From Methylophaga sp. 41_12_T18 (GTDB lineage: Bacteria > Pseudomonadota > Gammaproteobacteria > Nitrosococcales > Methylophagaceae): a stretch of DNA of 64,000 nt. This document shows positions 1 to 64,000 of the stretch, piece by piece; positions within the stretch are counted from its first letter, which is position 1; each line of letters opens with the position of its first letter. The notes under the pieces were generated by a model. The model ran no database searches, had not been told where the DNA came from, and saw only the letters and a list, made by a program, of their open reading frames with translations. The stretch covers positions 1-64,000 of the forward strand of contig MAAI01000087.1 in NCBI GenBank assembly GCA_002163115.1, in the 5' to 3' direction. Both the position numbers and the translations under genes were made by a program.

Positions 1-90
1 CAAGCTCAACAGGTTCAAGCTCAACAGGTTCAAGCTCAACAGGTTCAAGCACAACAGGTTCAAGCTCAACAGGTTCAAGCTCAACAGGCT
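1..90 (+). repeat. Six tandem copies of a 15-bp unit encoding a Ser/Thr/Gly linker
   Basis: The unit CAAGCTCAACAGGTT is repeated six times with only two differences (an A for T in the fourth copy and a C near the end of the sixth). It runs off the left edge, so the true copy number is unknown. In the frame of the downstream gene it reads SSTGS, a flexible extracellular linker. Nearly identical copies imply recent expansion or contraction; each unit change keeps the frame. Confidence 0.95.
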
Positions 91-1721
91 TAAACTCAAA
101 ACAAGTACGAACAGCGAACGTAACAAGAACAACAAAAAATGGAGTCGTTTCATACACCTCAGTGCCATCCAATATAGGTACTAGTGAGAGTATCAATTCT
201 GAAGTTATTGAGATAAGTCTAGGACGTAATCCCGTAAGTTTAACCGAACAGCACAATTTAAACTCAACGTGTAAAGTAGATAATATTGGTATTAATACTG
301 CCGGACTGTCATATTCTGGTGGTGAAATGCCATTAAAAGATTTAGCAAAAATGTCAATGGGTTGGATTCGACCTTGGGGGGGGGCAACAAAAAACGCCGA
401 ACTTAATTTAGATAGCAATGGGTATTTGTTAAGTGTAGATAATGATGGAGCTCAAACAATCATTAGTGATGACCTTTGGGGTAGAACTGAGGTCGATAAC
501 AACTATGTGGTTTTATATGACGGTGAAGGAGAACTATCTTTTAACCTTCAAGCCGCAAGAGTAATTAAGAATGAACCCGGTAGAATTGAAATTGAGCTTA
601 AAAAAGGGCGAGCAGGGATGGTTGAACTTTCGACTAACCCAGCTAATCATTTAAGAAATATTAGAATTGTGCCATTGAAGAATGAGTTTGACTATGAGGA
701 AAAAATTGTAAGGGAAGACTACAAAAATGTATGGAGCGGTGTCGGAGTTGTACGGTTTTTGGATGCTTTAGAGACAAATAGAACATCAGAGGTAACTTGG
801 GGAGATCGGAGGACACAAGGTTTATTTGGCCATATTGGTAATAAGTCTAAAAATGCTGCTCAGTCTATAGAAGATATTATTCAAATGTCTAATGAAATGA
901 ATACTTCACCTTGGCTACTTGCACCCCATATGGCTAACGATGACTATTTTAGGAGAATGGCCATATATGTCAAAGAAAACTTAAACCCAAATTTAAAAGT
1001 CTATATTGAATATACAAATGAAGCATGGAACTGGGGCTTTCCGCAAACAAAATACTTGTCTGAATTAGCTAATAAAAATGGTACAAATCAATATATAGAA
1101 TATGGGCTAAGGGCTAAACGACTATTTGAAATATGGACGGATGTGTTTGGAGATCGAGACAGACTTGTTCGCGTTGTCTCAACACAATTTTATAATCCCT
1201 GGGTAACAGAGCAGATAATGAAAACTCCTGGACTAAGTGAGGGTACTGATGCTTTAGCTGTTGGTTATTACTTGGGGCATAAATTAGGGTCGGATAAAAT
1301 GGCCCAACAAGTTCTAAGCATGAGTGATGATGATGTTTTTGATTATTTAAACACCGATAGCTTACCAACAACTAAAAGTAAGCTCATTGAGCAAAAAAAA
1401 GTTGCTGATAAGTATGGTCTGGAATTGGTGGCTTATGAGGCTGGACAACATCTTGCAGCAGTGGGTAAATGGAGTGACAATGCATTATTAGTTGATAAGT
1501 TCATTAGATTAAATAAAAACCCCAAAATGTATCAAGTTTATATGAATATGTATAAAAATTGGAATGATATTGGTGGAGGTTTAATTGTATGGTTTCATAC
1601 TTCAGGGAAATCCTCAAAATGGGGAAGCTGGGGCTTACTAGAGAATACATACCAAGATCCTGCAACGGCGCCTAAATTTCGTGCCTTTAAAAGAATGTTA
1701 AGTGATAATGGTTGTCTTTAG
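3..1721 (+). CDS. Secreted clan GH-A glycosidase-like protein, C-terminal part (5' end outside window)
   Basis: The frame is open from the left window edge to the TAG at 1719-1721, giving 572 visible residues, so the gene starts upstream. The GTG at 162 is internal. The first 30 residues are a Ser/Thr/Gly linker (SSTGS repeated), as found between carbohydrate-binding and catalytic modules of secreted hydrolases. The rest resembles a TIM-barrel glycosidase: YTNEAWNW (Glu codon 1020-1022) looks like the Asn-Glu acid/base motif of clan GH-A, and VAYEAGQH (Glu codon 1437-1439) could hold the nucleophile. Position at the head of a polysaccharide locus suggests action on the polymer, perhaps trimming or anchoring it. 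The catalytic assignment is inference; substrate unknown. A run of nine G lies in the coding frame at 376-384. No PEP-CTERM anchor is seen at the C-terminus. Confidence 0.7.
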   Translation, partial: SSTGSSSTGSSSTGSSTTGSSSTGSSSTGLNSKQVRTANVTRTTKNGVVSYTSVPSNIGTSESINSEVIEISLGRNPVSLTEQHNLNSTCKVDNIGINTAGLSYSGGEMPLKDLAKMSMGWIRPWGGATKNAELNLDSNGYLLSVDNDGAQTIISDDLWGRTEVDNNYVVLYDGEGELSFNLQAARVIKNEPGRIEIELKKGRAGMVELSTNPANHLRNIRIVPLKNEFDYEEKIVREDYKNVWSGVGVVRFLDALETNRTSEVTWGDRRTQGLFGHIGNKSKNAAQSIEDIIQMSNEMNTSPWLLAPHMANDDYFRRMAIYVKENLNPNLKVYIEYTNEAWNWGFPQTKYLSELANKNGTNQYIEYGLRAKRLFEIWTDVFGDRDRLVRVVSTQFYNPWVTEQIMKTPGLSEGTDALAVGYYLGHKLGSDKMAQQVLSMSDDDVFDYLNTDSLPTTKSKLIEQKKVADKYGLELVAYEAGQHLAAVGKWSDNALLVDKFIRLNKNPKMYQVYMNMYKNWNDIGGGLIVWFHTSGKSSKWGSWGLLENTYQDPATAPKFRAFKRMLSDNGCL

Positions 1722-1896
1722 GGGAGATGCTTTCTAATGAAAGTTAGATACTGAATAAGTTGCTTACTTACATTAAACTGTAATTTAACCTTAAAGTAAT
1801 AAATTATTATCATCATGATAACTAATGCGTGAATTGATATTTACGCGAAAGTACTCATTAATATTACTAATGACTTTCGGAATAGAAAGGTAGATT

Positions 1897-1924
1897 ATTT
1901 CATTTCCCTCAAGGGAAATGAAAT
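1897..1924. promoter_or_regulatory. Perfect 13-bp inverted repeat upstream of acyltransferase gene
   Basis: Arms ATTTCATTTCCCT and AGGGAAATGAAAT flank a 2-nt centre. It lies in the 244-bp gap between the hydrolase gene and the acyltransferase gene, about 40 bp before the latter's start. No T-run follows on either side, so it may be an operator or an mRNA hairpin rather than a simple terminator. Confidence 0.5.
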
Positions 1925-1965
1925 TAATGGATTATCAGATAATCTAAATAACACAGGAATAATCA

Positions 1966-3021
1966 TTGGTTAATATACAAAAAATTCCGAGTTTGAACGG
2001 AATACGGGCGATATCTGTTCTGCTGGTAGTGATGTCACACGCGGGGTTTGGAGGTGTGGTTCCTGGTGGTTTCGGTGTAACGATATTTTTTTTCTTGAGT
2101 GGATTCTTAATAACAACATTGTTTATTAAAGAAGTTAGCGAAACAAGTAAGATAAATATCTTTTATTTTTATGCGCGAAGAGCGATCCGGCTTTATCCGG
2201 CTATGCTTGTAACACTTACAGTAGCGTATAGCTTGGTATATTTTGACATTATTGGTGGTGAGGCTACGCTTGTTGGTGCTGCTGCCCAAGTATTTTATTT
2301 TGCAAATTACTTCACTATATTTTTTGATGGAGGGAATTTTATTCCTGCTGGTACAGGGATACTTTGGTCCCTAGCTGTAGAAGAGCATTTCTACGCTGTA
2401 TATCCTATAATATTCACCATTTTACTATTGAAAGCAGGTAAGAAGAAGCTATTAACGTTCCTTTGGTTCGTAGTCGTTTTTGCATTACTGTGGAGGTTAT
2501 CTTTAGTTTGTTACCACGATGTTGCTTCAGTTAGAATTTTATATGCATCTGATACGAGGATAGATTCTATAGTATTTGGTTGCATACTAGCATTGTACAA
2601 AAACCCGGTTAATTCAATAGAGAAAAGAGACTTGTCTCTGTATGATATGGCATTTATATTAGCAGCTGTATCAATAGTATTGTTTAGCTTTATTTATAGG
2701 GATGAGGCATTCAGGCTATCATTACGTTATACGCTACAAGGGTTGGCACTATGCGTATTGTTTTTCTACTCAATAGCATTTTATAAACACAGTTTATTTT
2801 CATTTTTAAATTCAGCGATAATGAATAAAATTGGTGTGTATTCATATTCAATTTACCTAGTTCATTTTATCTTGATAGAAATTGTAGAAACGAGCATCCC
2901 TCAGTTCAGTAATAAATTCATTATGCTACCTGTAGTTGTACTAGTGTCTTTTTGTTTTAGCTCTGTAATTGATAGATTTATTGAAGGCCCATTGAAAGTT
3001 CATCGCGCTAGGTATAGGTAG
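1966..3021 (+). CDS. Acyltransferase 3 family membrane protein
   Basis: Integral membrane O-acyltransferase (acyltransferase 3 / OafA type), 351 residues with about ten hydrophobic segments. The N-terminus LNGIRAISVLLVVMSH carries the Arg and His that define the family, which transfers acetyl or other acyl groups to cell-surface sugars. Start is TTG at 1966, preceded by ACAGGAA at a suitable distance; no nearby ATG gives the full first helix. Placed between a hydrolase-like gene and the polymerase gene, it probably acylates the repeat unit or polymer of this locus. Acyl donor and sugar position cannot be told. A second member of the family lies at 10,170-11,192. Confidence 0.85.
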   Translation: MVNIQKIPSLNGIRAISVLLVVMSHAGFGGVVPGGFGVTIFFFLSGFLITTLFIKEVSETSKINIFYFYARRAIRLYPAMLVTLTVAYSLVYFDIIGGEATLVGAAAQVFYFANYFTIFFDGGNFIPAGTGILWSLAVEEHFYAVYPIIFTILLLKAGKKKLLTFLWFVVVFALLWRLSLVCYHDVASVRILYASDTRIDSIVFGCILALYKNPVNSIEKRDLSLYDMAFILAAVSIVLFSFIYRDEAFRLSLRYTLQGLALCVLFFYSIAFYKHSLFSFLNSAIMNKIGVYSYSIYLVHFILIEIVETSIPQFSNKFIMLPVVVLVSFCFSSVIDRFIEGPLKVHRARYR

Positions 3022-3070
3022 TGTTTTTATATGTATTATCTGATATACCGCTGGAGTATTTAACTTAGTA

Positions 3071-4435
3071 ATGGGAAATGGAATTGCTTATGCTGCATTA
3101 GTGCTATGGCCACTAATTGCTATATATTTATACCGGATCACAACAATACAAGTGGCTAGTATATGGGTAATATTAGGTGGGTTTATGCTGCTACCGGTGA
3201 AAACTTCCATCAATTTGCCGATGATTCCAGAAATGGGGAAACACACTATTCCTGTTATTTCTGCTCTATTTGGCTGTTGGCTAATAAAAAAACAGCGTAT
3301 CTCGTTTATCAAAGAACTCGGGAAAATAAAATATCTCGTTATTTTATTTATAGTAGTGCCATTTTTCACTGCAGGGTTAAATAGTGACCCGCTCATTATT
3401 GGAGGATTATTTTTACCAAGTTTGAGTTATTACGATGGTCTTGCCTTAGCTGTAAATCAGTTCCTTGTTATTGTCCCTTTTTTCATTGGTAGACAGTTTT
3501 TTAAAACATATGACGATCAGTTGTTAATGTTTAAACTTATTGTCATAGCAGGCCTGTATTACTCTCTTCTTATGTTGCTTGAAGTGCGTCTTAGTCCTCA
3601 ACTACATACCTGGCTTTATGGGTATTTTCCTCATAGCTTTGGACAGCAAATGCGTTTTAGTGGTTTTCGTCCAGTTGTATTTATGGGGCATGGATTATTA
3701 GTATCATTTTTTACTGTTATAGTCTTAATCTGTGCAGTAACACTATGGAAAAATAGGATAAAGTTTTGTCGGTTTTCACCAGCAGTACTTAGTTATTATT
3801 TGTTAGTTGTTTTAGTCTTATGCAAAAGTGTCGCTTCAACACTCTATGGCTTATATGCTTTTTTATTGATTAAGAGCACAAAACCGAAAACACAACACAA
3901 AATGGCCGTTACTTTCGTCTGTTTAGCTTTAGTCTATCCCGCCATGTCAATGATGAAAATATTTCCACATCAGACGGTGATTAACGTTGCAACATCATTT
4001 GATCAGTCTCGAGCTGAGTCGCTTGAGTTTCGTTTTGAAAATGAAGAAATTTTGCTAGAGCATTCTAGGGAGCGGTTCTTTTTCGGCTGGGGTGGCTGGG
4101 GACGAAACCGAGTATATAATGAAAAAACAGGTAAAGATGACTCAGTAACTGATGGGCGATGGATCATAACATTAGGCCAATTTGGCATTCTAGGCTTTAT
4201 TGCTGAATTTGGACTACTGGCTATCACAGTATTTCGTGCCTACGCGGCATCAAAACTAGTAAAACCTATGGGCGAACAATCATTACTAGCTGCACATTCT
4301 CTTTTAATTGGAGTAGTTATGATTGATCAGTTACCCAATGCAACATTAGCACCATGGCTATGGCTTTTGGCTGGGATTCTGCTAGGAAGATCCGAAGCAA
4401 TTATTTCCAAAGGAAGCGAAGTTCTTCGTAAATAA
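3071..4435 (+). CDS. O-antigen ligase/Wzy-like polysaccharide polymerase
   Basis: Polytopic membrane protein of 454 residues with about ten to twelve hydrophobic segments and a large soluble loop around residues 310-370 (RFENEEILLEHSRERFFFGW region), the topology of Wzy polymerases and WaaL ligases. In a Wzx/Wzy locus it would join lipid-linked repeat units at the periplasmic face of the inner membrane. It is followed by a flippase gene after only 4 bp, which supports a polymerase role. Sequence conservation in this family is low, so the assignment rests on topology, loop and context. No strong ribosome-binding site is seen before ATG 3071. Confidence 0.75.
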   Translation: MGNGIAYAALVLWPLIAIYLYRITTIQVASIWVILGGFMLLPVKTSINLPMIPEMGKHTIPVISALFGCWLIKKQRISFIKELGKIKYLVILFIVVPFFTAGLNSDPLIIGGLFLPSLSYYDGLALAVNQFLVIVPFFIGRQFFKTYDDQLLMFKLIVIAGLYYSLLMLLEVRLSPQLHTWLYGYFPHSFGQQMRFSGFRPVVFMGHGLLVSFFTVIVLICAVTLWKNRIKFCRFSPAVLSYYLLVVLVLCKSVASTLYGLYAFLLIKSTKPKTQHKMAVTFVCLALVYPAMSMMKIFPHQTVINVATSFDQSRAESLEFRFENEEILLEHSRERFFFGWGGWGRNRVYNEKTGKDDSVTDGRWIITLGQFGILGFIAEFGLLAITVFRAYAASKLVKPMGEQSLLAAHSLLIGVVMIDQLPNATLAPWLWLLAGILLGRSEAIISKGSEVLRK

Positions 4436-4439
4436 TAAG

Positions 4440-5780
4440 ATGTCTGAGAGAGATAAAGTAATAAGTGCGGGAAGTTTAGTCATGATCTCCTATGGCTTAT
4501 CACAACTAATCAGGTTAGGAGCCAACCTCATTGTTACTCGCTTACTCGCACCAGAGATGTTTGGTGTGATGGCGATGGTTACTGTCCTGATGCATGGAAT
4601 AACTATGTTTTCTGATGTAGGATTAACTGATTATGTGATCCGTCATAAAGATTATAAGAATAGTCATGTATTAAATGCCGTTTGGACCATCCAAGTTATT
4701 CGTGGCTGGTTAGTTTTTATATTGCTGATAGGTTTGAGCTTTATGATGAGTCTTTGGCAGACTAAATATGCAGCATCTAGTGGCGTTTATGGCGACGAAT
4801 CACTACCTATAATGATAGGTGTGGTTAGTATTTCAGCAATTTTCTCTGGCTATAATTCTCTTGCACCAGCCGTGCTTACACGAGAGCTTAAACGTGGCCG
4901 TTTGGAATTAATCCGACTATTAGCACAAACCTCTGGCGCTGTAACTATGATCGGGTGGGCATATTTATATCCAACAATTTGGGCGTTGGCTTCTGCAGGA
5001 GTAGTCTCATCGGCTGTAACTTTGTTACTTAGTTATACGATGTTTAACTTTCGACATAGGTTAGAATGGAATAGAGAGCGAGTCTTAGACGTATTTAATT
5101 TTGGTAAATGGATATTTATAGCATCGGCTATTACTTATTTAGCTCAACAAGGTGATAAATTATTTTTTGGTGCAAAAATAACACCCGCCGAACTTGGAGT
5201 ATTAAGCATTGCCGTTATGCTTGCAGGCTTTTCCACTGCGATGATTGATCAAATTACAGGGAAAGTTTGGTTGCCAGTTTTTAGTAGAAAAAGTAATGAC
5301 GTTAAGTCCTTGAAAAGTAATTTCAATAAAATAAGGTTGGGACAAGATAGCCTAGTTTCCTTATTTACACTTATTTTTGGGATATGGTCTCCTCATCTTA
5401 TTGATATCCTTTATGACTCACGGTATACAGAAGTATCGAGGATGTTGCAATTATTGCTTCTATCATCTTTTGCTATGTCTGTAGCATCCACAAATAAAGT
5501 GCTATTAGTGTCACTAGGTGAAACTAAGGTACAAATGCAAGTAATGTTTTTTAAAGTACTTTCATTGATAGTGTTACTCCCGATATCTTTTAACTTATAT
5601 GGTATTACAGGGGGGCTCTTAGCTGTGGTTATCAGCTCATATGTGGGAATTATTCCACAATATATCAAAATGTATTCAGTCGGAATGCTCGATTTTTGGA
5701 AAGAAATTAGAATTATTCTCCCAGCATTATTGCTATACTCTTGGCTTATTTTTGGGAAAGATTTTGCATACTTTAATTAG
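4440..5780 (+). CDS. Wzx-like oligosaccharide flippase (MOP superfamily)
   Basis: Membrane protein of 446 residues with about 12 helices. The N-terminus (SYGLSQLIRLGANLIVTRLLAPEMFG pattern) is typical of RfbX/Wzx polysaccharide transporters of the MOP superfamily, where the LxxPExFG segment follows the first helix. It would flip undecaprenyl-linked repeat units across the inner membrane. It begins 4 bp after the polymerase stop, so the two are probably co-transcribed. The gene ends before a 385-bp gap without a gene. Confidence 0.85.
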   Translation: MSERDKVISAGSLVMISYGLSQLIRLGANLIVTRLLAPEMFGVMAMVTVLMHGITMFSDVGLTDYVIRHKDYKNSHVLNAVWTIQVIRGWLVFILLIGLSFMMSLWQTKYAASSGVYGDESLPIMIGVVSISAIFSGYNSLAPAVLTRELKRGRLELIRLLAQTSGAVTMIGWAYLYPTIWALASAGVVSSAVTLLLSYTMFNFRHRLEWNRERVLDVFNFGKWIFIASAITYLAQQGDKLFFGAKITPAELGVLSIAVMLAGFSTAMIDQITGKVWLPVFSRKSNDVKSLKSNFNKIRLGQDSLVSLFTLIFGIWSPHLIDILYDSRYTEVSRMLQLLLLSSFAMSVASTNKVLLVSLGETKVQMQVMFFKVLSLIVLLPISFNLYGITGGLLAVVISSYVGIIPQYIKMYSVGMLDFWKEIRIILPALLLYSWLIFGKDFAYFN

Positions 5781-6165
5781 TAGGAGACTTAAGGGCACAA
5801 CTTAGTTTTGAAAGTGTCTCGGCAGGCAAATAATAGCCATCAGTTACTCATTTGAGTTTACACATTACTACGGAACTTACTTAAGTATTGTTATTAGCTT
5901 TCACTGGATACGAAGATTTATATTGTAGGCATTGTTATGTTTGTTAGATTATATTGTGTGAAAAAATTCCTAAGATAAGGATTAGACACTATTTTCTTAT
6001 GACAGAACTGTTACTTGCCCTACATAAAATGCAAAACTGTATGTGGTGTTGTGTTGGTGACCTATAGTCATCAAAGTTATAATAATACGAGAGACCCTTT
6101 CCCATATTAGCGAGAGTTTAAGTGCTTAATAGATCCTTTGAACAGCTTAATTTGAAATTATCAAA
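5781..6165. other. Gene-free interval in exopolysaccharide locus
   Basis: No convincing ORF on either strand. It contains TATAAT at 6078-6083 with a weak -35-like TTGGTG at 6054-6059 (18-bp spacer), a possible promoter for the following glycosyltransferase genes. No terminator hairpin was recognised after the flippase gene. The stretch is strongly AT-rich. Confidence 0.4.
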
Positions 6166-7155
6166 ATGACTATTGGTATCGGTATTGGTATTGGTATTGT
6201 TATTGTTAACTATAGAACTGCACTTCTAACCATTGAGTGTCTTCGTTCACTTTCTTGGGAGCATAAGGAGGGGAGTTTTAATATCATAGTTGTTGATAAT
6301 GATTCACAGGATGAGTCGTTCGAGACTTTATGCTCAGCTGTTATATCTGAAGGCTGGTCTGACTGGGTTGACATTAAAACTTCTGGGCACAATGGTGGCT
6401 TTTCCTATGGTAACAACTTTGCTATACGTGAATTTATGGCTAAAAAGTATCCGCCGGAATTTATCTATTTACTTAACCCTGATACCTATACTCTTGATAG
6501 TGCAGTGAGTAAGCTATCAGCATTTATGATGCGTAATAAGAATGTTGGAATAACAGGCGGTCGAATCGAAGATACGGAAGGAGAGCCTCAATATTCTTCA
6601 TTTCAGTTTCATACCTTTTGGACTGAACTAAACCGTGGATTTGGTCTTAATTTATTAAGTAAAGTTCTTAGGCCATGGGTTAAACCATTGAGAATACCTG
6701 AAGTGTCTGAAAAGACAGATTGGGTTTCAGGTGCTAGCATGATGATCCGTCGTACAGTTATAGAACAAATTGGTTTGCTGGATGAATCATATTTTATGTA
6801 TTTTGAAGAAACTGATTTTTGTTTACAAGCAACGCGAGCAGGCTGGGAATGTTGGTATGTTCCTGAAAGCAGAGTGGTGCATTATGTGGGACAAAGCTCA
6901 GGAGTTACCAATACAAAAATGACAAAAAGACTACCAACGTATTGGTTTGACTCTAGAAGACGATATTTTTTAAAAAATCATGGCGTACTTCATGCCCTAG
7001 TGGCAGATCTATTTTGGTTGAGTGGTTTTAGTAGCTGGAAATTGAGAAATCTGGTTCAAGGTAAACAAGATAATAATCCACCCAAGCTGCTGCAGGATTC
7101 ATTTAGGAATAGTGTTTTTTGTCGAGGCTTTAAACTTACTACCAAGAAAGAATAA
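6166..7155 (+). CDS. GT2 glycosyltransferase, rhamnosyltransferase-like (WbbL type)
   Basis: GT-A fold transferase of 329 residues. Visible motifs: VIVNYR at the first strand, VVDNDSQD, NGGFSYGNNF, YLLNPDT in the DxD position, DWVSGASMMIRR and YFMYFEETDFCLQATRAGW, the pattern of family 2 rhamnosyltransferases such as WbbL. It would transfer a sugar, possibly L-rhamnose from dTDP-rhamnose (the rmlBACD genes lie at 20,068-23,436), to a lipid-linked acceptor in the cytoplasm. The donor is inference. The N-terminus is odd: a hexanucleotide repeat encodes alternating Gly-Ile just before the first strand. Confidence 0.85.
   Translation: MTIGIGIGIGIVIVNYRTALLTIECLRSLSWEHKEGSFNIIVVDNDSQDESFETLCSAVISEGWSDWVDIKTSGHNGGFSYGNNFAIREFMAKKYPPEFIYLLNPDTYTLDSAVSKLSAFMMRNKNVGITGGRIEDTEGEPQYSSFQFHTFWTELNRGFGLNLLSKVLRPWVKPLRIPEVSEKTDWVSGASMMIRRTVIEQIGLLDESYFMYFEETDFCLQATRAGWECWYVPESRVVHYVGQSSGVTNTKMTKRLPTYWFDSRRRYFLKNHGVLHALVADLFWLSGFSSWKLRNLVQGKQDNNPPKLLQDSFRNSVFCRGFKLTTKKE
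6172..6207 (+). repeat. Hexanucleotide (ATTGGT-like) tandem repeat at start of glycosyltransferase
   Basis: Codons 3-14 are built from ATT/ATC alternating with GGT and then GTT, giving GIGIGIGIVIV. Copy-number change by slippage would add or remove two residues without shifting frame, so the effect would be on the N-terminus or initiation region only. Confidence 0.7.
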
Positions 7156-7202
7156 TTAATTGGATATAGTTACCATTCAATATGCCACATGAGAGATTAG
7201 TT

Positions 7203-8195
7203 ATGGAAGATAGGAGTGTTCAACAGAGCTCGACTTTATTGAGAGTTGGTTGTGTTGTTATCGGTAAAGACGAGGGAGAAAAGTTACTCAATAGTTTAAA
7301 GTCGCTCTCAACCTACTGTCGACTGGTTTATGTTGATTCGGCCTCGGCTGACCGAAGTGCGGAACGAGCTCGAGCTATGGGAATAAATGTAGTTGAGTTA
7401 GATATGACACAACCATTTACTGCTGGACGAGCAAGAAATCAAGGTGTAGAGAGATTATTACAGGAACATCAAAATATTGAGTTCATTCAATTTCTAGATG
7501 GTGACTGTGAACTTGAAAAATCTTGGCTGACGCACGCTGTCAATTTCATGGATTTAAATAAAAAACATGCTGTTGTATGTGGACAGTTAAAGGAAAAATT
7601 TCCTGAAAAATCAATATATAACTGGTTATGTCAAATTGAGTGGGACACTCCCAGAGGTGATGTGCATTCTTGTGGGGGGGTTGCACTAGTAAGAGTCGAT
7701 GCATTTAAAGATATCGGTGGTTTTAGGCTTGGCTTGATTGCTGGTGAAGAACCAGAAATGTGCTTTCGGTTAAGAAGTCGAGGCTGGAAAATAAAAAAAA
7801 CAAATCAAAATATGGCTTACCATGATGCAGAAATGTATAAGTTCAAGCAGTGGTTTAATAGAGCTTCTCGAGCTGGTTATGCATATGCAGAAGGTTCTAG
7901 TTTGCATGGTGACAGTGAAGAAAAATATTGGGTTAAAGATACTTTAAGCATATGGGGCTGGGGACTTATATTGCCACTGTTCATTTCGGTACTGTGTCAG
8001 TTTTCAATGGTGTTCATAGCATTGACTTTAATATATCCATTCCAATGTGTAAGAATTGCTTCTAGTAAAAAAGAGTTATTGGCAAGGAGGTATTTATGGG
8101 CTTTTTTCATTATGTTAGGTAAGTTTCCTCAGGCTGTTGGTTTGCTAAGGTTTTATGCTAGTAAATATAAGGATAGTCATGAACTCAAAAGGTAA
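7203..8195 (+). CDS. GT2 glycosyltransferase with C-terminal membrane segments
   Basis: Family 2 transferase of 330 residues from ATG 7203, chosen because GAGAG at 7191-7195 sits 7 bp upstream; an in-frame ATG at 7182 has no clear ribosome-binding site. Motifs: VGCVVIGKDEGE at strand 1, YVDSASADRS, GRARNQG, FLDGDCEL (DxD) and GEEPEMCFRLRSRGW. The C-terminal 80 residues contain one or two hydrophobic segments. Proteins of this look are common in XrtA-type polysaccharide loci. It overlaps the sulfotransferase gene by 17 bp, indicating translational coupling. Donor and acceptor unknown. A run of seven G lies in frame at 7674-7680. Confidence 0.82.
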   Translation: MEDRSVQQSSTLLRVGCVVIGKDEGEKLLNSLKSLSTYCRLVYVDSASADRSAERARAMGINVVELDMTQPFTAGRARNQGVERLLQEHQNIEFIQFLDGDCELEKSWLTHAVNFMDLNKKHAVVCGQLKEKFPEKSIYNWLCQIEWDTPRGDVHSCGGVALVRVDAFKDIGGFRLGLIAGEEPEMCFRLRSRGWKIKKTNQNMAYHDAEMYKFKQWFNRASRAGYAYAEGSSLHGDSEEKYWVKDTLSIWGWGLILPLFISVLCQFSMVFIALTLIYPFQCVRIASSKKELLARRYLWAFFIMLGKFPQAVGLLRFYASKYKDSHELKR

Positions 8196-9142
8196 TGTCC
8201 CATTTATTCTAGCAGGGTGCAGGCGTTCGGGAACAACTATTCTTTCTCTTCTTTTGTCATCTCATCCAGAGGTGTTTTTTGCAGGTGAAATGCACTTCGT
8301 TTTTGACTATTTTGATGCTGAAAAGGAATTTCCCAATACGAGTGAGTATCGAAAGTGTGTTTATAACGATAGGAGATTTTTGCTATGGAATGTGCAATTA
8401 AAGGGTATACCATTTCCTGAATTAGTTAATGATTTAATCAAACAGAAAAAAAACAATGAAAACAATGACAATCCGCTATCAGGGATCTGTGTCCATGAGA
8501 ATTTTGCCGGCGCACTAAAACTATGGCCAGAAACTAAGTTTATTCATTTGGTAAAAGACCCTCGTGATGTTGCAAGTTCATATGTGTCCGCAGGCTGGGC
8601 TGGTAATGTATGGTATGGCGTTGAACCATGGATTGAGACCGAGCAACAATGGATTGAAATAAAAAAAATATTACCAGAAAATAGATATATTGAAGTTCAA
8701 TTTGAACAGTTAATAGGGGAACCAAAGAAAGAGTTGATAAAAATTTGTAACTTTCTTGAAATCGCTTATGAAGAAGAAATGTTCAGCTTACTCTCAAAGT
8801 AACGTCAATTATACAGCTATTGATCCTTCAAAAGCATCAAAATGGAAGGGGAAATCTAGTGCGAGAGATGTTTCTATAATTGAGCTGAAAGTAGGTAAGT
8901 TGTTAGAAGCTTGCGGGTATAAAAGGAGCGTTCAATATATACCAAGACTATACAGTCATAATGTTTTTTTTAGAGTTTGGATCTTTTTGGAACATTCTGT
9001 TTTATATATAATAAAAAAAGCTTCCATTTATGGTTGGATATTAACTGTTCAACATGTATTCTCTCGCAGGTTACCTTTTTCAAGTTTGCGTACCAAAATC
9101 CAAAAAAAAATTGACCAAATAACTAATGAAAACTTAAAGTGA
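8179..9142 (+). pseudogene. Sulfotransferase, frameshifted
   Basis: Two overlapping frames together make one sulfotransferase of about 320 residues. The first frame (from ATG 8179, AAGGA at 8170-8174) holds the PAPS-binding 5' loop GCRRSGTT and the 3' phosphate motif KDPRDVASSY, then stops at 8802 after YEEEMFSLLSK. The C-terminal part, NVNYTAIDPSKASKWKG onward, lies in the next frame and ends at 9142. Removing one T from CTTA at 8787-8790 gives MFSYSQSNVNY and one continuous protein. An intact enzyme would transfer sulfate from PAPS to a sugar. A real pseudogene, a sequencing error and (less likely) a programmed shift are all open. ATG 8155 is an alternative start without a good binding site. 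Confidence 0.8.
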
Positions 9143-9215
9143 GCTATTACTCTAAAATCAAAGCTTGAAAAGTTACATTAATTATTATGACAATTAATAT
9201 GTTAGGACGTTAAGA

Positions 9216-10163
9216 ATGGACAAATATGCTGTTATCGTGGGACAAGGGCGATCGGGGACAAACTGGCTATTGGATTTATTTAATTTAAGTGAAGAAACTT
9301 ATTCTAGGAATGAGCCACATGAATTAGATTCATCTCCAATTAGTGAATTTGATTCTCATCGTGTCGTAGTTAGGGCTCAGCAGAAAATATTAAATGATAA
9401 ATGGGATGAAGTAATTCGGCAGGTCGGCATAAGGATGAGCGCTATTGCCCCATGGATTACTACTAGGAAGAGTTACTTTAACCTTTCGAAGTTCCTATAT
9501 ATGTCAGTGCGAAGTAACAAGTTTAGGAGGGTTTTGAGTTTATATTTTAAAGCATTCAAGGCTGATGAGTGGTTAATGCCATCTTGGGCAGTAAAAAATA
9601 TTGAGTGGACTAAGGTACTTAGAGTTTTCAAGTTTGTCCAATCTCCTGGCTGGGCAGATTTTTTACTCAACTGCAGACGAGATGTTCATGTTTTTCATAT
9701 AGTACGACAACCTGGAGGTTTTTTGAATTCATGGAGGAATAGGTACCTATCGACAGAAGAAAATCAGAAGGTTCTTAAAAATAACTTATGTAGACTTCAT
9801 GAAATTTCACGTGAAAGTAAGTACTGGTCAGATCTCTTTGGCGATATTGATAGTTTAGGCTTAATAGAGTCTGAGCTTTGGTATTGGTACTATGCAAATG
9901 AGACTATTTATCAAGCTGGCGCTGGCAAGTCAAACTATTCATTAATTATGTATGAGGAGTTGGCAAGCAATCCAGTAAAAGTGTTAAGAGAATTATATTC
10001 CAAAATCGGGTTGAACCTTAGTGAGAGTATCGAGGGGAGTGTTGTTTCTGGCGCCAAAAACTCTAAAGCAATTTCTGGTTCTTGGCGGAAGAAATTAACC
10101 ACAACTGAAATTGAGTTATGTGAAATGTTTACTGAGAAAGCTAACTCAAGCTTTTATAGTTAA
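9216..10163 (+). CDS. Sulfotransferase family protein
   Basis: 315 residues. The P-loop-like PAPS 5' phosphosulfate motif is GQGRSGTNWL near residue 9, and the 3' phosphate motif is HIVRQPGGFLNSWRNRYL near residue 165, both typical of the sulfotransferase superfamily. The start ATG 9216 is preceded by TTAGGAC. It presumably sulfates a sugar of the exopolysaccharide or its lipid-linked precursor in the cytoplasm. It is only distantly like the frameshifted copy just upstream, so it is not a simple tandem duplicate. Sulfated polysaccharides are common in marine bacteria, which fits the setting. Confidence 0.82.
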   Translation: MDKYAVIVGQGRSGTNWLLDLFNLSEETYSRNEPHELDSSPISEFDSHRVVVRAQQKILNDKWDEVIRQVGIRMSAIAPWITTRKSYFNLSKFLYMSVRSNKFRRVLSLYFKAFKADEWLMPSWAVKNIEWTKVLRVFKFVQSPGWADFLLNCRRDVHVFHIVRQPGGFLNSWRNRYLSTEENQKVLKNNLCRLHEISRESKYWSDLFGDIDSLGLIESELWYWYYANETIYQAGAGKSNYSLIMYEELASNPVKVLRELYSKIGLNLSESIEGSVVSGAKNSKAISGSWRKKLTTTEIELCEMFTEKANSSFYS

Positions 10164-10169
10164 TGAGCA

Positions 10170-11192
10170 GTGCAATATAGTGCTATGTTAAAGCTAATAA
10201 ATGACTTTTTAGACAATACCTCTGTTAGTAATAGCCACTTGACGGTGTTAGATGGTTGGCGAGGGCTGAGTATTTTGTTCGTTTTGGCCGGGCATCTACT
10301 GCCGTTAGGACCTAAATATCTATATCTTAATGAAGCTTTCGCTAGGATGGGAATGGCTTTGTTTTTTATTTTATCTGGTTTTTTAATTACTAGGTTTTTG
10401 ATTTTTAAGCCGAATATTATTCATTTCATTATTAGACGTTTCTTTCGGATAATTCCGTTAGCTTGGCTTTATATCGTATTGTCATTGCTTCTCACACCGA
10501 TGGGAAGTGAAACATACATAGCACAGCTTTTCTTTTATGCTAATTACCCTCCTTTTTACCTGACAGATACAACTGCACACCTTTGGAGTCTTTCGGTAGA
10601 AATGCAGTTTTATGTTGGAATTGCATTATTGGTTGGAATGTTGGGTAAGCGAGGACTTTATTTTCTTCCTGTTTTGTGTGTAATTATTACGCTACTGAGG
10701 CTACAGAATGACGTGCACATCTCAATTATTACTTACTATAGAGTTGATGAGATTCTAGCAGGATGCTGTTTGGCTTTAATGTATGAGGGGTGGGTGGGAA
10801 GAAATTGGCCGACTATCTTTAAATATGTTAATCAACCGATGTTTTTTTTATTTTTGATATTACTTTTCTTTTCCTGTCATAAAGTAGGAGGGGACTTAGC
10901 ATATTTTCGGCCGTACTTTGCTGCTTTACTGATTGGCTCAACTTTATTTAACCTTACTGCATCGATAACACTAAAGTTGAATAATAAAGTCTTGTTTTAC
11001 ATCGCAGCTATTTCATATTCCTTATATGTTATCCATCCTCTATTAGAACATTCCTGGCTCGGGAGTGGAGATACTGTTGAAAAATATAGTAAACGTATTT
11101 TACTCTTTTTAGTCCTATTGATAACGTCACATATATCTACTTTCTATTATGAAAAATACTGGATTTCTTTTGCTAAAAAATTAACTCGATAA
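10170..11192 (+). CDS. Acyltransferase 3 family membrane protein
   Basis: 340 residues with about ten hydrophobic segments. LDGWRGLSILFVLAGHLLP carries the family Arg and His motif, and LWSLSVEMQFYV matches the second conserved block (WSLxxExxFY) shared by acyltransferase 3 proteins. Start listed is GTG 10170, right after the sulfotransferase stop; ATG 10185 is an in-frame alternative. Likely O-acylates a sugar of this locus. With the gene at 1,966-3,021 this makes two family members here, which suggests two acylation sites or donors. Confidence 0.83.
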   Translation: MQYSAMLKLINDFLDNTSVSNSHLTVLDGWRGLSILFVLAGHLLPLGPKYLYLNEAFARMGMALFFILSGFLITRFLIFKPNIIHFIIRRFFRIIPLAWLYIVLSLLLTPMGSETYIAQLFFYANYPPFYLTDTTAHLWSLSVEMQFYVGIALLVGMLGKRGLYFLPVLCVIITLLRLQNDVHISIITYYRVDEILAGCCLALMYEGWVGRNWPTIFKYVNQPMFFLFLILLFFSCHKVGGDLAYFRPYFAALLIGSTLFNLTASITLKLNNKVLFYIAAISYSLYVIHPLLEHSWLGSGDTVEKYSKRILLFLVLLITSHISTFYYEKYWISFAKKLTR

Positions 11193-11401
11193 TTAATATA
11201 GGTCGTAAATATCTAATGGCTGAATGAGTGTGTTAATACTGGTTGTTACTATTAACTTAGCTTGATTTCTGATAATGCGTTGATTCTGCCCTGTGTGAAA
11301 AGAGTGAATGAACATTCACGGAACATGGTCTGTTTTAGCTAAATGGAGTTTTTGTATAGTGTTGCTAAATAATTAGACTTAAGTAAAAAATTGAGGGAAG
11401 C

Positions 11402-12115
11402 ATGTCAAATAAATTTATAGAATATTTTGATCAAATATCAATTATTAATTTGCCTTATCGAAGAGATAGGCAAAAAGAAATGATTCATGAGCTTGATAAT
11501 GTTCAGATGGAGCTGGTTTCTGGGCATATTGATTTTTTTGAAGCATGCAGACCTGAAGATAAAGGTAAGTTTCCAAATATAGGTGCTCGAGGCTGTTTCA
11601 TGAGTCACTTAGCTGTGCTTAAGAAGGCTCAACAAGATGGAGTTTCAAGGTTGTTAGTGATGGAGGATGATCTGGCTCTAGAGAAGTGCTGGTCATCGAA
11701 AAGTAGGGAGCTCGTTGTAGAGCTAGAAGAGACTGATTGGGATATTCTTTATTTTGGTCACGAGCTTAATTTGGAACAGTTTTCAGGTAAAAATTTTTGC
11801 GAATTTAATTCTAATATTCCCTTGACGCATTTTTTTGCTGTGCATTCGAGAGTTATTCCTCGATTAGTTAACTTTCTTGAATTGGTCGCAAGTCGAGAAG
11901 CGGGCGATCCTGAAGGTGGGCCTATGCATGTGGATGGAGCGATTAGTACATTTAGATTACAAAATCCAGATGTTAAAACGATTGTCGCCTCACCTAGTCT
12001 CGGTGCTCAACGAGCCTCAAAAACTGATATTCATACACTGAGTTGGTTTGATAGGCTTCCAGTAATTAAAACTTGTGTGGGAATTCTGAGGAAAGTTAAA
12101 AATCAATTAAATTAA
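11402..12115 (+). CDS. GT25 family glycosyltransferase (LPS-type)
   Basis: 237 residues, the usual length of family 25 transferases. IINLPYRRDRQ at the N-terminus, GARGCFMSHLAVLKKAQ and LLVMEDDL (the acidic triad in the DxD position) are the hallmark sequence of the family, known from LgtB/LgtE-like galactosyltransferases of LPS synthesis. The start ATG 11402 follows GAGGGAAGC, a strong ribosome-binding site. It stands somewhat apart, with 209 bp before and 115 bp after. Probably adds a side-branch sugar; donor unknown. Confidence 0.85.
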   Translation: MSNKFIEYFDQISIINLPYRRDRQKEMIHELDNVQMELVSGHIDFFEACRPEDKGKFPNIGARGCFMSHLAVLKKAQQDGVSRLLVMEDDLALEKCWSSKSRELVVELEETDWDILYFGHELNLEQFSGKNFCEFNSNIPLTHFFAVHSRVIPRLVNFLELVASREAGDPEGGPMHVDGAISTFRLQNPDVKTIVASPSLGAQRASKTDIHTLSWFDRLPVIKTCVGILRKVKNQLN

Positions 12116-12230
12116 CTGATTAAAATTATGAACGTAAGGCTATGAGCTTGATAAGGTGATAAATGTCTTATAATTATGTCATTACACTGTCTGCGACATC
12201 TTAGTGAGGAAGTAAAATGGTTGAGGGAAT

Positions 12231-13439
12231 ATGCGAATAGGATACTTTACAAATCAATACCCTAAAGTTAGTCATAGCTTTATACGCAGAGAAATTCTCG
12301 CGTTAGAGGTGTTGGGACATACTGTTCAGAGGTTTGCATTACAATCCGATGAAGCTGAGTTAGTTGACCCTGTCGACCAAAATGAATTTGCTAAGACCTT
12401 CTATGTTCTATTAGAGTCGAACTTGAGTATTATTATGGCATGTTTGCTTGTTATATTTAGCCATCCTGTGAAGTTCCTGTCTACATTGTACTTAGCAGTT
12501 AAATTAGGCTTTCGTTCTGACCGAGGCACGCTTAGACATATCGCCTATTTACTGGAAAGTTGCGTGTTAGTAAAATGGCAGAAGCAAAAAGATATTGAAC
12601 ATATTCATGCTCATTTTGGTACAAACTCAACGATGATTGTTATGTTTTCTTATTTACTAGGTGGCGTGGGCTACAGTTTTACAGTGCATGGTCCTGAAGA
12701 GTTTGATAAGCCTGAATTTATTTCGCTAGCAGAAAAAATTAAGCATAGCCGTTTTGTAGTTGCAATCAGTTCGTTTGGCCGTAGCCAGTTATTTAGGTTG
12801 GTGCCAGCGGATTTGTGGGATAAGGTAAAAGTAGTACACTGCGGTTTAGATGCCGAATTTTTAGCAAGAGATGAAAATATCCGCCCTAATATAAGTAAGC
12901 AATTATTATGTGTTGGGCGTTTGTGTGAGCAAAAAGGTCAACTTCTACTTTTAGAGTCAATGAGGTCTTTACGTGACTCGGGTATAGATTGTACTTTGGT
13001 ATTGGCTGGAGATGGCCCGATGCGCTCAGAAGTAGAAAGTAGAATTTCTGAATATAACCTTGCAGACAGAGTTGAAATAACCGGTTGGATTTCCAGTGAG
13101 CAAGTTAAGCGTTTATTGCTTGAGTCCAGAGGCTTAGTTTTGCCTAGTTTTGCAGAAGGATTACCGGTTGTTATTATGGAGGCATTGGCTTTATCTCGGC
13201 CTGTAATTACGACATATGTTGCTGGTATCCCAGAGTTAGTTAAAAGTGGCAGTAATGGTTGGTTGATACCTGCTGGAAACACGCAAGCTCTCACTACGGC
13301 AATGAATGAATTGCTTTCTACCGATGAAGAAACTTTGGCATTATATGGCCGTAATGGGTATGAAGCTGTTAATGAGCTTCATAATATTGAAATAGAAGTG
13401 AAAAAAATAGCAAGCCTATTTGAAGATGCCTGTAAATAA
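12231..13439 (+). CDS. GT4 glycosyltransferase, colanic-acid WcaL-like
   Basis: GT-B fold retaining transferase of 402 residues. The N-terminus IGYFTNQYPKVSHSFIRREI matches the WcaL/colanic acid branch. IHAHFGTNSTMIVM lies in the acceptor domain. LLCVGRLCEQKG opens the donor domain, and EGLPVVIMEALALSRPVI is the E(x7)E donor-binding motif of family 4. GAGGGAAT directly before ATG 12231 is the ribosome-binding site. The next gene begins 3 bp after the stop, so they are co-transcribed. Substrate unknown. Confidence 0.87.
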   Translation: MRIGYFTNQYPKVSHSFIRREILALEVLGHTVQRFALQSDEAELVDPVDQNEFAKTFYVLLESNLSIIMACLLVIFSHPVKFLSTLYLAVKLGFRSDRGTLRHIAYLLESCVLVKWQKQKDIEHIHAHFGTNSTMIVMFSYLLGGVGYSFTVHGPEEFDKPEFISLAEKIKHSRFVVAISSFGRSQLFRLVPADLWDKVKVVHCGLDAEFLARDENIRPNISKQLLCVGRLCEQKGQLLLLESMRSLRDSGIDCTLVLAGDGPMRSEVESRISEYNLADRVEITGWISSEQVKRLLLESRGLVLPSFAEGLPVVIMEALALSRPVITTYVAGIPELVKSGSNGWLIPAGNTQALTTAMNELLSTDEETLALYGRNGYEAVNELHNIEIEVKKIASLFEDACK

Positions 13440-13441
13440 TT

Positions 13442-14638
13442 ATGTGGATAGCAATTATCTTTGGCAGCATTGCTACGGTTTTATCTATCCCATTAATGGT
13501 TATAGCTATAGAGTTGTTTATTACATTTAGAAATAAACGACCAATGTTACAAAGTAACAATGCAGAATTAAATAAAGCTAAATATAAGATATTAATGCCT
13601 GCTCATAATGAGCAGGGGATCCTTGCCAAGACGTTATCTACTTTAATAGGGCAAGGAGCATCTCCCGCTGACATTATAGTAATAGCTGATAACTGTACGG
13701 ATGCGACGGCTGAAATTGCCAGACATCATAGTGTCACGGTATTAGAACGTTTTAATGATGAGCTGAGAGGTAAGGGATTTGCCCTTGATCATGGTATTAG
13801 CTATTTAAAAAATAAAATGGCACCTGATGTGCTTATTGTATTAGATGCCGACTGTGACATTGATAGTAATAGTTTAAGCTTGTTGGTTGATTGTTGTTAT
13901 AAAAATAACTCGCCGCAACAAGCACTTTATTTAATGAGAAAAAACACAAGTGATTCTTTAAGTCGTCGGATAGCAGGTTTTGCTTGGTTGGTAAAAAATA
14001 AAATTCGTCCTGTTGCTGTCAATAAACTAGGCTTGCCAGTGACGTTGACAGGAACTGGGATGGCATTTCCTTGGCATGTTATTAAAGATGTGAATATAGC
14101 TCATGGCAATATTGTGGAAGATATGCAGCTTGGAATTGATTGCACTTTAAGTGGTTTTTCACCTGTACTTTGTCAACAGGCAATAGTGTACAGCGACTTT
14201 CCTGAACGGGCTGATGCCGGAAATACTCAACGAACACGTTGGGAGCATGGGCACTTAACAACAATTATTCAGCAAGTGCCTAGATTATTGAAACAGTCGA
14301 TTCTTCGTAAGGATTGGCGGTTATTAGGTTTTGCATTGGATGTTGCTGTTCCCCCATTATCATTATTGATTTTGCTTTCAGGTATGGGCTTATTATTGCT
14401 TATTACCTATTCCTATATTACCAATAGTTATGGAGCCTTATCTTTATTGTTAATTAGTGTTGTGTTTTTTTCGCTGATGTTGGTTTTTACTTGGTGGCAG
14501 TACGGTCGTGACTATTTAACAGTCAAAGAGTTATGTGGTATTCCAATCTATGTAGTTTCAAAGATATCTGTCTATGTGACTTTTATATTTAAGCGACAAA
14601 AGTCGTGGATTAAAACGTCTAGGAAGACCAAAGATTAA
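13442..14638 (+). CDS. Membrane-bound GT2 glycosyltransferase
   Basis: 398 residues: an N-terminal membrane helix (residues 1-25), a GT-A domain with ILMPAHNEQG, IADNCTDAT, VLDADCDI (DxD), GTGMAFPW, EDMQLGID (ED) and RTRWEHGH (Q/RxxRW-like) motifs, then two or three C-terminal helices around residues 295-375. This is the cellulose-synthase-like layout of inverting family 2 enzymes. It starts 3 bp after the GT4 gene, and its stop overlaps the start of the WecG-type gene by one base. In XrtA loci an enzyme of this kind is common, but its product here is unknown. Confidence 0.82.
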   Translation: MWIAIIFGSIATVLSIPLMVIAIELFITFRNKRPMLQSNNAELNKAKYKILMPAHNEQGILAKTLSTLIGQGASPADIIVIADNCTDATAEIARHHSVTVLERFNDELRGKGFALDHGISYLKNKMAPDVLIVLDADCDIDSNSLSLLVDCCYKNNSPQQALYLMRKNTSDSLSRRIAGFAWLVKNKIRPVAVNKLGLPVTLTGTGMAFPWHVIKDVNIAHGNIVEDMQLGIDCTLSGFSPVLCQQAIVYSDFPERADAGNTQRTRWEHGHLTTIIQQVPRLLKQSILRKDWRLLGFALDVAVPPLSLLILLSGMGLLLLITYSYITNSYGALSLLLISVVFFSLMLVFTWWQYGRDYLTVKELCGIPIYVVSKISVYVTFIFKRQKSWIKTSRKTKD

Positions 14639-15789
14639 TGAATACAAATGTTACTTCGATGATGAAGAAACAATCACGTGAGTGGCTGTTGTCTAGAGAT
14701 GTGTATTGTATCTTTGGTTTGCCATTTGATGTGACTAATCTATATGACGCGGTGCATAACGTCAGTTTGAATATTGGAGGTGAGAAAAGGTACTTTTTTT
14801 CTACGCCAAACCTTAATTTCGTGATAGCCGCCCAATCAGACCCGGAATTTTTTCAATCTGTAGTGGATAGTGATTTAAGTGTTGCTGATGGCATGCCGAT
14901 AATATGGGTGGCGAAGCTTTTAGGCATACCTTTGCCTGAACGGGTGGCGGGTTCATCTTTGTTTGATGAGTTATCTATGCGACCTGCATATAAAAACAAG
15001 ATTAACGTTTTCTTTTTTGGTGGGCAGAAAGGTATCGCCGAGCAGGCTCATAACAAATTAAATGAAACTAGTATTGGGATGAAAAGTTGTGGGTTTTATG
15101 ACCCAGGCTTTGTTTCTGTTGATGAAATGAGTTCGACGGAGATTATTCAGCAGCTCAATAGAGCTAATCCTGATTTTATTGTTGTCGCACTAGGAGCAAA
15201 AAAAGGTCAACAATGGATTCAGCATAATAAGCATCAACTTAACGCGCCAGTGATTAGTCACTTGGGCGCAGTGATAAACTTTGTCGCAGGAAATATTGAA
15301 CGGGCACCAATAGTTTGGCAGAAATTTGGTCTGGAGTGGTTGTGGAGAATAAAGCAGGAACCCGTATTGTGGAAGCGTTACTTATCTGATGGGCTAGAAT
15401 TTTCTCAATTACTTGTATCGAAAGTTATTCCTCTAGCGTTGTATGACCGGTATTTAAAACGAACAGGATCCTTTAAAAACAGGTTGGAACTTAGTACTAG
15501 CACTGAACTAACAGCTCAAGTGGTTAGCATTGGCGGCTGTATCCATCATCAAAATATGATGATGGTTAAACAGCAGTTTTCATCACTTCTTGACGATTCG
15601 GATAGTAATATTGTTATTGATTGTGCTGGCTTAACTTATTTTGACGCCGCTTTTTTGGGAACATTACTTCTATTCCAGCGCTATTTGAATGAGCAGAAAA
15701 AAACACTGACTTTACAAGCCGTACCAAAAAGGATTATAAGAATCATCAGTTTAAATAATGTTTTAACTAGATTTACAATAGTCTCGTAG
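14638..15789 (+). CDS. WecG/TagA/CpsF glycosyltransferase fused to a STAS domain
   Basis: 383 residues in two parts. Residues about 20-260 are a GT26 (WecG/TagA/CpsF) domain: FFSTPNLNFVI, SDLSVADGMPIIW, VAGSSLFDEL, FFFGGQKGIAEQA and FIVVALGAKKGQQWI are the conserved blocks. This family transfers N-acetylmannosamine or related sugars to a lipid-linked acceptor. Residues about 290-383 look like a STAS domain: IVIDCAGLTYFDAAFLGTLLLF matches the strand-helix with the small-residue switch loop of anti-sigma antagonists and SulP tails. The fusion suggests regulation of the enzyme by protein contact or phosphorylation. The phosphorylatable Ser/Thr usually found after D is replaced by Ala (YFDAAF), so it may be a constitutive docking module. 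Confidence 0.82.
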   Translation: MNTNVTSMMKKQSREWLLSRDVYCIFGLPFDVTNLYDAVHNVSLNIGGEKRYFFSTPNLNFVIAAQSDPEFFQSVVDSDLSVADGMPIIWVAKLLGIPLPERVAGSSLFDELSMRPAYKNKINVFFFGGQKGIAEQAHNKLNETSIGMKSCGFYDPGFVSVDEMSSTEIIQQLNRANPDFIVVALGAKKGQQWIQHNKHQLNAPVISHLGAVINFVAGNIERAPIVWQKFGLEWLWRIKQEPVLWKRYLSDGLEFSQLLVSKVIPLALYDRYLKRTGSFKNRLELSTSTELTAQVVSIGGCIHHQNMMMVKQQFSSLLDDSDSNIVIDCAGLTYFDAAFLGTLLLFQRYLNEQKKTLTLQAVPKRIIRIISLNNVLTRFTIVS

Positions 15790-15829
15790 TGAGATGGACG
15801 TTTGATTAAATAGTAAGTAGGAGTAGTTT

Positions 15830-17356
15830 TTGTTAAGTTTAAAACACACTGGATTATTTGTTGCAGCTATTGCTTTAGCGATTTTAACTTATTGGAATGG
15901 CTTGGCTGAAGCGGTATTTCGCTGGGGTAGTCAAGAAGAGTATAGCCATGGTTATTTGATACCTTTGGTAAGCCTGTATATTTTATGGGAAAAACAAGCT
16001 TTAATTAAAGCTTCAATAGGGCCGCCACTTAAGTCGGGTTTATTGGTTATTTTAATCTCTATACTTCTTTATATAGTAGGTGAAATCAGCGCGCTTTTTA
16101 TTCTTATTCAGTATTCATTTGTATTTTTATTGCTTGGCCTTTCTCTAGTTACTTTTGGTAAAGCTACAAAATTCACTGTTGCGCCTATTCTACTGCTGCT
16201 ATTTGCTATTCCCTTGCCTTATGTCATTGAAGTTTTGTTAACTGCTAAGTTGCAATTAATTTCTTCTTCGCTTGGCGTGAGTTTTATTCGATTATTTAAC
16301 ATTCCTGTTTTTCTTGAAGGTAATGTGATTGATCTAGGTGTATATCAATTACAAGTTGTTGAAGCCTGTAGTGGCTTGCGTTATTTATTCCCGTTGATGA
16401 GCCTTGGATTTATTGCTGCCTATTTTTATCAAGCGAGTTTTTGGAAGCGTGCTGTTGTTTTCTTAGCGACTATTCCCGTGACGATCTTGATGAATAGCTT
16501 CCGTATCGGTGCCATAGGTGTGATGGTCGATAACTGGGGGATTTCGATGGCGGAGGGCTTCTTGCATGACTTTGAAGGTTGGATAATCTTTATGGCTTGC
16601 GCTGTTATTTTATTCATCATAATCTGGCTACTTGAAAAGTTATTTAACAAGGGCAGTTCGTTAGCTGCAGTATTTGGCGTAGTTGATGTGCCGCCATCAT
16701 CTCTGCAAGGTACCAATTCAGTGCGAAATTCATCATCCAAACTCTTGATTATCAGCATTGGTCTTATATTGATAACGATGTTGTTGACGCAATTTTTAGA
16801 TAAGCGTACCGAAATTTATCCAAAACATGTTCCATTTGTAAATTTTCCAATGAAGATTGAACAATGGCAAGGAAAGCACGAAAAATTGGATAAGAACGTC
16901 ATCGAAAAACTAGGCATGACAGATTATTTAATAGCGAACTATCAAAATAATGATCAGCAATTAGTCAACTTTTATGTTGCTTATTATCAGTCACAAAGGA
17001 AAGGGGTTTCGCCACATTCACCACGTGTATGTATACCTGGTGGAGGTTGGGAGATTACTGACTTAGAGCGTATTTCCGCTAATGGTCATCCAATTAATCG
17101 CGTTATTATTAAGAAGGGTGAGCAACGTCAATTGGTCTATTACTGGTTTCAGGGGCATGGCCGCGTCGTTGCAAATGAATATATAAATAAATGGTATTTA
17201 TTTATTGATTCTATTTTCAAAAATAGAACGGATGGTTCTTTAGTGCGAGTGGTAACAACCGTACCGAAACATGAAAACATGAAGATCGCTGATGAACGTT
17301 TATTGGACTTTATGTCTAAGGCTGAACCAGAGTTAAAACATTACATTTTAGATTAG
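15830..17356 (+). CDS. xrtA: Exosortase A fused to EpsI domain
   Basis: 508 residues. Residues about 1-275 are an exosortase with eight or so helices. The catalytic triad is visible: Cys180 in EACSGLR, Arg225 in NSFRIG and His246 in LHDFEGW. Residues about 310-505 are an EpsI domain (FPMKIEQWQGK, SHSPRVCIPGGGW pattern, YYWFQGHGR), which is encoded separately or fused in XrtA systems. XrtA cleaves and sorts PEP-CTERM proteins at the inner membrane and is always tied to exopolysaccharide loci. Start is TTG 15830 with TAGGAG at 15818-15823; no in-frame ATG precedes the first helix. No PEP-CTERM substrate gene is in the window. Confidence 0.92.
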   Translation: MLSLKHTGLFVAAIALAILTYWNGLAEAVFRWGSQEEYSHGYLIPLVSLYILWEKQALIKASIGPPLKSGLLVILISILLYIVGEISALFILIQYSFVFLLLGLSLVTFGKATKFTVAPILLLLFAIPLPYVIEVLLTAKLQLISSSLGVSFIRLFNIPVFLEGNVIDLGVYQLQVVEACSGLRYLFPLMSLGFIAAYFYQASFWKRAVVFLATIPVTILMNSFRIGAIGVMVDNWGISMAEGFLHDFEGWIIFMACAVILFIIIWLLEKLFNKGSSLAAVFGVVDVPPSSLQGTNSVRNSSSKLLIISIGLILITMLLTQFLDKRTEIYPKHVPFVNFPMKIEQWQGKHEKLDKNVIEKLGMTDYLIANYQNNDQQLVNFYVAYYQSQRKGVSPHSPRVCIPGGGWEITDLERISANGHPINRVIIKKGEQRQLVYYWFQGHGRVVANEYINKWYLFIDSIFKNRTDGSLVRVVTTVPKHENMKIADERLLDFMSKAEPELKHYILD

Positions 17357-17366
17357 GGATAGAAAT

Positions 17367-19751
17367 ATGAATGCGTTTAAACATAGCGTTATCGCTGCAT
17401 TGTTATTGGGTGCAATGACTGCTTGTGGCACAGCTGAAGAGAGTGCAGCCAACTATTTGGATAGTGGTAAAACCTTGCTTGCTGAAGGAAAGGTCAAAAA
17501 GGCGCGGTTAGAGTTTAAAAATGCGATTCAGATTGATCCGCGTATGGCTGAGCCTTTTTATCAATTAGCGTTGATAGATGAAAAAGATCAAAAGTGGAAA
17601 GCGATGTTTGCCAATTTAAATACGGTTGAGCAACTTGATCCAAATCACTTTGATGCGATTGTTAAATTAGGCCAAATTCATTTATTGGCTGGCAATTTTG
17701 AACTGGCTGAAGAGAAAGCTGACAAAGTACTAACTGCAGAGCCCAGTCATATATTAGCTTTAGTTCTTCGAGCATCTGTTGCGATGAAACAACAGAACTT
17801 CGGTGAGGCGATGACCAGTGTCGAACAAGCATTATCGATTGACTCAACGAATATTGAAGCGATTTCGGTGAAAGCCTTAGTACTCAATATGCAAGAGAAA
17901 ACAGAACAGGCAATGTCGGTGATTAATAGTGCCTTAGCAGCTAATCCAGATGAGTTGCCACTTACCATGATTAAGCTGTCTATTCTTGAGCAACAAAAAG
18001 ACTATTTAGCAATGGAAGCGGTTTACCGTCAGTTACAAAAGTCTGAGCCTGATGCCGCATGGGTAGCTGTTGCTTTAGCTAAACTGTTAAATATTCAAGA
18101 TAGATATAGTGAAGCTAAGAAAAGTTTACAACAATATGTTGCCGCTCACCCAGATGATGAAAAAACGAAATTGTTACTCGTTTCCTTAGTTAAGTCTCAA
18201 GAGCCTGAACAGGCGATTATCTTATTAGATTCATACATTGAAGAGCAACCAGATAATTTTGATTTACGCTTTGCCAAAGTTCAATTACAAATTGGCAATC
18301 AGCAAACGGATGCTGCTTTAGCGGAATTAAATAATATCGTTAGTTTAGATCCTGAAGGTAATAATGGCCGTAAGGCTCTAGTAGCTCTAGCAGGATTTGA
18401 ACTTCAAAATGGTGACATTGCCTCTGCGCGAGATAAAGTGACAAAAATTTTAACGGCAGCACCTGAAGATGATGGTGCTTTGTTATTAAAAGCTCGCTTT
18501 GACTTAATGGATAATGATGTTGATTCGGCGGTAACAAACTTACGTATTGTTTTGAGAAACAACCCAGAGTCAGATCAAGCAATGGTCTTATTAGCTCAAG
18601 CATATATGAGTAGCGGCTCTACAGAGTTAGCTGAAGATAACTTTCGTCAAGCGTTAACAGTGAATCCTGGCAACACAGTTGCCGCACTATCTGTTGCCAA
18701 TAGTTTGCTGCAAAGTAGAGACTTAGATCGTACTGAAGAAGTATTAACCGAAGCATTAAAACAGGCTAAAGATAAAGAACAGTTATTACAAGCTTTGGCA
18801 CAAGTTAAGTTATTGAAAAAAGATTGGCAGGGAACTGAAACTTTAGTCGATAGCTTAAGGGTAGATAAAAAAGATACGGCATTAACCCATTTCTTAAGTG
18901 GACGAATTGCTCAAGGCCAAGCGGACTATGCATTGGCTATTGATGAGTATAAGTCTGCTTTGATATTACAAGCTAATATGCCTCGTGCGTTACAGGGATT
19001 GACGTTTAGTTCTCTACAATTAGGACAAAAGCAAGAGCTCTTAGGCTACCTTAACGAATATTTAAAAAGTAACCCAAAACAATTAGCGGTTTATGCGTTA
19101 CTGTCGAATATTTATGCGCAGGATAAGTTGTGGGAACAGTCAATTTCTATTTTAGAAAAGGGCTTGGCGACTGAGCCTCAATGGCAATCAGGCTACAGCA
19201 CTCTAGCTTCGATTTACTTTGCCCAAAATCTACCAAAGCAAGCGGTTGAAGTTTATAAGCGTGGCTTAGATAAAAACGCTGGTAGTGTAATGCTGTCGTT
19301 ACAGCTTGCTTCATCTTATGAGCAAGCAGCTGAATTTGAGTTAGCTAAGACTGTATATGAGCAAGTATTAGCAACCTCGCCTGATGTTGAACCTGCAATT
19401 AATAATTTGGCTAGTTTATTAACCGATAGATTTCAATCGGCTGAAAATTTGCAGAAAGCGGCTGAAATTGCAGATAGATTTAAGTCGGCAACAGAACCTT
19501 ATTATCTAGATACTTACGCGTGGGTGAATGTGCAGTTAGGCAATTTGGATAAAGCCCAACCGGTGTTGGAGCGAGTAGTCTCTCTATCTCCAGATGTGGC
19601 TGTATTTAATTACCATTTAGGTGTCTTATATAATAAGCAAGGTAATAAGCTTGAAGCTGAGCAATATTTGAGTTCAGCTAAACGGTTAGCATCAGAACAG
19701 GGTGATACTGTAACTGCAGCTGGAGCAGATGAATTACTCAAGCAATTGTAA
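17367..19751 (+). CDS. prsT: XrtA system TPR-repeat lipoprotein PrsT
   Basis: 794 residues. The N-terminus is a lipoprotein signal with the lipobox GAMTAC (Cys20). The rest is made of many tetratricopeptide units, for example YLDSGKTLLAEGKVKKARLE near residue 30, continuing to the end. This is the architecture and length of PrsT, the periplasmic TPR lipoprotein found with exosortase A, thought to assist export or assembly of polymer and PEP-CTERM proteins. It begins 10 bp after the exosortase gene (GGGATAG before ATG 17367) and is followed by a strong terminator, so it is the last gene of the unit. Confidence 0.9.
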   Translation: MNAFKHSVIAALLLGAMTACGTAEESAANYLDSGKTLLAEGKVKKARLEFKNAIQIDPRMAEPFYQLALIDEKDQKWKAMFANLNTVEQLDPNHFDAIVKLGQIHLLAGNFELAEEKADKVLTAEPSHILALVLRASVAMKQQNFGEAMTSVEQALSIDSTNIEAISVKALVLNMQEKTEQAMSVINSALAANPDELPLTMIKLSILEQQKDYLAMEAVYRQLQKSEPDAAWVAVALAKLLNIQDRYSEAKKSLQQYVAAHPDDEKTKLLLVSLVKSQEPEQAIILLDSYIEEQPDNFDLRFAKVQLQIGNQQTDAALAELNNIVSLDPEGNNGRKALVALAGFELQNGDIASARDKVTKILTAAPEDDGALLLKARFDLMDNDVDSAVTNLRIVLRNNPESDQAMVLLAQAYMSSGSTELAEDNFRQALTVNPGNTVAALSVANSLLQSRDLDRTEEVLTEALKQAKDKEQLLQALAQVKLLKKDWQGTETLVDSLRVDKKDTALTHFLSGRIAQGQADYALAIDEYKSALILQANMPRALQGLTFSSLQLGQKQELLGYLNEYLKSNPKQLAVYALLSNIYAQDKLWEQSISILEKGLATEPQWQSGYSTLASIYFAQNLPKQAVEVYKRGLDKNAGSVMLSLQLASSYEQAAEFELAKTVYEQVLATSPDVEPAINNLASLLTDRFQSAENLQKAAEIADRFKSATEPYYLDTYAWVNVQLGNLDKAQPVLERVVSLSPDVAVFNYHLGVLYNKQGNKLEAEQYLSSAKRLASEQGDTVTAAGADELLKQL

Positions 19752-19768
19752 AGCCGTTTAGTAAATTA

Positions 19769-19796
19769 AAAAGGGAGCGTTTGCTCCCTTTTTTTA
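19769..19796 (+). terminator. Rho-independent terminator after prsT
   Basis: Stem AAGGGAGC/GCTCCCTT (19771-19778 and 19783-19790) with a 4-nt loop GTTT, followed by a run of T to 19795. It ends the exopolysaccharide transcription unit. Confidence 0.95.
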
Positions 19797-20067
19797 TAAT
19801 AAATGTAGCTTTGATTTGATTGACTAGCCCCGTCCATTTATCGATAGCTTGCCTACACATGAACATGTATTCTAAATTAGAGATTTGACTGTTTTTTTGC
19901 TAAATAGCATTGAAAGAAAATTTTAATTTAAGCAAAAGCATTAGACGGATTCTTGATGCATTGTAATTCTATTACCATATTTACGATGTGCTAAAACTAT
20001 TGCTTTATCGCCTTGGTACAATATGATATTTTGCGGTGACTGAAATAACTAGAATGGATTTATTTGG
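19797..20067. other. Gene-free leader before rmlB
   Basis: About 270 bp with no ORF of note. It must contain the rmlBACD promoter, since a terminator lies immediately upstream. TTGATG at about 19,952 with CATATT 17 bp further on is a possible but weak sigma-70 pair. No dyad or riboswitch was recognised. Confidence 0.35.
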
Positions 20068-21126
20068 ATGAGATTATTAATTACTGGTGGTGCAGGCTTT
20101 ATAGGCTCAGCACTTATTCGACAATTACTTGCTGAAACGGAACATCATGTAGCAAATGTTGATAAATTAACCTATGCAGGTAATTTAGAATCATTAGTAG
20201 CCATCGAAAATAGCCCGAATTATAAGTTCTACCATGCAGATATTTGTGATGCCGTAGCAATGGATAGAATTTTTGCAGAGTTTAAACCGACAGCTGTGAT
20301 GCATCTTGCCGCGGAATCGCATGTCGACCGGTCGATTGACGGTCCTGGTGAGTTTATCCAAACAAATGTGGTCGGTACTTATACATTGTTAGAGTCGACC
20401 CGTAAATATTGGTTGGCCTTAGATAAAGAGCAAGCAGAAAAATTCCGTTTTCATCATATATCGACCGATGAAGTGTACGGAACATTGGGTGAAACAGGCT
20501 TATTTACCGAAACAACATCCTATCAGCCCAACTCACCTTATTCGGCTAGTAAAGCAAGTAGTGATCACTTAGTGCGTGCTTGGCATCATACCTACGGTTT
20601 ACCGGTATTAATGACCAATTGTTCAAATAATTACGGGCCGTACCAGTTTCCTGAAAAATTAATTCCATTAGTTATCAGTAATGCTTTGCAAGGAAAGCCT
20701 CTGCCAATCTATGGTAAAGGGGATAATATTCGTGATTGGTTATATGTTGATGATCATGCACGTGCATTACGTACGGTATTGGCACAAGGTGTGATTGGTG
20801 AGACCTATAATATTGGTGGAGTTAATGAACATACCAATTTAGATGTGGTGCAAACGGTCTGTACTATTTTGGATGAACTTTTGATTGACTCTGCACATAA
20901 GCCTCATAACAAGTTAATTGAGTTTGTAACCGATCGGCCTGGACATGATCAACGCTACGCTATCGATGCAACCAAGATTGAAAATGAGCTGGCTTGGACG
21001 CCTGAAGAGACCTTTGCCACCGGTTTACGGAAAACGGTGGAGTGGTATCTTAATAATCGTGAATGGTGTGAGCACGTATTAGATGGTAGTTATCAACAGC
21101 AACGACTAGGATTACAGGAAGCATAA
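20068..21126 (+). CDS. rmlB: dTDP-glucose 4,6-dehydratase
   Basis: 352 residues, standard family length. It converts dTDP-glucose to dTDP-4-keto-6-deoxyglucose, step two of dTDP-L-rhamnose synthesis, in the cytoplasm. [12 protein letters not shown] is the NAD-binding loop, [10 protein letters not shown] carries the catalytic Asp-Glu pair and [10 protein letters not shown] the Tyr-x3-Lys motif. It is the first gene of an rmlBACD operon; rmlA follows after 2 bp. The rhamnose made here probably feeds the polysaccharide locus upstream. Confidence 0.97.
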
Positions 21127-21128
21127 TT

Positions 21129-22013
21129 ATGACAGCACGGAAGGGTATTATTCTCGCAGGCGGCAGTGGCACACGCCTCTATCCGGTTACCCAAGCAATC
21201 AGTAAACAACTGTTACCTGTTTATGATAAACCGATGATCTACTATCCTTTATCAGCGCTGATGTTGGCGGGGATACGTGATATTTGCATTATCTCTACTC
21301 CTCAAGATACGCCGCGATTAGAACAATTACTGGGTGATGGGCAAAGCTGGGGATTGAATATCACTTATATAGTCCAGCATAAACCTGAAGGTATTGCCCA
21401 AGCTTTTCCATTAGCCAAAGAATTCATTGGCAACTCACCATGTGCATTAATTCTTGGTGATAATGTTTATTACGGTCATGATTTGGCCGATATGATGATT
21501 GAAGCAGATCAAAGAGAAACGGGTGCGAGTGTCTTTGCTTACCCCGTCAGTGACCCTGAACGTTACGGTGTAGTTGACTTTGATAAGGCCGGTAAAGCAA
21601 TAAGTATTGAAGAAAAGCCAGAACAGCCAAAATCACGCTATGCAGTGACCGGGCTATATTTCTATGATAATCAAGTGGTTGATATAGCCAGTAACTTAAA
21701 ACCTTCTGCGCGTGGCGAACTGGAAATTACTGATGTGAATCAGTATTACCTTGATCAGCAACAACTCAATGTTGAAGTGATGGGTCGAGGCATGGCTTGG
21801 TTAGATACTGGCACACATGACTCATTATTAGATGCTTCGTTATTTATTCAAACGATAGAAAAGCGTCAAGGTTTAAAGGTGATGTGTCCTGAAGAAATTG
21901 CCTATCGTAGTGGCTATATTACAGCTGAGCAGTTAGAAAAATTGGCCCAGCCTTTAATCAAAGCCGGTTATGGCAACTATTTAATTAATATTTTAAAAGA
22001 GACCATTTTTTAA
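21129..22013 (+). CDS. rmlA: Glucose-1-phosphate thymidylyltransferase
   Basis: 294 residues. It makes dTDP-glucose from dTTP and glucose-1-phosphate, the first step to dTDP-rhamnose. The signature [13 protein letters not shown] is near residue 10, and [12 protein letters not shown] holds the metal-binding Asp. AGGAAGC at 21,117-21,123 precedes the ATG. Its stop shares one base with the start of rmlC (TAATG), so translation is coupled. Confidence 0.97.
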
Positions 22014-22558
22014 TGGAAGTCATAGAAACGTCAATTCCAGATGTCAAACTACTAAAACCAAAAGTATTTGGTGATGAGCGTGGCTTTTTTATGGAAAGTT
22101 ACAATCAACAAACATTACAAGAGTTATTAGGTCTCGATGTTGAGTTTGTACAAGACAATCATTCACGTTCCAGTAAAAATGTATTGCGAGGTTTACACTA
22201 TCAATTGGAGCAAGCACAAGGCAAATTAGTACGTGTTGTCGCTGGCGAAGTATTTGATGTCGCTGTCGATTTACGGCAAAGCTCGCCTACATTTGGTCAG
22301 TGGGCTGGAGCAATATTATCAGCACAGAATAATCACCAGTTTTGGGTGCCGGCGGGTTTTGCTCATGGTTTTGTAGTGTTAAGTGACACTGCTGACTTTT
22401 TGTATAAAACAACAGATTATTACGCCCCAGAACATGAAAAATGTATCCGTTGGGATGATCCTACAATAGCAATAGATTGGCCTATCGATGGAGAGCCCAG
22501 CTTCTCGGAAAAAGATAAACAAGGTGTTGCATTTGAATTAGCTGAAACCTACCGCTGA
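22013..22558 (+). CDS. rmlC: dTDP-4-dehydrorhamnose 3,5-epimerase
   Basis: 181 residues, a cupin-fold epimerase acting on dTDP-4-keto-6-deoxyglucose, step three of rhamnose synthesis. RGLHYQ holds the catalytic His, and FWVPAGFAHGF and DFLYKTTDYY are conserved family blocks. Start and stop overlap the neighbouring rml genes by one base each (TAATG and TGATG), giving a tightly coupled operon. Confidence 0.97.
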   Translation: MEVIETSIPDVKLLKPKVFGDERGFFMESYNQQTLQELLGLDVEFVQDNHSRSSKNVLRGLHYQLEQAQGKLVRVVAGEVFDVAVDLRQSSPTFGQWAGAILSAQNNHQFWVPAGFAHGFVVLSDTADFLYKTTDYYAPEHEKCIRWDDPTIAIDWPIDGEPSFSEKDKQGVAFELAETYR

Positions 22559-23436
22559 TGAAAATATTGTTAACTGGTGCAAATGGACAAGTTGGCTTTG
22601 AGCTACAGCGCAGCCTGGCATGTTTGGCGGAAGTCATTGCCACTGATAGAAATGGCTTAGACTTATCAAGCAACCAGGCTACTCAGAGCTGTATTGCAGA
22701 GCATAAGCCTGATCTTATTATCAATGCAGCAGCCTACACCGCCGTTGATAAAGCAGAATCTGAACACGATTTAGCGATGCAGATTAATGCCGTTGCGCCA
22801 ACCGTCATGGCAGAAGAAGCACATAAGTTAAATATTCCTTTGATTCATTACTCGACTGATTATGTGTTTAATGGTCAAAACAGTCAGCCATGGCTTGAAG
22901 ATGATAAGGTTGAGCCAATTAATGTTTATGGTGAAACCAAATTATTAGGGGAGCAGGGCATTGCCAGTAAAAATGCTGCTCATCTTATTTTTCGCACCAG
23001 TTGGGTGTATGGCCAACGTGGCAATAACTTTTTATTAACCATGAAACGACTAGGGGTGGAGCGAGAGTCTCTTTCTGTTGTCGATGATCAAATTGGTGCA
23101 CCAACCTGGAGTCGTCACATCGCTGATGCAACGGCTCAAATAATTGCTCAAGCCATTGTTTCAGGTAATGTAACTGAGTTTTTTAAAGCTAACTCTGGAA
23201 TTTATAATTTGAGTGGTGGTGGTCAAACCAGTTGGCACGGCTTTACCCAAGCTATTTTTTCACAATTGCAACTGCAAGGTGAAAAAGTCGCAGAGTTGAA
23301 TGCAATTCCAACCAGTGCTTATCCAACACCGGCACAGAGACCTCTTTATTCTTGTCTTAATAATGATAAGTTGGCAGATACCTTTGCTATCAGCTTACCT
23401 AACTGGCAGCAGAGTCTAACTCTGGCTATGCAATAA
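22558..23436 (+). CDS. rmlD: dTDP-4-dehydrorhamnose reductase
   Basis: 292 residues, an SDR-family reductase for the last step to dTDP-L-rhamnose. GANGQVGFELQ is the cofactor loop, HYSTDYVFNG the conserved Ser-Thr-Asp block and YGETKLLGE the Tyr-x3-Lys motif. It shares one base with the rmlC stop codon. Last of the four rml genes; the phosphohexomutase gene follows after 21 bp. Confidence 0.96.
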   Translation: MKILLTGANGQVGFELQRSLACLAEVIATDRNGLDLSSNQATQSCIAEHKPDLIINAAAYTAVDKAESEHDLAMQINAVAPTVMAEEAHKLNIPLIHYSTDYVFNGQNSQPWLEDDKVEPINVYGETKLLGEQGIASKNAAHLIFRTSWVYGQRGNNFLLTMKRLGVERESLSVVDDQIGAPTWSRHIADATAQIIAQAIVSGNVTEFFKANSGIYNLSGGGQTSWHGFTQAIFSQLQLQGEKVAELNAIPTSAYPTPAQRPLYSCLNNDKLADTFAISLPNWQQSLTLAMQ

Positions 23437-23457
23437 CTCCTAAGAACCATATAAATA

Positions 23458-24942
23458 ATGCAAATAAATATAGAACAGTTGATGACTAGTACTGGCGTTA
23501 AATTTGGCACGAGCGGTGTGAGAGGCTTAGTTGTTGATATGAGCGATCAAGTTTGCTGGACTTATGTTACGGCATTCTTACAATATCTAATGTCTGAAAA
23601 TCTCATTAAGAAAGGTGATAGGGTCGGAATTGCAGGGGACTTGCGCGCTAGTAGCGATAAGATAATGGCGGCAGCAGTTGTTGCTGTGCAGGAGCAAGGT
23701 TTAGTCGCGATTAATTACGGCAAAATACCTTCACCAGCGATAGCTCATTTTGGTATCACTGAAGCTATACCAACGATTATGGTAACGGGCAGTCATATTC
23801 CTGATGATAGGAATGGTATAAAATTCAATAAAGCGGATGGTGAGATTTTAAAAGCAGATGAGCTTGCTATTTGCAGTCAATTAATCACCATTCCTGATGA
23901 TAAATTTAATGACGATGGTTCATTTATCGTTGAGTCAATATTACCGGCTACTCAGTCGGAAGCTGAAGCACTCTACATTGAACGCTTCACTAATTTTTTC
24001 CCAGAACAATGTTTGCAAGGCATGCAGATTGGCCTATATGAACATTCATCGGTATCGCGTGACGTGCTTAAAACCATTCTAACGACGTTAGGCGCTACGG
24101 TGACTTCGCTTGCACGTTCAGACCAATTCATCTCTGTTGATACTGAAGCAATTCGACCCGAAGATGTAATATTGGCTAAGCAATGGGCAGCTGAATATCA
24201 ATTCGACTGTATTATTTCTACCGATGGTGATGGTGACCGTCCTTTAATTAGTGATGAGCATGGTAACTGGCTACGTGGTGATATTGCAGGCGTTTTATGT
24301 GCTCAGTACTTAAATGCTAAAGTTGTTGTTACCCCGGTAAGCAGTAACAGCGCAGTTGAAAAATCAGCTTTATTTGAGCAGGTCATCCGTACCCGAATAG
24401 GCTCACCTTATGTAATCACGGCAATGGATAATGCTGCCGATGGTGGCCATAGACAAATTATTGGTTATGAAGCAAATGGTGGGGTGTTGCAGGGTTCAGA
24501 TATTACATTGAATGATAGGCTGTTAACAGCGTTACCGACACGTGATGCTGCCATTGTGCCTTTATCTATATTGATGTTGGCTAAGCAACAATCATTAACT
24601 GTTTCTGAGCTATTAAAAACCTTGCCGGCACGGTTTACATTTAGTGACCGACTCAAAGCCTTCCCTACTGAGTTAAGTCAACAACGCTTAGCAGTATTTT
24701 TAACTGCAGATCAGAGTGAGAATTTTTCGAAAGTGCAGGCTCAATTTTCTTTCGCTGGCCAGGTATTATCTATTGACGATACAGATGGCATTCGAATCAC
24801 CTTTGATACACAGGAGGTCATTCATCTGCGACCGTCTGGCAATGCACCAGAATTGCGTTGCTACACTGAAGCTGCTGACGAAGAGCGAGCACAACAGCTT
24901 AATCAACAAGCGATTGAAGTAATGAATAGTTGGCGGGCGTAA
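23458..24942 (+). CDS. Phosphomannomutase/phosphoglucomutase family enzyme
   Basis: 494 residues of the alpha-D-phosphohexomutase superfamily. KFGTSGVRG starts domain 1, VTGSHIPDDRNGIKF carries the catalytic phosphoserine (Ser in TGSHIP; many relatives have TASHNP), STDGDGDRP is the metal loop, GYEANGG the sugar-binding loop and RPSGNAPELRCYTE the phosphate-binding loop. It interconverts hexose 6- and 1-phosphates, giving mannose-1-phosphate or glucose-1-phosphate for nucleotide-sugar synthesis. Which sugar it prefers cannot be told. Next to rmlBACD it may supply glucose-1-phosphate to RmlA; no mannose-1-phosphate guanylyltransferase gene is in the window. Confidence 0.9.
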   Translation: MQINIEQLMTSTGVKFGTSGVRGLVVDMSDQVCWTYVTAFLQYLMSENLIKKGDRVGIAGDLRASSDKIMAAAVVAVQEQGLVAINYGKIPSPAIAHFGITEAIPTIMVTGSHIPDDRNGIKFNKADGEILKADELAICSQLITIPDDKFNDDGSFIVESILPATQSEAEALYIERFTNFFPEQCLQGMQIGLYEHSSVSRDVLKTILTTLGATVTSLARSDQFISVDTEAIRPEDVILAKQWAAEYQFDCIISTDGDGDRPLISDEHGNWLRGDIAGVLCAQYLNAKVVVTPVSSNSAVEKSALFEQVIRTRIGSPYVITAMDNAADGGHRQIIGYEANGGVLQGSDITLNDRLLTALPTRDAAIVPLSILMLAKQQSLTVSELLKTLPARFTFSDRLKAFPTELSQQRLAVFLTADQSENFSKVQAQFSFAGQVLSIDDTDGIRITFDTQEVIHLRPSGNAPELRCYTEAADEERAQQLNQQAIEVMNSWRA

Positions 24943-24972
24943 TCACTCGGTCATTGGAACGAATGATTACGC
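24937..24972. terminator. Possible bidirectional terminator hairpin between convergent genes
   Basis: Arms GCGTAATCA and TGATTACGC, 18 bp apart, overlap the stop of the phosphohexomutase gene and sit before the end of the convergent ugd gene. There is no T-run, so the call is weak. Confidence 0.35.
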
Positions 24973-24980
24973 AAACCTGG

Positions 24981-26147
24981 TTAGTCTTGGCCGAATAAGT
25001 CTCGGGTATAAACCTTGTGCTCAACGTCTTTGATATTATCAGACAAACGGTTGGCAACAATGATATCAGCGTAGTCTTTAAACTCAGCTAAAGACTTGAC
25101 CACTTTAGAGTGGAAAAAGCTGTCATCTGCTAATTCAGGTTCATAGATAACGACTTCGATACCTTTAGCTTTGATGCGTTTCATAATGCCTTGGATGGAA
25201 GATGCCCTAAAGTTATCGGAGCCCGTCTTCATAATAAGACGGTAAATGCCCACCACTTTTGGTTTACGTTTAAGAATTGATTCTGCAATATGATCTTTAC
25301 GCGTGGTATTGGCATCAACAATGGCACTGATTAAGCTGTTCGGCACTTCATTATAATTGGCGCGCAACTGTTTCGTATCTTTGGGCAGGCAATAACCACC
25401 ATAGCCAAACGAAGGATTGTTATAGTGATTACCAATACGTGGATCAAGGCCGACACCATCGATAATTTGTTTAGTATCTAAACCATGGGTTTCTGCATAA
25501 GTATCGAGTTCATTAAAGTAGGCGACACGCATCGCAAGATAGGTATTGGAAAAAAGTTTTACCGCTTCAGCCTCGGTAGAATTAGTGAATAAGACATCAA
25601 TATCTTGTTTGATCGCGCCTTCGACTAACAATTTAGCGAACTGTTCGGCGCGGTTAGAGCTTTCCCCAATAATTATTCGTGATGGGTGCAAGTTATCAAA
25701 CAGGGCTTTACCTTCACGTAAAAATTCTGGTGAGAAAATAATATTATCGGAGCCTAACTCCTGCTTTATTTTTTCGCTATAACCGACAGGTACCGTTGAT
25801 TTAATCACCATAACTGCTTTAGGGTTAATGGCCATTACATCCTTAATCACAGACTCTACCGAGCTAGTATTAAAATAGTTTGTTTCGGCATCATAATCAG
25901 TCGGTGTGGCAATAATGACATAGTCGGCATTGCTATAAGCGCTCTGTTTATCCATTGTTGCTGATAGATTTAATTGTTTATTTTGCAAGTAGTCTTCGAT
26001 TTCAGCATCGATGATGGGGGATTGCTGGTTATTAATCAGTGCTACTTTGTCAGCAATGATATCAAGTGCGACGACTTCATTATGTTGAGACAGCAGTACG
26101 GCGTTAGATAGGCCAACATAACCTGTACCTGCAATAGCAATTTTCAT
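24981..26147 (-). CDS. ugd: UDP-glucose 6-dehydrogenase
   Basis: 388 residues, cytoplasmic; oxidises UDP-glucose to UDP-glucuronate with two [16 protein letters not shown] is the NAD-binding loop, [11 protein letters not shown] and [12 protein letters not shown] are conserved, and the catalytic Cys is in [14 protein letters not shown]. The start at 26,147 is preceded by AGGGAAT on the - strand. It converges on the phosphohexomutase gene and is transcribed divergently from nirB. UDP-glucuronate would give an acidic sugar for the exopolysaccharide. Confidence 0.95.
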
Positions 26148-26392
26148 TTTTTATTCCCTATAAAGTTTACTGATATCTAAAATCAACGCTTACTGTATAT
26201 AAAATGGTGTTAACTTTCAAAAAAAGAGTTTAGTAACAAACATGGTGTTGATAATTTGGAATTACGTTCGCTTTAGTTAGCAAGTAAAAGTGCTGATTTT
26301 ATCTGTTTCAATTGCTTGGCTACGCGTATAATAACCAGCATTAAAGGGTGTTTAAAATCAAAAGTATCAAGATGCACCAATATTTTTTTACC

Positions 26393-26407
26393 GCACCGTG
26401 ATGGTGC
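26393..26407. promoter_or_regulatory. NtrC-type enhancer site upstream of nirB
   Basis: GCACCGTGATGGTGC is a perfect dyad of the form GCACC-N5-GGTGC, matching the known NtrC consensus (TGCACC-N5-GGTGCA type). It is centred about 112 bp upstream of the start site predicted from the sigma-54 element, a usual enhancer distance. Confidence 0.75.
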
Positions 26408-26484
26408 GAATGGTAGCGTATTTTGTTGTGTTTTTGCAGTCGAAAACACACTAATAAATAAGCGCAGCAATGGTTTAAGTTTAT

Positions 26485-26500
26485 AGGCATGATTTGTGCA
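26485..26500 (+). promoter_or_regulatory. Sigma-54 (-24/-12) promoter of nirB
   Basis: AGGCATGATTTGTGCA has GG and GC separated by exactly 10 bp, as in TGGCAC-N5-TTGC. It predicts transcription from about 26,512, which makes the GTG at 26,496 part of the promoter and supports ATG 26,541 as the nirB start. The first nine bases after the leading A (GGCATGATT) are identical in the transporter promoter at 42,476. Confidence 0.72.
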
Positions 26501-26540
26501 TTCAGGTCTGCATCAAGTCTATCTCAAGCATGAGGGTTTC

Positions 26541-29075
26541 ATGAGTAACAAACAAACACTGGTCGTTATTGGTAACGGTATGGTCGGTCAAAACTTCCTT
26601 GAAAATTTAATGGCAAGTGACATTAAAAGTAACTACAACGTGGTCACTTTTTGTGAAGAGCCATTGGTCGCTTATGATCGAGTTCATTTAAGTGAGTATT
26701 TTGCCGGTAAATCAGCGGCCGACTTGTCCTTAGTCGAAGACGGTTTCTTTGAAACGAATGACATCACCATTCACATGAGTGATAAAGCGGTATCGATTGA
26801 TCGTCAAAATAAAACAGTCACATCGGACAAGGGCATTGTCATAGACTACGATAAGATTGTATTAGCGACAGGTTCAACGGCCTTTATTCCACCGATCCCT
26901 GGAAATGACCGAGATTACTGTATTCCTTACCGAACTATTGCTGATCTAGATGACATGATGGCGGCAGCCAAAGACTCTAAAGTCGGTACAGTTGTTGGTG
27001 GTGGTCTACTAGGTTTAGAAGCTGCCAAAGCATTACGTGACTTGAACTTAGATACGCATGTTGTCCAGTTTGCACCTCGATTGATGGAAGCTCAGTTAGA
27101 TGATGGTGGTGCTGACTTACTTAAAAGTAAAATTGAAGACCTAGGTGTTGGTGTTTTAACCAGTAAAAATACCATCAAGATTGTTGACGGTGATACTTGC
27201 AAGCACAAGATGGTGTTTGCTGATGGCACTGAACATGAAACAGATATGATTTTGTATTCGGCCGGTATTCGCCCGCGTTATGAAATTGCTGCTGACTGTG
27301 GTTTAGAAATAGCTGAACGTGGTGGTGTGGTCATTGATAATCAATGTCTTACGACGGATGCTGATATTTATGCAATCGGTGAGTGTGCATCATGGAATAA
27401 TTTAGTCTACGGCTTGGTTGCGCCAGGTTATGCAATGGCAAGAGCTGTGGTAAGCCACCTAGCGGGTGAAGAGGCTGAGTTTGCCGGTGCTGATATGAGT
27501 ACCAAGTTAAAGTTAAACGGTGTTGATGTTGCCAGTATTGGTGACCCACATGCTTCAACACCAGGTTCTTTGGTTTATACCTACCAAAATGGCGTTGACG
27601 GTATCTATAAACGTATTGTTGTCAGCAATGATAATAAATTATTATTAGGCGCTGTATTAGTGGGTGATGCCTCAGGCTATCCTACTTTGCATCAGTATTT
27701 TTCTAATGAAATTGAACTGCCAGAACATCCAGATTCTTTAATCTTACCTTCACGTTCTGATGAATCTGTTGGCTTAGGCCCCGATGCTTTACCAGCATCA
27801 GCTCAAATTTGTTCTTGTTACGAAGTGACGAAAGGTGAGATTGTTAACGCAATTGAAGGCGGTTGTTGCACCCTAGCATCTGTCAAGGATGCAACCAAAG
27901 CATCGACAGCCTGTGGTGGTTGTGCAGCATTATTGAAATCAGTTGTAGATTGTGAGTTTGAAAAAGCCGGTATGGAAGTTAATACCGATATCTGTGAGCA
28001 CTTTGCCTATACCCGCCAAGATTTATACAACTTTATTTTGGTAGAAGAAATTAAATCGTTCAGCGACTTAATCTCTAAGCACGGTTCCGGTAAAGGCTGT
28101 GAGATTTGTAAGCAAGCAGTAGGTTCTATCTTAGCGTCACAATGGAATGATTATGTTCTGGAAAAAGAACACGTTGGCTTACAAGATACCAATGATACTT
28201 TCCTGGCTAATATTCAAAAAGATGGTACTTATTCAGTAGTACCGAGAATGACCGGTGGTGAAGTAACACCTGAAGGGCTAATTGCGATTGGTCAAATTGC
28301 GAAGAAATATGGCTTATATACTAAAGTTACCGGTGGTCAACGTGTCGATTTATTTGGTGCACGTGTAGATCAATTACCGCCAATTTGGCAGGAACTAATT
28401 GATGCCGGCTTTGAAAGTGGCCATGCCTACGGTAAATCGTTACGCACAGTTAAGTCGTGTGTAGGTAGTACTTGGTGCCGATTCGGTGTCGATGATAGCG
28501 TTGGCTTAGCGGTAGAATTAGAAAATCGTTATAAAGGTTTACGTAGCCCCCATAAAATCAAATTTGCTGTGTCTGGTTGTACCCGTGAATGTGCTGAAGC
28601 GCAAAGCAAAGATATCGGTGTAATTGCTGTTGAAGGCGGTTGGAGCTTATATGTATGTGGTAATGGTGGCATGAAACCTCGCCATGCTGATCTATTTGCA
28701 ACCAACCTTGATAAAGAAACATTAATTAAGTATATCGATAGAGTATTAACGTTTTATGTGCGTACCGCTGACCGTTTGCAACGGACATCAGTATGGATGG
28801 AAAACATGGAAGGTGGCCTTGATTATCTTAAATCTGTGGTCATTGATGACAAATTGGAGCTTTGTGATGAATTAGAATCACAAATGCAGCATGTTGTTGA
28901 TACATATCAATGTGAGTGGAAGACAACCATTGGCGATGAAAGTAAACTAAAACGGTTCCGTCATTTCGTGAATAGTGATAAACATGATGAAAATATTGTC
29001 TTCGTTGAAGAGCGTGGTCAAATACGTCCTGCCAATATTGAAGAGCGTAAACTTTTGAAAGCGGAGAATGCATAA
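26541..29075 (+). CDS. nirB: Assimilatory nitrite reductase [NAD(P)H], large subunit
   Basis: 844 residues from ATG 26,541, the family length. GAGGG 4 bp upstream and a sigma-54 element just before support this start over the upstream GTG at 26,496. Order: FAD/NAD(P) pyridine-nucleotide oxidoreductase (VVIGNGMVGQNF near residue 10; GGGLLGLEAAKAL near 155), a BFD-like [2Fe-2S] domain (CSCYEVTKGEIVNAI, ACGGC; around residue 430-480), a second Cys-rich segment (CEICKQAV), then the sirohaem/[4Fe-4S] half with CVGSTWCRFG and CTRECAEAQ. It reduces nitrite to ammonium in the cytoplasm using NAD(P)H. It overlaps nirD by one base. Confidence 0.97.
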   Translation: MSNKQTLVVIGNGMVGQNFLENLMASDIKSNYNVVTFCEEPLVAYDRVHLSEYFAGKSAADLSLVEDGFFETNDITIHMSDKAVSIDRQNKTVTSDKGIVIDYDKIVLATGSTAFIPPIPGNDRDYCIPYRTIADLDDMMAAAKDSKVGTVVGGGLLGLEAAKALRDLNLDTHVVQFAPRLMEAQLDDGGADLLKSKIEDLGVGVLTSKNTIKIVDGDTCKHKMVFADGTEHETDMILYSAGIRPRYEIAADCGLEIAERGGVVIDNQCLTTDADIYAIGECASWNNLVYGLVAPGYAMARAVVSHLAGEEAEFAGADMSTKLKLNGVDVASIGDPHASTPGSLVYTYQNGVDGIYKRIVVSNDNKLLLGAVLVGDASGYPTLHQYFSNEIELPEHPDSLILPSRSDESVGLGPDALPASAQICSCYEVTKGEIVNAIEGGCCTLASVKDATKASTACGGCAALLKSVVDCEFEKAGMEVNTDICEHFAYTRQDLYNFILVEEIKSFSDLISKHGSGKGCEICKQAVGSILASQWNDYVLEKEHVGLQDTNDTFLANIQKDGTYSVVPRMTGGEVTPEGLIAIGQIAKKYGLYTKVTGGQRVDLFGARVDQLPPIWQELIDAGFESGHAYGKSLRTVKSCVGSTWCRFGVDDSVGLAVELENRYKGLRSPHKIKFAVSGCTRECAEAQSKDIGVIAVEGGWSLYVCGNGGMKPRHADLFATNLDKETLIKYIDRVLTFYVRTADRLQRTSVWMENMEGGLDYLKSVVIDDKLELCDELESQMQHVVDTYQCEWKTTIGDESKLKRFRHFVNSDKHDENIVFVEERGQIRPANIEERKLLKAENA

Positions 29076-29401
29076 TGGCAAATTGGTTAGACGTATGTAG
29101 CATTGATGACTTACAACCAAATTCGGGTGTATGTGCTTTAGTTGCAGAGCAACAAGTCGCTATTTTTTACATGCCAGAAGACAACGCTGTTTATGCAATT
29201 AATAATTACGACCCTTTCAGCGATATTAATGTTTTATCTCGCGGCTTGATTGGTGATATCAAAGGTGAGGCGATGGTAGCCTCACCTATTTACAAGCAAC
29301 ACTTTAACCTTAAAACCGGTGTTTGTTTTGAAGATGAAACAGTCAAAATTGATGCCTATGAAATTCGAATAAATAATGAGCGTGTTGAAGTGAAAATTTA
29401 A
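29075..29401 (+). CDS. nirD: Nitrite reductase small subunit
   Basis: 108 residues with the Rieske-like fold of NirD. The iron-ligating Cys/His pairs of true Rieske proteins are absent, as normal for NirD; SPIYKQHFNLKTGVCFED is the conserved block. It binds NirB to form the active NAD(P)H nitrite reductase. Its start codon overlaps the nirB stop (TAATG). Confidence 0.95.
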   Translation: MANWLDVCSIDDLQPNSGVCALVAEQQVAIFYMPEDNAVYAINNYDPFSDINVLSRGLIGDIKGEAMVASPIYKQHFNLKTGVCFEDETVKIDAYEIRINNERVEVKI

Positions 29402-29417
29402 TTAACTGGAGCCAAGA

Positions 29418-30347
29418 ATGACCCTAGATTATTTTGTAGCCGATGTATTTACCAACCAGATATTTTCTGGAGCACAGATAGCTGTATTTCCAAATGCAGA
29501 TGATTTGACAGACGAACAAATGACGTTGATTTCTAGGGAAATTAATCTGTGGGAAACGGTATTCATTTTCAAACCGACCAATAACGATGCAACACGAAAA
29601 ATGCGTGTTTTTTCGCCTCGGGGAGTTGAAATTGATTTTGCCGGCCATCCACTTATTGCTGCGGCATTTGTATTAGGCGAGACTGGAGTAGTTGATACCT
29701 CGCAAGAAAATGTATCAATTACGGTGCAACAAAACTCTGGTGATATAGACGTTAGTATTTCGTCAACAGATGGCAAAGTGACATTTGTGCAGTTTGCTAA
29801 GACGGTGTCTTCAGTTATTGATCGGTATACGCCTTCAGCAACAGAAATCGCTAAATTCTTGGGTATTGATGCTGATGATATTGATCATAATAAATACTCG
29901 ACTCGTCTAGTATCGTGTGGCTATCCGTATTTGATCGTACCTGTATGGAACTACGCAGCGGTGAGAAAAGCCAAGTTTGATTATGCGGCATGGAGCCATT
30001 CTGCAGGTCCGCAAACTGCCGCCCAAGAAATTTTATTATTTTCTCCAAAAACACCACATGTCGACTCTGATTTTCATGTCCGTTTATTAGGGCCTAACAT
30101 TGGTATCAATGATGATCCACCGGTAGGGAGTGTGACACCTTCTTTTGCTGCCTACCTCTGTTCGTTTGATATTACCCAGCTGGGCACACATGCCTTCTCA
30201 GTGTGTCGAGGCGATGCTGCTGTTCGTCGTAGTGTCATCAATGTCGAGATGGACAATAAGAAAAAACCGGATCTGGCCTTACGTATCGGTGGCGAAGCGG
30301 TCATGGTATCTGAAGGCAGAATGCATATACCTGCCAAGGCAAGTTAA
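29418..30347 (+). CDS. PhzF family protein (isomerase/epimerase-like)
   Basis: 309 residues. YFVADVFTNQIFSGAQIAVF at the N-terminus, NLWETVFIF (Glu in the catalytic position of PhzF) and GVEIDFAGHPLIAAAFVLGE are the family signature. PhzF proteins catalyse isomerisations such as that of dihydro-hydroxyanthranilate; most family members have unknown substrates. It sits 16 bp after nirD with CTGGAG as ribosome-binding site and ends at a strong terminator, so it is in the nirBD operon. A role in nitrite assimilation is not established; it may deal with a side product or be a passenger. Confidence 0.88.
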   Translation: MTLDYFVADVFTNQIFSGAQIAVFPNADDLTDEQMTLISREINLWETVFIFKPTNNDATRKMRVFSPRGVEIDFAGHPLIAAAFVLGETGVVDTSQENVSITVQQNSGDIDVSISSTDGKVTFVQFAKTVSSVIDRYTPSATEIAKFLGIDADDIDHNKYSTRLVSCGYPYLIVPVWNYAAVRKAKFDYAAWSHSAGPQTAAQEILLFSPKTPHVDSDFHVRLLGPNIGINDDPPVGSVTPSFAAYLCSFDITQLGTHAFSVCRGDAAVRRSVINVEMDNKKKPDLALRIGGEAVMVSEGRMHIPAKAS

Positions 30348-30383
30348 CAACTAATGCATATAGCATTAATGTAGCAGTATAGA

Positions 30384-30417
30384 AAGACTCTATTGTTTTC
30401 AATAGGGTCTTTTTTAT
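30384..30417 (+). terminator. Rho-independent terminator of nirBD-phzF operon
   Basis: Arms AAGACTCTATTG and CAATAGGGTCTT (one G-T pair) with a TTTT loop, followed by TTTTATT. Confidence 0.92.
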
Positions 30418-30469
30418 TGCCAAAAAAATCATTTTTTATTTTAGCTATTATTCTTGAGATAGAGGAAGT

Positions 30470-30486
30470 TTGGCCTAGTCTTTGCG
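30470..30486 (+). promoter_or_regulatory. Sigma-54 (-24/-12) element upstream of the molybdoenzyme gene
   Basis: TTGGCCTAGTCTTTGCG has the TTGG...TTTGC form with GG and GC 10 bp apart. The predicted start is near 30,497, leaving about 120 nt of leader before ATG 30,620. Confidence 0.68.
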
Positions 30487-30574
30487 TATGAATATTAAAT
30501 TGTAAAAAATCGTATTAATAAGTAAACAACCCGTACTTAAATGGGGCGAATGATAAGTTTATTAGCTTGTTTTC

Positions 30575-30589
30575 GCACTTGTTAGGTGC
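30575..30589. promoter_or_regulatory. NtrC-type dyad in the leader of the molybdoenzyme gene
   Basis: GCACTTGTTAGGTGC fits GCAC-N7-GTGC. It lies downstream of the sigma-54 element at 30,470, an uncommon place for an enhancer, so it could act from downstream or as a repressing site. Confidence 0.5.
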
Positions 30590-30619
30590 AACCGCATTAG
30601 TTAATAGAGGCAAATTTTT

Positions 30620-32830
30620 ATGTTTTTTAAACGTAAAGAAAAAAACCCAATCCGCATAGTGGACAAAAAAGTTCATGAGTGGAAATATACCACCTGTGGT
30701 TATTGTTCGACTGGCTGTTCTATCGAAGTCGGCTTAAACGAAGAGGGTAAGGCTGTTGCTACCCGAGGCAATGCAAATGCCGATGTAAACCGTGGCAAGT
30801 TATGCATTAAAGGCATCTTCGAACACGAACTATTTGATGCGGCTGGTCGTGGTGATAAACCATTGATGCGAGACAAGCCATACGAGCCATGGAAAAAAAC
30901 GGATTGGGACACTACGCTTGATCATATGGGCTCAGAAATTCAACGAATTCAAGAAACATACGGTCGCGATAGTTTTGCCATTGTGTCTACTGGCCAAATT
31001 TTAACGGAAGAGTTCTACTCTTTAGGTAAGTTGGCTCGCGGTTGTATCGGTACTAACAACTATGATGGCAATACCACTTTGTGTATGGCCTCTGCGGTAT
31101 CAGGTTATAAACGTTCATTCGGTTCTGATGGCCCTCCTGGTTGTTATGAAGATTTTGAACATACTGAATGTTTGATCGCCTGGGGTTCCAACTTACCAGA
31201 ACAACATCCTATTATTTACTGGCGTCTAAAAGAAGCCTTAGAAAAGCGTAAATTTCCAGTCATAGTTATCGATCCGCGGGTGACGATGTTTGCCCAATTT
31301 GCCGATATGCACTTGGCGATCACACCGGGTACCGATGTCGCGTTAATGAATAGTTTGATGTACGTGATTTTAGACGAAGGTCTAGAAGATCGTGATTACA
31401 TCGATAAACATACCAAAGGCATCGAAGCAGTAGAAGCCTGTGTTAAAGATTATGATCCCGTCAGTGCTTCAAAAATCTGTGGTATTGATGAAGATACGAT
31501 TCGCAATGTTGCCCGCTTATATGCAAAAGCCGGCGCAGCAATGGGTATCTGGACGATGGGAATCAATCAAAGTACTCATGGTTCAGATGGTGTAGTCGGT
31601 ATTAATAGTCTGGCATTATTGACTGGTAACATCGGTAAACCCGGTGGTACTAGCTTATCAATCACTGGCCAATGTAATGCAATGGGTACTCGTGAGTGGT
31701 CTTCATGTTCTGGTTTGCCTGGTTATCGTTACTTAGAAAATCCAGAAGATCGGAAAGAGATTGCTGAATTTTGGGGCATTGATGAAGAGTTCTTCCCTAA
31801 AAAACGCGGTATGGCGCAAACGGATATTTTTCCTGCCATTGAAACCGGACAAATCAAAGGTTTATGGTTGGTAGCAACTAATCCGATGACCTCAATGCCC
31901 AATACCGCGCGTATTCGTAAAACCTTAGAAAAGTTAGATTTCTTAGTTGTTCAAGATGCCTATGCTGATGTTGAGACCACTGAGTACGCCCATATGTATT
32001 TACCGGCTGCGGTTTGGGCTGAAAAAGAAGGCTGTTTTACCAATACTGAGCGTCGTGTCAATATCGTACGTCAAGTGGTCAAACCAAAAGGTGATTCTAA
32101 GACCGATTTCTGGATCTTTAAAGAACTCGCTAAACGTTTCCCAAATGGTCAGAAAATTCATTTCCCAGAGACACCAGAAGGTGCCTTTAATGAAATGAAA
32201 CAATTGTCGAAAGGCGGGGATCGTACTTTAGATATTTCAGGAATGACCCACGATAAGATCGAAGAAGCTTGTGGTATCCAATGGCCATACCGTGAAGAAG
32301 ATGAGGATGAAGGTGTGGCAGGTGGCGACGTGAAAGGCAGTTCGCGCTTGTATACCGATGGTAAATTCCAAACAGCGGATGGCAAGGCAAACCTAATTCC
32401 ATTACCGTTCATTGATAACAATGAAGTGCCCGATGATGATTATCCATTCTGGATGAATAGTGGCCGTGTTGTAGAGCATTTTCATACCCGTACCCGTACT
32501 GGCAAAATCGGTAACATGAATAAATACAGTCCAACACCGTATATGGAAATGAACCCAGATGCGGCAGCGGACTTAGGTGTTAAACATCAATCCTATGTAC
32601 GTATCGCCAGCCGTCGTGGTGATGCGGTAGTCATGGTGCAACTCACACAACGAGTATCTCGCAATATGGTGTTTATCCCATTCCATTTCCATGATTGTGT
32701 TAACCGGGTTTCGCTTGGTTTGTTAGACCCACATTCACGTCAACCTGCATTTAAACAATGTGCTGTGCGCATTGAACCTGTCGACCAAGATTGGGCGGGT
32801 AAATTAAATGTTGAACGTCGTACCTACTAG
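30620..32830 (+). CDS. Molybdopterin oxidoreductase, NasA/NapA-like catalytic subunit
   Basis: 736 residues of the bis-molybdopterin oxidoreductase family, with no signal peptide, so cytoplasmic. CGYCSTGC followed by KLCIKG ligates a [4Fe-4S] cluster near residues 33-65. LCMASAVSGYKR carries the Cys expected to bind Mo, the same block as in nitrate reductases NasA and NapA. Unlike the NasA at 36,830-39,475 it lacks the C-terminal [2Fe-2S] domain. It is followed 11 bp later by a fused Fe-S/membrane-anchor subunit, so electrons probably come from quinol. A quinol-linked assimilatory nitrate reductase is the simplest reading, but the substrate is not proven; a formate dehydrogenase-like role is less likely given the NasA-type Mo-site block. 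Confidence 0.82.
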   Translation: MFFKRKEKNPIRIVDKKVHEWKYTTCGYCSTGCSIEVGLNEEGKAVATRGNANADVNRGKLCIKGIFEHELFDAAGRGDKPLMRDKPYEPWKKTDWDTTLDHMGSEIQRIQETYGRDSFAIVSTGQILTEEFYSLGKLARGCIGTNNYDGNTTLCMASAVSGYKRSFGSDGPPGCYEDFEHTECLIAWGSNLPEQHPIIYWRLKEALEKRKFPVIVIDPRVTMFAQFADMHLAITPGTDVALMNSLMYVILDEGLEDRDYIDKHTKGIEAVEACVKDYDPVSASKICGIDEDTIRNVARLYAKAGAAMGIWTMGINQSTHGSDGVVGINSLALLTGNIGKPGGTSLSITGQCNAMGTREWSSCSGLPGYRYLENPEDRKEIAEFWGIDEEFFPKKRGMAQTDIFPAIETGQIKGLWLVATNPMTSMPNTARIRKTLEKLDFLVVQDAYADVETTEYAHMYLPAAVWAEKEGCFTNTERRVNIVRQVVKPKGDSKTDFWIFKELAKRFPNGQKIHFPETPEGAFNEMKQLSKGGDRTLDISGMTHDKIEEACGIQWPYREEDEDEGVAGGDVKGSSRLYTDGKFQTADGKANLIPLPFIDNNEVPDDDYPFWMNSGRVVEHFHTRTRTGKIGNMNKYSPTPYMEMNPDAAADLGVKHQSYVRIASRRGDAVVMVQLTQRVSRNMVFIPFHFHDCVNRVSLGLLDPHSRQPAFKQCAVRIEPVDQDWAGKLNVERRTY

Positions 32831-32841
32831 GGCTGGAGTGA

Positions 32842-34929
32842 ATGATGAATAAACAAGAAAATAAGAGTGAAATTGGCGTTCAATATTTTGATGTCAAAAA
32901 CATTGGTAAAGTGCCACCACTGCCAGCAGCGGGTAAGAAAAGTTCCCATAAGCCAGCGATAGAAATTGGTAACCGTGAAGATAATATGACCTCGGTTCAA
33001 AAAGGATTACGTCGTTATAACCCTTGGTTCATGATGCGTAACTATTTAGATACCATCGGTACTAATGCATCTATTTTGGATGATACGCCGCGAGCTATTT
33101 TTGATGTACGTAGTGGTGAGCGTGATTATGCTAAGTTAAATGATCCTGAAGTTAATGATGCTAACCGTTACGGTACTAAAATTGACTTACTAGATCTGGC
33201 CGATGTTGAAATTCCTGAAGAACGGTCAATGTTCATTAACGGCAACCCTGAAGTGGGTTGTAATCCAAACCGCAATAAACAACATGGTTTTCACTTTACC
33301 GCTGATAACTGTATCGGCTGTCATGCTTGTGAAGCCGCATGTAGTGAAAAAAATGATAATCCAGCCCATTTAGCCTTCCGTTCGGTCGGTTATGTAGAAG
33401 GCGGCTCATTCCCTGATTACAAACGCATGAACATTTCAATGGCGTGTAATCATTGTGATAACCCTGTGTGTATGAAAGGTTGTCCGACTAAAGCTTATAC
33501 CAAACATGCTGAATATGGTGCGGTTTTACAAGATCCTGAAACCTGTTTTGGTTGTGGTTACTGTACTTGGGTATGCCCATACAATGCACCGCAATTAGAT
33601 CCTGTAAAAGGTGAAGTTTCTAAATGTAATATGTGTGTAGATCGATTAGAAGTCGGTTTGAAACCTGCCTGTGTATCAGCGTGTTTAGGTAATGCGTTGA
33701 ACTTTGGTGTGGTTGAAAATATGCCGGACAATCGTGAGCAAATTAAAACGTCGATTCCTGGTTTCCCTGATCCATCGATTACCAATCCAAATATTCGTTT
33801 CCAGCAAACAAAGTCAATGCCAAATGAAATGGGCCGTACTGATGATATGCCAATCAAATATCATAAAGAAGCAGACGGTACATTCCGTTCGGTAGTTGAT
33901 GAAAAGCAAGGTAAAGAAAGCTTCTGGAACTTATCTCGTTTAAGTTCACGTGAAAATCCATTGGTGATATTCACGTTGTTTACCCAAGCTTCAATCGGTG
34001 CATTTATGGTGCTATTGCTGGGTGATTTACTGGGCATTGAAAGTCTAGTCGCTGTCAAAAATAGTATCGCTTATATTCCATTATTAATGGTGATGGCTGC
34101 AGCTCAAGCGATTGGCTTATTACTGTCTACGATGCATTTGGGTAAGCCGATGCGTTTCTATCGTGGCTTTAATAACTTGCGTTATTCGCCATTGAGTCGC
34201 GAAGCCTTAGGTGTTGCCATGTATTTCACTGGTTTAGCTGGCTTGACTGCGCTTGAAATTGTCACGATATGGGTGCCGCTAGAGATATTTGAAACGCTAA
34301 AACTAGTTGCAATTGGCTTTGCTGTTATAAGTGGCCTACTGGGTTTATATTTCATGTGTCAAAGTTACCGAATTCCAGCTCGTCCATTTTGGAATCACTG
34401 GCAAGTATCAACCACTTTCTTCGGTACAATGTTTAGTTTAGGTGGGATTTTATTGGCGATCATTGCCGTGCCTACCTTAGCGTTTATCGGCCAAGATTTC
34501 ACCGCGTTATTGCAGTTGAGTTCAGGTTTGGTGATGTTAGGTTTATTAGCTGAAGGCTTAGGTTTATTGGCCCATGCGAAATACTTAAATACTGAAAGTG
34601 GTGAAGGTGGTGCTGCACACTATATTCAACAAACTACATTTGGCAAAAGCTATATAGCACGTAACGTGTTACTTGCAGTTGGTGTAGTAATCACCGCGGT
34701 AATTAGCTTAGCATTAGCCGAAACAACACTCGGTTTGGTATTAGCAGCCTTAGTTGCTCCGACTATTTTAATTGCCTTATTGATGGGCCGAGCCTTGTTT
34801 TATGTATTGGTTATACCAACAACGATGCCTGGTGCCTTTTTCTGGAAGAATAAAGGCTTTGAGCAACATGCACGTGATATTGGTTTAGCGGAAATGCCTC
34901 AAGTGGGTGTAGTACCAGATCTGCATTAA
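32842..34929 (+). CDS. DmsB-DmsC type fusion: four-cluster ferredoxin plus membrane anchor
   Basis: 695 residues in two parts. Residues about 145-290 contain four cysteine groups (CIGCHACEAAC, CNHCDNPVCMKGC, CFGCGYCTWVC, CNMC...CVSAC) that would bind four [4Fe-4S] clusters, as in DmsB. Residues about 370-690 hold about eight membrane helices resembling the DmsC/YnfH quinol-binding anchor (ENPLVIFTLFTQASIGAFM begins it). The first 140 residues precede the ferredoxin domain and are unassigned. As partner of the upstream molybdoenzyme it would pass electrons from the quinol pool to a cytoplasmic active site. GCTGGAG lies before ATG 32,842/32,845. DmsB and DmsC are separate proteins in E. coli. 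Confidence 0.85.
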   Translation: MMNKQENKSEIGVQYFDVKNIGKVPPLPAAGKKSSHKPAIEIGNREDNMTSVQKGLRRYNPWFMMRNYLDTIGTNASILDDTPRAIFDVRSGERDYAKLNDPEVNDANRYGTKIDLLDLADVEIPEERSMFINGNPEVGCNPNRNKQHGFHFTADNCIGCHACEAACSEKNDNPAHLAFRSVGYVEGGSFPDYKRMNISMACNHCDNPVCMKGCPTKAYTKHAEYGAVLQDPETCFGCGYCTWVCPYNAPQLDPVKGEVSKCNMCVDRLEVGLKPACVSACLGNALNFGVVENMPDNREQIKTSIPGFPDPSITNPNIRFQQTKSMPNEMGRTDDMPIKYHKEADGTFRSVVDEKQGKESFWNLSRLSSRENPLVIFTLFTQASIGAFMVLLLGDLLGIESLVAVKNSIAYIPLLMVMAAAQAIGLLLSTMHLGKPMRFYRGFNNLRYSPLSREALGVAMYFTGLAGLTALEIVTIWVPLEIFETLKLVAIGFAVISGLLGLYFMCQSYRIPARPFWNHWQVSTTFFGTMFSLGGILLAIIAVPTLAFIGQDFTALLQLSSGLVMLGLLAEGLGLLAHAKYLNTESGEGGAAHYIQQTTFGKSYIARNVLLAVGVVITAVISLALAETTLGLVLAALVAPTILIALLMGRALFYVLVIPTTMPGAFFWKNKGFEQHARDIGLAEMPQVGVVPDLH

Positions 34930-34948
34930 GCAGTAGATAAATAAAGAT

Positions 34949-34995
34949 GACTATTGAGCAATGCTGTTAGTGTTGCTCAATAGTCGTTAACTTTT
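34949..34995 (+). terminator. Strong hairpin with delayed T-run, possible terminator or attenuator
   Basis: Perfect 13-bp arms GACTATTGAGCAA and TTGCTCAATAGTC with an 11-nt loop, followed by GTTAAC and five T. The T-run starts 6 nt after the stem, so termination may be partial. It separates the anchor gene from the small protein gene. Confidence 0.6.
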
Positions 34996-35021
34996 TATAA
35001 AAGAGATAGTAATCGTAGTTT

Positions 35022-35405
35022 ATGACCTTAGATGACATTAAAAATAAGACCTGTTTAGTTGGTTTAACCTATCTGGCTGCCAATGGCGATATCTTAAAAC
35101 AAACGCAAGTTGCAGGCACCGTTATTAAAACGGATGCTGAAGAAGGTATTTCTATTCAGTTAATGTTAATAGCAGGCCAGCAATCGACCACAGATAAACC
35201 GGCTGTTTTTCATTTACCACCGTCACTGGATGCTTGGCACGAAGCGACCACTGGTCATTTTAAAAATGCTGATCATAATATTGATATCACCGATCCTGAC
35301 TATTTTGTCACTTGGGATATCATTAAGAAAAAAGACGATACACCTGAAGGGACACATGAGTGGTGGGAATGGCTGCCGCGCACATCAAAACCAAACGTTA
35401 GTTAA
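35022..35405 (+). CDS. Conserved small protein of unknown function
   Basis: 127 residues, acidic, no signal peptide or membrane helix, no cysteine pattern beyond one Cys. The start MTLDDIKNKTCLVGLTYL and the tail with TWDIIKK and HEWWEWLP resemble a widespread uncharacterised family as far as I recall it; I cannot confirm the match here. It lies between the membrane-anchor gene and the flavoprotein gene in the nitrate island, after a hairpin. No catalytic residues can be named and no function is claimed. Confidence 0.7.
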   Translation: MTLDDIKNKTCLVGLTYLAANGDILKQTQVAGTVIKTDAEEGISIQLMLIAGQQSTTDKPAVFHLPPSLDAWHEATTGHFKNADHNIDITDPDYFVTWDIIKKKDDTPEGTHEWWEWLPRTSKPNVS

Positions 35406-35604
35406 TGGTTGTATCAGCTAGTTAACAAGTAACACTCTTCGATTCATTTCTCACTGAATTATGGTGCATTTCACCATTAATAGGCATAAGATCTAATCAA
35501 TAATATGGCTCAATATTAAGTCGTCATATTTGATGTTAGCTCTGTTTATGTAATCGATTTTATACATAAGATTGTTTATTGATATTAAGGATCATGATTC
35601 ATTA

Positions 35605-36837
35605 ATGAAAGAAAAATTAGTTCTTATTGGCAACGGCATGGCTGGGATGAGAACAGTTGATGAACTGTTAAAACTAGCGCCAAACAAATACGACATTACG
35701 GTATTTGGTGCCGAGCCCCACGGTAATTACAATAGAATCATGCTCTCCCCAGTGTTGGCTGGAGACAAAACCATAGATGAAATCATCATTAACGACCTCA
35801 AATGGTATCAAGATAATGATATTAATTTGTATATAGGCCGAACTATTACCGAGATCGATCGGGTAAATCGACAAGTGATAGCCGATGATGGTTTAAAAGT
35901 CAGTTATGACAAACTTATTTTGGCAACAGGCTCATTACCCTTTATGTTGCCTATTCCTGGTAGTGACTTAGAAGGTGTGATTAGCTTTCGTGATATCAAT
36001 GACGTTAATGTCATGATTGAAACAGCTAAAACACATAAAAAAGCCATTGTAATTGGTGGCGGCCTGTTAGGGCTAGAAGCAGCCAATGGCTTAATGATTC
36101 AAGGAATGGATGTCACTGTTGTTCACCGTAGTGACGCATTAATGAATCAACAACTTGATGCTGAGGCTGCAGCATTGATGCAACAACAGTTAGAGGAAAA
36201 AGGCTTACGGTTCTTAATGAATCATGATACTCAAGCCTTACTTGGTTCGGATCGAGTTGAAAAAATTCGTTTTGCAGATGGCAGCGAGGTCGAAGCTGAC
36301 CTAGTTGTTATGGCGATAGGTGTTAGACCTAATAAAGCATTGGCTGAAAAGTCTGGCATTCAATGTGAACGCGGTATTTTAGTTAACGATATCCTGCAAA
36401 CATTTACCCCTAATATCTATGCTGTTGGTGAATGTGTACAACATCGGGAAAAAACATTTGGTTTAGTTGCGCCCTTATTTGAGCAAGCTAAAGTGTGTGC
36501 TAATCATTTGGCCGAATTGGGTATAGCGATTTATGTGACTGCAGCCACTGCAACCAAGTTAAAAGTGACGGGCATTAACCTGTATTCGGCTGGCGACTTT
36601 ATGGGTGACGATACGACAGAGCAGTTGGTATTCAAAGACCCCGCTCGACATATATATAAAAAGTTAGTGCTTAAAGATAATAAGCTTATTGGTGTTGTCT
36701 TATATGGTGATACCACTGATGGCAATTGGCTGTTTGAGTTATTAACAGAGAAACAAGATATTACAGATATTCGACAAGATATTTTATTTGGTCAGCAATT
36801 TGTAGAACAGCTCGAGGATACAGTAGTTAATGGCTAA
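35605..36837 (+). CDS. NasB-like FAD/NAD(P)H-dependent oxidoreductase (electron donor to NasA)
   Basis: 410 residues from ATG 35,605; an in-frame TTG at 35,572 would add 11. Neither has a well-placed ribosome-binding site, so the start is uncertain. KLVLIGNGMAGMRTVDELL is the FAD loop, LILATGSLPF the second FAD block and IVIGGGLLGLEAANGL the NAD(P) loop. It resembles the N-terminal half of NirB and NasB without the Fe-S and sirohaem parts. Its last 8 bp overlap nasA, so it most likely delivers NAD(P)H electrons to nitrate reductase. Activity inferred from context. Confidence 0.87.
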   Translation: MKEKLVLIGNGMAGMRTVDELLKLAPNKYDITVFGAEPHGNYNRIMLSPVLAGDKTIDEIIINDLKWYQDNDINLYIGRTITEIDRVNRQVIADDGLKVSYDKLILATGSLPFMLPIPGSDLEGVISFRDINDVNVMIETAKTHKKAIVIGGGLLGLEAANGLMIQGMDVTVVHRSDALMNQQLDAEAAALMQQQLEEKGLRFLMNHDTQALLGSDRVEKIRFADGSEVEADLVVMAIGVRPNKALAEKSGIQCERGILVNDILQTFTPNIYAVGECVQHREKTFGLVAPLFEQAKVCANHLAELGIAIYVTAATATKLKVTGINLYSAGDFMGDDTTEQLVFKDPARHIYKKLVLKDNKLIGVVLYGDTTDGNWLFELLTEKQDITDIRQDILFGQQFVEQLEDTVVNG

Positions 36838-39475
36838 ATCAGTAACAACAAATACAACATGTGCTTATTGTGGTGTTGGCTGTGGTGTACTAGCCACCCG
36901 AGATGAAAATGGTGATGTTTCTGTTGCCGGTGATACAGAGCATCCATCTAACTATGGCCGTTTATGCTCAAAAGGTTCAGCTTTAGCTGATACGGTAGGT
37001 TTAGAAAACCGGCTACTGTACCCAGAAATCAATGGCCAACGTGCATCTTGGGATGAAGCATTAAATGAAGTCAGTCAGCGCTTTCAACAAGTCATTGACC
37101 AACATGGTCCTGATGCTGTGGCTATTTATGCTTCAGGCCAGTTATTAACTGAAGACTATTATGTTGCTAATAAGCTGATGAAAGGCTTTATTGGTAGTGC
37201 CAATATTGATACTAACTCACGACTTTGCATGGCATCAGCAGTAGTCGGTTATAAACGCGCTTTTGGTGCTGACTCGGTACCAACTTGTTATGAAGATCTA
37301 GAACAAGCTGATCTGATCATCATTGAAGGTTCAAATACCGCTTGGTGTCACCCCGTCATCTTTCAACGTATCAACCAAGCAAAACAAGATCGTCCTGAAT
37401 TAAAGATCGTAGTGATTGATCCTAGACAAACAGCTACCTGTGAAATTGCGGATTTACATTTGCCGTTAAAATCTGGTTCAGATGTCGCTTTGTTTAATGG
37501 TTTATTAAATTACCTGCAGCAACATCATTTTGTTGATAATGATTTTATTGACGGCCATACCGAAGGTTTTTCTCAAGCTGTGGCCAGTGCTGAAAGTTAC
37601 GGTATTGACAAGGTTGCTGAACTTTGTGGTTTAAATGAACAAGATGTAAAGCGCTTCTTTAGCTTGTTTTCATCCACAGAAAAAGTGGTCACGCTTTATT
37701 CGCAAGGTGTAAACCAGTCTTCTTCAGGCAGTGACAACTCTAATAGTATTATCAATTGCCACTTAGCAACAGGTCGTATTGGCAACGTTGGCATGGGCCC
37801 ATTTTCTATTACCGGCCAACCTAATGCGATGGGCGGCCGTGAAGTTGGCGGCTTAAGTAATCAGCTTGCTGCCCACATGGAAATTCATAATCCAAAACAT
37901 CATGATTTAGTCTCTCGTTTTTGGCAAACAGATAACTTAGCGACCCAAGCCGGTGCTAAAGCTGTTGATATGTTTGATGATGTCGCCAGCGGCAAAATTA
38001 AGGCTATTTGGATCATGGCGACTAACCCTGTTGTTACCATGCCAAACGCAGAAAAAGTGAAAGCCGCTTTAGCAAATTGTGAAGTGGTTGTTGTTTCTGA
38101 CTGTGATGCAAAAACGGATACCACTGAATTTGCCACTGTATTATTACCCGCACACACTTGGGGAGAAAAGGACGGTACGGTAACTAATTCCGAACGTCGG
38201 ATCAGCCATCAGCGTCGGTTTTTACCTATTGCGGGTGAAGCTCGACCAGATTGGTGGATTATCAGCCAGGTAGCGAAACGAATGGGCTTTGCGGATGCCT
38301 TTGCTTACGAAAATCCTGTAGAAATATTTAGAGAGCACGCAGCGTTATCTAGTTTTGAAAATGATGGCAGTCGTGATTTTGATTTGGGTGCGATGGCTGC
38401 GATATCTGCTGAACAATATGATGATTTAAAACCAATTCAATGGCCAGTTAGCACTAGTAAGCCCGCTGGAACAGCACGCTTATTTGAAGATAAACAATTT
38501 TTTACTACCACTAAAAAAGCCCAGTTTATTGCTGTTGAAGCAACTCCACCGGTCAATAGTCCTGATAAGGATTATCCGTTAATTTTGAATACCGGCCGGA
38601 TTCGTGACCAGTGGCATACCATGACGCGTAGCGCTCGTAGTGCTCGCCTAAATGGTCATATTCCTGAACCCTTTGTTGAAATTCATCCTGACGATGCCAG
38701 TCGCTGGTCTATTACTGATGGTGCACTGGCACAGATAGATAGTCAGTGGGGCAGGATGATTGCTCGGGTGCAAGTAACTGAATCTCAGCAACAAGGTAAT
38801 GTGTTTGTGCCGATGCATTGGAATGCCCAATATGCGTCATTATCTCGTGTTGATGCCTTAGTGAATCCGGTCGTCGATCCCTTATCGGGCCAGCCAGAGT
38901 TCAAACATACACCGGTAAAAGTTTCTCAATATAAACCTGCTTGGCATGGCTTTATTTTATCTCGTGAACCATTAGTTTTAGAACCACAGCAATATTGGAT
39001 CAGAATTAAAGGTGAGCAGTTTTGGCGTTATGAACTGGCTGGTGAGCAAGCTATTGACGATGGTATCGCCTGGGCAAAAGCACAATTAGGTGCAGAGGGG
39101 GATTGGTTAGAGTTTTCTGATAGCGCATTGCATCGTTTTCGAGCGGCTAAAGTTATTGATGACCGCTTACAGAGTGTCGTATTTATTGCTGCGGAATACG
39201 ATATGCCAGCTCGTTCTTGGTTAAGTCAGTTATTTGTTGAAGAAAACATTACTGATGAAATGCGTTTGAGCTTATTAGCAGGTAAACCAGGAGCAGGATT
39301 ACCTGATGTTGGGCCATTAGTGTGCGCATGTTTTGGTGTCGGTGAAAACACTATTAAAGACGCGGTGAGCTGTGGTGATGCAAAAACAGCGGATGATATC
39401 GGCCAGTTGCTTAAGGCGGGTACTAACTGTGGCTCTTGTCTCCCTGAGATTAAGAAACTAATAGCGAACAGTTAA
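36830..39475 (+). CDS. nasA: Assimilatory nitrate reductase catalytic subunit
   Basis: 881 residues, cytoplasmic. CAYCGVGC with RLCSKG ligates the N-terminal [4Fe-4S] cluster; RLCMASAVVGYKRAFG holds the Mo-binding Cys; the Mo-bis-MGD core runs to about residue 690. The C-terminal CACFGVGENTIKDAV...CGSC motif is the BFD-like [2Fe-2S] domain typical of NasA. It reduces nitrate to nitrite, which NirBD takes to ammonium. The start overlaps the NasB-like gene by 8 bp. Downstream is a 426-bp gap before the porin gene. Confidence 0.95.
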   Translation: MAKSVTTNTTCAYCGVGCGVLATRDENGDVSVAGDTEHPSNYGRLCSKGSALADTVGLENRLLYPEINGQRASWDEALNEVSQRFQQVIDQHGPDAVAIYASGQLLTEDYYVANKLMKGFIGSANIDTNSRLCMASAVVGYKRAFGADSVPTCYEDLEQADLIIIEGSNTAWCHPVIFQRINQAKQDRPELKIVVIDPRQTATCEIADLHLPLKSGSDVALFNGLLNYLQQHHFVDNDFIDGHTEGFSQAVASAESYGIDKVAELCGLNEQDVKRFFSLFSSTEKVVTLYSQGVNQSSSGSDNSNSIINCHLATGRIGNVGMGPFSITGQPNAMGGREVGGLSNQLAAHMEIHNPKHHDLVSRFWQTDNLATQAGAKAVDMFDDVASGKIKAIWIMATNPVVTMPNAEKVKAALANCEVVVVSDCDAKTDTTEFATVLLPAHTWGEKDGTVTNSERRISHQRRFLPIAGEARPDWWIISQVAKRMGFADAFAYENPVEIFREHAALSSFENDGSRDFDLGAMAAISAEQYDDLKPIQWPVSTSKPAGTARLFEDKQFFTTTKKAQFIAVEATPPVNSPDKDYPLILNTGRIRDQWHTMTRSARSARLNGHIPEPFVEIHPDDASRWSITDGALAQIDSQWGRMIARVQVTESQQQGNVFVPMHWNAQYASLSRVDALVNPVVDPLSGQPEFKHTPVKVSQYKPAWHGFILSREPLVLEPQQYWIRIKGEQFWRYELAGEQAIDDGIAWAKAQLGAEGDWLEFSDSALHRFRAAKVIDDRLQSVVFIAAEYDMPARSWLSQLFVEENITDEMRLSLLAGKPGAGLPDVGPLVCACFGVGENTIKDAVSCGDAKTADDIGQLLKAGTNCGSCLPEIKKLIANS

Positions 39476-39901
39476 ATTATTTAAATTTGACTAAGATCAA
39501 TGCTATTAATTTACTAACACTGCATAGTGTCTTTATTCGCTTTAACTATCGGTCCTGACTCAGCAAATTCTCTTCTCGCCAGCTGAACGAGCATTGTTTA
39601 GTTGCTATGGACGTAGTTGGTGCAGTTATTATGTGGCTAGATGTCTTCTTTATTGCCTATAAGCGGTTTGGCGTGATGATTGCTATAAGCAGGTAGGAGA
39701 CAAAGCATTATCTCATTAGCTTTACTAGTTAATGTTGATACTGTGTTTAAGGATTAGCTATTTTTGTGGATGACAGTATTTTTACTGTTTCCATATACGT
39801 TCAGTAGATATATCGAGCACACCATTTAGTTATACGTGGCGCCGTTACCTGATGTAGTTTCAAAACGTAGATGTATTGTTTTAAATAAAAGGAATGAGAC
39901 A
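39476..39901. other. Intergenic region nasA / porin with sigma-54 element
   Basis: 426 bp without a credible gene. It contains a very good sigma-54 element at 39,668-39,684 (listed separately) and, about 97 bp before its predicted start, a degenerate dyad GCATTGTTTAGTTGC (39,591-39,605) plus a half-site GGTGCA (39,620-39,625) that could serve NtrC. A 14-bp palindrome ACACTGCATAGTGT lies near 39,518. No terminator was recognised after nasA. Confidence 0.6.
39668..39684 (+). promoter_or_regulatory. Sigma-54 (-24/-12) promoter of porin gene
   Basis: TTGGCGTGATGATTGCT fits TTGGCAC-N5-TTGCT almost completely, with GG and GC 10 bp apart. It is the best match of the four in the island. Predicted start near 39,695, about 200 nt before ATG 39,902. 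Confidence 0.78.
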
Positions 39902-41143
39902 ATGAAAAAGTTAGCATGGCTAGCGGCCTCAATTGGAGCGATAGTTTCACTACCCAGCACAGCAATGGCTGAGGATGCATTTTTTGAAGCGTTAACTGGC
40001 GGTAAAGTCAGCTTTTCAGCTCGTGCTCGCTACGAAACGGTTGACCAAGATAATGCCTTGAAAGATGCCGATGCGTTTACGCTTCGCACAACATTAGGTT
40101 ACAAAACAGGTTCATTCCACGGTTTTAGTGCCTTTGCTGAAGTGGAAGATGTCTCTGATTTAGGCTCTGACGACTACAACAGCACCACCAATGGTGAAGG
40201 GGCATATTCGGTTATTGCCGATCCCGACGGAACGGAAGTCAACCAAGCTTATTTGCAATATAACGGTTTTGATACCGAAGTGAAGTTCGGTCGCCAAGAA
40301 ATTACTTACCGTAATGCACCGTTCCACCGTTTTGTCGGTAACGTATTATGGCGTCAAAACCACCAATCATTTGATGCCTTGAGCTTCAGCAATACGTCTT
40401 TCGCTGATACTAAGATTAACTATGCTTATATTGATGAAGTGCACACGATTTTTGGTGATGATAGAGATGCTGGCATTATTAAAGGTGGTGACATTGATTT
40501 AGATGCTCACCTAATTAATGTGCAATATACTGGGTTATCGGTGGGTAAATTACAAGCTTATGGTTACTTCTTAGACTATAACGATAATGAAGCGGCTTCA
40601 TCACAAACATTGGGTTTACGTTTTAACGGTGGTCAAGCTGTGAATGATGACTGGAAAGTTATCTACACGGCTGAATACGCCAATCAAGATGATTACCAAG
40701 ATGGCACCATGGATGATCAAAACTACTTCTTAGGAGAAGTCGGTGCGAAATACAAAGGTTGGTTAGCAAAACTGTCTTATGAGTTACAACAAGGTGATGG
40801 CACGGATAGCTTTAAAACACCATTAGGTACTAACCATGCCTTCCAAGGTTGGGCTGATATGTTTTTAACAACACCTGCACAAGGTTTACAGGACACTTAT
40901 GTGACTGTGGTTGGTAAAGTGTTAGGGGTAAAAGTGGTTGCTGTTTACCATGACTTCGAAACTGATAAAGGTAGTTTAGATGCAGGTAATGAAATTGACT
41001 TATTAGTACAAAAAACTTTTAAAAAGCATTACACCGTTGGTATGAAGTACTCAGATTATAATGCTGATAGTGAATACACCGCTGTAAATTCAAAATCAGT
41101 CGATACTGAAAAATTCTGGTTATTTGGCCAAGTTAAGTTCTAA
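39902..41143 (+). CDS. Outer-membrane porin-like beta-barrel protein
   Basis: 413 residues from ATG 39,902 (AAAGGA upstream). Residues 1-25 are a signal peptide ending in AMAED. The mature part has alternating aromatic and polar strands, Gly/Asp-rich turns and a C-terminal WLFGQVKF, ending in Phe as many outer-membrane barrels do. It looks like alginate-export/porin type barrels of marine bacteria. Its sigma-54 promoter and position between nasA and the nitrate transporter suggest it lets nitrate or nitrite through the outer membrane under nitrogen limitation. Substrate is inference. The reading frame extends upstream to 39,836, but that part encodes no sensible N-terminus. Confidence 0.82.
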   Translation: MKKLAWLAASIGAIVSLPSTAMAEDAFFEALTGGKVSFSARARYETVDQDNALKDADAFTLRTTLGYKTGSFHGFSAFAEVEDVSDLGSDDYNSTTNGEGAYSVIADPDGTEVNQAYLQYNGFDTEVKFGRQEITYRNAPFHRFVGNVLWRQNHQSFDALSFSNTSFADTKINYAYIDEVHTIFGDDRDAGIIKGGDIDLDAHLINVQYTGLSVGKLQAYGYFLDYNDNEAASSQTLGLRFNGGQAVNDDWKVIYTAEYANQDDYQDGTMDDQNYFLGEVGAKYKGWLAKLSYELQQGDGTDSFKTPLGTNHAFQGWADMFLTTPAQGLQDTYVTVVGKVLGVKVVAVYHDFETDKGSLDAGNEIDLLVQKTFKKHYTVGMKYSDYNADSEYTAVNSKSVDTEKFWLFGQVKF

Positions 41144-41168
41144 ATGCTAGTTGTAGTAATGGCTAAGG

Positions 41169-41202
41169 AAGCTAGATAACGTGAAGTTGTCTGGCTTTTT
41201 TA
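41169..41202 (+). terminator. Rho-independent terminator after porin gene
   Basis: Arms GCTAGATAAC and GTTGTCTGGC pair with two G-T pairs around a GTGAA loop, followed by TTTTTTAT. Confidence 0.85.
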
Positions 41203-41259
41203 TTGGCCATAGCAATAGCAATAGTTTTATTACCATAAAGTTAATTGTTAGGGTTCAGG

Positions 41260-42339
41260 ATGAATAGTAGATTAACAACATTAATGTCCGGTTCTAATCT
41301 GACTCACCTGGCCGTGTTGTTTACCTTAGTGGTGGGCTTTACTTTTGACTTGTCACTGGCACTAGGGGTTGCTGGTGGCGTGACCTATATTATTCCGGTG
41401 TTGTTGACACTTAACATTAAATCCAAACAAGCAACGTATTTTGTTAGCGTGTTAGCGATTGCTTTAACTATTATTGGTTTTGTTTTTTCCCCAGCGGGTG
41501 GTGAGTTATGGAAAGTACTGGCCAATAGAAGCTTAGCCATATTTGCGGTAATCAGCGTGGCCATCGTTATCATTATTATTAAAAATAAAAATGAGGCACT
41601 GCGAATTCAGAATGAGCAGTTGCAGGTGCAAACGGAAAAAGCATTGACTGCGAGTAAAGCTAAGTCTCGCTTTTTATCGGCAATGAGCCATGAATTTAAA
41701 ACACCACTGAATATTATTATTGGTTTTACCGATTTATTAAAATTTTCCTCGAGTTTGGATAGATCTGAACAAGAGAACTTAGAGCATATCAGTGCTGCGA
41801 GCAGTTCTTTATTGGGAATGGTTGAAGGCGCAATTTCGTATGCAAAGGTACAGTATGATGAGCAAGCACAAAAAAAAATTCCAACCTATATTATTCCGTT
41901 AGTGAATAGCCTGATTGATTCAAAACAAGCGTTGCTAGATAAAAAGAAACTTAAGCTGAGTACTGATTTTTCGGTAAATGATGATCTGGTAGTGATTACT
42001 GAACCGTCATTATTAACTGAAATATTAACCACCATCCTTATCAATGCGCTGCAATACACTCCGGACTTGGGGCAAGTTACGGTGAGTATTGAAGTATGCC
42101 CAGAATCAAGCCTAAGAGTGAGTATTAGTGATAGCGGACAAGGCATTCCTGAAAAGTATCATCATGAAGTATTTAAGCCGTTTTCTCGCTTAAGGTGGGA
42201 GAACTCTTCAAAGTCTGGTTTGGGATTGGGTTTAGCTAAAGCAAAGTTACTGTGTGATTTACTTACCATCAATATTGATTATAGTTGTAGCCAGAAAGGC
42301 ACAACATTTTGGTTGGATATTCCTCTATCTCAATCATAA
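41260..42339 (+). CDS. Orphan membrane histidine kinase
   Basis: 360 residues from ATG 41,260. Residues about 10-105 hold three or four membrane helices without a periplasmic sensor domain, followed by a short coiled coil (KNEALRIQNEQLQVQTEKAL region). HisKA follows with phosphorylatable His in SHEFKTPLN, then an ATPase domain with ILINALQYTPD (N box), DSGQGIPEKY (G1) and GLGLGLAKAK (G2). No receiver domain and no response-regulator gene are in the window. Placed between the porin and the nitrate transporter it may sense nitrate, nitrogen or membrane state; that is inference. Confidence 0.88.
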   Translation: MNSRLTTLMSGSNLTHLAVLFTLVVGFTFDLSLALGVAGGVTYIIPVLLTLNIKSKQATYFVSVLAIALTIIGFVFSPAGGELWKVLANRSLAIFAVISVAIVIIIIKNKNEALRIQNEQLQVQTEKALTASKAKSRFLSAMSHEFKTPLNIIIGFTDLLKFSSSLDRSEQENLEHISAASSSLLGMVEGAISYAKVQYDEQAQKKIPTYIIPLVNSLIDSKQALLDKKKLKLSTDFSVNDDLVVITEPSLLTEILTTILINALQYTPDLGQVTVSIEVCPESSLRVSISDSGQGIPEKYHHEVFKPFSRLRWENSSKSGLGLGLAKAKLLCDLLTINIDYSCSQKGTTFWLDIPLSQS

Positions 42340-42375
42340 AGCAATGCCAGCGTAGTCATGCTTGCCAATTGAAAC

Positions 42376-42390
42376 GCACCCATATAGTGC
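42376..42390. promoter_or_regulatory. NtrC-type enhancer site upstream of nitrate transporter gene
   Basis: GCACCCATATAGTGC fits GCAC-N7-GTGC. It is centred about 118 bp upstream of the predicted sigma-54 start, nearly the same spacing as at nirB. A half-site AGGTGCA lies further down at about 42,429. Confidence 0.65.
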
Positions 42391-42475
42391 GGAAATATTA
42401 TTTTTGTTTTAAAATTGTGCTTAATGCTAGGTGCATAGAATGATTATTATTAGTAATAATAATAACTTAAAAAGT

Positions 42476-42491
42476 TGGCATGATTCCAGCA
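42476..42491 (+). promoter_or_regulatory. Sigma-54 (-24/-12) promoter of nitrate transporter gene
   Basis: TGGCATGATTCCAGCA has TGGCA and GCA with GG and GC 10 bp apart, and shares GGCATGATT with the nirB promoter. Predicted start near 42,502, about 48 nt before the ATG. Confidence 0.72.
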
Positions 42492-42549
42492 ACACTATTC
42501 GAATTCAGATTGCCAATATTGGTCATCGCGTTTAAGAGAACCCCCTAAT

Positions 42550-44016
42550 ATGTCTGCACAAAAACTAAAGTTATTTTCCTTTAGTGGCAATACCAAAATA
42601 TTGCACCTAAGTTGGATGGCTTTTTTTATCAGCTTTGTTGTTTGGTTTAATCATGCTCCGCTGCTTCTTTCTATTAAAGAAACAATGGGCTTAACAGATC
42701 AACAAATCAAAACCATTCTGATTTTAAATGTGGCATTAACTATTCCTGCTCGTATTGTGGTTGGCATGTTGGTGGACAAATACGGTTCAAAAATTATGTT
42801 CCCAATGTTGCTTGGGATATCGAGTGTGATTTGTTTCTTCTTTGCTATTGCGCAGACCTTTGAGCAATTAGCTGCTGCACGCTTTATGTTAGGTTTTGTT
42901 GGTGCGGGCTTTGTTATCGGCATTCGTTTAATTTCAGAATGGTTCCCTCCCAAGCAAGTTGGTTTTGCAGAAGGTATTTATGGCGGTTGGGGTAACTTTG
43001 GAGCGGCTGCGGCTGCGGTGGCTTTGCCAACACTTGCGGTGATGTTTGGTGGTGATGACGGCTGGCGCTACGCTGTTGCATTAACAGGTGTTATGGCCTT
43101 GGTTTATGCATTTATTTTTTACTTTAATGTTTCTGATACGCCAAAAGGTTCAACCTATTTCAAACCTAAAAAAGCAGGTGGTATCGAAGTCACTAGTAAA
43201 GGCGATTTTTTCCTTTACTTAGTAATGAATATTCCAATGTATGCTGCTTTATCTTTATTAGCATGGAAACTATCACCAACTGGAGTCGGCTTATTAAATG
43301 CGACTACCGTGCAGGCTATTTATATGGGTCTGTTTGTACTGTATTTCTACCAGATCTATCATATCTACCAAGTGAACAAAGATATCTTTGTTAAGCCTGT
43401 TCCTAAAATTCATCAATATAAATTTAAACAAGTAGCGGTGTTGAACTTTGCTTACTTAGCATCGTTTGGTTCAGAGTTAGCAGTAGTATCAATGCTGCCA
43501 TTATTCTTTAAAGAGATCTTTGAGGTCAGCATTATACAAGCGGGATTGATGGCTTCAGGTTTTGCGTTTATGAATTTAATTTCACGACCTTGGGGCGGTT
43601 TATTAAGTGACCGTGTTGGCCGAAAATTAGCATTGACGATATGTATGTCAGGTATTGCTGCTGGTTACTTAGTATTAAGCTTTATCTCTTCTGATTGGCC
43701 AATTGCCTTAGCGGTATTAGCTACGATGGGCTGTGCTTTCTTTGTTAATGCGGGTTGTGGTGCGGTATTTGCTGTTGTGCCTTTAGTGCAACGTCGTCTG
43801 ACTGGCCAAATCGCTGGCATGACGGGTGCTTACGGTAATATCGGTGCTTTATTATTCTTAACGGTATTGTCTTTTGTTGCGACTCAAACCTTCTTCTGGG
43901 TTATTGCTGCAACAGCGGTAGTAACATTGATTGCGGTACAGTTTATGGATGAGCCATCAGGTCAAATGGCTGAAATACTACCAGATGGTACTGTTCAAAT
44001 GATCGATGTACATTAA
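42550..44016 (+). CDS. Nitrate/nitrite transporter, MFS NNP family (NarK/NasA type)
   Basis: 488 residues with 12 expected helices. HLSWMAFFISFVVWFNHAPLL is the typical first helix of nitrate/nitrite porters; RIVVGMLVDKYGSK and GGLLSDRVGRK are the MFS loop motifs after helices 2 and 8; GYGGWGNFGAAAAAV-like and NAGCGAVFAVVPLV blocks match the two nitrate signature regions. It brings nitrate into the cytoplasm for NasA. It has its own sigma-54 promoter and a strong terminator. Confidence 0.93.
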   Translation: MSAQKLKLFSFSGNTKILHLSWMAFFISFVVWFNHAPLLLSIKETMGLTDQQIKTILILNVALTIPARIVVGMLVDKYGSKIMFPMLLGISSVICFFFAIAQTFEQLAAARFMLGFVGAGFVIGIRLISEWFPPKQVGFAEGIYGGWGNFGAAAAAVALPTLAVMFGGDDGWRYAVALTGVMALVYAFIFYFNVSDTPKGSTYFKPKKAGGIEVTSKGDFFLYLVMNIPMYAALSLLAWKLSPTGVGLLNATTVQAIYMGLFVLYFYQIYHIYQVNKDIFVKPVPKIHQYKFKQVAVLNFAYLASFGSELAVVSMLPLFFKEIFEVSIIQAGLMASGFAFMNLISRPWGGLLSDRVGRKLALTICMSGIAAGYLVLSFISSDWPIALAVLATMGCAFFVNAGCGAVFAVVPLVQRRLTGQIAGMTGAYGNIGALLFLTVLSFVATQTFFWVIAATAVVTLIAVQFMDEPSGQMAEILPDGTVQMIDVH

Positions 44017-44042
44017 CCATTTGATGTAAAAATAAATTCAAA

Positions 44043-44083
44043 AATACTCATCCGCTAGTGCTAGCCGATGAGTATTTTTTTTT
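44043..44083 (+). terminator. Rho-independent terminator after nitrate transporter gene
   Basis: Outer arms AATACTCATC and GATGAGTATT, inner arms GCTAG and CTAGC with a TG loop and one C-C mismatch, followed by seven or more T. It ends only a few bases before the ribosome-binding site of the next gene. Confidence 0.93.
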
Positions 44084-44098
44084 CAAAGGATGATAACA

Positions 44099-45823
44099 GT
44101 GGTTGCAAAGCTCAATATTGATGTTGGTTCTTGTTCAGTTAAAGGTCTTAAGGAAGAGAATCAAGATTCTCTAGGCCACTTTATTCCTGACAATATAAAC
44201 TTGTTAACCGGCAAAGGCATTGCCTGTGCATTGGCGGATGGCGTTAGCAGTAGTGCTGAAGCAAAGCAAGCCAGCCAGTGCTGTGTGACCGGTTTCTTAG
44301 AAGATTATTTTAGTACACCTGATTCATGGTCAGTAAAAAAATCAGGTGGCAAAGTACTAACAGCCATTAACAATTGGCTCTATAGTCAGAGCAATCAGTT
44401 TCAAGATACATCCAGAGGCTTAGTCAGTACCTTTTCTGCCTTAGTATTAAAATCAACAACGGCACATTTGTTTCATGTGGGTGATAGTCGAATTTATTTG
44501 CTTCGAGATAATAATCTAGAACAATTAACCACCGATCACCGAATTCAACTACCAGGTGAAAAAGAGTATTTAGCACGTGCCATGGGCGTCGATTATCGCT
44601 TAGATATTGATTACAAGTCTCTGACAGTTGAAGTAGGTGATGTATTTTTGATTACCACTGATGGTGTCCATGATTTTGTAGCAGATAAAGATATTTTGAA
44701 GCTGTTAACTTCTGGCGAAGTTGATTTAGCAAAGATGAGTGATAGCTTGGTCACCTTGTCTTTAGATCATGACAGCAGTGATAACGTCAGTTGCCAGTTG
44801 ATTAGGGTAACTGAGTTACCTTCACAAGATGCTGATGAAGTATTTTCGCAATTAACCGAGTTACCGTTTCCTCCTGAATTATATGAAGGTGTGATTCTTG
44901 ATGGTTATCGTGTCACAAGAGAGTTGCATGCCAGTTCAACCAGTCAGCTTTATTTGGCGGTTGATACTGAGACTGATGAAAAAGTGGTGATAAAAACACC
45001 ATCAGTTAACTTTGAAGACGACCCTGCTTATTTAGAACGCTTTCAGTTAGAAGAGTGGGCGGGCCGTCGTATTGATAGTCCCCATGTTATTCGTACTATA
45101 GACCAACAACGGCCACGCCGCTTTATGTATTACGTGATGGAATATATAGAAGGTAAAACTTTAGAACAATGGATGGTGGATCAAAAAGAAGTCGATCTCA
45201 CGGTTATTAGAAATATTGTGTCGCAAACAATTTCTGGCTTACGGGCTTTTCACCGTATGGATATGCTGCATCAAGATCTGAAACCTGGCAACATTATGAT
45301 TACCGGTGAAGGTTTGGTTAAACTTGTCGATTTTGGTTCCACTAAAATTGCCGGCATTGCTGATATTTCAACTCCCGTTGAGCGTAGTGAATTACTGGGT
45401 ACCAAAAATTATACGGCGCCAGAGTATTTACTCGGTGAGTCAGGCACAACACGTTCAGATATGTTTTCTTTAGGTTGCATCATTTATGAAATGATTACTA
45501 AAAAGCTACCTTTTGGCAATGCTTTATCACGCTCATCCGATCAAGCGTCGTTGCGTAAGTTAAAGTATCAGCCGATCAGTAACCATGTGAGCAATATTCC
45601 GCATTGGATGGATAAGGCAATACGTACGGCGGTACAGGTAAATCCAGACAATCGCTATGAAAAATTATCGGAACTTGAAGCGGATTTACGCAAACCAAAT
45701 TCGAGCTACCTTAAAGAAGATAGCGTCCCTTTAATTGAACGAAACCCAGTGGTTTTTTGGCGGACAACATCGCTAGTATTATTTGCTAGTAATTTAATTT
45801 TATTGTACCTATACGTTAAATAG
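44099..45823 (+). CDS. PP2C phosphatase-Ser/Thr protein kinase fusion with C-terminal membrane helix
   Basis: 574 residues from GTG 44,099 (AAAGGA 8 bp upstream); ATG 44,090 is in frame but overlaps that site. Residues about 5-235 are a PP2C-type phosphatase (EENQDSLG, ALADGVSSS, HVGDSRIYLL, TTDGVHDF, SSDNVSCQL). Residues about 265-530 are a Hanks-type kinase with VVIKTP (Lys), LHQDLKPGNIMI (HxD loop) and DFGS; the Gly-rich loop is weak (HASSTSQLYLAV). A single helix FWRTTSLVLFASNLILLYLY ends the protein, so it is tail-anchored facing the cytoplasm. A kinase gene next to nirB/nasA is also known in Pseudomonas (PA1782 region, from memory). Its target in nitrate assimilation is unknown. Confidence 0.9.
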   Translation: MVAKLNIDVGSCSVKGLKEENQDSLGHFIPDNINLLTGKGIACALADGVSSSAEAKQASQCCVTGFLEDYFSTPDSWSVKKSGGKVLTAINNWLYSQSNQFQDTSRGLVSTFSALVLKSTTAHLFHVGDSRIYLLRDNNLEQLTTDHRIQLPGEKEYLARAMGVDYRLDIDYKSLTVEVGDVFLITTDGVHDFVADKDILKLLTSGEVDLAKMSDSLVTLSLDHDSSDNVSCQLIRVTELPSQDADEVFSQLTELPFPPELYEGVILDGYRVTRELHASSTSQLYLAVDTETDEKVVIKTPSVNFEDDPAYLERFQLEEWAGRRIDSPHVIRTIDQQRPRRFMYYVMEYIEGKTLEQWMVDQKEVDLTVIRNIVSQTISGLRAFHRMDMLHQDLKPGNIMITGEGLVKLVDFGSTKIAGIADISTPVERSELLGTKNYTAPEYLLGESGTTRSDMFSLGCIIYEMITKKLPFGNALSRSSDQASLRKLKYQPISNHVSNIPHWMDKAIRTAVQVNPDNRYEKLSELEADLRKPNSSYLKEDSVPLIERNPVVFWRTTSLVLFASNLILLYLYVK

Positions 45824-45838
45824 AACGCTGGCTTTAGG

Positions 45839-48139
45839 CTACTGTTCAAGTGTTATTGGTTGACGTTTGAAATTTAGGCTAGTTAGATCGTCTAAACTCG
45901 ACTCAAGTTGTGTTAACTGTTGTCTGACATGTTCATGCTCACCAGCAAGGTATTTGAACTTAAGTTCGCTAGCTAAGTGATGCATCGTTTGATGTGCTTG
46001 TTCTAAGGTATTTAGCTGGTGTTCAGCGAAGATGTTTTCTTGTCTGGTGCGGCTAAGCCAAGTGCCGCAATGGCATTTATTATGCTCCATAATTGGCCAA
46101 TACATATGTTCATGAGGTGCAGCATTAATATTGGTTTTAAAGTGTCTAAGCCATTGATTGGCACTTATTTTTAATAGTTTTAAATGACTACTTTCAGGGC
46201 TGTGATTGGTACTGCCATATAATAGCCATTCTTCATTTGCTTGATAATTTTTGAGCCAGTTAGGTATTTGTTCCGCTGGTAAAGGTCTAGATATACCATA
46301 GCCCTGTGCTTGTTCGTAGCCCATCAGCAATAGCATCAACCCATGTTCTGTGGTTTCAACACCTTCCGCTATAACTTCACGGTTGAAGGTGTTGGCAAGG
46401 CCGATCACGCCATCGACGATGGCATAGTCGCTAGGGTTATCCAGCATATGAATAACAAAGCTTCGGTCAACTTTAATCACTTTTGCTTTCAAATGACGAA
46501 GGTGGTTGAGTGATGAGTAGCCAGTACCGAAGTCATCCAGTGCAATGCTGATACCTAGTTTATTATGACAGTCGCTAATAATAGCTGTAATGGTAGCTAA
46601 ATTACTCAATGAACTGCTTTCTAAAATCTCTATTTGTAAATATTCAGAATCAACAGATGGTTGGCTAGCTAATGCTGACTCTAATTGTGCGAGAAATAAT
46701 GGGGACTGTAGGTGGTAGGAAGAAATATTAATGCTGATTTCTAGTGCCAGTCCCATTCTTTTCCAGCTAGAAAGTTGATTGATTGCCGTTTGAATAACCC
46801 AGTTACCGATATCAATTTCAATATCAGTGCCATCAATGATCGGGAGAAACTCTGACGGTGGAGTGAGGCCTTTTAATGGGTGTTGCCAACGAATTAATGC
46901 TTCGGCTCCAAAAACATGGCCTGTTTTCATATTAATTTTGGGCTGATAATAGAGACAAAACTCATTATTAATTAAGGCTTGTTGAATTTCTTGCAGTTGC
47001 AGATGTTTTTGCACCGCAAGTTGATCATCTTCAGTACTAAAAAATTGATAACGATTTCGGCCGGAAATCTTAGCTTTATACATTGCTTGGTCGGCATGGC
47101 GTAATAAGGTGTCTGGATCCGAATCATCAGATGGGTAGATAGTAACGCCACTAGATGCACTGATCGACAGTGATATATTTTCTATAATGTAGTTTTGGGC
47201 TAAAGTAGTATGAATTCTGGTTAAGAGCTGCTCACATTCATCTACAGAAGCTAAATTACCCAATAATATAACAAATTCATCACCACCTATGCGTGACACC
47301 GTATCATCTTCACGAATATTAGCCTTGATGCGTTCGGCAACTTCAATAAGTAACTTATCACCGATAATATGACCATATTTATCATTGATGGGTTTGAAAT
47401 GGTCTAAGTCTAAAAAGCATATTGCTAGTAATGATTTGATGTTTTTGCTATGTAGTACGGCCTGTTCAAATCGATTGGTAAAAAAACTGCGGTTAGGAAG
47501 TTTAGTAAGCTCGTCATAATGCGCCATAAATTCGAGCTTTTTTTGTTGCTCTTTATTTTGGGTGATATCGGAAACAAGACAAACATAATGGATACTGTCA
47601 GCATCATCGCTGACTAAGGTTGAAATTGTCAGGCGGACTACAAAAAGTTGGCCGCTTTTTTTACGGCTATATATTTCTCCTTTCCAGTGCTTTTTCTTAT
47701 TGAGAGATCGCCAAATATCAAGGTAGAACTTGGTTTTATCACTATTTGATATTAATAAGTCAATGCTTTTACCGATTAATTCACTACGTTCAAATTGGCT
47801 AAGTAGAGTAAAAGCCGGGTTTATATCGACAATAGTATTATTGATATCAACAATAATTATGCTCTCGTGGGCATCATTAAATACGCGAGTAGCAAGGTGT
47901 ATTTCTTTAGTTTCTGTACGATACTTTTCAAAAAATAAAGCGGTTAGAAAGACAATGACAACAGCAGTCAAACTAAGTGAAATAAGAGATGTGATGAGTA
48001 GTTGGCTGTTGGGCTGATCCGGCCAAAAATAGTACTGGCTGAAGAATAGCAAGCAGGCCACGCTGCTCATTAAAAAGCTGCAAGCGGATACAAAATGCCA
48101 GAACGGCATCTGTTTTACATAACAGCTGAGTTTTACCAT
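45839..48139 (-). CDS. PAS-GGDEF-EAL protein with C-terminal CZB zinc-binding domain
   Basis: 766 residues. Two membrane helices (about 15-35 and 47-70), a PAS domain (about 80-195), GGDEF domain with intact RIGGDEFVILL, EAL domain with GAEALIRW, DDFGTGYSSLNHL and EGVETTEH, all looking catalytically competent, then residues about 660-755 with the CZB pattern (HMYWPIMEHNKCHCGTWL with conserved His/Cys and Trp). CZB domains bind zinc in chemoreceptors and some diguanylate cyclases such as DgcZ and make activity zinc- or oxidant-sensitive. It therefore may make or degrade cyclic di-GMP in response to zinc. It converges with the kinase gene 15 bp away. Confidence 0.88.
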   Translation of the reverse strand: MVKLSCYVKQMPFWHFVSACSFLMSSVACLLFFSQYYFWPDQPNSQLLITSLISLSLTAVVIVFLTALFFEKYRTETKEIHLATRVFNDAHESIIIVDINNTIVDINPAFTLLSQFERSELIGKSIDLLISNSDKTKFYLDIWRSLNKKKHWKGEIYSRKKSGQLFVVRLTISTLVSDDADSIHYVCLVSDITQNKEQQKKLEFMAHYDELTKLPNRSFFTNRFEQAVLHSKNIKSLLAICFLDLDHFKPINDKYGHIIGDKLLIEVAERIKANIREDDTVSRIGGDEFVILLGNLASVDECEQLLTRIHTTLAQNYIIENISLSISASSGVTIYPSDDSDPDTLLRHADQAMYKAKISGRNRYQFFSTEDDQLAVQKHLQLQEIQQALINNEFCLYYQPKINMKTGHVFGAEALIRWQHPLKGLTPPSEFLPIIDGTDIEIDIGNWVIQTAINQLSSWKRMGLALEISINISSYHLQSPLFLAQLESALASQPSVDSEYLQIEILESSSLSNLATITAIISDCHNKLGISIALDDFGTGYSSLNHLRHLKAKVIKVDRSFVIHMLDNPSDYAIVDGVIGLANTFNREVIAEGVETTEHGLMLLLMGYEQAQGYGISRPLPAEQIPNWLKNYQANEEWLLYGSTNHSPESSHLKLLKISANQWLRHFKTNINAAPHEHMYWPIMEHNKCHCGTWLSRTRQENIFAEHQLNTLEQAHQTMHHLASELKFKYLAGEHEHVRQQLTQLESSLDDLTSLNFKRQPITLEQ

Positions 48140-48284
48140 ACTGCATCCTGCCTTAATAATAACAATTTACATGAGATGGTTTAGCTTTATAAAATTAGAT
48201 GAAAATAATAAGGTGTTTCGTTATGGATGTCTATTTATTTGATTTGAAAGATAAATTTAAATAATTAGTTAATGTTTATAGGAT

Positions 48285-50411
48285 TCAAGTAGCTTTCATT
48301 ATTTCCTCAACGGGTAAAGGTTTGCTGATACCGTAGCCTTGAGCGTGGTCAACACCTATAGCACTAAGTATGCTTTTAATGTCGGCATTTTCTACAAATT
48401 CAGCAATGGTATGCATACCCATCACTTGGCCTATTTCATTGATAGATTTGACCATGGCCCGGTCTATGGGATCGTGGACAATATTTTTGACAAACATGCC
48501 ATCAATTTTTAGGAAGTCGACCGGTAAGTTTTTTAAATAACCAAATGAAGATAAACCACTGCCAAAGTCATCAAGTGCAAACCGACAGCCTAGCTCTTTC
48601 ATTTTTGCAATAAACAAGGTTGCAGAGCTCAGGTTAGTTATCGCTGCTGTTTCAGTAATCTCAAAGCAGATTTTTTTGGGTGATATTGTTGTATGTTTAA
48701 ATTTTTCAACGATCAGTTCTTGAAAGTTCATATCGGTTAAAGACTGGCCTGATAAGTTGATGGAGCAAAAGTCGACGTGCTCAACAAACCGAGGATTTGT
48801 TTCTAACAATTCAAACGCGGTGGTCACTACCCATGAGTCTAATTTAGATATTAAATTATAGCGTTCTGCAGGCGGTAAAAAAGCACCTGGAGGAATGATT
48901 TCTCCTTTTTCATCAATCATCCTAATTAAAAATTCGTAATGCATTTTATGACTGTTATTTAGAGGCACGATTGCTTGTGCATAAAGACAGAAGCGGTTTT
49001 CAATAATCGCTTTATTGATACGCGTGACCCATTGCATTTCACCATGACGTTGTGCAATCTCAGCATCGCCTAGATCATGGACATGGACACGGTTACGGCC
49101 ATTATCTTTGGCTACATAACAGGCTGCATCAGCATGTTTTAATAGTTCACTCAGGTTGGGGCTATTTTTGGTTATAGCAACTAAGCCGATGCTAACCCCC
49201 AACTTAAAACTATAGTCTTGCCATGAAAATTGATAGTCCTGGATAGCTTTTAATATTGCCATTGATACGCGGTGTGCATCATCTAAGGAACAATGTTCCA
49301 TTAATACGCCAAACTCATCCCCCCCCAGGCGAGCTAAAGTATCTCGTTGTCTCACTGTGCTTTGCAGCAGGGCAGCAATTTGGCGGAGCATTTCATCACC
49401 TGCACTATGGCCACAGGTATCGTTAATAATTTTGAACTGATCTAAATCCATAAAACATAAAGCATGTACGCCGTCATCATCTGGTTTCAGGTTAGCAAGT
49501 AGTCGATCGGTTCGGCGTTCAAATTCATGACGATTTATTAAACCGGTTAATGCATCATGTGAAGCCTGAAAACTCAATTTTTCAGACAGTTCATATTCAT
49601 GACTAACGTCATCTTGAATGCAGATGAAATGAGTGATCGGACCTTCAGAGCTTTTAACACTAGAAATGGAATTACGAGCGCGGTAAAGGCTGCCATCTTT
49701 TTTCTTATTATTAAATTCACCTTTCCACTCTTTACCCGCTGAAATGGTGCGCCATAATTTTGTATAGGTAGCTGCTGGTGTTGCTGATGATTGTAAAAAA
49801 CGTGTTTTTTTACCTAACACTTCTGCTTGTTGGTAACCGGTCGTAGTTGAGAACTTCGGATTTACATATTCAATACGTCCCTTATTATCGGTGATAATGA
49901 CACTTGAAGAGCAGGCATCTACAGCACGAGATAGTTTTAATAGGTTGTCATTGCTGGTTTGTAACTGCCTATTTAATAAAGCGAGCTGATTAGACTTCTC
50001 AGCTAAACTAGCTTCAGTGTGTTTGCGTGCAGTGATATCTCTGACAATAGCGATAATATCGTTGCTACTTGGATGTGGTGTCAGCCTGGCTTCAAACTGT
50101 TTCACCTGCTTTGATATTTCTAGCGAATAATCAAAGCTAACCAGCTGCTTACTTTCTTTAACTAAGCTCAGGTTATAGGCAAACTTTTCAGCTGTGGCTG
50201 CCGGCAGAATGTCTTGCATTTTATTGCCCAGAAATGACTCAGGTGGAACGTAGAGTTCAGATGATGTTTTGCAGTGATAGTCTTTGATGGTGCCATCTAC
50301 AGACATTAAGAAAAAAATATCAGGTAATACTTGAAATACGGAGTCTAAGAGGGATTTACAGTCTGTATTTTCAATAGTGTCACTAATTAAAAAATTGGAA
50401 GAATCAGACAT
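48285..50411 (-). CDS. PAS-PAS-GGDEF-EAL cyclic di-GMP signalling protein
   Basis: 708 residues without membrane helix. PAS 1 about 20-130, a short coiled coil (about 135-165), PAS 2 about 165-280 with a PAC motif, GGDEF domain with ARLGGDEFGVLM, and EAL domain with DDFGSGLSSFGYL and AEFVEN. The name-giving EAL motif reads EFL (YEFLIRM), a substitution seen in many PAS-GGDEF-EAL proteins, so phosphodiesterase activity is likely but not assured. A run of eight C (49,319-49,326) encodes the two Gly of GGDEF. It lies upstream of, and divergent from, the polysaccharide synthase cluster. Confidence 0.88.
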   Translation of the reverse strand: MSDSSNFLISDTIENTDCKSLLDSVFQVLPDIFFLMSVDGTIKDYHCKTSSELYVPPESFLGNKMQDILPAATAEKFAYNLSLVKESKQLVSFDYSLEISKQVKQFEARLTPHPSSNDIIAIVRDITARKHTEASLAEKSNQLALLNRQLQTSNDNLLKLSRAVDACSSSVIITDNKGRIEYVNPKFSTTTGYQQAEVLGKKTRFLQSSATPAATYTKLWRTISAGKEWKGEFNNKKKDGSLYRARNSISSVKSSEGPITHFICIQDDVSHEYELSEKLSFQASHDALTGLINRHEFERRTDRLLANLKPDDDGVHALCFMDLDQFKIINDTCGHSAGDEMLRQIAALLQSTVRQRDTLARLGGDEFGVLMEHCSLDDAHRVSMAILKAIQDYQFSWQDYSFKLGVSIGLVAITKNSPNLSELLKHADAACYVAKDNGRNRVHVHDLGDAEIAQRHGEMQWVTRINKAIIENRFCLYAQAIVPLNNSHKMHYEFLIRMIDEKGEIIPPGAFLPPAERYNLISKLDSWVVTTAFELLETNPRFVEHVDFCSINLSGQSLTDMNFQELIVEKFKHTTISPKKICFEITETAAITNLSSATLFIAKMKELGCRFALDDFGSGLSSFGYLKNLPVDFLKIDGMFVKNIVHDPIDRAMVKSINEIGQVMGMHTIAEFVENADIKSILSAIGVDHAQGYGISKPLPVEEIMKAT

Positions 50412-50932
50412 AATAATAGCGTCTAATCAATGACTTAATAGTAAATGGTTTGGTTGTTAAATTATTCATCATAAAATAACGCAAGCAAAATTAACGCCAT
50501 ATCATTATTTGGGTTACTTGAAATAAGAATGAAATTTGCCTGCAAGTAGACGTGCTGGGAGCTAGGCCAAGTAATATTCTTATATTCAGTGAGATAGAAT
50601 AGGTGAGAACTGTTAGCTCGCTGACTGGCTGAATAAACCAAATTATGCCGACTTTATGGGAGAGGCAAGACCACAGTAGCCAAGTTGACCAATGAAGCAT
50701 GGCATGCACACTAATGAATTTTAAGTCCTTGAAACCATATGGTTACGGTAAGGGATTACTTTGGGGCGAACGCATAAATTCTTGCTAGAGACAGGATACT
50801 GCCATAGTTTGTCGGGGCCATGATCGTTGCCATAATTAAATGTTCATACAGTAGGTTTGTCGTATTCGTTCGAATACTAAACATTAAATTTATTATGTTA
50901 GGATATTAGAACGGTAGGATGGTAGGACAGTT
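50412..50932. other. Divergent regulatory gap between GGDEF-EAL gene and wecB
   Basis: 521 bp with no credible gene; a short ORF on the - strand (50,491-50,709) has no recognisable features. Near the wecB side are a 16-bp palindrome at 50,862-50,877, a -10-like TATTAT at 50,891-50,896, and GGTAGGAT/GGTAGGAC direct repeats just before the start codon that include the ribosome-binding site. Confidence 0.5.
50862..50877. promoter_or_regulatory. Palindrome, possible operator of the synthase cluster
   Basis: GTATTCG-TT-CGAATAC, perfect 7-bp arms. It ends 13 bp before TATTAT (50,891-50,896) and would overlap the -35 region of that putative promoter, 55 bp before the wecB start. Regulator unknown. 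Confidence 0.45.
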
Positions 50933-52066
50933 ATGATGCTGACTTTTCTGAATATTATCGGAACTCGACCTGAAGCTATTAAAATGGCTCCGGTTATCCA
51001 TGCGCAGAGAGGTTTTTCAGACTCCATCCATCCCTTTGTTTGTTCGACTGGCCAACACCGCCAAATGCTTGATGATGCTTTTCAGTTTTTTGATATCAAG
51101 CCAGATTATGAACTTGCTGTGATGCAAGGTGATCAATCACTGTCGATACTAACTGCTAGCTTATTAGAATCACTAAATAAGGTGGTGATAGATGCAAAGC
51201 CAGATTGGATCCTTGCTCAAGGAGACACGACCTCGGTAATGACTTCAGCTCTGGTCGCGTTCTATCATAGAATTCCATTTGCTCATGTGGAAGCCGGGCT
51301 AAGAACTGGCAATATCTACTCGCCATTTCCAGAAGAAATGAATCGTATCATCGCTGATAAGGTTGCTGCATTGTTATTTGCACCGACTTCTCATGCGAAA
51401 CAACAACTGATTAACCGTGGCCTTAATGAAGAACGAATTTTCGTAACCGGCAATACCATCATCGATGCCTTGCATATGGTGACAAAAACTCCTTATTCAT
51501 GGGAACAAGGCCAACTTGCATCTATTCCACGTGATAAACGTATTGTACTGATAACTGCTCACCGTCGAGAATCATTTGGTGCTCAGATTGAACAGATACA
51601 CAATGCAGTACGAATTCTGGCTAATAGATTTGCAGCTGATGACATTCTATTTGTCTATCCGGTACATCTAAATCCGCGTGTTTATGAACCGGCAAATCGG
51701 ATTCTTGGTAAGACTGACAATGTGATGCTCTTGCCGCCGCTCGATTACCTGTCGCTGGTCAATCTAATGCAAGAGGCTGTATTAGTATTGACGGATTCTG
51801 GCGGTATTCAAGAAGAAGCTCCCACCTTTGGAAAACCAGTACTGGTTTTGCGTAATGACACTGAGCGTCCTGAAGGTGTAACTGCTGGTGTTTCCCGGCT
51901 AGTCGGCACTTCCACCGATGTTATTGTTGAAGCAGTGACTGAATTACTCACTAATCAGCAGGCATATGATGCCATGGCACAACCAAAAAACCCATATGGT
52001 GATGGCATGGCAGCACAACGAATTGTGCAGGCTATTCTTACTCATCGTGGTGAAGGAGCGTCATGA
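50933..52066 (+). CDS. wecB: UDP-N-acetylglucosamine 2-epimerase (non-hydrolysing)
   Basis: 377 residues, standard length. FLNIIGTRPEAIKMAPV, AQGDTTSVM, FAHVEAGLRTG and LTDSGGIQEEAP are the defining motifs. It interconverts UDP-GlcNAc and UDP-ManNAc in the cytoplasm. TAGGAC precedes ATG 50,933 (a second ATG follows directly). Its stop overlaps the GT2 synthase start by 4 bp, so it probably supplies the donor sugar UDP-ManNAc for the polymer made by that enzyme. No UDP-ManNAc dehydrogenase gene is near; the ugd gene at 24,981 is for UDP-glucose. Confidence 0.95.
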   Translation: MMLTFLNIIGTRPEAIKMAPVIHAQRGFSDSIHPFVCSTGQHRQMLDDAFQFFDIKPDYELAVMQGDQSLSILTASLLESLNKVVIDAKPDWILAQGDTTSVMTSALVAFYHRIPFAHVEAGLRTGNIYSPFPEEMNRIIADKVAALLFAPTSHAKQQLINRGLNEERIFVTGNTIIDALHMVTKTPYSWEQGQLASIPRDKRIVLITAHRRESFGAQIEQIHNAVRILANRFAADDILFVYPVHLNPRVYEPANRILGKTDNVMLLPPLDYLSLVNLMQEAVLVLTDSGGIQEEAPTFGKPVLVLRNDTERPEGVTAGVSRLVGTSTDVIVEAVTELLTNQQAYDAMAQPKNPYGDGMAAQRIVQAILTHRGEGAS

Positions 52067-53625
52067 GCTTGAGTGTTTTCTTAACGACCATAACGAATTG
52101 GTTGCTGATTAATTATCATGCAATTGCAGTGGCAGGCTGGACTGCTTGGCTGACGTTATTTTTGATCTTGTTTTTTACCATTGGAGTAGTGAGCTCGATC
52201 CGGGTATACCTCCATGCTCGCCATACCATTAGGCATCATATCGATGTGGCGAAACCGACTTTGAAAGAAGTGCAGAAACTAGCTGATAACAAGGGTGAAG
52301 AGCTTCCTTTTATTATAATTATGGTACCAGCAAAGGACGAGTCGAGGGTTATTGCCAATACCATCATCCGTCTTGCACAGATTGATTATCCAACTGAGCG
52401 TTATGCGGTGGCTATCATTACTGATGAACGCGAAAAAAGTGATAACGGTTCCTTGACAACCATAGAAATAGCTAGCGTTTGGGCCGATGATATTAATCGC
52501 GATCTAGCTGCCCCATGGCTCTATGTGATTAATGTGCCAGAGTGGTTTAGCGGCAAGTTTGGCTGCACTGAAAAAACATTCAGTCGTTCTACAAAGGGCC
52601 GGGCTCTTAATTATGCACTGCATTATTTGCACGATGATTGCCGGCTATCACAGGCTGATATGTTGGGAGTTTTAGATGCAGACGGTCGTATACATACCGA
52701 AGTATTACGTGAGGTCGCCTTCAAACGCATAAATAATCGAGCCCAAGTGCTGCAGGGGCCAGTGTTTCAGATATCTAATTACTGGGATGTTACTTTGTCA
52801 GCTAAAGCTGCTGGTATCGAACTATCCATTTATCACCTTTCGTCGCTTGCCCGTCGTCTGCTGAGTAAAAAAATGACCGCTGAATTTCTGGCGGGTACTA
52901 ACTATTTCATTGACTTGCATACGATGATAGATTTGGGCGGCTGGAATGAACAAGCACTTGTGGAAGATGCAGAACTTGGCTTAAGGCTATTTCTCGAAAA
53001 AAATATTAAACCAGAATGGCTCTCCTGTTATGAGATTGAACAGACACCGCCTGATTATCATGTGTATCTGAAACAGCGACAACGTTGGTCACTAGGGCAC
53101 TTTCAGTTGCTGCCAATGATTCGAAATTCAGGACTGCCTATCAGTGGCAAAATCGCATTGTATTGGCGGGTAATGTCGGCGATCTTCAAAAGCCCAGTTG
53201 ATATTGGGCTTCCTGTGTTGGGCTGGATCGCGTTATTGTCCGGCTGGCATCAAGGACTAACGGAGTGGATCAGTTGGGTCATGCTTAGCCTGCTGATATT
53301 TTCATTGTTTGTTTGGGATTTTTTTGGTCGTGGCTACCATATGATCAAAAAATATGCGCCTGGCAAGCAGCGAAACTGGCTTCAGAATCGATTTCATCAG
53401 TTGCACTTTATTATCGCTATGCCATGGTTGATTTTTCTACAGGCCCAGCCACGTTTTGTAGCTATATTTCAGTATCTGACCGGCTTTGACAATGATAGTT
53501 GGGTTAAGACAAAGCGGACAGTTGAAGAGCCGTTGGAGGTCATCCCGAAGTTAGGTGCTAGGAAAGTTGAGATCGACAAGCTAATTGTTGCTGAGCATGA
53601 AAACGTTCATGAAGAAAGATTGTGA
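52063..53625 (+). CDS. Processive GT2 polysaccharide synthase, membrane-bound
   Basis: 520 residues. One or two N-terminal helices (about 20-50), a GT-A domain with IIMVPAKDESRV, VLDADGRI (DxD), EDAELGLRL (TED position) and QRQRWSLGH (QxxRW), then three or four C-terminal helices (about 365-470). The D, DxD, ED, QxxRW set marks processive inverting synthases such as cellulose, hyaluronan and PNAG synthases, which extrude the chain through their own membrane channel. It overlaps wecB and the next gene by 4 bp each. The product is probably a HexNAc polymer; no PilZ domain is fused, so any cyclic di-GMP control would need another protein. Confidence 0.9.
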   Translation: MSLSVFLTTITNWLLINYHAIAVAGWTAWLTLFLILFFTIGVVSSIRVYLHARHTIRHHIDVAKPTLKEVQKLADNKGEELPFIIIMVPAKDESRVIANTIIRLAQIDYPTERYAVAIITDEREKSDNGSLTTIEIASVWADDINRDLAAPWLYVINVPEWFSGKFGCTEKTFSRSTKGRALNYALHYLHDDCRLSQADMLGVLDADGRIHTEVLREVAFKRINNRAQVLQGPVFQISNYWDVTLSAKAAGIELSIYHLSSLARRLLSKKMTAEFLAGTNYFIDLHTMIDLGGWNEQALVEDAELGLRLFLEKNIKPEWLSCYEIEQTPPDYHVYLKQRQRWSLGHFQLLPMIRNSGLPISGKIALYWRVMSAIFKSPVDIGLPVLGWIALLSGWHQGLTEWISWVMLSLLIFSLFVWDFFGRGYHMIKKYAPGKQRNWLQNRFHQLHFIIAMPWLIFLQAQPRFVAIFQYLTGFDNDSWVKTKRTVEEPLEVIPKLGARKVEIDKLIVAEHENVHEERL

Positions 53626-55913
53626 TGATCTCAAAATTTAGCCAAGCCGGCCATCATTACCAGCTCCTAATTGGTTTGTTACTAATAGTGTGCATGCCTT
53701 TATGTGTTAATGCCGAGCTCATTAATCTAGCTGAAAAACGCAGTTATTCTTTACTGATTCAACCCAGTGATCCTTACCCGGATACGGGTAAGTTGCTGAC
53801 TGATGGGCGGCAGGGAACAGAGCCGTTAGAGTGTGGTGAAAAGATGTGCGCACCAGGTTGGGTTGGGTTTGATCATGGTCAGCCTGTTGTCATGCTCGAT
53901 CTCGAAAATACTCATCAGATAGATAGTATTTCCATGTCTTTTCTTTCTTTGCCAAAAGCCGGTATCAATCCGCCATCAGAGGTTCAGTTAGAGAGTTCAT
54001 TTGATGGGCTGCAATGGACGCAACGCGGAAAACTCAATTTAGACAAAGGAAAAATGCAGTTTGAATTGAGCGATCTTGCATGGAGAACACGTTACCTACG
54101 GTTGACCATTGAACGTGAGCAATGGAGCTTCCTTGATGAGCTTCGTGTTATTGGCGACTCTAGTTTTGTCGATAACCAACATGAATTGCTTAAGCCAACC
54201 CTCGTTGTCACCAGCAATTTATCTGGTAATGATGAACGACAACTTAGACTGGCCAATATGCTTGATGGCATGGGGGTAACTTATGAGATTATTGACGTCG
54301 AACAACTTAACGATATTGAGTTCTTTAAATATCAATTATTGATTTTTGCTAGCTCATCGACAACATCACTAACGATATCATTGGCTCAAGAACAGAGTTT
54401 GGTTACAGCTATTAATGGCGGCACCAATGTATTGTGGGTTGGAGGGGGGATATGGGGTTCTTTCAAGAGTACGGTGCTAGCAGATATTTTTGGCATTCGT
54501 TATGTCAAACAAGGTTCTAATGAGGAAAACGGTGTGCATTATGCTGAATACCGTAACCTTATCGGCGACTTAGATCGCGTACCAGTAGAACATGAAACCA
54601 TGTGGGTAGTGGAAGCGGTGAAGGCTGAAGTCGATAGCTGGTATCTCGACAGTAATGGCAGACAGAAGAATATTCCTTTTATCACTCGTATGAGTGGAGA
54701 TGAAACTCGTGGGGCAGCTACCTATATCTCATTACCTTTGCTTGACCGTTGGAAAATAAGCGAAAGCTATTTTACCTATTCGCGAGCCGAAATTTTAGCA
54801 AGAGCGATTCGTTTATTGATGACTGATGGCCTAGTCGGCAAGCACTCCGCTGAAAATGCGAGTGATGCAACCTTGCTGCTCAGGCTTGAGGATTATACGC
54901 CGGCTGGTTTCTATATGCAGCATGACTCACGACTTTGGCTGGCACGTATGAACAAGCTACTAGCGTTGACAGATAAATACCAGATACCACTGAATATCGG
55001 TATTGTGCCGATTTATAATCATCCCTATCTCGATGAAAGCCATGATTGGGCAGAACAGAGCCCATCGATAATTAAGCTAAAAATTATGGCTCAAGCTGCA
55101 TTCGAGAAGGGAGGCAGTCTAATCGTCCATGGTTATGATCATCAAAATGGTGATTCAATAGATGATTTTAGCGGTGATGATTGGGAGACTTACGATGAAG
55201 ACTCTAAGCTGTTCTTATCTCTCCGGGACCAACAGATAATTACTGATGCTGCCTATGATGAAATCGAAAAACAGTGGCGGCTAAAGCCCGTTATCTGGGA
55301 GACACCACACTACATCAGTAATAGTGATACTTTCTTGGCTGCGCGTAAATCAGGATTCAAATATTTCACAGAATCTGATACAAAATTATTCCCTAATTGG
55401 AATGGCTACCTTAATCATGCCAATGGTCTGATGTTAAATATTCCAGAAACGGGGGCTTATTTCCAGAGTTCAGTAAATGAACTGAAAGAGAAAACACTGG
55501 TAAAGCAATTGCACATACTGCCACGTATCGTTCGCATGAATGCCCCGTTTCTGGTGTTCTATCACAATAACTCGGAAAGTATGTACGATGCGCTCAATAA
55601 TTTTCTGATCACGAGTACAGAGTTTGATTTGTGGAAGCCAAACCTTGAATCTTTTGCCAGATTCTGGGAAAAACGCAAAGCAGTCGAGATCAGTGCAACC
55701 ATCGATAAAAAAGCAAAACAATTGCATGCTGTGGTCAATAATGCTTTCGACAACTTTACGCTAGCAATACAGCTGCCTGCCGGCAGTTCACCGATAAGTG
55801 TCTTCATTGATGGCACCATAACAAAAGTTAAGCAACGACAACTAGCAGAAAACTGGCAACTCTATCCGGTATTAACTGGGGGCTCGCATGAGATTATTGT
55901 TTCGTACCAGTAA
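53622..55913 (+). CDS. Secreted discoidin-like plus DUF2334 deacetylase-like protein
   Basis: 763 residues. Signal peptide 1-31 (ends VNAE). Residues about 35-178 look like an F5/8 C (discoidin) sugar-binding domain (LLTDGRQGTEP, RYLRLTIE, FLDELRVIG). Residues about 190-400 are a flavodoxin/GATase-like region (VTSNLSGNDERQLRLANML, NVLWVGGG). Residues about 410-650 resemble DUF2334, a polysaccharide deacetylase-like family: LLRLEDYTPAGF and SLIVHGYDHQNG supply candidate Asp/His metal ligands. It probably acts in the periplasm on the nascent polymer, as PgaB or PelA do. Deacetylation is inference; the family is poorly characterised. Confidence 0.8.
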   Translation: MMISKFSQAGHHYQLLIGLLLIVCMPLCVNAELINLAEKRSYSLLIQPSDPYPDTGKLLTDGRQGTEPLECGEKMCAPGWVGFDHGQPVVMLDLENTHQIDSISMSFLSLPKAGINPPSEVQLESSFDGLQWTQRGKLNLDKGKMQFELSDLAWRTRYLRLTIEREQWSFLDELRVIGDSSFVDNQHELLKPTLVVTSNLSGNDERQLRLANMLDGMGVTYEIIDVEQLNDIEFFKYQLLIFASSSTTSLTISLAQEQSLVTAINGGTNVLWVGGGIWGSFKSTVLADIFGIRYVKQGSNEENGVHYAEYRNLIGDLDRVPVEHETMWVVEAVKAEVDSWYLDSNGRQKNIPFITRMSGDETRGAATYISLPLLDRWKISESYFTYSRAEILARAIRLLMTDGLVGKHSAENASDATLLLRLEDYTPAGFYMQHDSRLWLARMNKLLALTDKYQIPLNIGIVPIYNHPYLDESHDWAEQSPSIIKLKIMAQAAFEKGGSLIVHGYDHQNGDSIDDFSGDDWETYDEDSKLFLSLRDQQIITDAAYDEIEKQWRLKPVIWETPHYISNSDTFLAARKSGFKYFTESDTKLFPNWNGYLNHANGLMLNIPETGAYFQSSVNELKEKTLVKQLHILPRIVRMNAPFLVFYHNNSESMYDALNNFLITSTEFDLWKPNLESFARFWEKRKAVEISATIDKKAKQLHAVVNNAFDNFTLAIQLPAGSSPISVFIDGTITKVKQRQLAENWQLYPVLTGGSHEIIVSYQ

Positions 55914-56994
55914 TAACACTAGCTTTGATGAAGCTTCACTTGTCATTGTTATAGCATTATTTTTAGTGACGATGGTTAACGCATCAGAATTAATGGCTGA
56001 ACAGCAGGTCAGCGAAGAGCGAGTTGAGCAGTTTTTATATAGTGGTGATGCTTTTGATGTCAGCTTTCTTCAGCCAACAACGGCGCACAAAGCGTGGTCG
56101 GTCCAACAGTGGACTGAAGAGCTATCGCAGCTTAGACAGTTGGGAACGCGATCACTGATTATCCAGTGGTCGCAGTACGATAAGGTGATTTTCTTTGCCG
56201 AAGTAGGAGCAAGGGATAGCTTGTTGCATCGCGTTACTACAGCTGCAACAGAAGTTGGCCTTGATTTCTATATAGGTCTGCCTTTGAATAGTGACTGGCT
56301 GAGGCCTCAACATTTGGATGGCAAGATAGTTAAATCGGCACTTGAGCAGAGTGAGCAGGTTGCAGCAATCATTTATCAGCAGTTTGGGCAGCAGAAAGGT
56401 TTCCACGGTTGGTATATCCCTCAAGAATTGACGGATTCTTTTTATACAGATGACCAGCGTCAATTAATTTTGGACTTCTTTTCTAGTCTGACTAAGGTGC
56501 TGCATGAGCTGGATATGTTGAAACTGGTACTAGCTTCTGGTTATACTTCGCCGCAAAATAATCACTTAGTAAAATTTACAATGTGGTGGATACGAGTACT
56601 TGAAGACAGTGGTATAGATATTCTTATTTTCCAAGATGGTGCTGGCACAACGGATCAACAACAATGGCAGGTTATCGAACCCTATCTTGAAGCGATTTCA
56701 CTAATCGGTGATGAATATACCTCCAACAATATTTGGTTTGTTGCTGAAATATTCACCCAAATTGATGGGCCGAGTATTAATAACAAGCCTTTTCGTGCTG
56801 AACCAGCAAATTTTGAGAGGGTTTCACAACAACTAGACATGCTTGGCCATTTGGGTAAAAAACTGGTCAGCTTTTCATATTTTCCATACATGAGGCCTGC
56901 CAATGGTGTTGAGGAAAAACGCTTATATGAAAAATATAAAAAATTTGTCGAACAGCGTGCAAAATTTAACAGAAACTCAGTTGTAAATCGCTAA
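55888..56994 (+). CDS. DUF4434-like TIM-barrel glycosidase-like protein
   Basis: 368 residues. A hydrophobic N-terminal segment (about 15-38) is a signal peptide or anchor. Then DVSFLQPTTAHKAWSVQQWTEELSQL, FHGWYIPQEL (Glu), IDILIFQDGAGT and WFVAEIFTQ (Glu) form the pattern of DUF4434 proteins, which are predicted TIM-barrel hydrolases. It overlaps the preceding gene by 26 bp, with GGGGGC before the ATG. A hydrolase beside a deacetylase-like protein recalls PgaB and PelA, where both activities process the exported chain. Substrate and activity are inferred. Confidence 0.75.
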   Translation: MRLLFRTSNNTSFDEASLVIVIALFLVTMVNASELMAEQQVSEERVEQFLYSGDAFDVSFLQPTTAHKAWSVQQWTEELSQLRQLGTRSLIIQWSQYDKVIFFAEVGARDSLLHRVTTAATEVGLDFYIGLPLNSDWLRPQHLDGKIVKSALEQSEQVAAIIYQQFGQQKGFHGWYIPQELTDSFYTDDQRQLILDFFSSLTKVLHELDMLKLVLASGYTSPQNNHLVKFTMWWIRVLEDSGIDILIFQDGAGTTDQQQWQVIEPYLEAISLIGDEYTSNNIWFVAEIFTQIDGPSINNKPFRAEPANFERVSQQLDMLGHLGKKLVSFSYFPYMRPANGVEEKRLYEKYKKFVEQRAKFNRNSVVNR

Positions 56995-57042
56995 TAGCTA
57001 TATTGCGAAGTAGTTAACTTTAATCTGACTCAGGAAGCCGTT

Positions 57043-57732
57043 GTGTTAGAAAATGAACTAAAGTTTATCTTGAACAATGAACGGGCAGTGAATGTGCTTC
57101 GCTATATTGCTGCGGTATGTCGGCCGGACCCTGAGTTCCCGCATGGCGTTATAAATACCATCTATTATGATTCAGCACGTTTAAGCCACCTCGCAGAAAA
57201 AGCAAACAGCGATTTTCTGAAAACAAAGTTTCGTGTCCGTTGGTATGGTCATCCAGATGATGAAAGCTATCCTCCAGCAGAGTACTTCCTTGAGGTAAAG
57301 TCACGTATAGGTAGTAAGCGCACGAAACGTCGATGCAATATTGAACGTTCTGATTATCATATAGCTGAGTTTGCACTGGAAGATCCTTTCGTGTGTAAAG
57401 TCCCGCACCTTTTTAAGCAACAAGGCATTATTTTAGATGACCATTTGTTACCGGTGATAATGATTCGTTACGAAAGGTATAGGTTTATAGAGCCCTTATC
57501 GGGGGCCAGGATATCGTTGGATCAAGATATAACTGTCCCAAAATTTAATAGGCGAGTGTTACCGCAAGGTCGTGAAGTGACATTGCGCACGGCAGTTGTT
57601 GAAGTTAAGGGGGAAAGTACCACGCTACCTACTAGCTTACGTTGGCTGACAAATTTTGGCCTTCGTAAGGCTGCGTTTTCTAAATACCTAAGCTGCGTAG
57701 AAAAAAGCGCAGGGGTAGAAGTGAGGTTATGA
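57043..57732 (+). CDS. VTC-domain (polyphosphate polymerase-like) protein
   Basis: 229 residues from GTG 57,043 (AGGAAG 5 bp upstream). ENELKFIL, NTIYYDSARLSHL, KTKFRVRWYG, EYFLEVKSRIG, VIMIRYERYRF and VVEVKGES give the alternating Lys/Arg/Glu strands of the tunnel fold shared by VTC polyphosphate polymerases and CYTH phosphatases. It has no membrane helix and should be cytoplasmic. Bacterial VTC proteins are often next to DUF4956 and CotH proteins, as here; what they make or hydrolyse is not established. It overlaps the DUF4956 gene by 4 bp. Confidence 0.82.
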   Translation: MLENELKFILNNERAVNVLRYIAAVCRPDPEFPHGVINTIYYDSARLSHLAEKANSDFLKTKFRVRWYGHPDDESYPPAEYFLEVKSRIGSKRTKRRCNIERSDYHIAEFALEDPFVCKVPHLFKQQGIILDDHLLPVIMIRYERYRFIEPLSGARISLDQDITVPKFNRRVLPQGREVTLRTAVVEVKGESTTLPTSLRWLTNFGLRKAAFSKYLSCVEKSAGVEVRL

Positions 57733-58463
57733 TGGATGAGAATACTACGGTCTTGGATTTGCCGGTTGGAAAGCTCTTGGATCAGGTGAGTAACTTTGCC
57801 AACGTTGATCTGGCTGGAATAGGTTTCGGAACTTTTTTCAGCATGATGCTTATATCTCTTATTACCTCGTTGATAATGATGGTTCTATATCTGCAGTTTT
57901 ATGGCTCGCGTGCAACGGGAAGTCAGATTCATCGGTCATTCCCACTACTAGGCCTAGCCGTTACTTCTATATTTGTCTGCATACAGTTTTCGCTGCCACT
58001 TTCCCTTGGCCTGTTGGGTGCGCTATCCATAGTGCGTTTCAGAACTCCGATAAAAGAACCTGAAGAAATAGGGTTTATTATGGTGATAATTTCGAGTTCG
58101 ATTGCGATAGCAACGCTTAATTTAGGTTTTCTAGCCATCATGCAATTATTTTTTATATTGGCATTGTTAGTACTGGCCTTTGGGCCCAAATCGGTTAAGC
58201 GAGATATACAGGATGGCGTTATTTTTTTAACGGTACCGACCAGGGAACTTACCGACAAATCATCTGCCCTGTTTGAATTGCTAGAGCAGGATTTGATTAA
58301 CGGTAGGTTGGAAAGCATCACAAAATCTGATGTTAATTCGATTATTTCGTATAGCTTCAAGGAGCTCAATAATGACGCTGCAGCAAATCTTCAGGATAAG
58401 ATCAGTACATTACTTACCTTGAAAGACTGGAGTGTTTTTTTTAGTCAGCGCGTGTCTTTGTAA
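57729..58463 (+). CDS. DUF4956 membrane protein
   Basis: 244 residues with three or four helices (about 30-55, 70-95, 110-145) and a cytoplasmic C-terminal domain. SLGLLGALSIVRFRTPIKEPEE is the hallmark of DUF4956. Function unknown; commonly encoded beside VTC-domain and CotH proteins, so it may be their membrane partner. Its start overlaps the stop of the VTC gene. Confidence 0.85.
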   Translation: MMDENTTVLDLPVGKLLDQVSNFANVDLAGIGFGTFFSMMLISLITSLIMMVLYLQFYGSRATGSQIHRSFPLLGLAVTSIFVCIQFSLPLSLGLLGALSIVRFRTPIKEPEEIGFIMVIISSSIAIATLNLGFLAIMQLFFILALLVLAFGPKSVKRDIQDGVIFLTVPTRELTDKSSALFELLEQDLINGRLESITKSDVNSIISYSFKELNNDAAANLQDKISTLLTLKDWSVFFSQRVSL

Positions 58464-58549
58464 GAATTAACAAGCTAGATAGACGGTTGTATAACTGATG
58501 AGCGTTGTTTCACCTGACAAGATGAAGGTGTTGTATATGTATAAAGAAA

Positions 58550-59989
58550 ATGCATTTTAATTATCCATCAAGATTTCGTTTCATTTTATTGTTACTGGTT
58601 ATTCTTGGCCTCCTTGTTGGGATATTAATCTGGTCTGGATCCCACAAAAACAGTGATACGTTTTTACGTGACATTAAGAGTTTTAGGCTTTTGTCTGAAT
58701 TTAGTGAGCGAGGCGCCCGCTTTATTGGTAATAGTCCTGATAATTATTCCCAACTACTCGAGTCTCATTTCCCTAAGAAAGATAAATTGGATGTTGTAAG
58801 TCTCAGTGGCAACGTTGCTTCACTGACTATAAGCAACAGTAATCTTTATGGGGCAAGGCATGGACTATTATCTAACGCCACCAAGAAGGGACTTGCATGG
58901 GAGAGACCGGGTCTTTTTACTTTCTACCATGATGGTGAGCTAGTTTTTCAGTCTCGCGTAGGGGTACGCATTCATGGTGGCGAGTATTCACGACGAGTGG
59001 ACAGTGATAGTTTAGGATTTCGATTGTATTTCCGTCCTGGCTTTGGCTCAGACAATATTTCTGCAGCAAAAGTGTGGCCAGAAGTACCTGGCTCAATCTC
59101 TTCAATGGTAATGAAAATTTCTACCAATAATTTACGTAATGCAATGAATATGGAGATTAGCCGTCGTGCGGGTGCGATGGCCCCACATGTAGCTCCGGCC
59201 CAATTCTTTATGAATGGACAAGCTTGGCATCAAGATACCGTGTTATTGATGGAACATATCAGCCGAGATTTTTTGGACAAACATTATGGCCATAGTGACT
59301 TTGTTTTTCATCGATATAAAAATGATGATACAAAATATTCACCTGGACCATATCTAGACCTTCTTACACAGCTGAAAGATCGTCAAAGTCGACTCACATT
59401 CTCGGAACTAGCACAAGAAGTAGACGTTAATACTCTTTTTGCACAGTACGCCACAAATATGCTGGCGGAGATCTACGATAGTTTTCAGGGAGGAATACTG
59501 CTTGATAAACGAACTGTTAATGCGAAATGGACATTCGTGAGTTGGGATATGGAAGGTGGGTTCAGGAGCAGTTGGGGCTGCCAAATGACGGTTGACCAAT
59601 GTCCAGAAAATATGAAGGGATATTTTAAGCATCTTGGCAATAAATGGGGTCTCCTCAGAGAATCTATCTGGCAACGGTTCAGGAGTGATGATGAATTTAG
59701 GCGGGCATTTACACACTATTTGGCACAACTATTTAGACATCAAATTACAGATAAATGGATAACAGACCTCACAAAACACTACAGGAAAATAGCGCAGTCA
59801 AATGGGCTGGATTATGAAGGAAACCACAAATATGGACTTGCTTCTTTCAGCGCTAGCGAACAGTTTTTGATACAACAAAAACAGGAAATATTGGCACTGA
59901 TAAAAAGTGAATGGAAGATCGATATTGAGGCGATACCAAATGATGAGCTTATTGCAGAGCCTTATTTATCAAAACCTAATGTCGAGTAA
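58550..59989 (+). CDS. CotH-type protein kinase, membrane-anchored
   Basis: 479 residues. A signal anchor at about 8-28 places the rest in the periplasm. GVRIHGGEYSRR, LGFRLYFRPGFG, VLLMEHISRDFLDKHYG and WTFVSWDMEGGF are the blocks of the CotH kinase family, atypical kinases first known from Bacillus spore coat. Asp in WDMEGG is a candidate metal ligand. In this setting it could phosphorylate a protein or a sugar of the polymer. The start ATG 58,550 has only a weak ribosome-binding site. It lies 86 bp after the DUF4956 gene and ends the main operon. Confidence 0.85.
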   Translation: MHFNYPSRFRFILLLLVILGLLVGILIWSGSHKNSDTFLRDIKSFRLLSEFSERGARFIGNSPDNYSQLLESHFPKKDKLDVVSLSGNVASLTISNSNLYGARHGLLSNATKKGLAWERPGLFTFYHDGELVFQSRVGVRIHGGEYSRRVDSDSLGFRLYFRPGFGSDNISAAKVWPEVPGSISSMVMKISTNNLRNAMNMEISRRAGAMAPHVAPAQFFMNGQAWHQDTVLLMEHISRDFLDKHYGHSDFVFHRYKNDDTKYSPGPYLDLLTQLKDRQSRLTFSELAQEVDVNTLFAQYATNMLAEIYDSFQGGILLDKRTVNAKWTFVSWDMEGGFRSSWGCQMTVDQCPENMKGYFKHLGNKWGLLRESIWQRFRSDDEFRRAFTHYLAQLFRHQITDKWITDLTKHYRKIAQSNGLDYEGNHKYGLASFSASEQFLIQQKQEILALIKSEWKIDIEAIPNDELIAEPYLSKPNVE

Positions 59990-60307
59990 ATTAAAACAAT
60001 ACTTTGCTGCATAGCGGCGTAGTCACAAAAGTAAAAAACGCTCTAATTAAGCGAAACTTTTTGATAAGAATAATTAGCGATAAGGTTAATTACTGAAGAG
60101 TATCAACAGAAAATAGAAGCGACGTCCACGGGTTTCAGCATTCCTCCATACAAACTCCAAACTTTGACTAGGCTTAGATCTACGACCGATATTTAATCAA
60201 TAATTCCCTAGCGATCGAATTAGTACTGGCGAGGAAAATGATAATGACTATATAATGGATGAGATTCATTCTCTATCTAATTGATAATTATGGAAACTTA
60301 ATGGTTT
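59990..60307. other. Gene-free interval before AMIN/barrel gene
   Basis: 318 bp with no credible gene. TATAAT at 60,251-60,256 is a good -10 box, but the expected -35 position (about 60,228) is poor, so it may need an activator. No strong terminator hairpin is seen after the CotH gene. Confidence 0.4.
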
Positions 60308-62371
60308 ATGTTTTGTTGGCAGGTCTTAGCTAAAGTGAAGACTGTTTTAATTAGTGCGACCGGATTCAGAGGTATGGCTGTGATAATCCTCCAGCTACTA
60401 CTTTGGCCACAAATTGCACTAACGGCTAATATTCAGGGATTACGACATTCGACAGAAACGGGGTACACCCGTTTAGTTTTCGATATTGATCGGCCCACCG
60501 AATATAAGATTTTCACGCTGGATAATCCAGCACGGTTGGTATTGGATATTCATCAGTCCAAGATGGAGACTACCATCGACCTGTTGGCCTTGAAAAATCA
60601 GCAAATTAAAGGTCTAAGATACGCAGTTCGCGATGATGTAAACCTGAGAGTCGTGCTTGATTTGAAGCGCAAGGTTCGTTCAAACAGTTTTCTGCTGAAA
60701 CCTAACTCTAAATATGGCCACCGCCTTGTCTTGGACCTTTACGATATTGCAGAACTAAGCGATCGTTCGGCAGAGGAGCTAGAACATAATCAGCCTGTTG
60801 CCACAACCGAGGTTTCAACACAGGCTTCAACAGATACTTCAACAGCGACTTCAACAGAGACTTCAACAGAGACTTCAACAGAGACTTCAACAGAGACTTC
60901 AACAGAGACTTCAACAGAGACTTCAACAGCGGCTTCAACAGCGGCTTCAACAGCGGCTTCAACAGCGGCTTCAACAGCGGCTTCAACAGCGGCTTCAACA
61001 GAGGTATCAATTGCTCCCCCATCGCAAGTTGTACACAATCAAGACGATAATCGCCCTGAGGACCAATTACAAATAATCTTATTTGATCGACCATTAACTA
61101 TTGGTGGTGAATATTCATTTGTACCAACCTATCGTGAAGACTACGGCTTTGATAACCATCCAGACGATTCATTAACACTTGCCCAGTCTTTTCAACTCGA
61201 ATTTTTCTATCAAGCATCGCAAGACATGACATTGTTTGCTGAGGGGAAATTTAACTATAACTCTGACCTTTATCTAGAAGCCGGCAATGAACATAATGAA
61301 CCTGCGTTTGCCAGAGGTAAAACTTGGGTTCAATTTGATAATTTAGTTACAGATGGCTTTGGCCTGCGAGTAGGACGGCAGAATTTTAGTGATAAACGTG
61401 AATGGTGGTGGGCTGCAGACCTTGATGCCGTTCGCGCTTATTATGAAACACCCCATTTCCTTATTGAATATGCTGTGGCGGAAGAGCAAGGCAGAGTTTC
61501 TACAAAAGGGCCTGTTGACCCAGAAGAGGATAATATTAGGCGCCAGTTTGTTAGGGCGGAGTGGGAATGGCTAAGAAAGAACTATCTAGAATTTTTTGTA
61601 TTTGATCATCAAGATCACTCATCAACACCAAGGGAAAATATGATCATCTCCAGTGACAAGGAGGATGACGTAGATGCAGATTTAACCTGGTTGGGTGTGC
61701 GTGCGATGGGTCGGATCAAACACAAAAAACTGGGTAGGTTTAATTACTGGCTAGATACCGGCTATGTTCACGGCCAGGAAACCATCATAGATTTCGACGA
61801 TGTCGATGCAAAATCTATCTTGGTTGATACATCTGAAAAGTTTGATGTCAAAGGCTGGGGCTTCGATACCGGGATAACATGGCAAACAAGGCTGGTATGG
61901 ACTCCAAGCTTCACCCTGAGTTATGCACAAGGCTCAGGTGACAAGAATAAAAATGATAATGTTAACCGCAGTTATCAGCAGCCAGACATACACAATAACA
62001 ATAGCAAGTATCGTGGTGTGGATTCATTTAAGTACTATGGTGAAGTATTACGTCCGGAGTTATCCAATATAAAAATTGCCACAATGGCTATCGGCTTTCC
62101 GTTGTTTAACGATAGCTCGATCGAATTTTTGTACCATAATTACAGGCAAATGTATGCTGCAGATAGACTCAGGGGAGATCGGTTACAAATTAATCCTAAT
62201 GGGGAATCCACTGATATAGGGAATGAAGTTAATATTGTATTAGGTTTAGAAGAATGGAAGCATCTGGAACTAGAATTTGTTCTTGGTTTATTTAAGGCTG
62301 GAGATGCATTTGGTGACAATGCTGGCGATATTGCGAAAACGGCAATATCTAAACTTAATTATAATTTCTAA
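60308..62371 (+). CDS. AMIN domain-repeat linker-AlgE-like outer-membrane export barrel
   Basis: 687 residues. Signal peptide about 1-38 with basic residues before the core and cleavage near ALTAN. Residues about 39-145 are an AMIN domain (TGYTRLVFDIDRPTEYKIF, ARLVLDI, LRVVLDLK), which binds peptidoglycan in amidases and secretins. Residues 167-234 are a Thr/Ser-rich linker of 17 four-residue units. Residues about 260-687 resemble the alginate export (AlgE) barrel: QSFQLEFFYQAS, GLRVGRQNFSDKREWWW and a final LNYNF ending in Phe. It would be the outer-membrane exit of the polymer made by the upstream synthase. A second ATG at 60,374 would give a poorer signal peptide. Confidence 0.85.
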   Translation: MFCWQVLAKVKTVLISATGFRGMAVIILQLLLWPQIALTANIQGLRHSTETGYTRLVFDIDRPTEYKIFTLDNPARLVLDIHQSKMETTIDLLALKNQQIKGLRYAVRDDVNLRVVLDLKRKVRSNSFLLKPNSKYGHRLVLDLYDIAELSDRSAEELEHNQPVATTEVSTQASTDTSTATSTETSTETSTETSTETSTETSTETSTAASTAASTAASTAASTAASTAASTEVSIAPPSQVVHNQDDNRPEDQLQIILFDRPLTIGGEYSFVPTYREDYGFDNHPDDSLTLAQSFQLEFFYQASQDMTLFAEGKFNYNSDLYLEAGNEHNEPAFARGKTWVQFDNLVTDGFGLRVGRQNFSDKREWWWAADLDAVRAYYETPHFLIEYAVAEEQGRVSTKGPVDPEEDNIRRQFVRAEWEWLRKNYLEFFVFDHQDHSSTPRENMIISSDKEDDVDADLTWLGVRAMGRIKHKKLGRFNYWLDTGYVHGQETIIDFDDVDAKSILVDTSEKFDVKGWGFDTGITWQTRLVWTPSFTLSYAQGSGDKNKNDNVNRSYQQPDIHNNNSKYRGVDSFKYYGEVLRPELSNIKIATMAIGFPLFNDSSIEFLYHNYRQMYAADRLRGDRLQINPNGESTDIGNEVNIVLGLEEWKHLELEFVLGLFKAGDAFGDNAGDIAKTAISKLNYNF
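60806..61009 (+). repeat. Seventeen tandem 12-bp units encoding a Thr/Ser linker
   Basis: Units code for T-x-x-S: four varied copies, six of ACAGAGACTTCA (TETS), six of ACAGCGGCTTCA (TAAS) and one TEVS. The two homogeneous blocks point to recent unit expansion. Each unit keeps the frame, so linker length can vary. The same repeat creates long meaningless open frames on the other strand. Confidence 0.95.
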
Positions 62372-62631
62372 AATATTGTCTTTACCTTCGAGCTAGTCCT
62401 GAAGTGACAATAGGTAAACCTTTGGTTTTAGCATGTGTTAAATGGATAACTTTTTCACTCTACCATCTTTCACGGTAATGCTGGCTGGTGGAGGGCGACT
62501 ATGAAGGGGATGTCTATAACAACTTATTCTAGTCCTCACACAAACCTTGCTGTTTTAAAGGTGAAGGTGTGATTACCTATAATCTGGCCGTATTTCTAAT
62601 AGACTTAACTTGGCTTTAATAGTGAGCCAAT
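62372..62631. other. Gene-free interval between barrel gene and tRNA-Thr terminator
   Basis: 260 bp; no ORF, hairpin terminator or dyad that I can support was seen here. Confidence 0.4.
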
Positions 62632-62665
62632 AAAAAAGCCCCAGCACATATAGTGCTGAGGCTTT
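62632..62665 (-). terminator. Rho-independent terminator downstream of tRNA-Thr
   Basis: On the - strand AAAGCCTCAGCAC pairs with GTGCTGGGGCTTT (one G-T pair) around TATAT, followed by TTTATT. Confidence 0.9.
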
Positions 62666-62673
62666 CATATATT

Positions 62674-62749
62674 TGGAGCCGGAGATAAGACTTGAACTTA
62701 CGACCCTCTGATTACAAATCAGATGCTCTACCAACTGAGCTACACCGGC
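62674..62749 (-). tRNA. tRNA-Thr(UGU)
   Basis: 76 nt with encoded CCA. D-arm GCTCAGTTGGTAGAGC, anticodon loop TTTGTAA in a 5-bp stem TCTGA/TCAGA (anticodon TGT), T-loop TTCAAGT. The acceptor stem GCCGGTG/CTCCGGC has a T-T mismatch at the sixth pair, and the T-stem is weak (GTAAG/CTTAT with a G-T pair). Confidence 0.92.
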
Positions 62750-62840
62750 AAATCAAGAAGCGAATTATACGGAGGGAATTTGAGCTTAGCAAGCAATTTA
62801 TCTAAATTTTTTATATTTTCTTAGCTAAACTGGGAGAAAG

Positions 62841-63719
62841 TTAATTACTGATGTCATTTTTGATTTCATCAATGTTTTGTTTCAATGATTCTAGTTCACT
62901 ATTTGCTAATTCTGGAGTAGACCAAAACTTTTGAAAAATAACGTGTTTTGTTAATTCTTCAGGAAGAGGATCATCACCAGCAAGGGATAACTGATGAGCC
63001 ATGAATACAATATCATCTAGGTTAATTGATTGTTGCGAGTCGCGGTCAAAGTCACAGTGCGACTTAGCAATATTGATAATATCCGGCGAAAAGTTCCAAC
63101 TTTCCATAACTAACTTTCCTGCACTTGGGTAAAGTTTAGGGATAACAACGTCAGCTACCAGCATTAATACTTTGGAATTGATATTTAATTCCGGTATTTT
63201 GTTTAGCCTAAGCAGTAGTGGCAATGTTCCTATATTGTGAACCATGCCTGCTAACAGTGCTTGTTCAGGATCGATATCAGTTGTTTTCTGTGCCAAGACA
63301 TAACTGATGGCCGCCACCGTATTACTTTGTTGCCAACTGTGTTCAAAAAATGATTCTAAGCCTCTAGTTTTAGACTGCATGAGGTTTTGAGCGATAGATA
63401 GGCCGATGATTAGGTTTTGAACTTTAGCTATCCCTAATCGAGCCACAGCAGCTTTGACGCTGGTGACATGGTAACGTTCACCAAATAAGGCGCAGTTAGC
63501 GACTTTGATGAGTCGGCCAGAAATATGAGCATCTTGTATTATTAATTCAGCAATATCGTCGGCAGTGGATTGTTCGTCATTGGCGATAGTACGCACTTTA
63601 ATTAGAATGTCGGGCGGGGAAGGCAGTTCTAGCTTATTACTTCTGATATCGTCCGTTAAGGTTGCTAACGCTGCGTTGACTTGTTGTGTCAGTGTCGACT
63701 TATTCATTTCAGAGCCCAT
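62841..63719 (-). CDS. HDOD domain protein
   Basis: 292 residues, cytoplasmic. LPSPPDILIKVRTIANDEQSTADDIAELI followed by DAHISGRLIKVANCALFG is the HDOD signature start, and HNIGTLPLLL and HQLSLAGDD mark later helices; the catalytic His-Asp pairs of true HD phosphohydrolases are lacking, as usual. HDOD proteins act as signalling adaptors, often in cyclic di-GMP or motility pathways. The start at 63,719 has AAGGA about 6 bp upstream on the - strand. tRNA-Thr lies 91 bp downstream on the same strand. Confidence 0.9.
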   Translation of the reverse strand: MGSEMNKSTLTQQVNAALATLTDDIRSNKLELPSPPDILIKVRTIANDEQSTADDIAELIIQDAHISGRLIKVANCALFGERYHVTSVKAAVARLGIAKVQNLIIGLSIAQNLMQSKTRGLESFFEHSWQQSNTVAAISYVLAQKTTDIDPEQALLAGMVHNIGTLPLLLRLNKIPELNINSKVLMLVADVVIPKLYPSAGKLVMESWNFSPDIINIAKSHCDFDRDSQQSINLDDIVFMAHQLSLAGDDPLPEELTKHVIFQKFWSTPELANSELESLKQNIDEIKNDISN

Positions 63720-63778
63720 AGACTATCCTTAATAAGGTTCGCTCAGTATAACGGAAGCATAAGGTGAATTTCAGACAT

Positions 63779-63806
63779 AAAAAAACCTACACGAGGTAGG
63801 TTTTTT
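63779..63806 (-). terminator. Terminator downstream of tRNA-His
   Basis: Arms AAAAAACCTAC and GTAGGTTTTTT with a 5-nt loop. It has T-runs on both strands and lies directly after the tRNA-His 3' end in the - direction. Confidence 0.9.
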
Positions 63807-63818
63807 GTTTTCGATGTA

Positions 63819-63895
63819 TGGGGTGAGTGATGGGGCTCGAACCCACGACAGCCGGAATCACAATCCGGGACTCTACCAACTGAGCTACACTCACC
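63819..63895 (-). tRNA. tRNA-His(GUG)
   Basis: 77 nt with encoded CCA. The acceptor stem has the 8 bp typical of tRNA-His (GGTGAGTG/CACTCACC, G-1 paired), D-arm GCTCAGTTGGTAGAGT, anticodon loop ATTGTGATT (anticodon GTG) and T-loop TTCGAGC. Closely similar to the E. coli gene. Confidence 0.96.
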
Positions 63896-64000
63896 ATTAT
63901 GAACGCTTAATCTGACAGCAGATGGAAACCGAAATCTCCATGTTCATTTGGAAAGCCGACAATTCTACGGCCTTTATTTATTTGGTCAAGAAAAATTATG

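Follow-up and report, generated by a model that had tools for sequence, protein, structure and literature searches.

The VTC, DUF4956 and CotH genes of a Methylophaga exopolysaccharide operon form a module found in many phyla

Organization of the locus

The window, i.e. the whole stretch of DNA that was analysed, comprises 64,000 nucleotides of contig MAAI01000087.1 from Methylophaga sp. 41_12_T18. A co-directional run of genes occupies its + strand from 50933 to 62371. It opens with a non-hydrolysing UDP-GlcNAc 2-epimerase of the WecB type, for the precursor UDP-ManNAc (50933-52066; Pfam Epimerase_2, 2e-112; TIGR00236, 448.6 bits, above cut-off), followed by a family-2 (GT2) processive-type glycosyltransferase, the polymer synthase (52063-53625; PF13632, 7e-19), a DUF2334 protein, probably a secreted polysaccharide deacetylase (53622-55913; PF10096, 9e-18, residues 418-651), and a DUF4434 protein, probably glycoside hydrolase-like (55888-56994; PF14488, 2e-44). 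Overlaps of 4 to 26 bases join these first four genes. The trio that is the subject of this study comes next on the same strand: a VTC-domain protein, triphosphate-tunnel polyphosphate polymerase-like and predicted to be cytoplasmic (57043-57732; PF09359, 1.9e-23), a DUF4956 membrane protein with a predicted ACT-like C-terminal domain on an MgtC-like plan (57729-58463; PF16316, 1.9e-10), whose gene overlaps that of VTC by 4 bases, and a periplasmic CotH-family kinase with an N-terminal export/anchor helix (58550-59989; PF08757, 6.1e-17). All three Pfam matches exceeded the curated cut-offs. The original prediction had located these families at 57043-59989 inside a polysaccharide operon and had distributed their products over three compartments. 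The former claim was borne out by checked ORF positions and the Pfam scan, and the latter is in keeping with a soluble VTC domain standing alone, a predicted membrane domain in DUF4956 and an N-terminal hydrophobic helix in CotH.

The run closes with a gene for an AMIN domain and an alginate-export (AlgE-type) outer-membrane porin (60308-62371, + strand; PF11741, 1.7e-10; PF13372, 1.3e-34), which are connected by a Ser/Thr-rich repeat linker. Within this gene, a 12-bp unit tandemly repeated 16.8 times (60804-61004, + strand) codes for (T-E-T-S)n / (T-A-A-S)n and is a possible CotH substrate. The gap between CotH and the porin gene measures 318 bp, in which promoter and terminator signals did not rise above those of shuffled sequence, and the porin likely belongs to the same operon as the trio. 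With a GT2 synthase, an outer-membrane porin and tailoring enzymes in one run, the locus displays the composition of a synthase-dependent exopolysaccharide operon. Two PAS-GGDEF-EAL genes lie upstream (45839-50411) and are divergent from the run. Such c-di-GMP proteins are usual companions of synthase-type exopolysaccharide systems; no PilZ/GGDEF receptor for c-di-GMP was found by Pfam among the scanned operon genes.

Features of the three proteins

The VTC protein (229 aa, GTG start) scored 83.7 bits against a PF09359 cut-off of 23, the match covering 217 residues. In yeast, the family profile recognized VTC4 (1.5e-19) ahead of VTC2 (1e-12) and VTC3 (7e-10), and against an inorganic triphosphatase it reached only 0.31. 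VTC4 is the catalytic subunit of the yeast complex, VTC2/3 being regulatory. Conserved tunnel residues of the window protein are K7, R64, R66, E84, K86, Y143, R145, E187, S213 and K214. Equivalents of the VTC4 tunnel residues, which we take to be K200, K281, Y359, R361, R373, E426, S457 and K458, were all present, as were those of R264 and R266. Conservation extended to the other members of the family: the R373 equivalent was kept in 29 of 35 VTC proteins and those of the other nine residues in 33 to 35, while that of VTC4 K455 was not conserved in this set. R264 and R266, which are essential for polyphosphate synthesis by yeast VTC4 (PMC8749416), map to the invariant R64 and R66. Pfam detected neither an SPX domain nor a fused transmembrane segment in the 229 residues, and the protein was therefore classified as VTC-like and not as a VTC complex.

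The CotH protein (479 aa) scored 62.5 bits against a cut-off of 23.8. Its profile matched B. cereus CotH (5jd9) at 4.5e-14 and Foldseek aligned its model with 5jda (E 2e-10, TM 0.66). Residues D310 and D333 align with D228 and D251, the catalytic aspartates of Bacillus CotH (PMC7821199), with the same 23-residue spacing as in B. cereus, and their equivalents were invariant in all 26 CotHs compared. A hydrophobic export/anchor helix (residues 7-31 in the window protein) was found at the N terminus of 25 of these 26, the exception probably being due to a mis-called start. The substrates established for CotH are repeats rich in Ser (PMC7821199); those of CotB and CotG are phosphorylated by CotH in B. 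subtilis. Since their catalytic residues are kept, VTC and CotH are both probably active enzymes. The original prediction had been staked on the active-site Lys, Arg and Glu of VTC, and these turned out to be invariant or nearly so.

The DUF4956 protein (244 aa) scored 41.2 bits against a cut-off of 30.6, the PF16316 match spanning its membrane half. The AlphaFold2 model (pLDDT 86) displayed N-terminal membrane helices, a loop and a C-terminal ferredoxin/ACT-like soluble domain. R103, F104 and R105 of the loop (RFRTPIKEPEE) were invariant in 43 sequences. The second-ranking Foldseek hit was the C-terminal domain of MgtC (2lqj; E 0.0098, prob 1.00, TMt 0.56), a weak match to the soluble domain alone, and no MgtC Pfam match was found. 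The model thus predicts a membrane domain combined with a cytosolic ACT-like domain in an MgtC-like arrangement; an MgtC + ACT interpretation was likewise given by the authors working on Streptococcus intermedius (PMC12345266). A VTC1-like channel was also considered and rejected at the level of fold: the membrane half had no PDB match and no sequence match either, and no known channel appeared among the Foldseek matches to the model.

Spread and co-inheritance of the trio

When the DUF4956 protein was used as query against 84,980 species genomes, 41 loci were retrieved, distributed among Spirochaetes, Desulfobacterales/Desulfobulbaceae, Acidobacteria, Aminicenantes, Verrucomicrobia, Kiritimatiellae, Planctomycetes and others; a similar search of plasmids gave no match. 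Including the window, VTC was directly upstream of DUF4956 at 42 of 42 loci. CotH followed within a few kb at 37 of them, three of the five exceptions being located at contig ends. As this set was picked by likeness to one member, an independent sample was added, consisting of 274 genomes from the class to which the window belongs, in which VTC occurred in 8 genomes, DUF4956 in 11 and CotH in 20. All eight VTC genomes also carried DUF4956, on the same contig and at most 5.5 kb away (hypergeometric P 2e-13), and six of the eight had CotH within 7.3 kb (P 2e-6). In the two CotH-less ones (G143 and G193), the contig was short or came to an end at that place. Conversely, CotH was found without VTC in 14 of its 20 genomes. 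Among 14 control genomes, VTC and DUF4956 were both present in the same three. Protein distances were correlated (r=0.92 for VTC-DUF4956, 0.87 for VTC-CotH and 0.80 for DUF4956-CotH), which partly reflects shared species history.

Because the adjacency recurs at 42 loci of many phyla as well as in the unbiased class sample, the trio is a real module and not a chance assembly. The original prediction was right in stating that the three families often travel together, an association already published for Pel clusters (PMC7112168). Its addition that they have no known function is partly outdated by gene deletions in S. intermedius (PMC12345266). No tested biochemical function for DUF4956 or bacterial VTC proteins, and no measured activity for any bacterial VTC of the trio group, was found in the papers considered.

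Link to polysaccharide genes

Background density was derived from 27 trio genomes, with 547 PF00535 occurrences in about 121 Mb, and the flanks were defined as the 242.5 kb within 5 kb of the 27 trio loci (167 proteins). PF00535 was found in 13 of the 167 flank proteins against 1.1 expected, i.e. about 12-fold above background, so that co-occurrence at chance level, which would have contradicted the original prediction, was not what was observed. A GT2 lay within 5 kb at 8 of the 27 loci (P about 8e-6, P values for this enrichment being optimistic since the loci are partly interrelated), and a GT2 or GT4 at 11 of them. About 60% of trio loci had no glycosyltransferase in that range. The link between the trio and polysaccharide genes is thus real, not universal. 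Neighbours with a role in polymer modification included GDSL hydrolases and sulfatases at some loci, and at one locus (L007) MBOAT and AlgX genes directly upstream of VTC.

PelG (PF16933) was present in 4 of 28 trio genomes and absent from the other 24; it was also absent from the window's genome, which is thereby excluded as a Pel producer. Because PelG occurs in so few trio genomes, the window's not among them, the trio extends beyond Pel systems. It is therefore not a Pel-specific accessory, contrary to the inference in the 2025 S. intermedius paper, whose authors, by their own account, did not encounter the trio outside Pel (PMC12345266).

Polyphosphate kinases and origin of the operon

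Neither PPK1 nor PPK2 was detected in the window's genome, which is 95% complete so that an assembly gap could explain their absence. Of the 22 other family members, 21 have an intact PPK1 and one retains a remnant of it. Since no PPK was detected, VTC may be the sole polyphosphate polymerase of its own genome. Replacement of PPK by VTC was considered more generally: among 38 relatives, both VTC carriers lacked PPK1, against a PPK1 match in 29 of the 36 others (P=0.05). This was not taken as proof because control genomes have VTC and PPK together.

None of the 34 genomes sampled from the same genus and family carried DUF4956. DUF2334 relatives were likewise missing from these 34, one partial match (27%) being found elsewhere in the order, and the GT2 had only distant, partial relatives among 349 genomes of the phylum. 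The composition of the operon (0.40-0.44) was slightly higher than that of the rest of the window (0.35-0.43). Together, these features are consistent with, and no proof of, acquisition of the whole operon.

A possible phosphate relay and its alternatives

For exported kinases such as CotH, no phosphate donor is obvious beyond the cytoplasm. We tentatively propose, as the most parsimonious reading, that the trio serves the exopolysaccharide synthase operon as an accessory module for phosphate modification, acting in the order VTC, DUF4956, CotH. Cytoplasmic VTC would polymerise ATP phosphate into polyphosphate or a short oligophosphate in its basic tunnel. DUF4956 would represent the membrane half of what eukaryotic VTC complexes hold in one protein: with its basic loop and ACT-like domain, both on the cytosolic side, it could anchor VTC at the inner membrane, and it could pass or gate the VTC product across the membrane. 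By topology VTC acts inside and CotH outside, the link between them must traverse the membrane, and within the module DUF4956 is the only candidate for this crossing. Exported CotH, in an ATP-free compartment, might then use the VTC product or a derived carrier as donor, its target being either the polymer on its way out or a secretion protein. Such phosphorylation would adjust the amount of polymer or how sticky it is. It is on these targets, polymer or secretion proteins, that we infer phosphate chemistry, as did the original prediction. In the boldest form of the relay, which we regard as a long shot, a split bacterial VTC system would export polyphosphate energy across the inner membrane and thereby power an extracytoplasmic CotH acting on secreted polysaccharide or its porin; phosphorylation beyond the cytoplasm would then proceed independently of ATP, in a pathway common to many phyla.

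In favour of the relay are the recurrent gene order and co-inheritance of the trio, the preference of the VTC profile for VTC4, the invariant arginines of VTC and aspartates of CotH, the N-terminal helix of CotH, the GT2 enrichment and polymer-modification neighbours, and the lack of a detected PPK. These findings concern the anatomy of the module, with the domain plan of DUF4956 as a prediction, whereas the activities, translocation by DUF4956, donor and substrate are inferred. Several observations speak against the relay. The weightiest published one comes from S. intermedius, where the trio corresponds to SIR_1592-1594 and its deletions were studied in 2025: loss of the VTC gene (SIR_1593) was nearly silent, with no reported aggregation defect, whereas a linear pathway predicts equal phenotypes. 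Deletion of CotH or DUF4956 did cause an aggregation defect, and the two shifted the Pel signal in opposite directions (PMC12345266). It is possible that another PPK, or an antibody signal altered by the modification, explains the silent VTC deletion. The DUF4956 matches are weak (E about 0.01, soluble domain alone) and include no channel, and the loci without a neighbouring glycosyltransferase form the majority. The opposite deletion effects would suit a different reading, possible in our view and still doubtful, in which VTC and DUF4956 form a cytosolic polyphosphate or phosphate sensor or regulator of the MgtC/ACT type and CotH works independently in the envelope with another donor, the three genes being clustered because each of them tunes polymer output. 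The MgtC resemblance of DUF4956, on which the S. intermedius authors agree (PMC12345266), and the many genomes with CotH alone point in the same direction. However, CotH distances track those of VTC and CotH adjoins the pair at most loci, both of which suggest a common task, and such a sensor leaves the donor of the exported kinase unexplained.

The intact VTC tunnel and the lack of a detected PPK would also accommodate export of polyphosphate itself, made by VTC, exported by DUF4956 and retained by CotH as an anchor, either as a matrix part or as a cross-linker of a cationic deacetylated polymer; the probable DUF2334 deacetylase could yield the positively charged, polyanion-binding polymer that this requires. 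Yet DUF4956 has no channel match and a pure anchor would not need the strictly kept catalytic residues of CotH, so this is unlikely. Triphosphate-tunnel (TTM) hydrolases and polymerases share their tunnel and are hard to separate by sequence, which, like the non-conserved K455 and the many loci lacking a glycosyltransferase, favours VTC as a tripolyphosphatase or NTPase in a trio that scavenges or recycles phosphate, its polysaccharide link being incidental. The profile preference for VTC4 over the inorganic triphosphatase and the GT2 enrichment near the trio make this rather improbable. Slightly fainter still is the prospect that CotH phosphorylates a secretion protein, namely the neighbouring AMIN-AlgE porin at its repeat linker, in the manner of B. 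subtilis CotB/CotG. The repeat, 70% Ser/Thr over 40 residues, is encoded by the next gene, resides in the same compartment and exceeds every other segment of 364 flank proteins in Ser/Thr content, and Ser-rich repeats are the established type of CotH substrate (PMC7821199). However, it is acidic instead of Lys/Arg-rich, no other trio locus displayed a comparable neighbour, and near and far genes were equal in this respect. A conserved Ser/Thr-rich neighbour as general CotH substrate was accordingly discarded, no signal being observed across trio loci.

Comparison with known systems

Genes for cotH, PPP, DUF4956 and DUF4832 are accessory members of the pel clusters of streptococci, clostridia and bifidobacteria (PMC7112168), and the trio as such is thus already known from Gram-positive bacteria. 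Like the window, these clusters place the three families side by side in a synthase-type operon with a deacetylase. They differ by a PelF GT4 and PelG, where the Gram-negative window displays a GT2 synthase, a WecB-type epimerase, DUF4434 and an AlgE-type porin. By its description, NELoc-2 of C. perfringens (PMC11677781) also brings together a VTC/polyphosphate polymerase, CotH, a glycosyltransferase and a polysaccharide deacetylase, again in a Gram-positive host. The zetaproteobacterial stalk cluster sfz (PMC8250860) was set aside as not the same, CotH being present with VTC and DUF4956 unmentioned.

With the eukaryotic VTC complex (VTC4/VTC1/VTC2-3) the trio has in common a homologous tunnel domain with catalytic residues and a membrane partner. 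In contrast to that complex, the VTC protein has no SPX domain or fused membrane helices, the MgtC/ACT-like membrane protein is encoded by a separate gene, and no similarity of DUF4956 to VTC1 was detected. The window CotH shares with the Bacillus spore-coat kinase (5jd9/5jda) the fold and two catalytic aspartates at identical spacing, but sequence identity is very low, it is exported through an N-terminal helix and no spore-forming mother cell is involved. Finally, the GT2 synthase, deacetylase, hydrolase, outer-membrane porin and neighbouring c-di-GMP genes recall alginate, PNAG and cellulose-type synthase systems, to which the window adds the phosphate trio, whereas it has no CelA or PgaC orthologue (scores below curated cut-offs).

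What is new here is the setting, a Gram-negative non-Pel GT2 synthase operon with an AlgE-type porin, together with the wide spread of the trio outside Pel, residue-level evidence that points to activity, and a quantified glycosyltransferase link. As a module of many phyla with intact catalytic residues and ties to polymer export, the trio makes the question of its function experimentally accessible.

Neither PPK1 nor PPK2 was found when the window's own genome (95% complete) was searched, whereas intact PPK1 occurred in 21 of the 22 other family genomes. PPK1 was not found either in G036, a genome of the same order that possesses VTC. There, four CotH genes flanked the VTC-DUF4956 pair (locus L066, 5065-15615), at least one of them displaying Fn3-associated domains. 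In another trio locus (L060), a phytase-like protein (PF13449, 15236-17458) was encoded directly 3' of a divergent CotH and is possibly another phosphate-ester enzyme.

Several Desulfobulbaceae-type loci displayed, directly 3' of DUF4956, a very divergent second DUF4956-like protein. Such proteins were located in L011 (10703-11584), L012 (10721-11542), L013 (5654-6520), L017 (1943-2806), L024 (10662-11552) and L027 (10691-11557); those of L012 and L013, the two scanned, matched no Pfam family.

Two adjacent genes coding for PAS-GGDEF-EAL proteins (window 45839-50411) diverged from the polysaccharide operon, and control by c-di-GMP through this pair is likely. A single protein fusing a PP2C phosphatase to a Ser/Thr protein kinase was encoded at 44090-45823, adjoined by a NarK-type transporter. 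At the operon end lay an HDOD-domain protein gene (62841-63719, - strand). The Ser/Thr-rich linker of the porin was encoded by a tandem repeat within its gene (12-bp unit, 16.8 copies, 60804-61004), gain or loss of copies of which would change linker length while keeping the frame.
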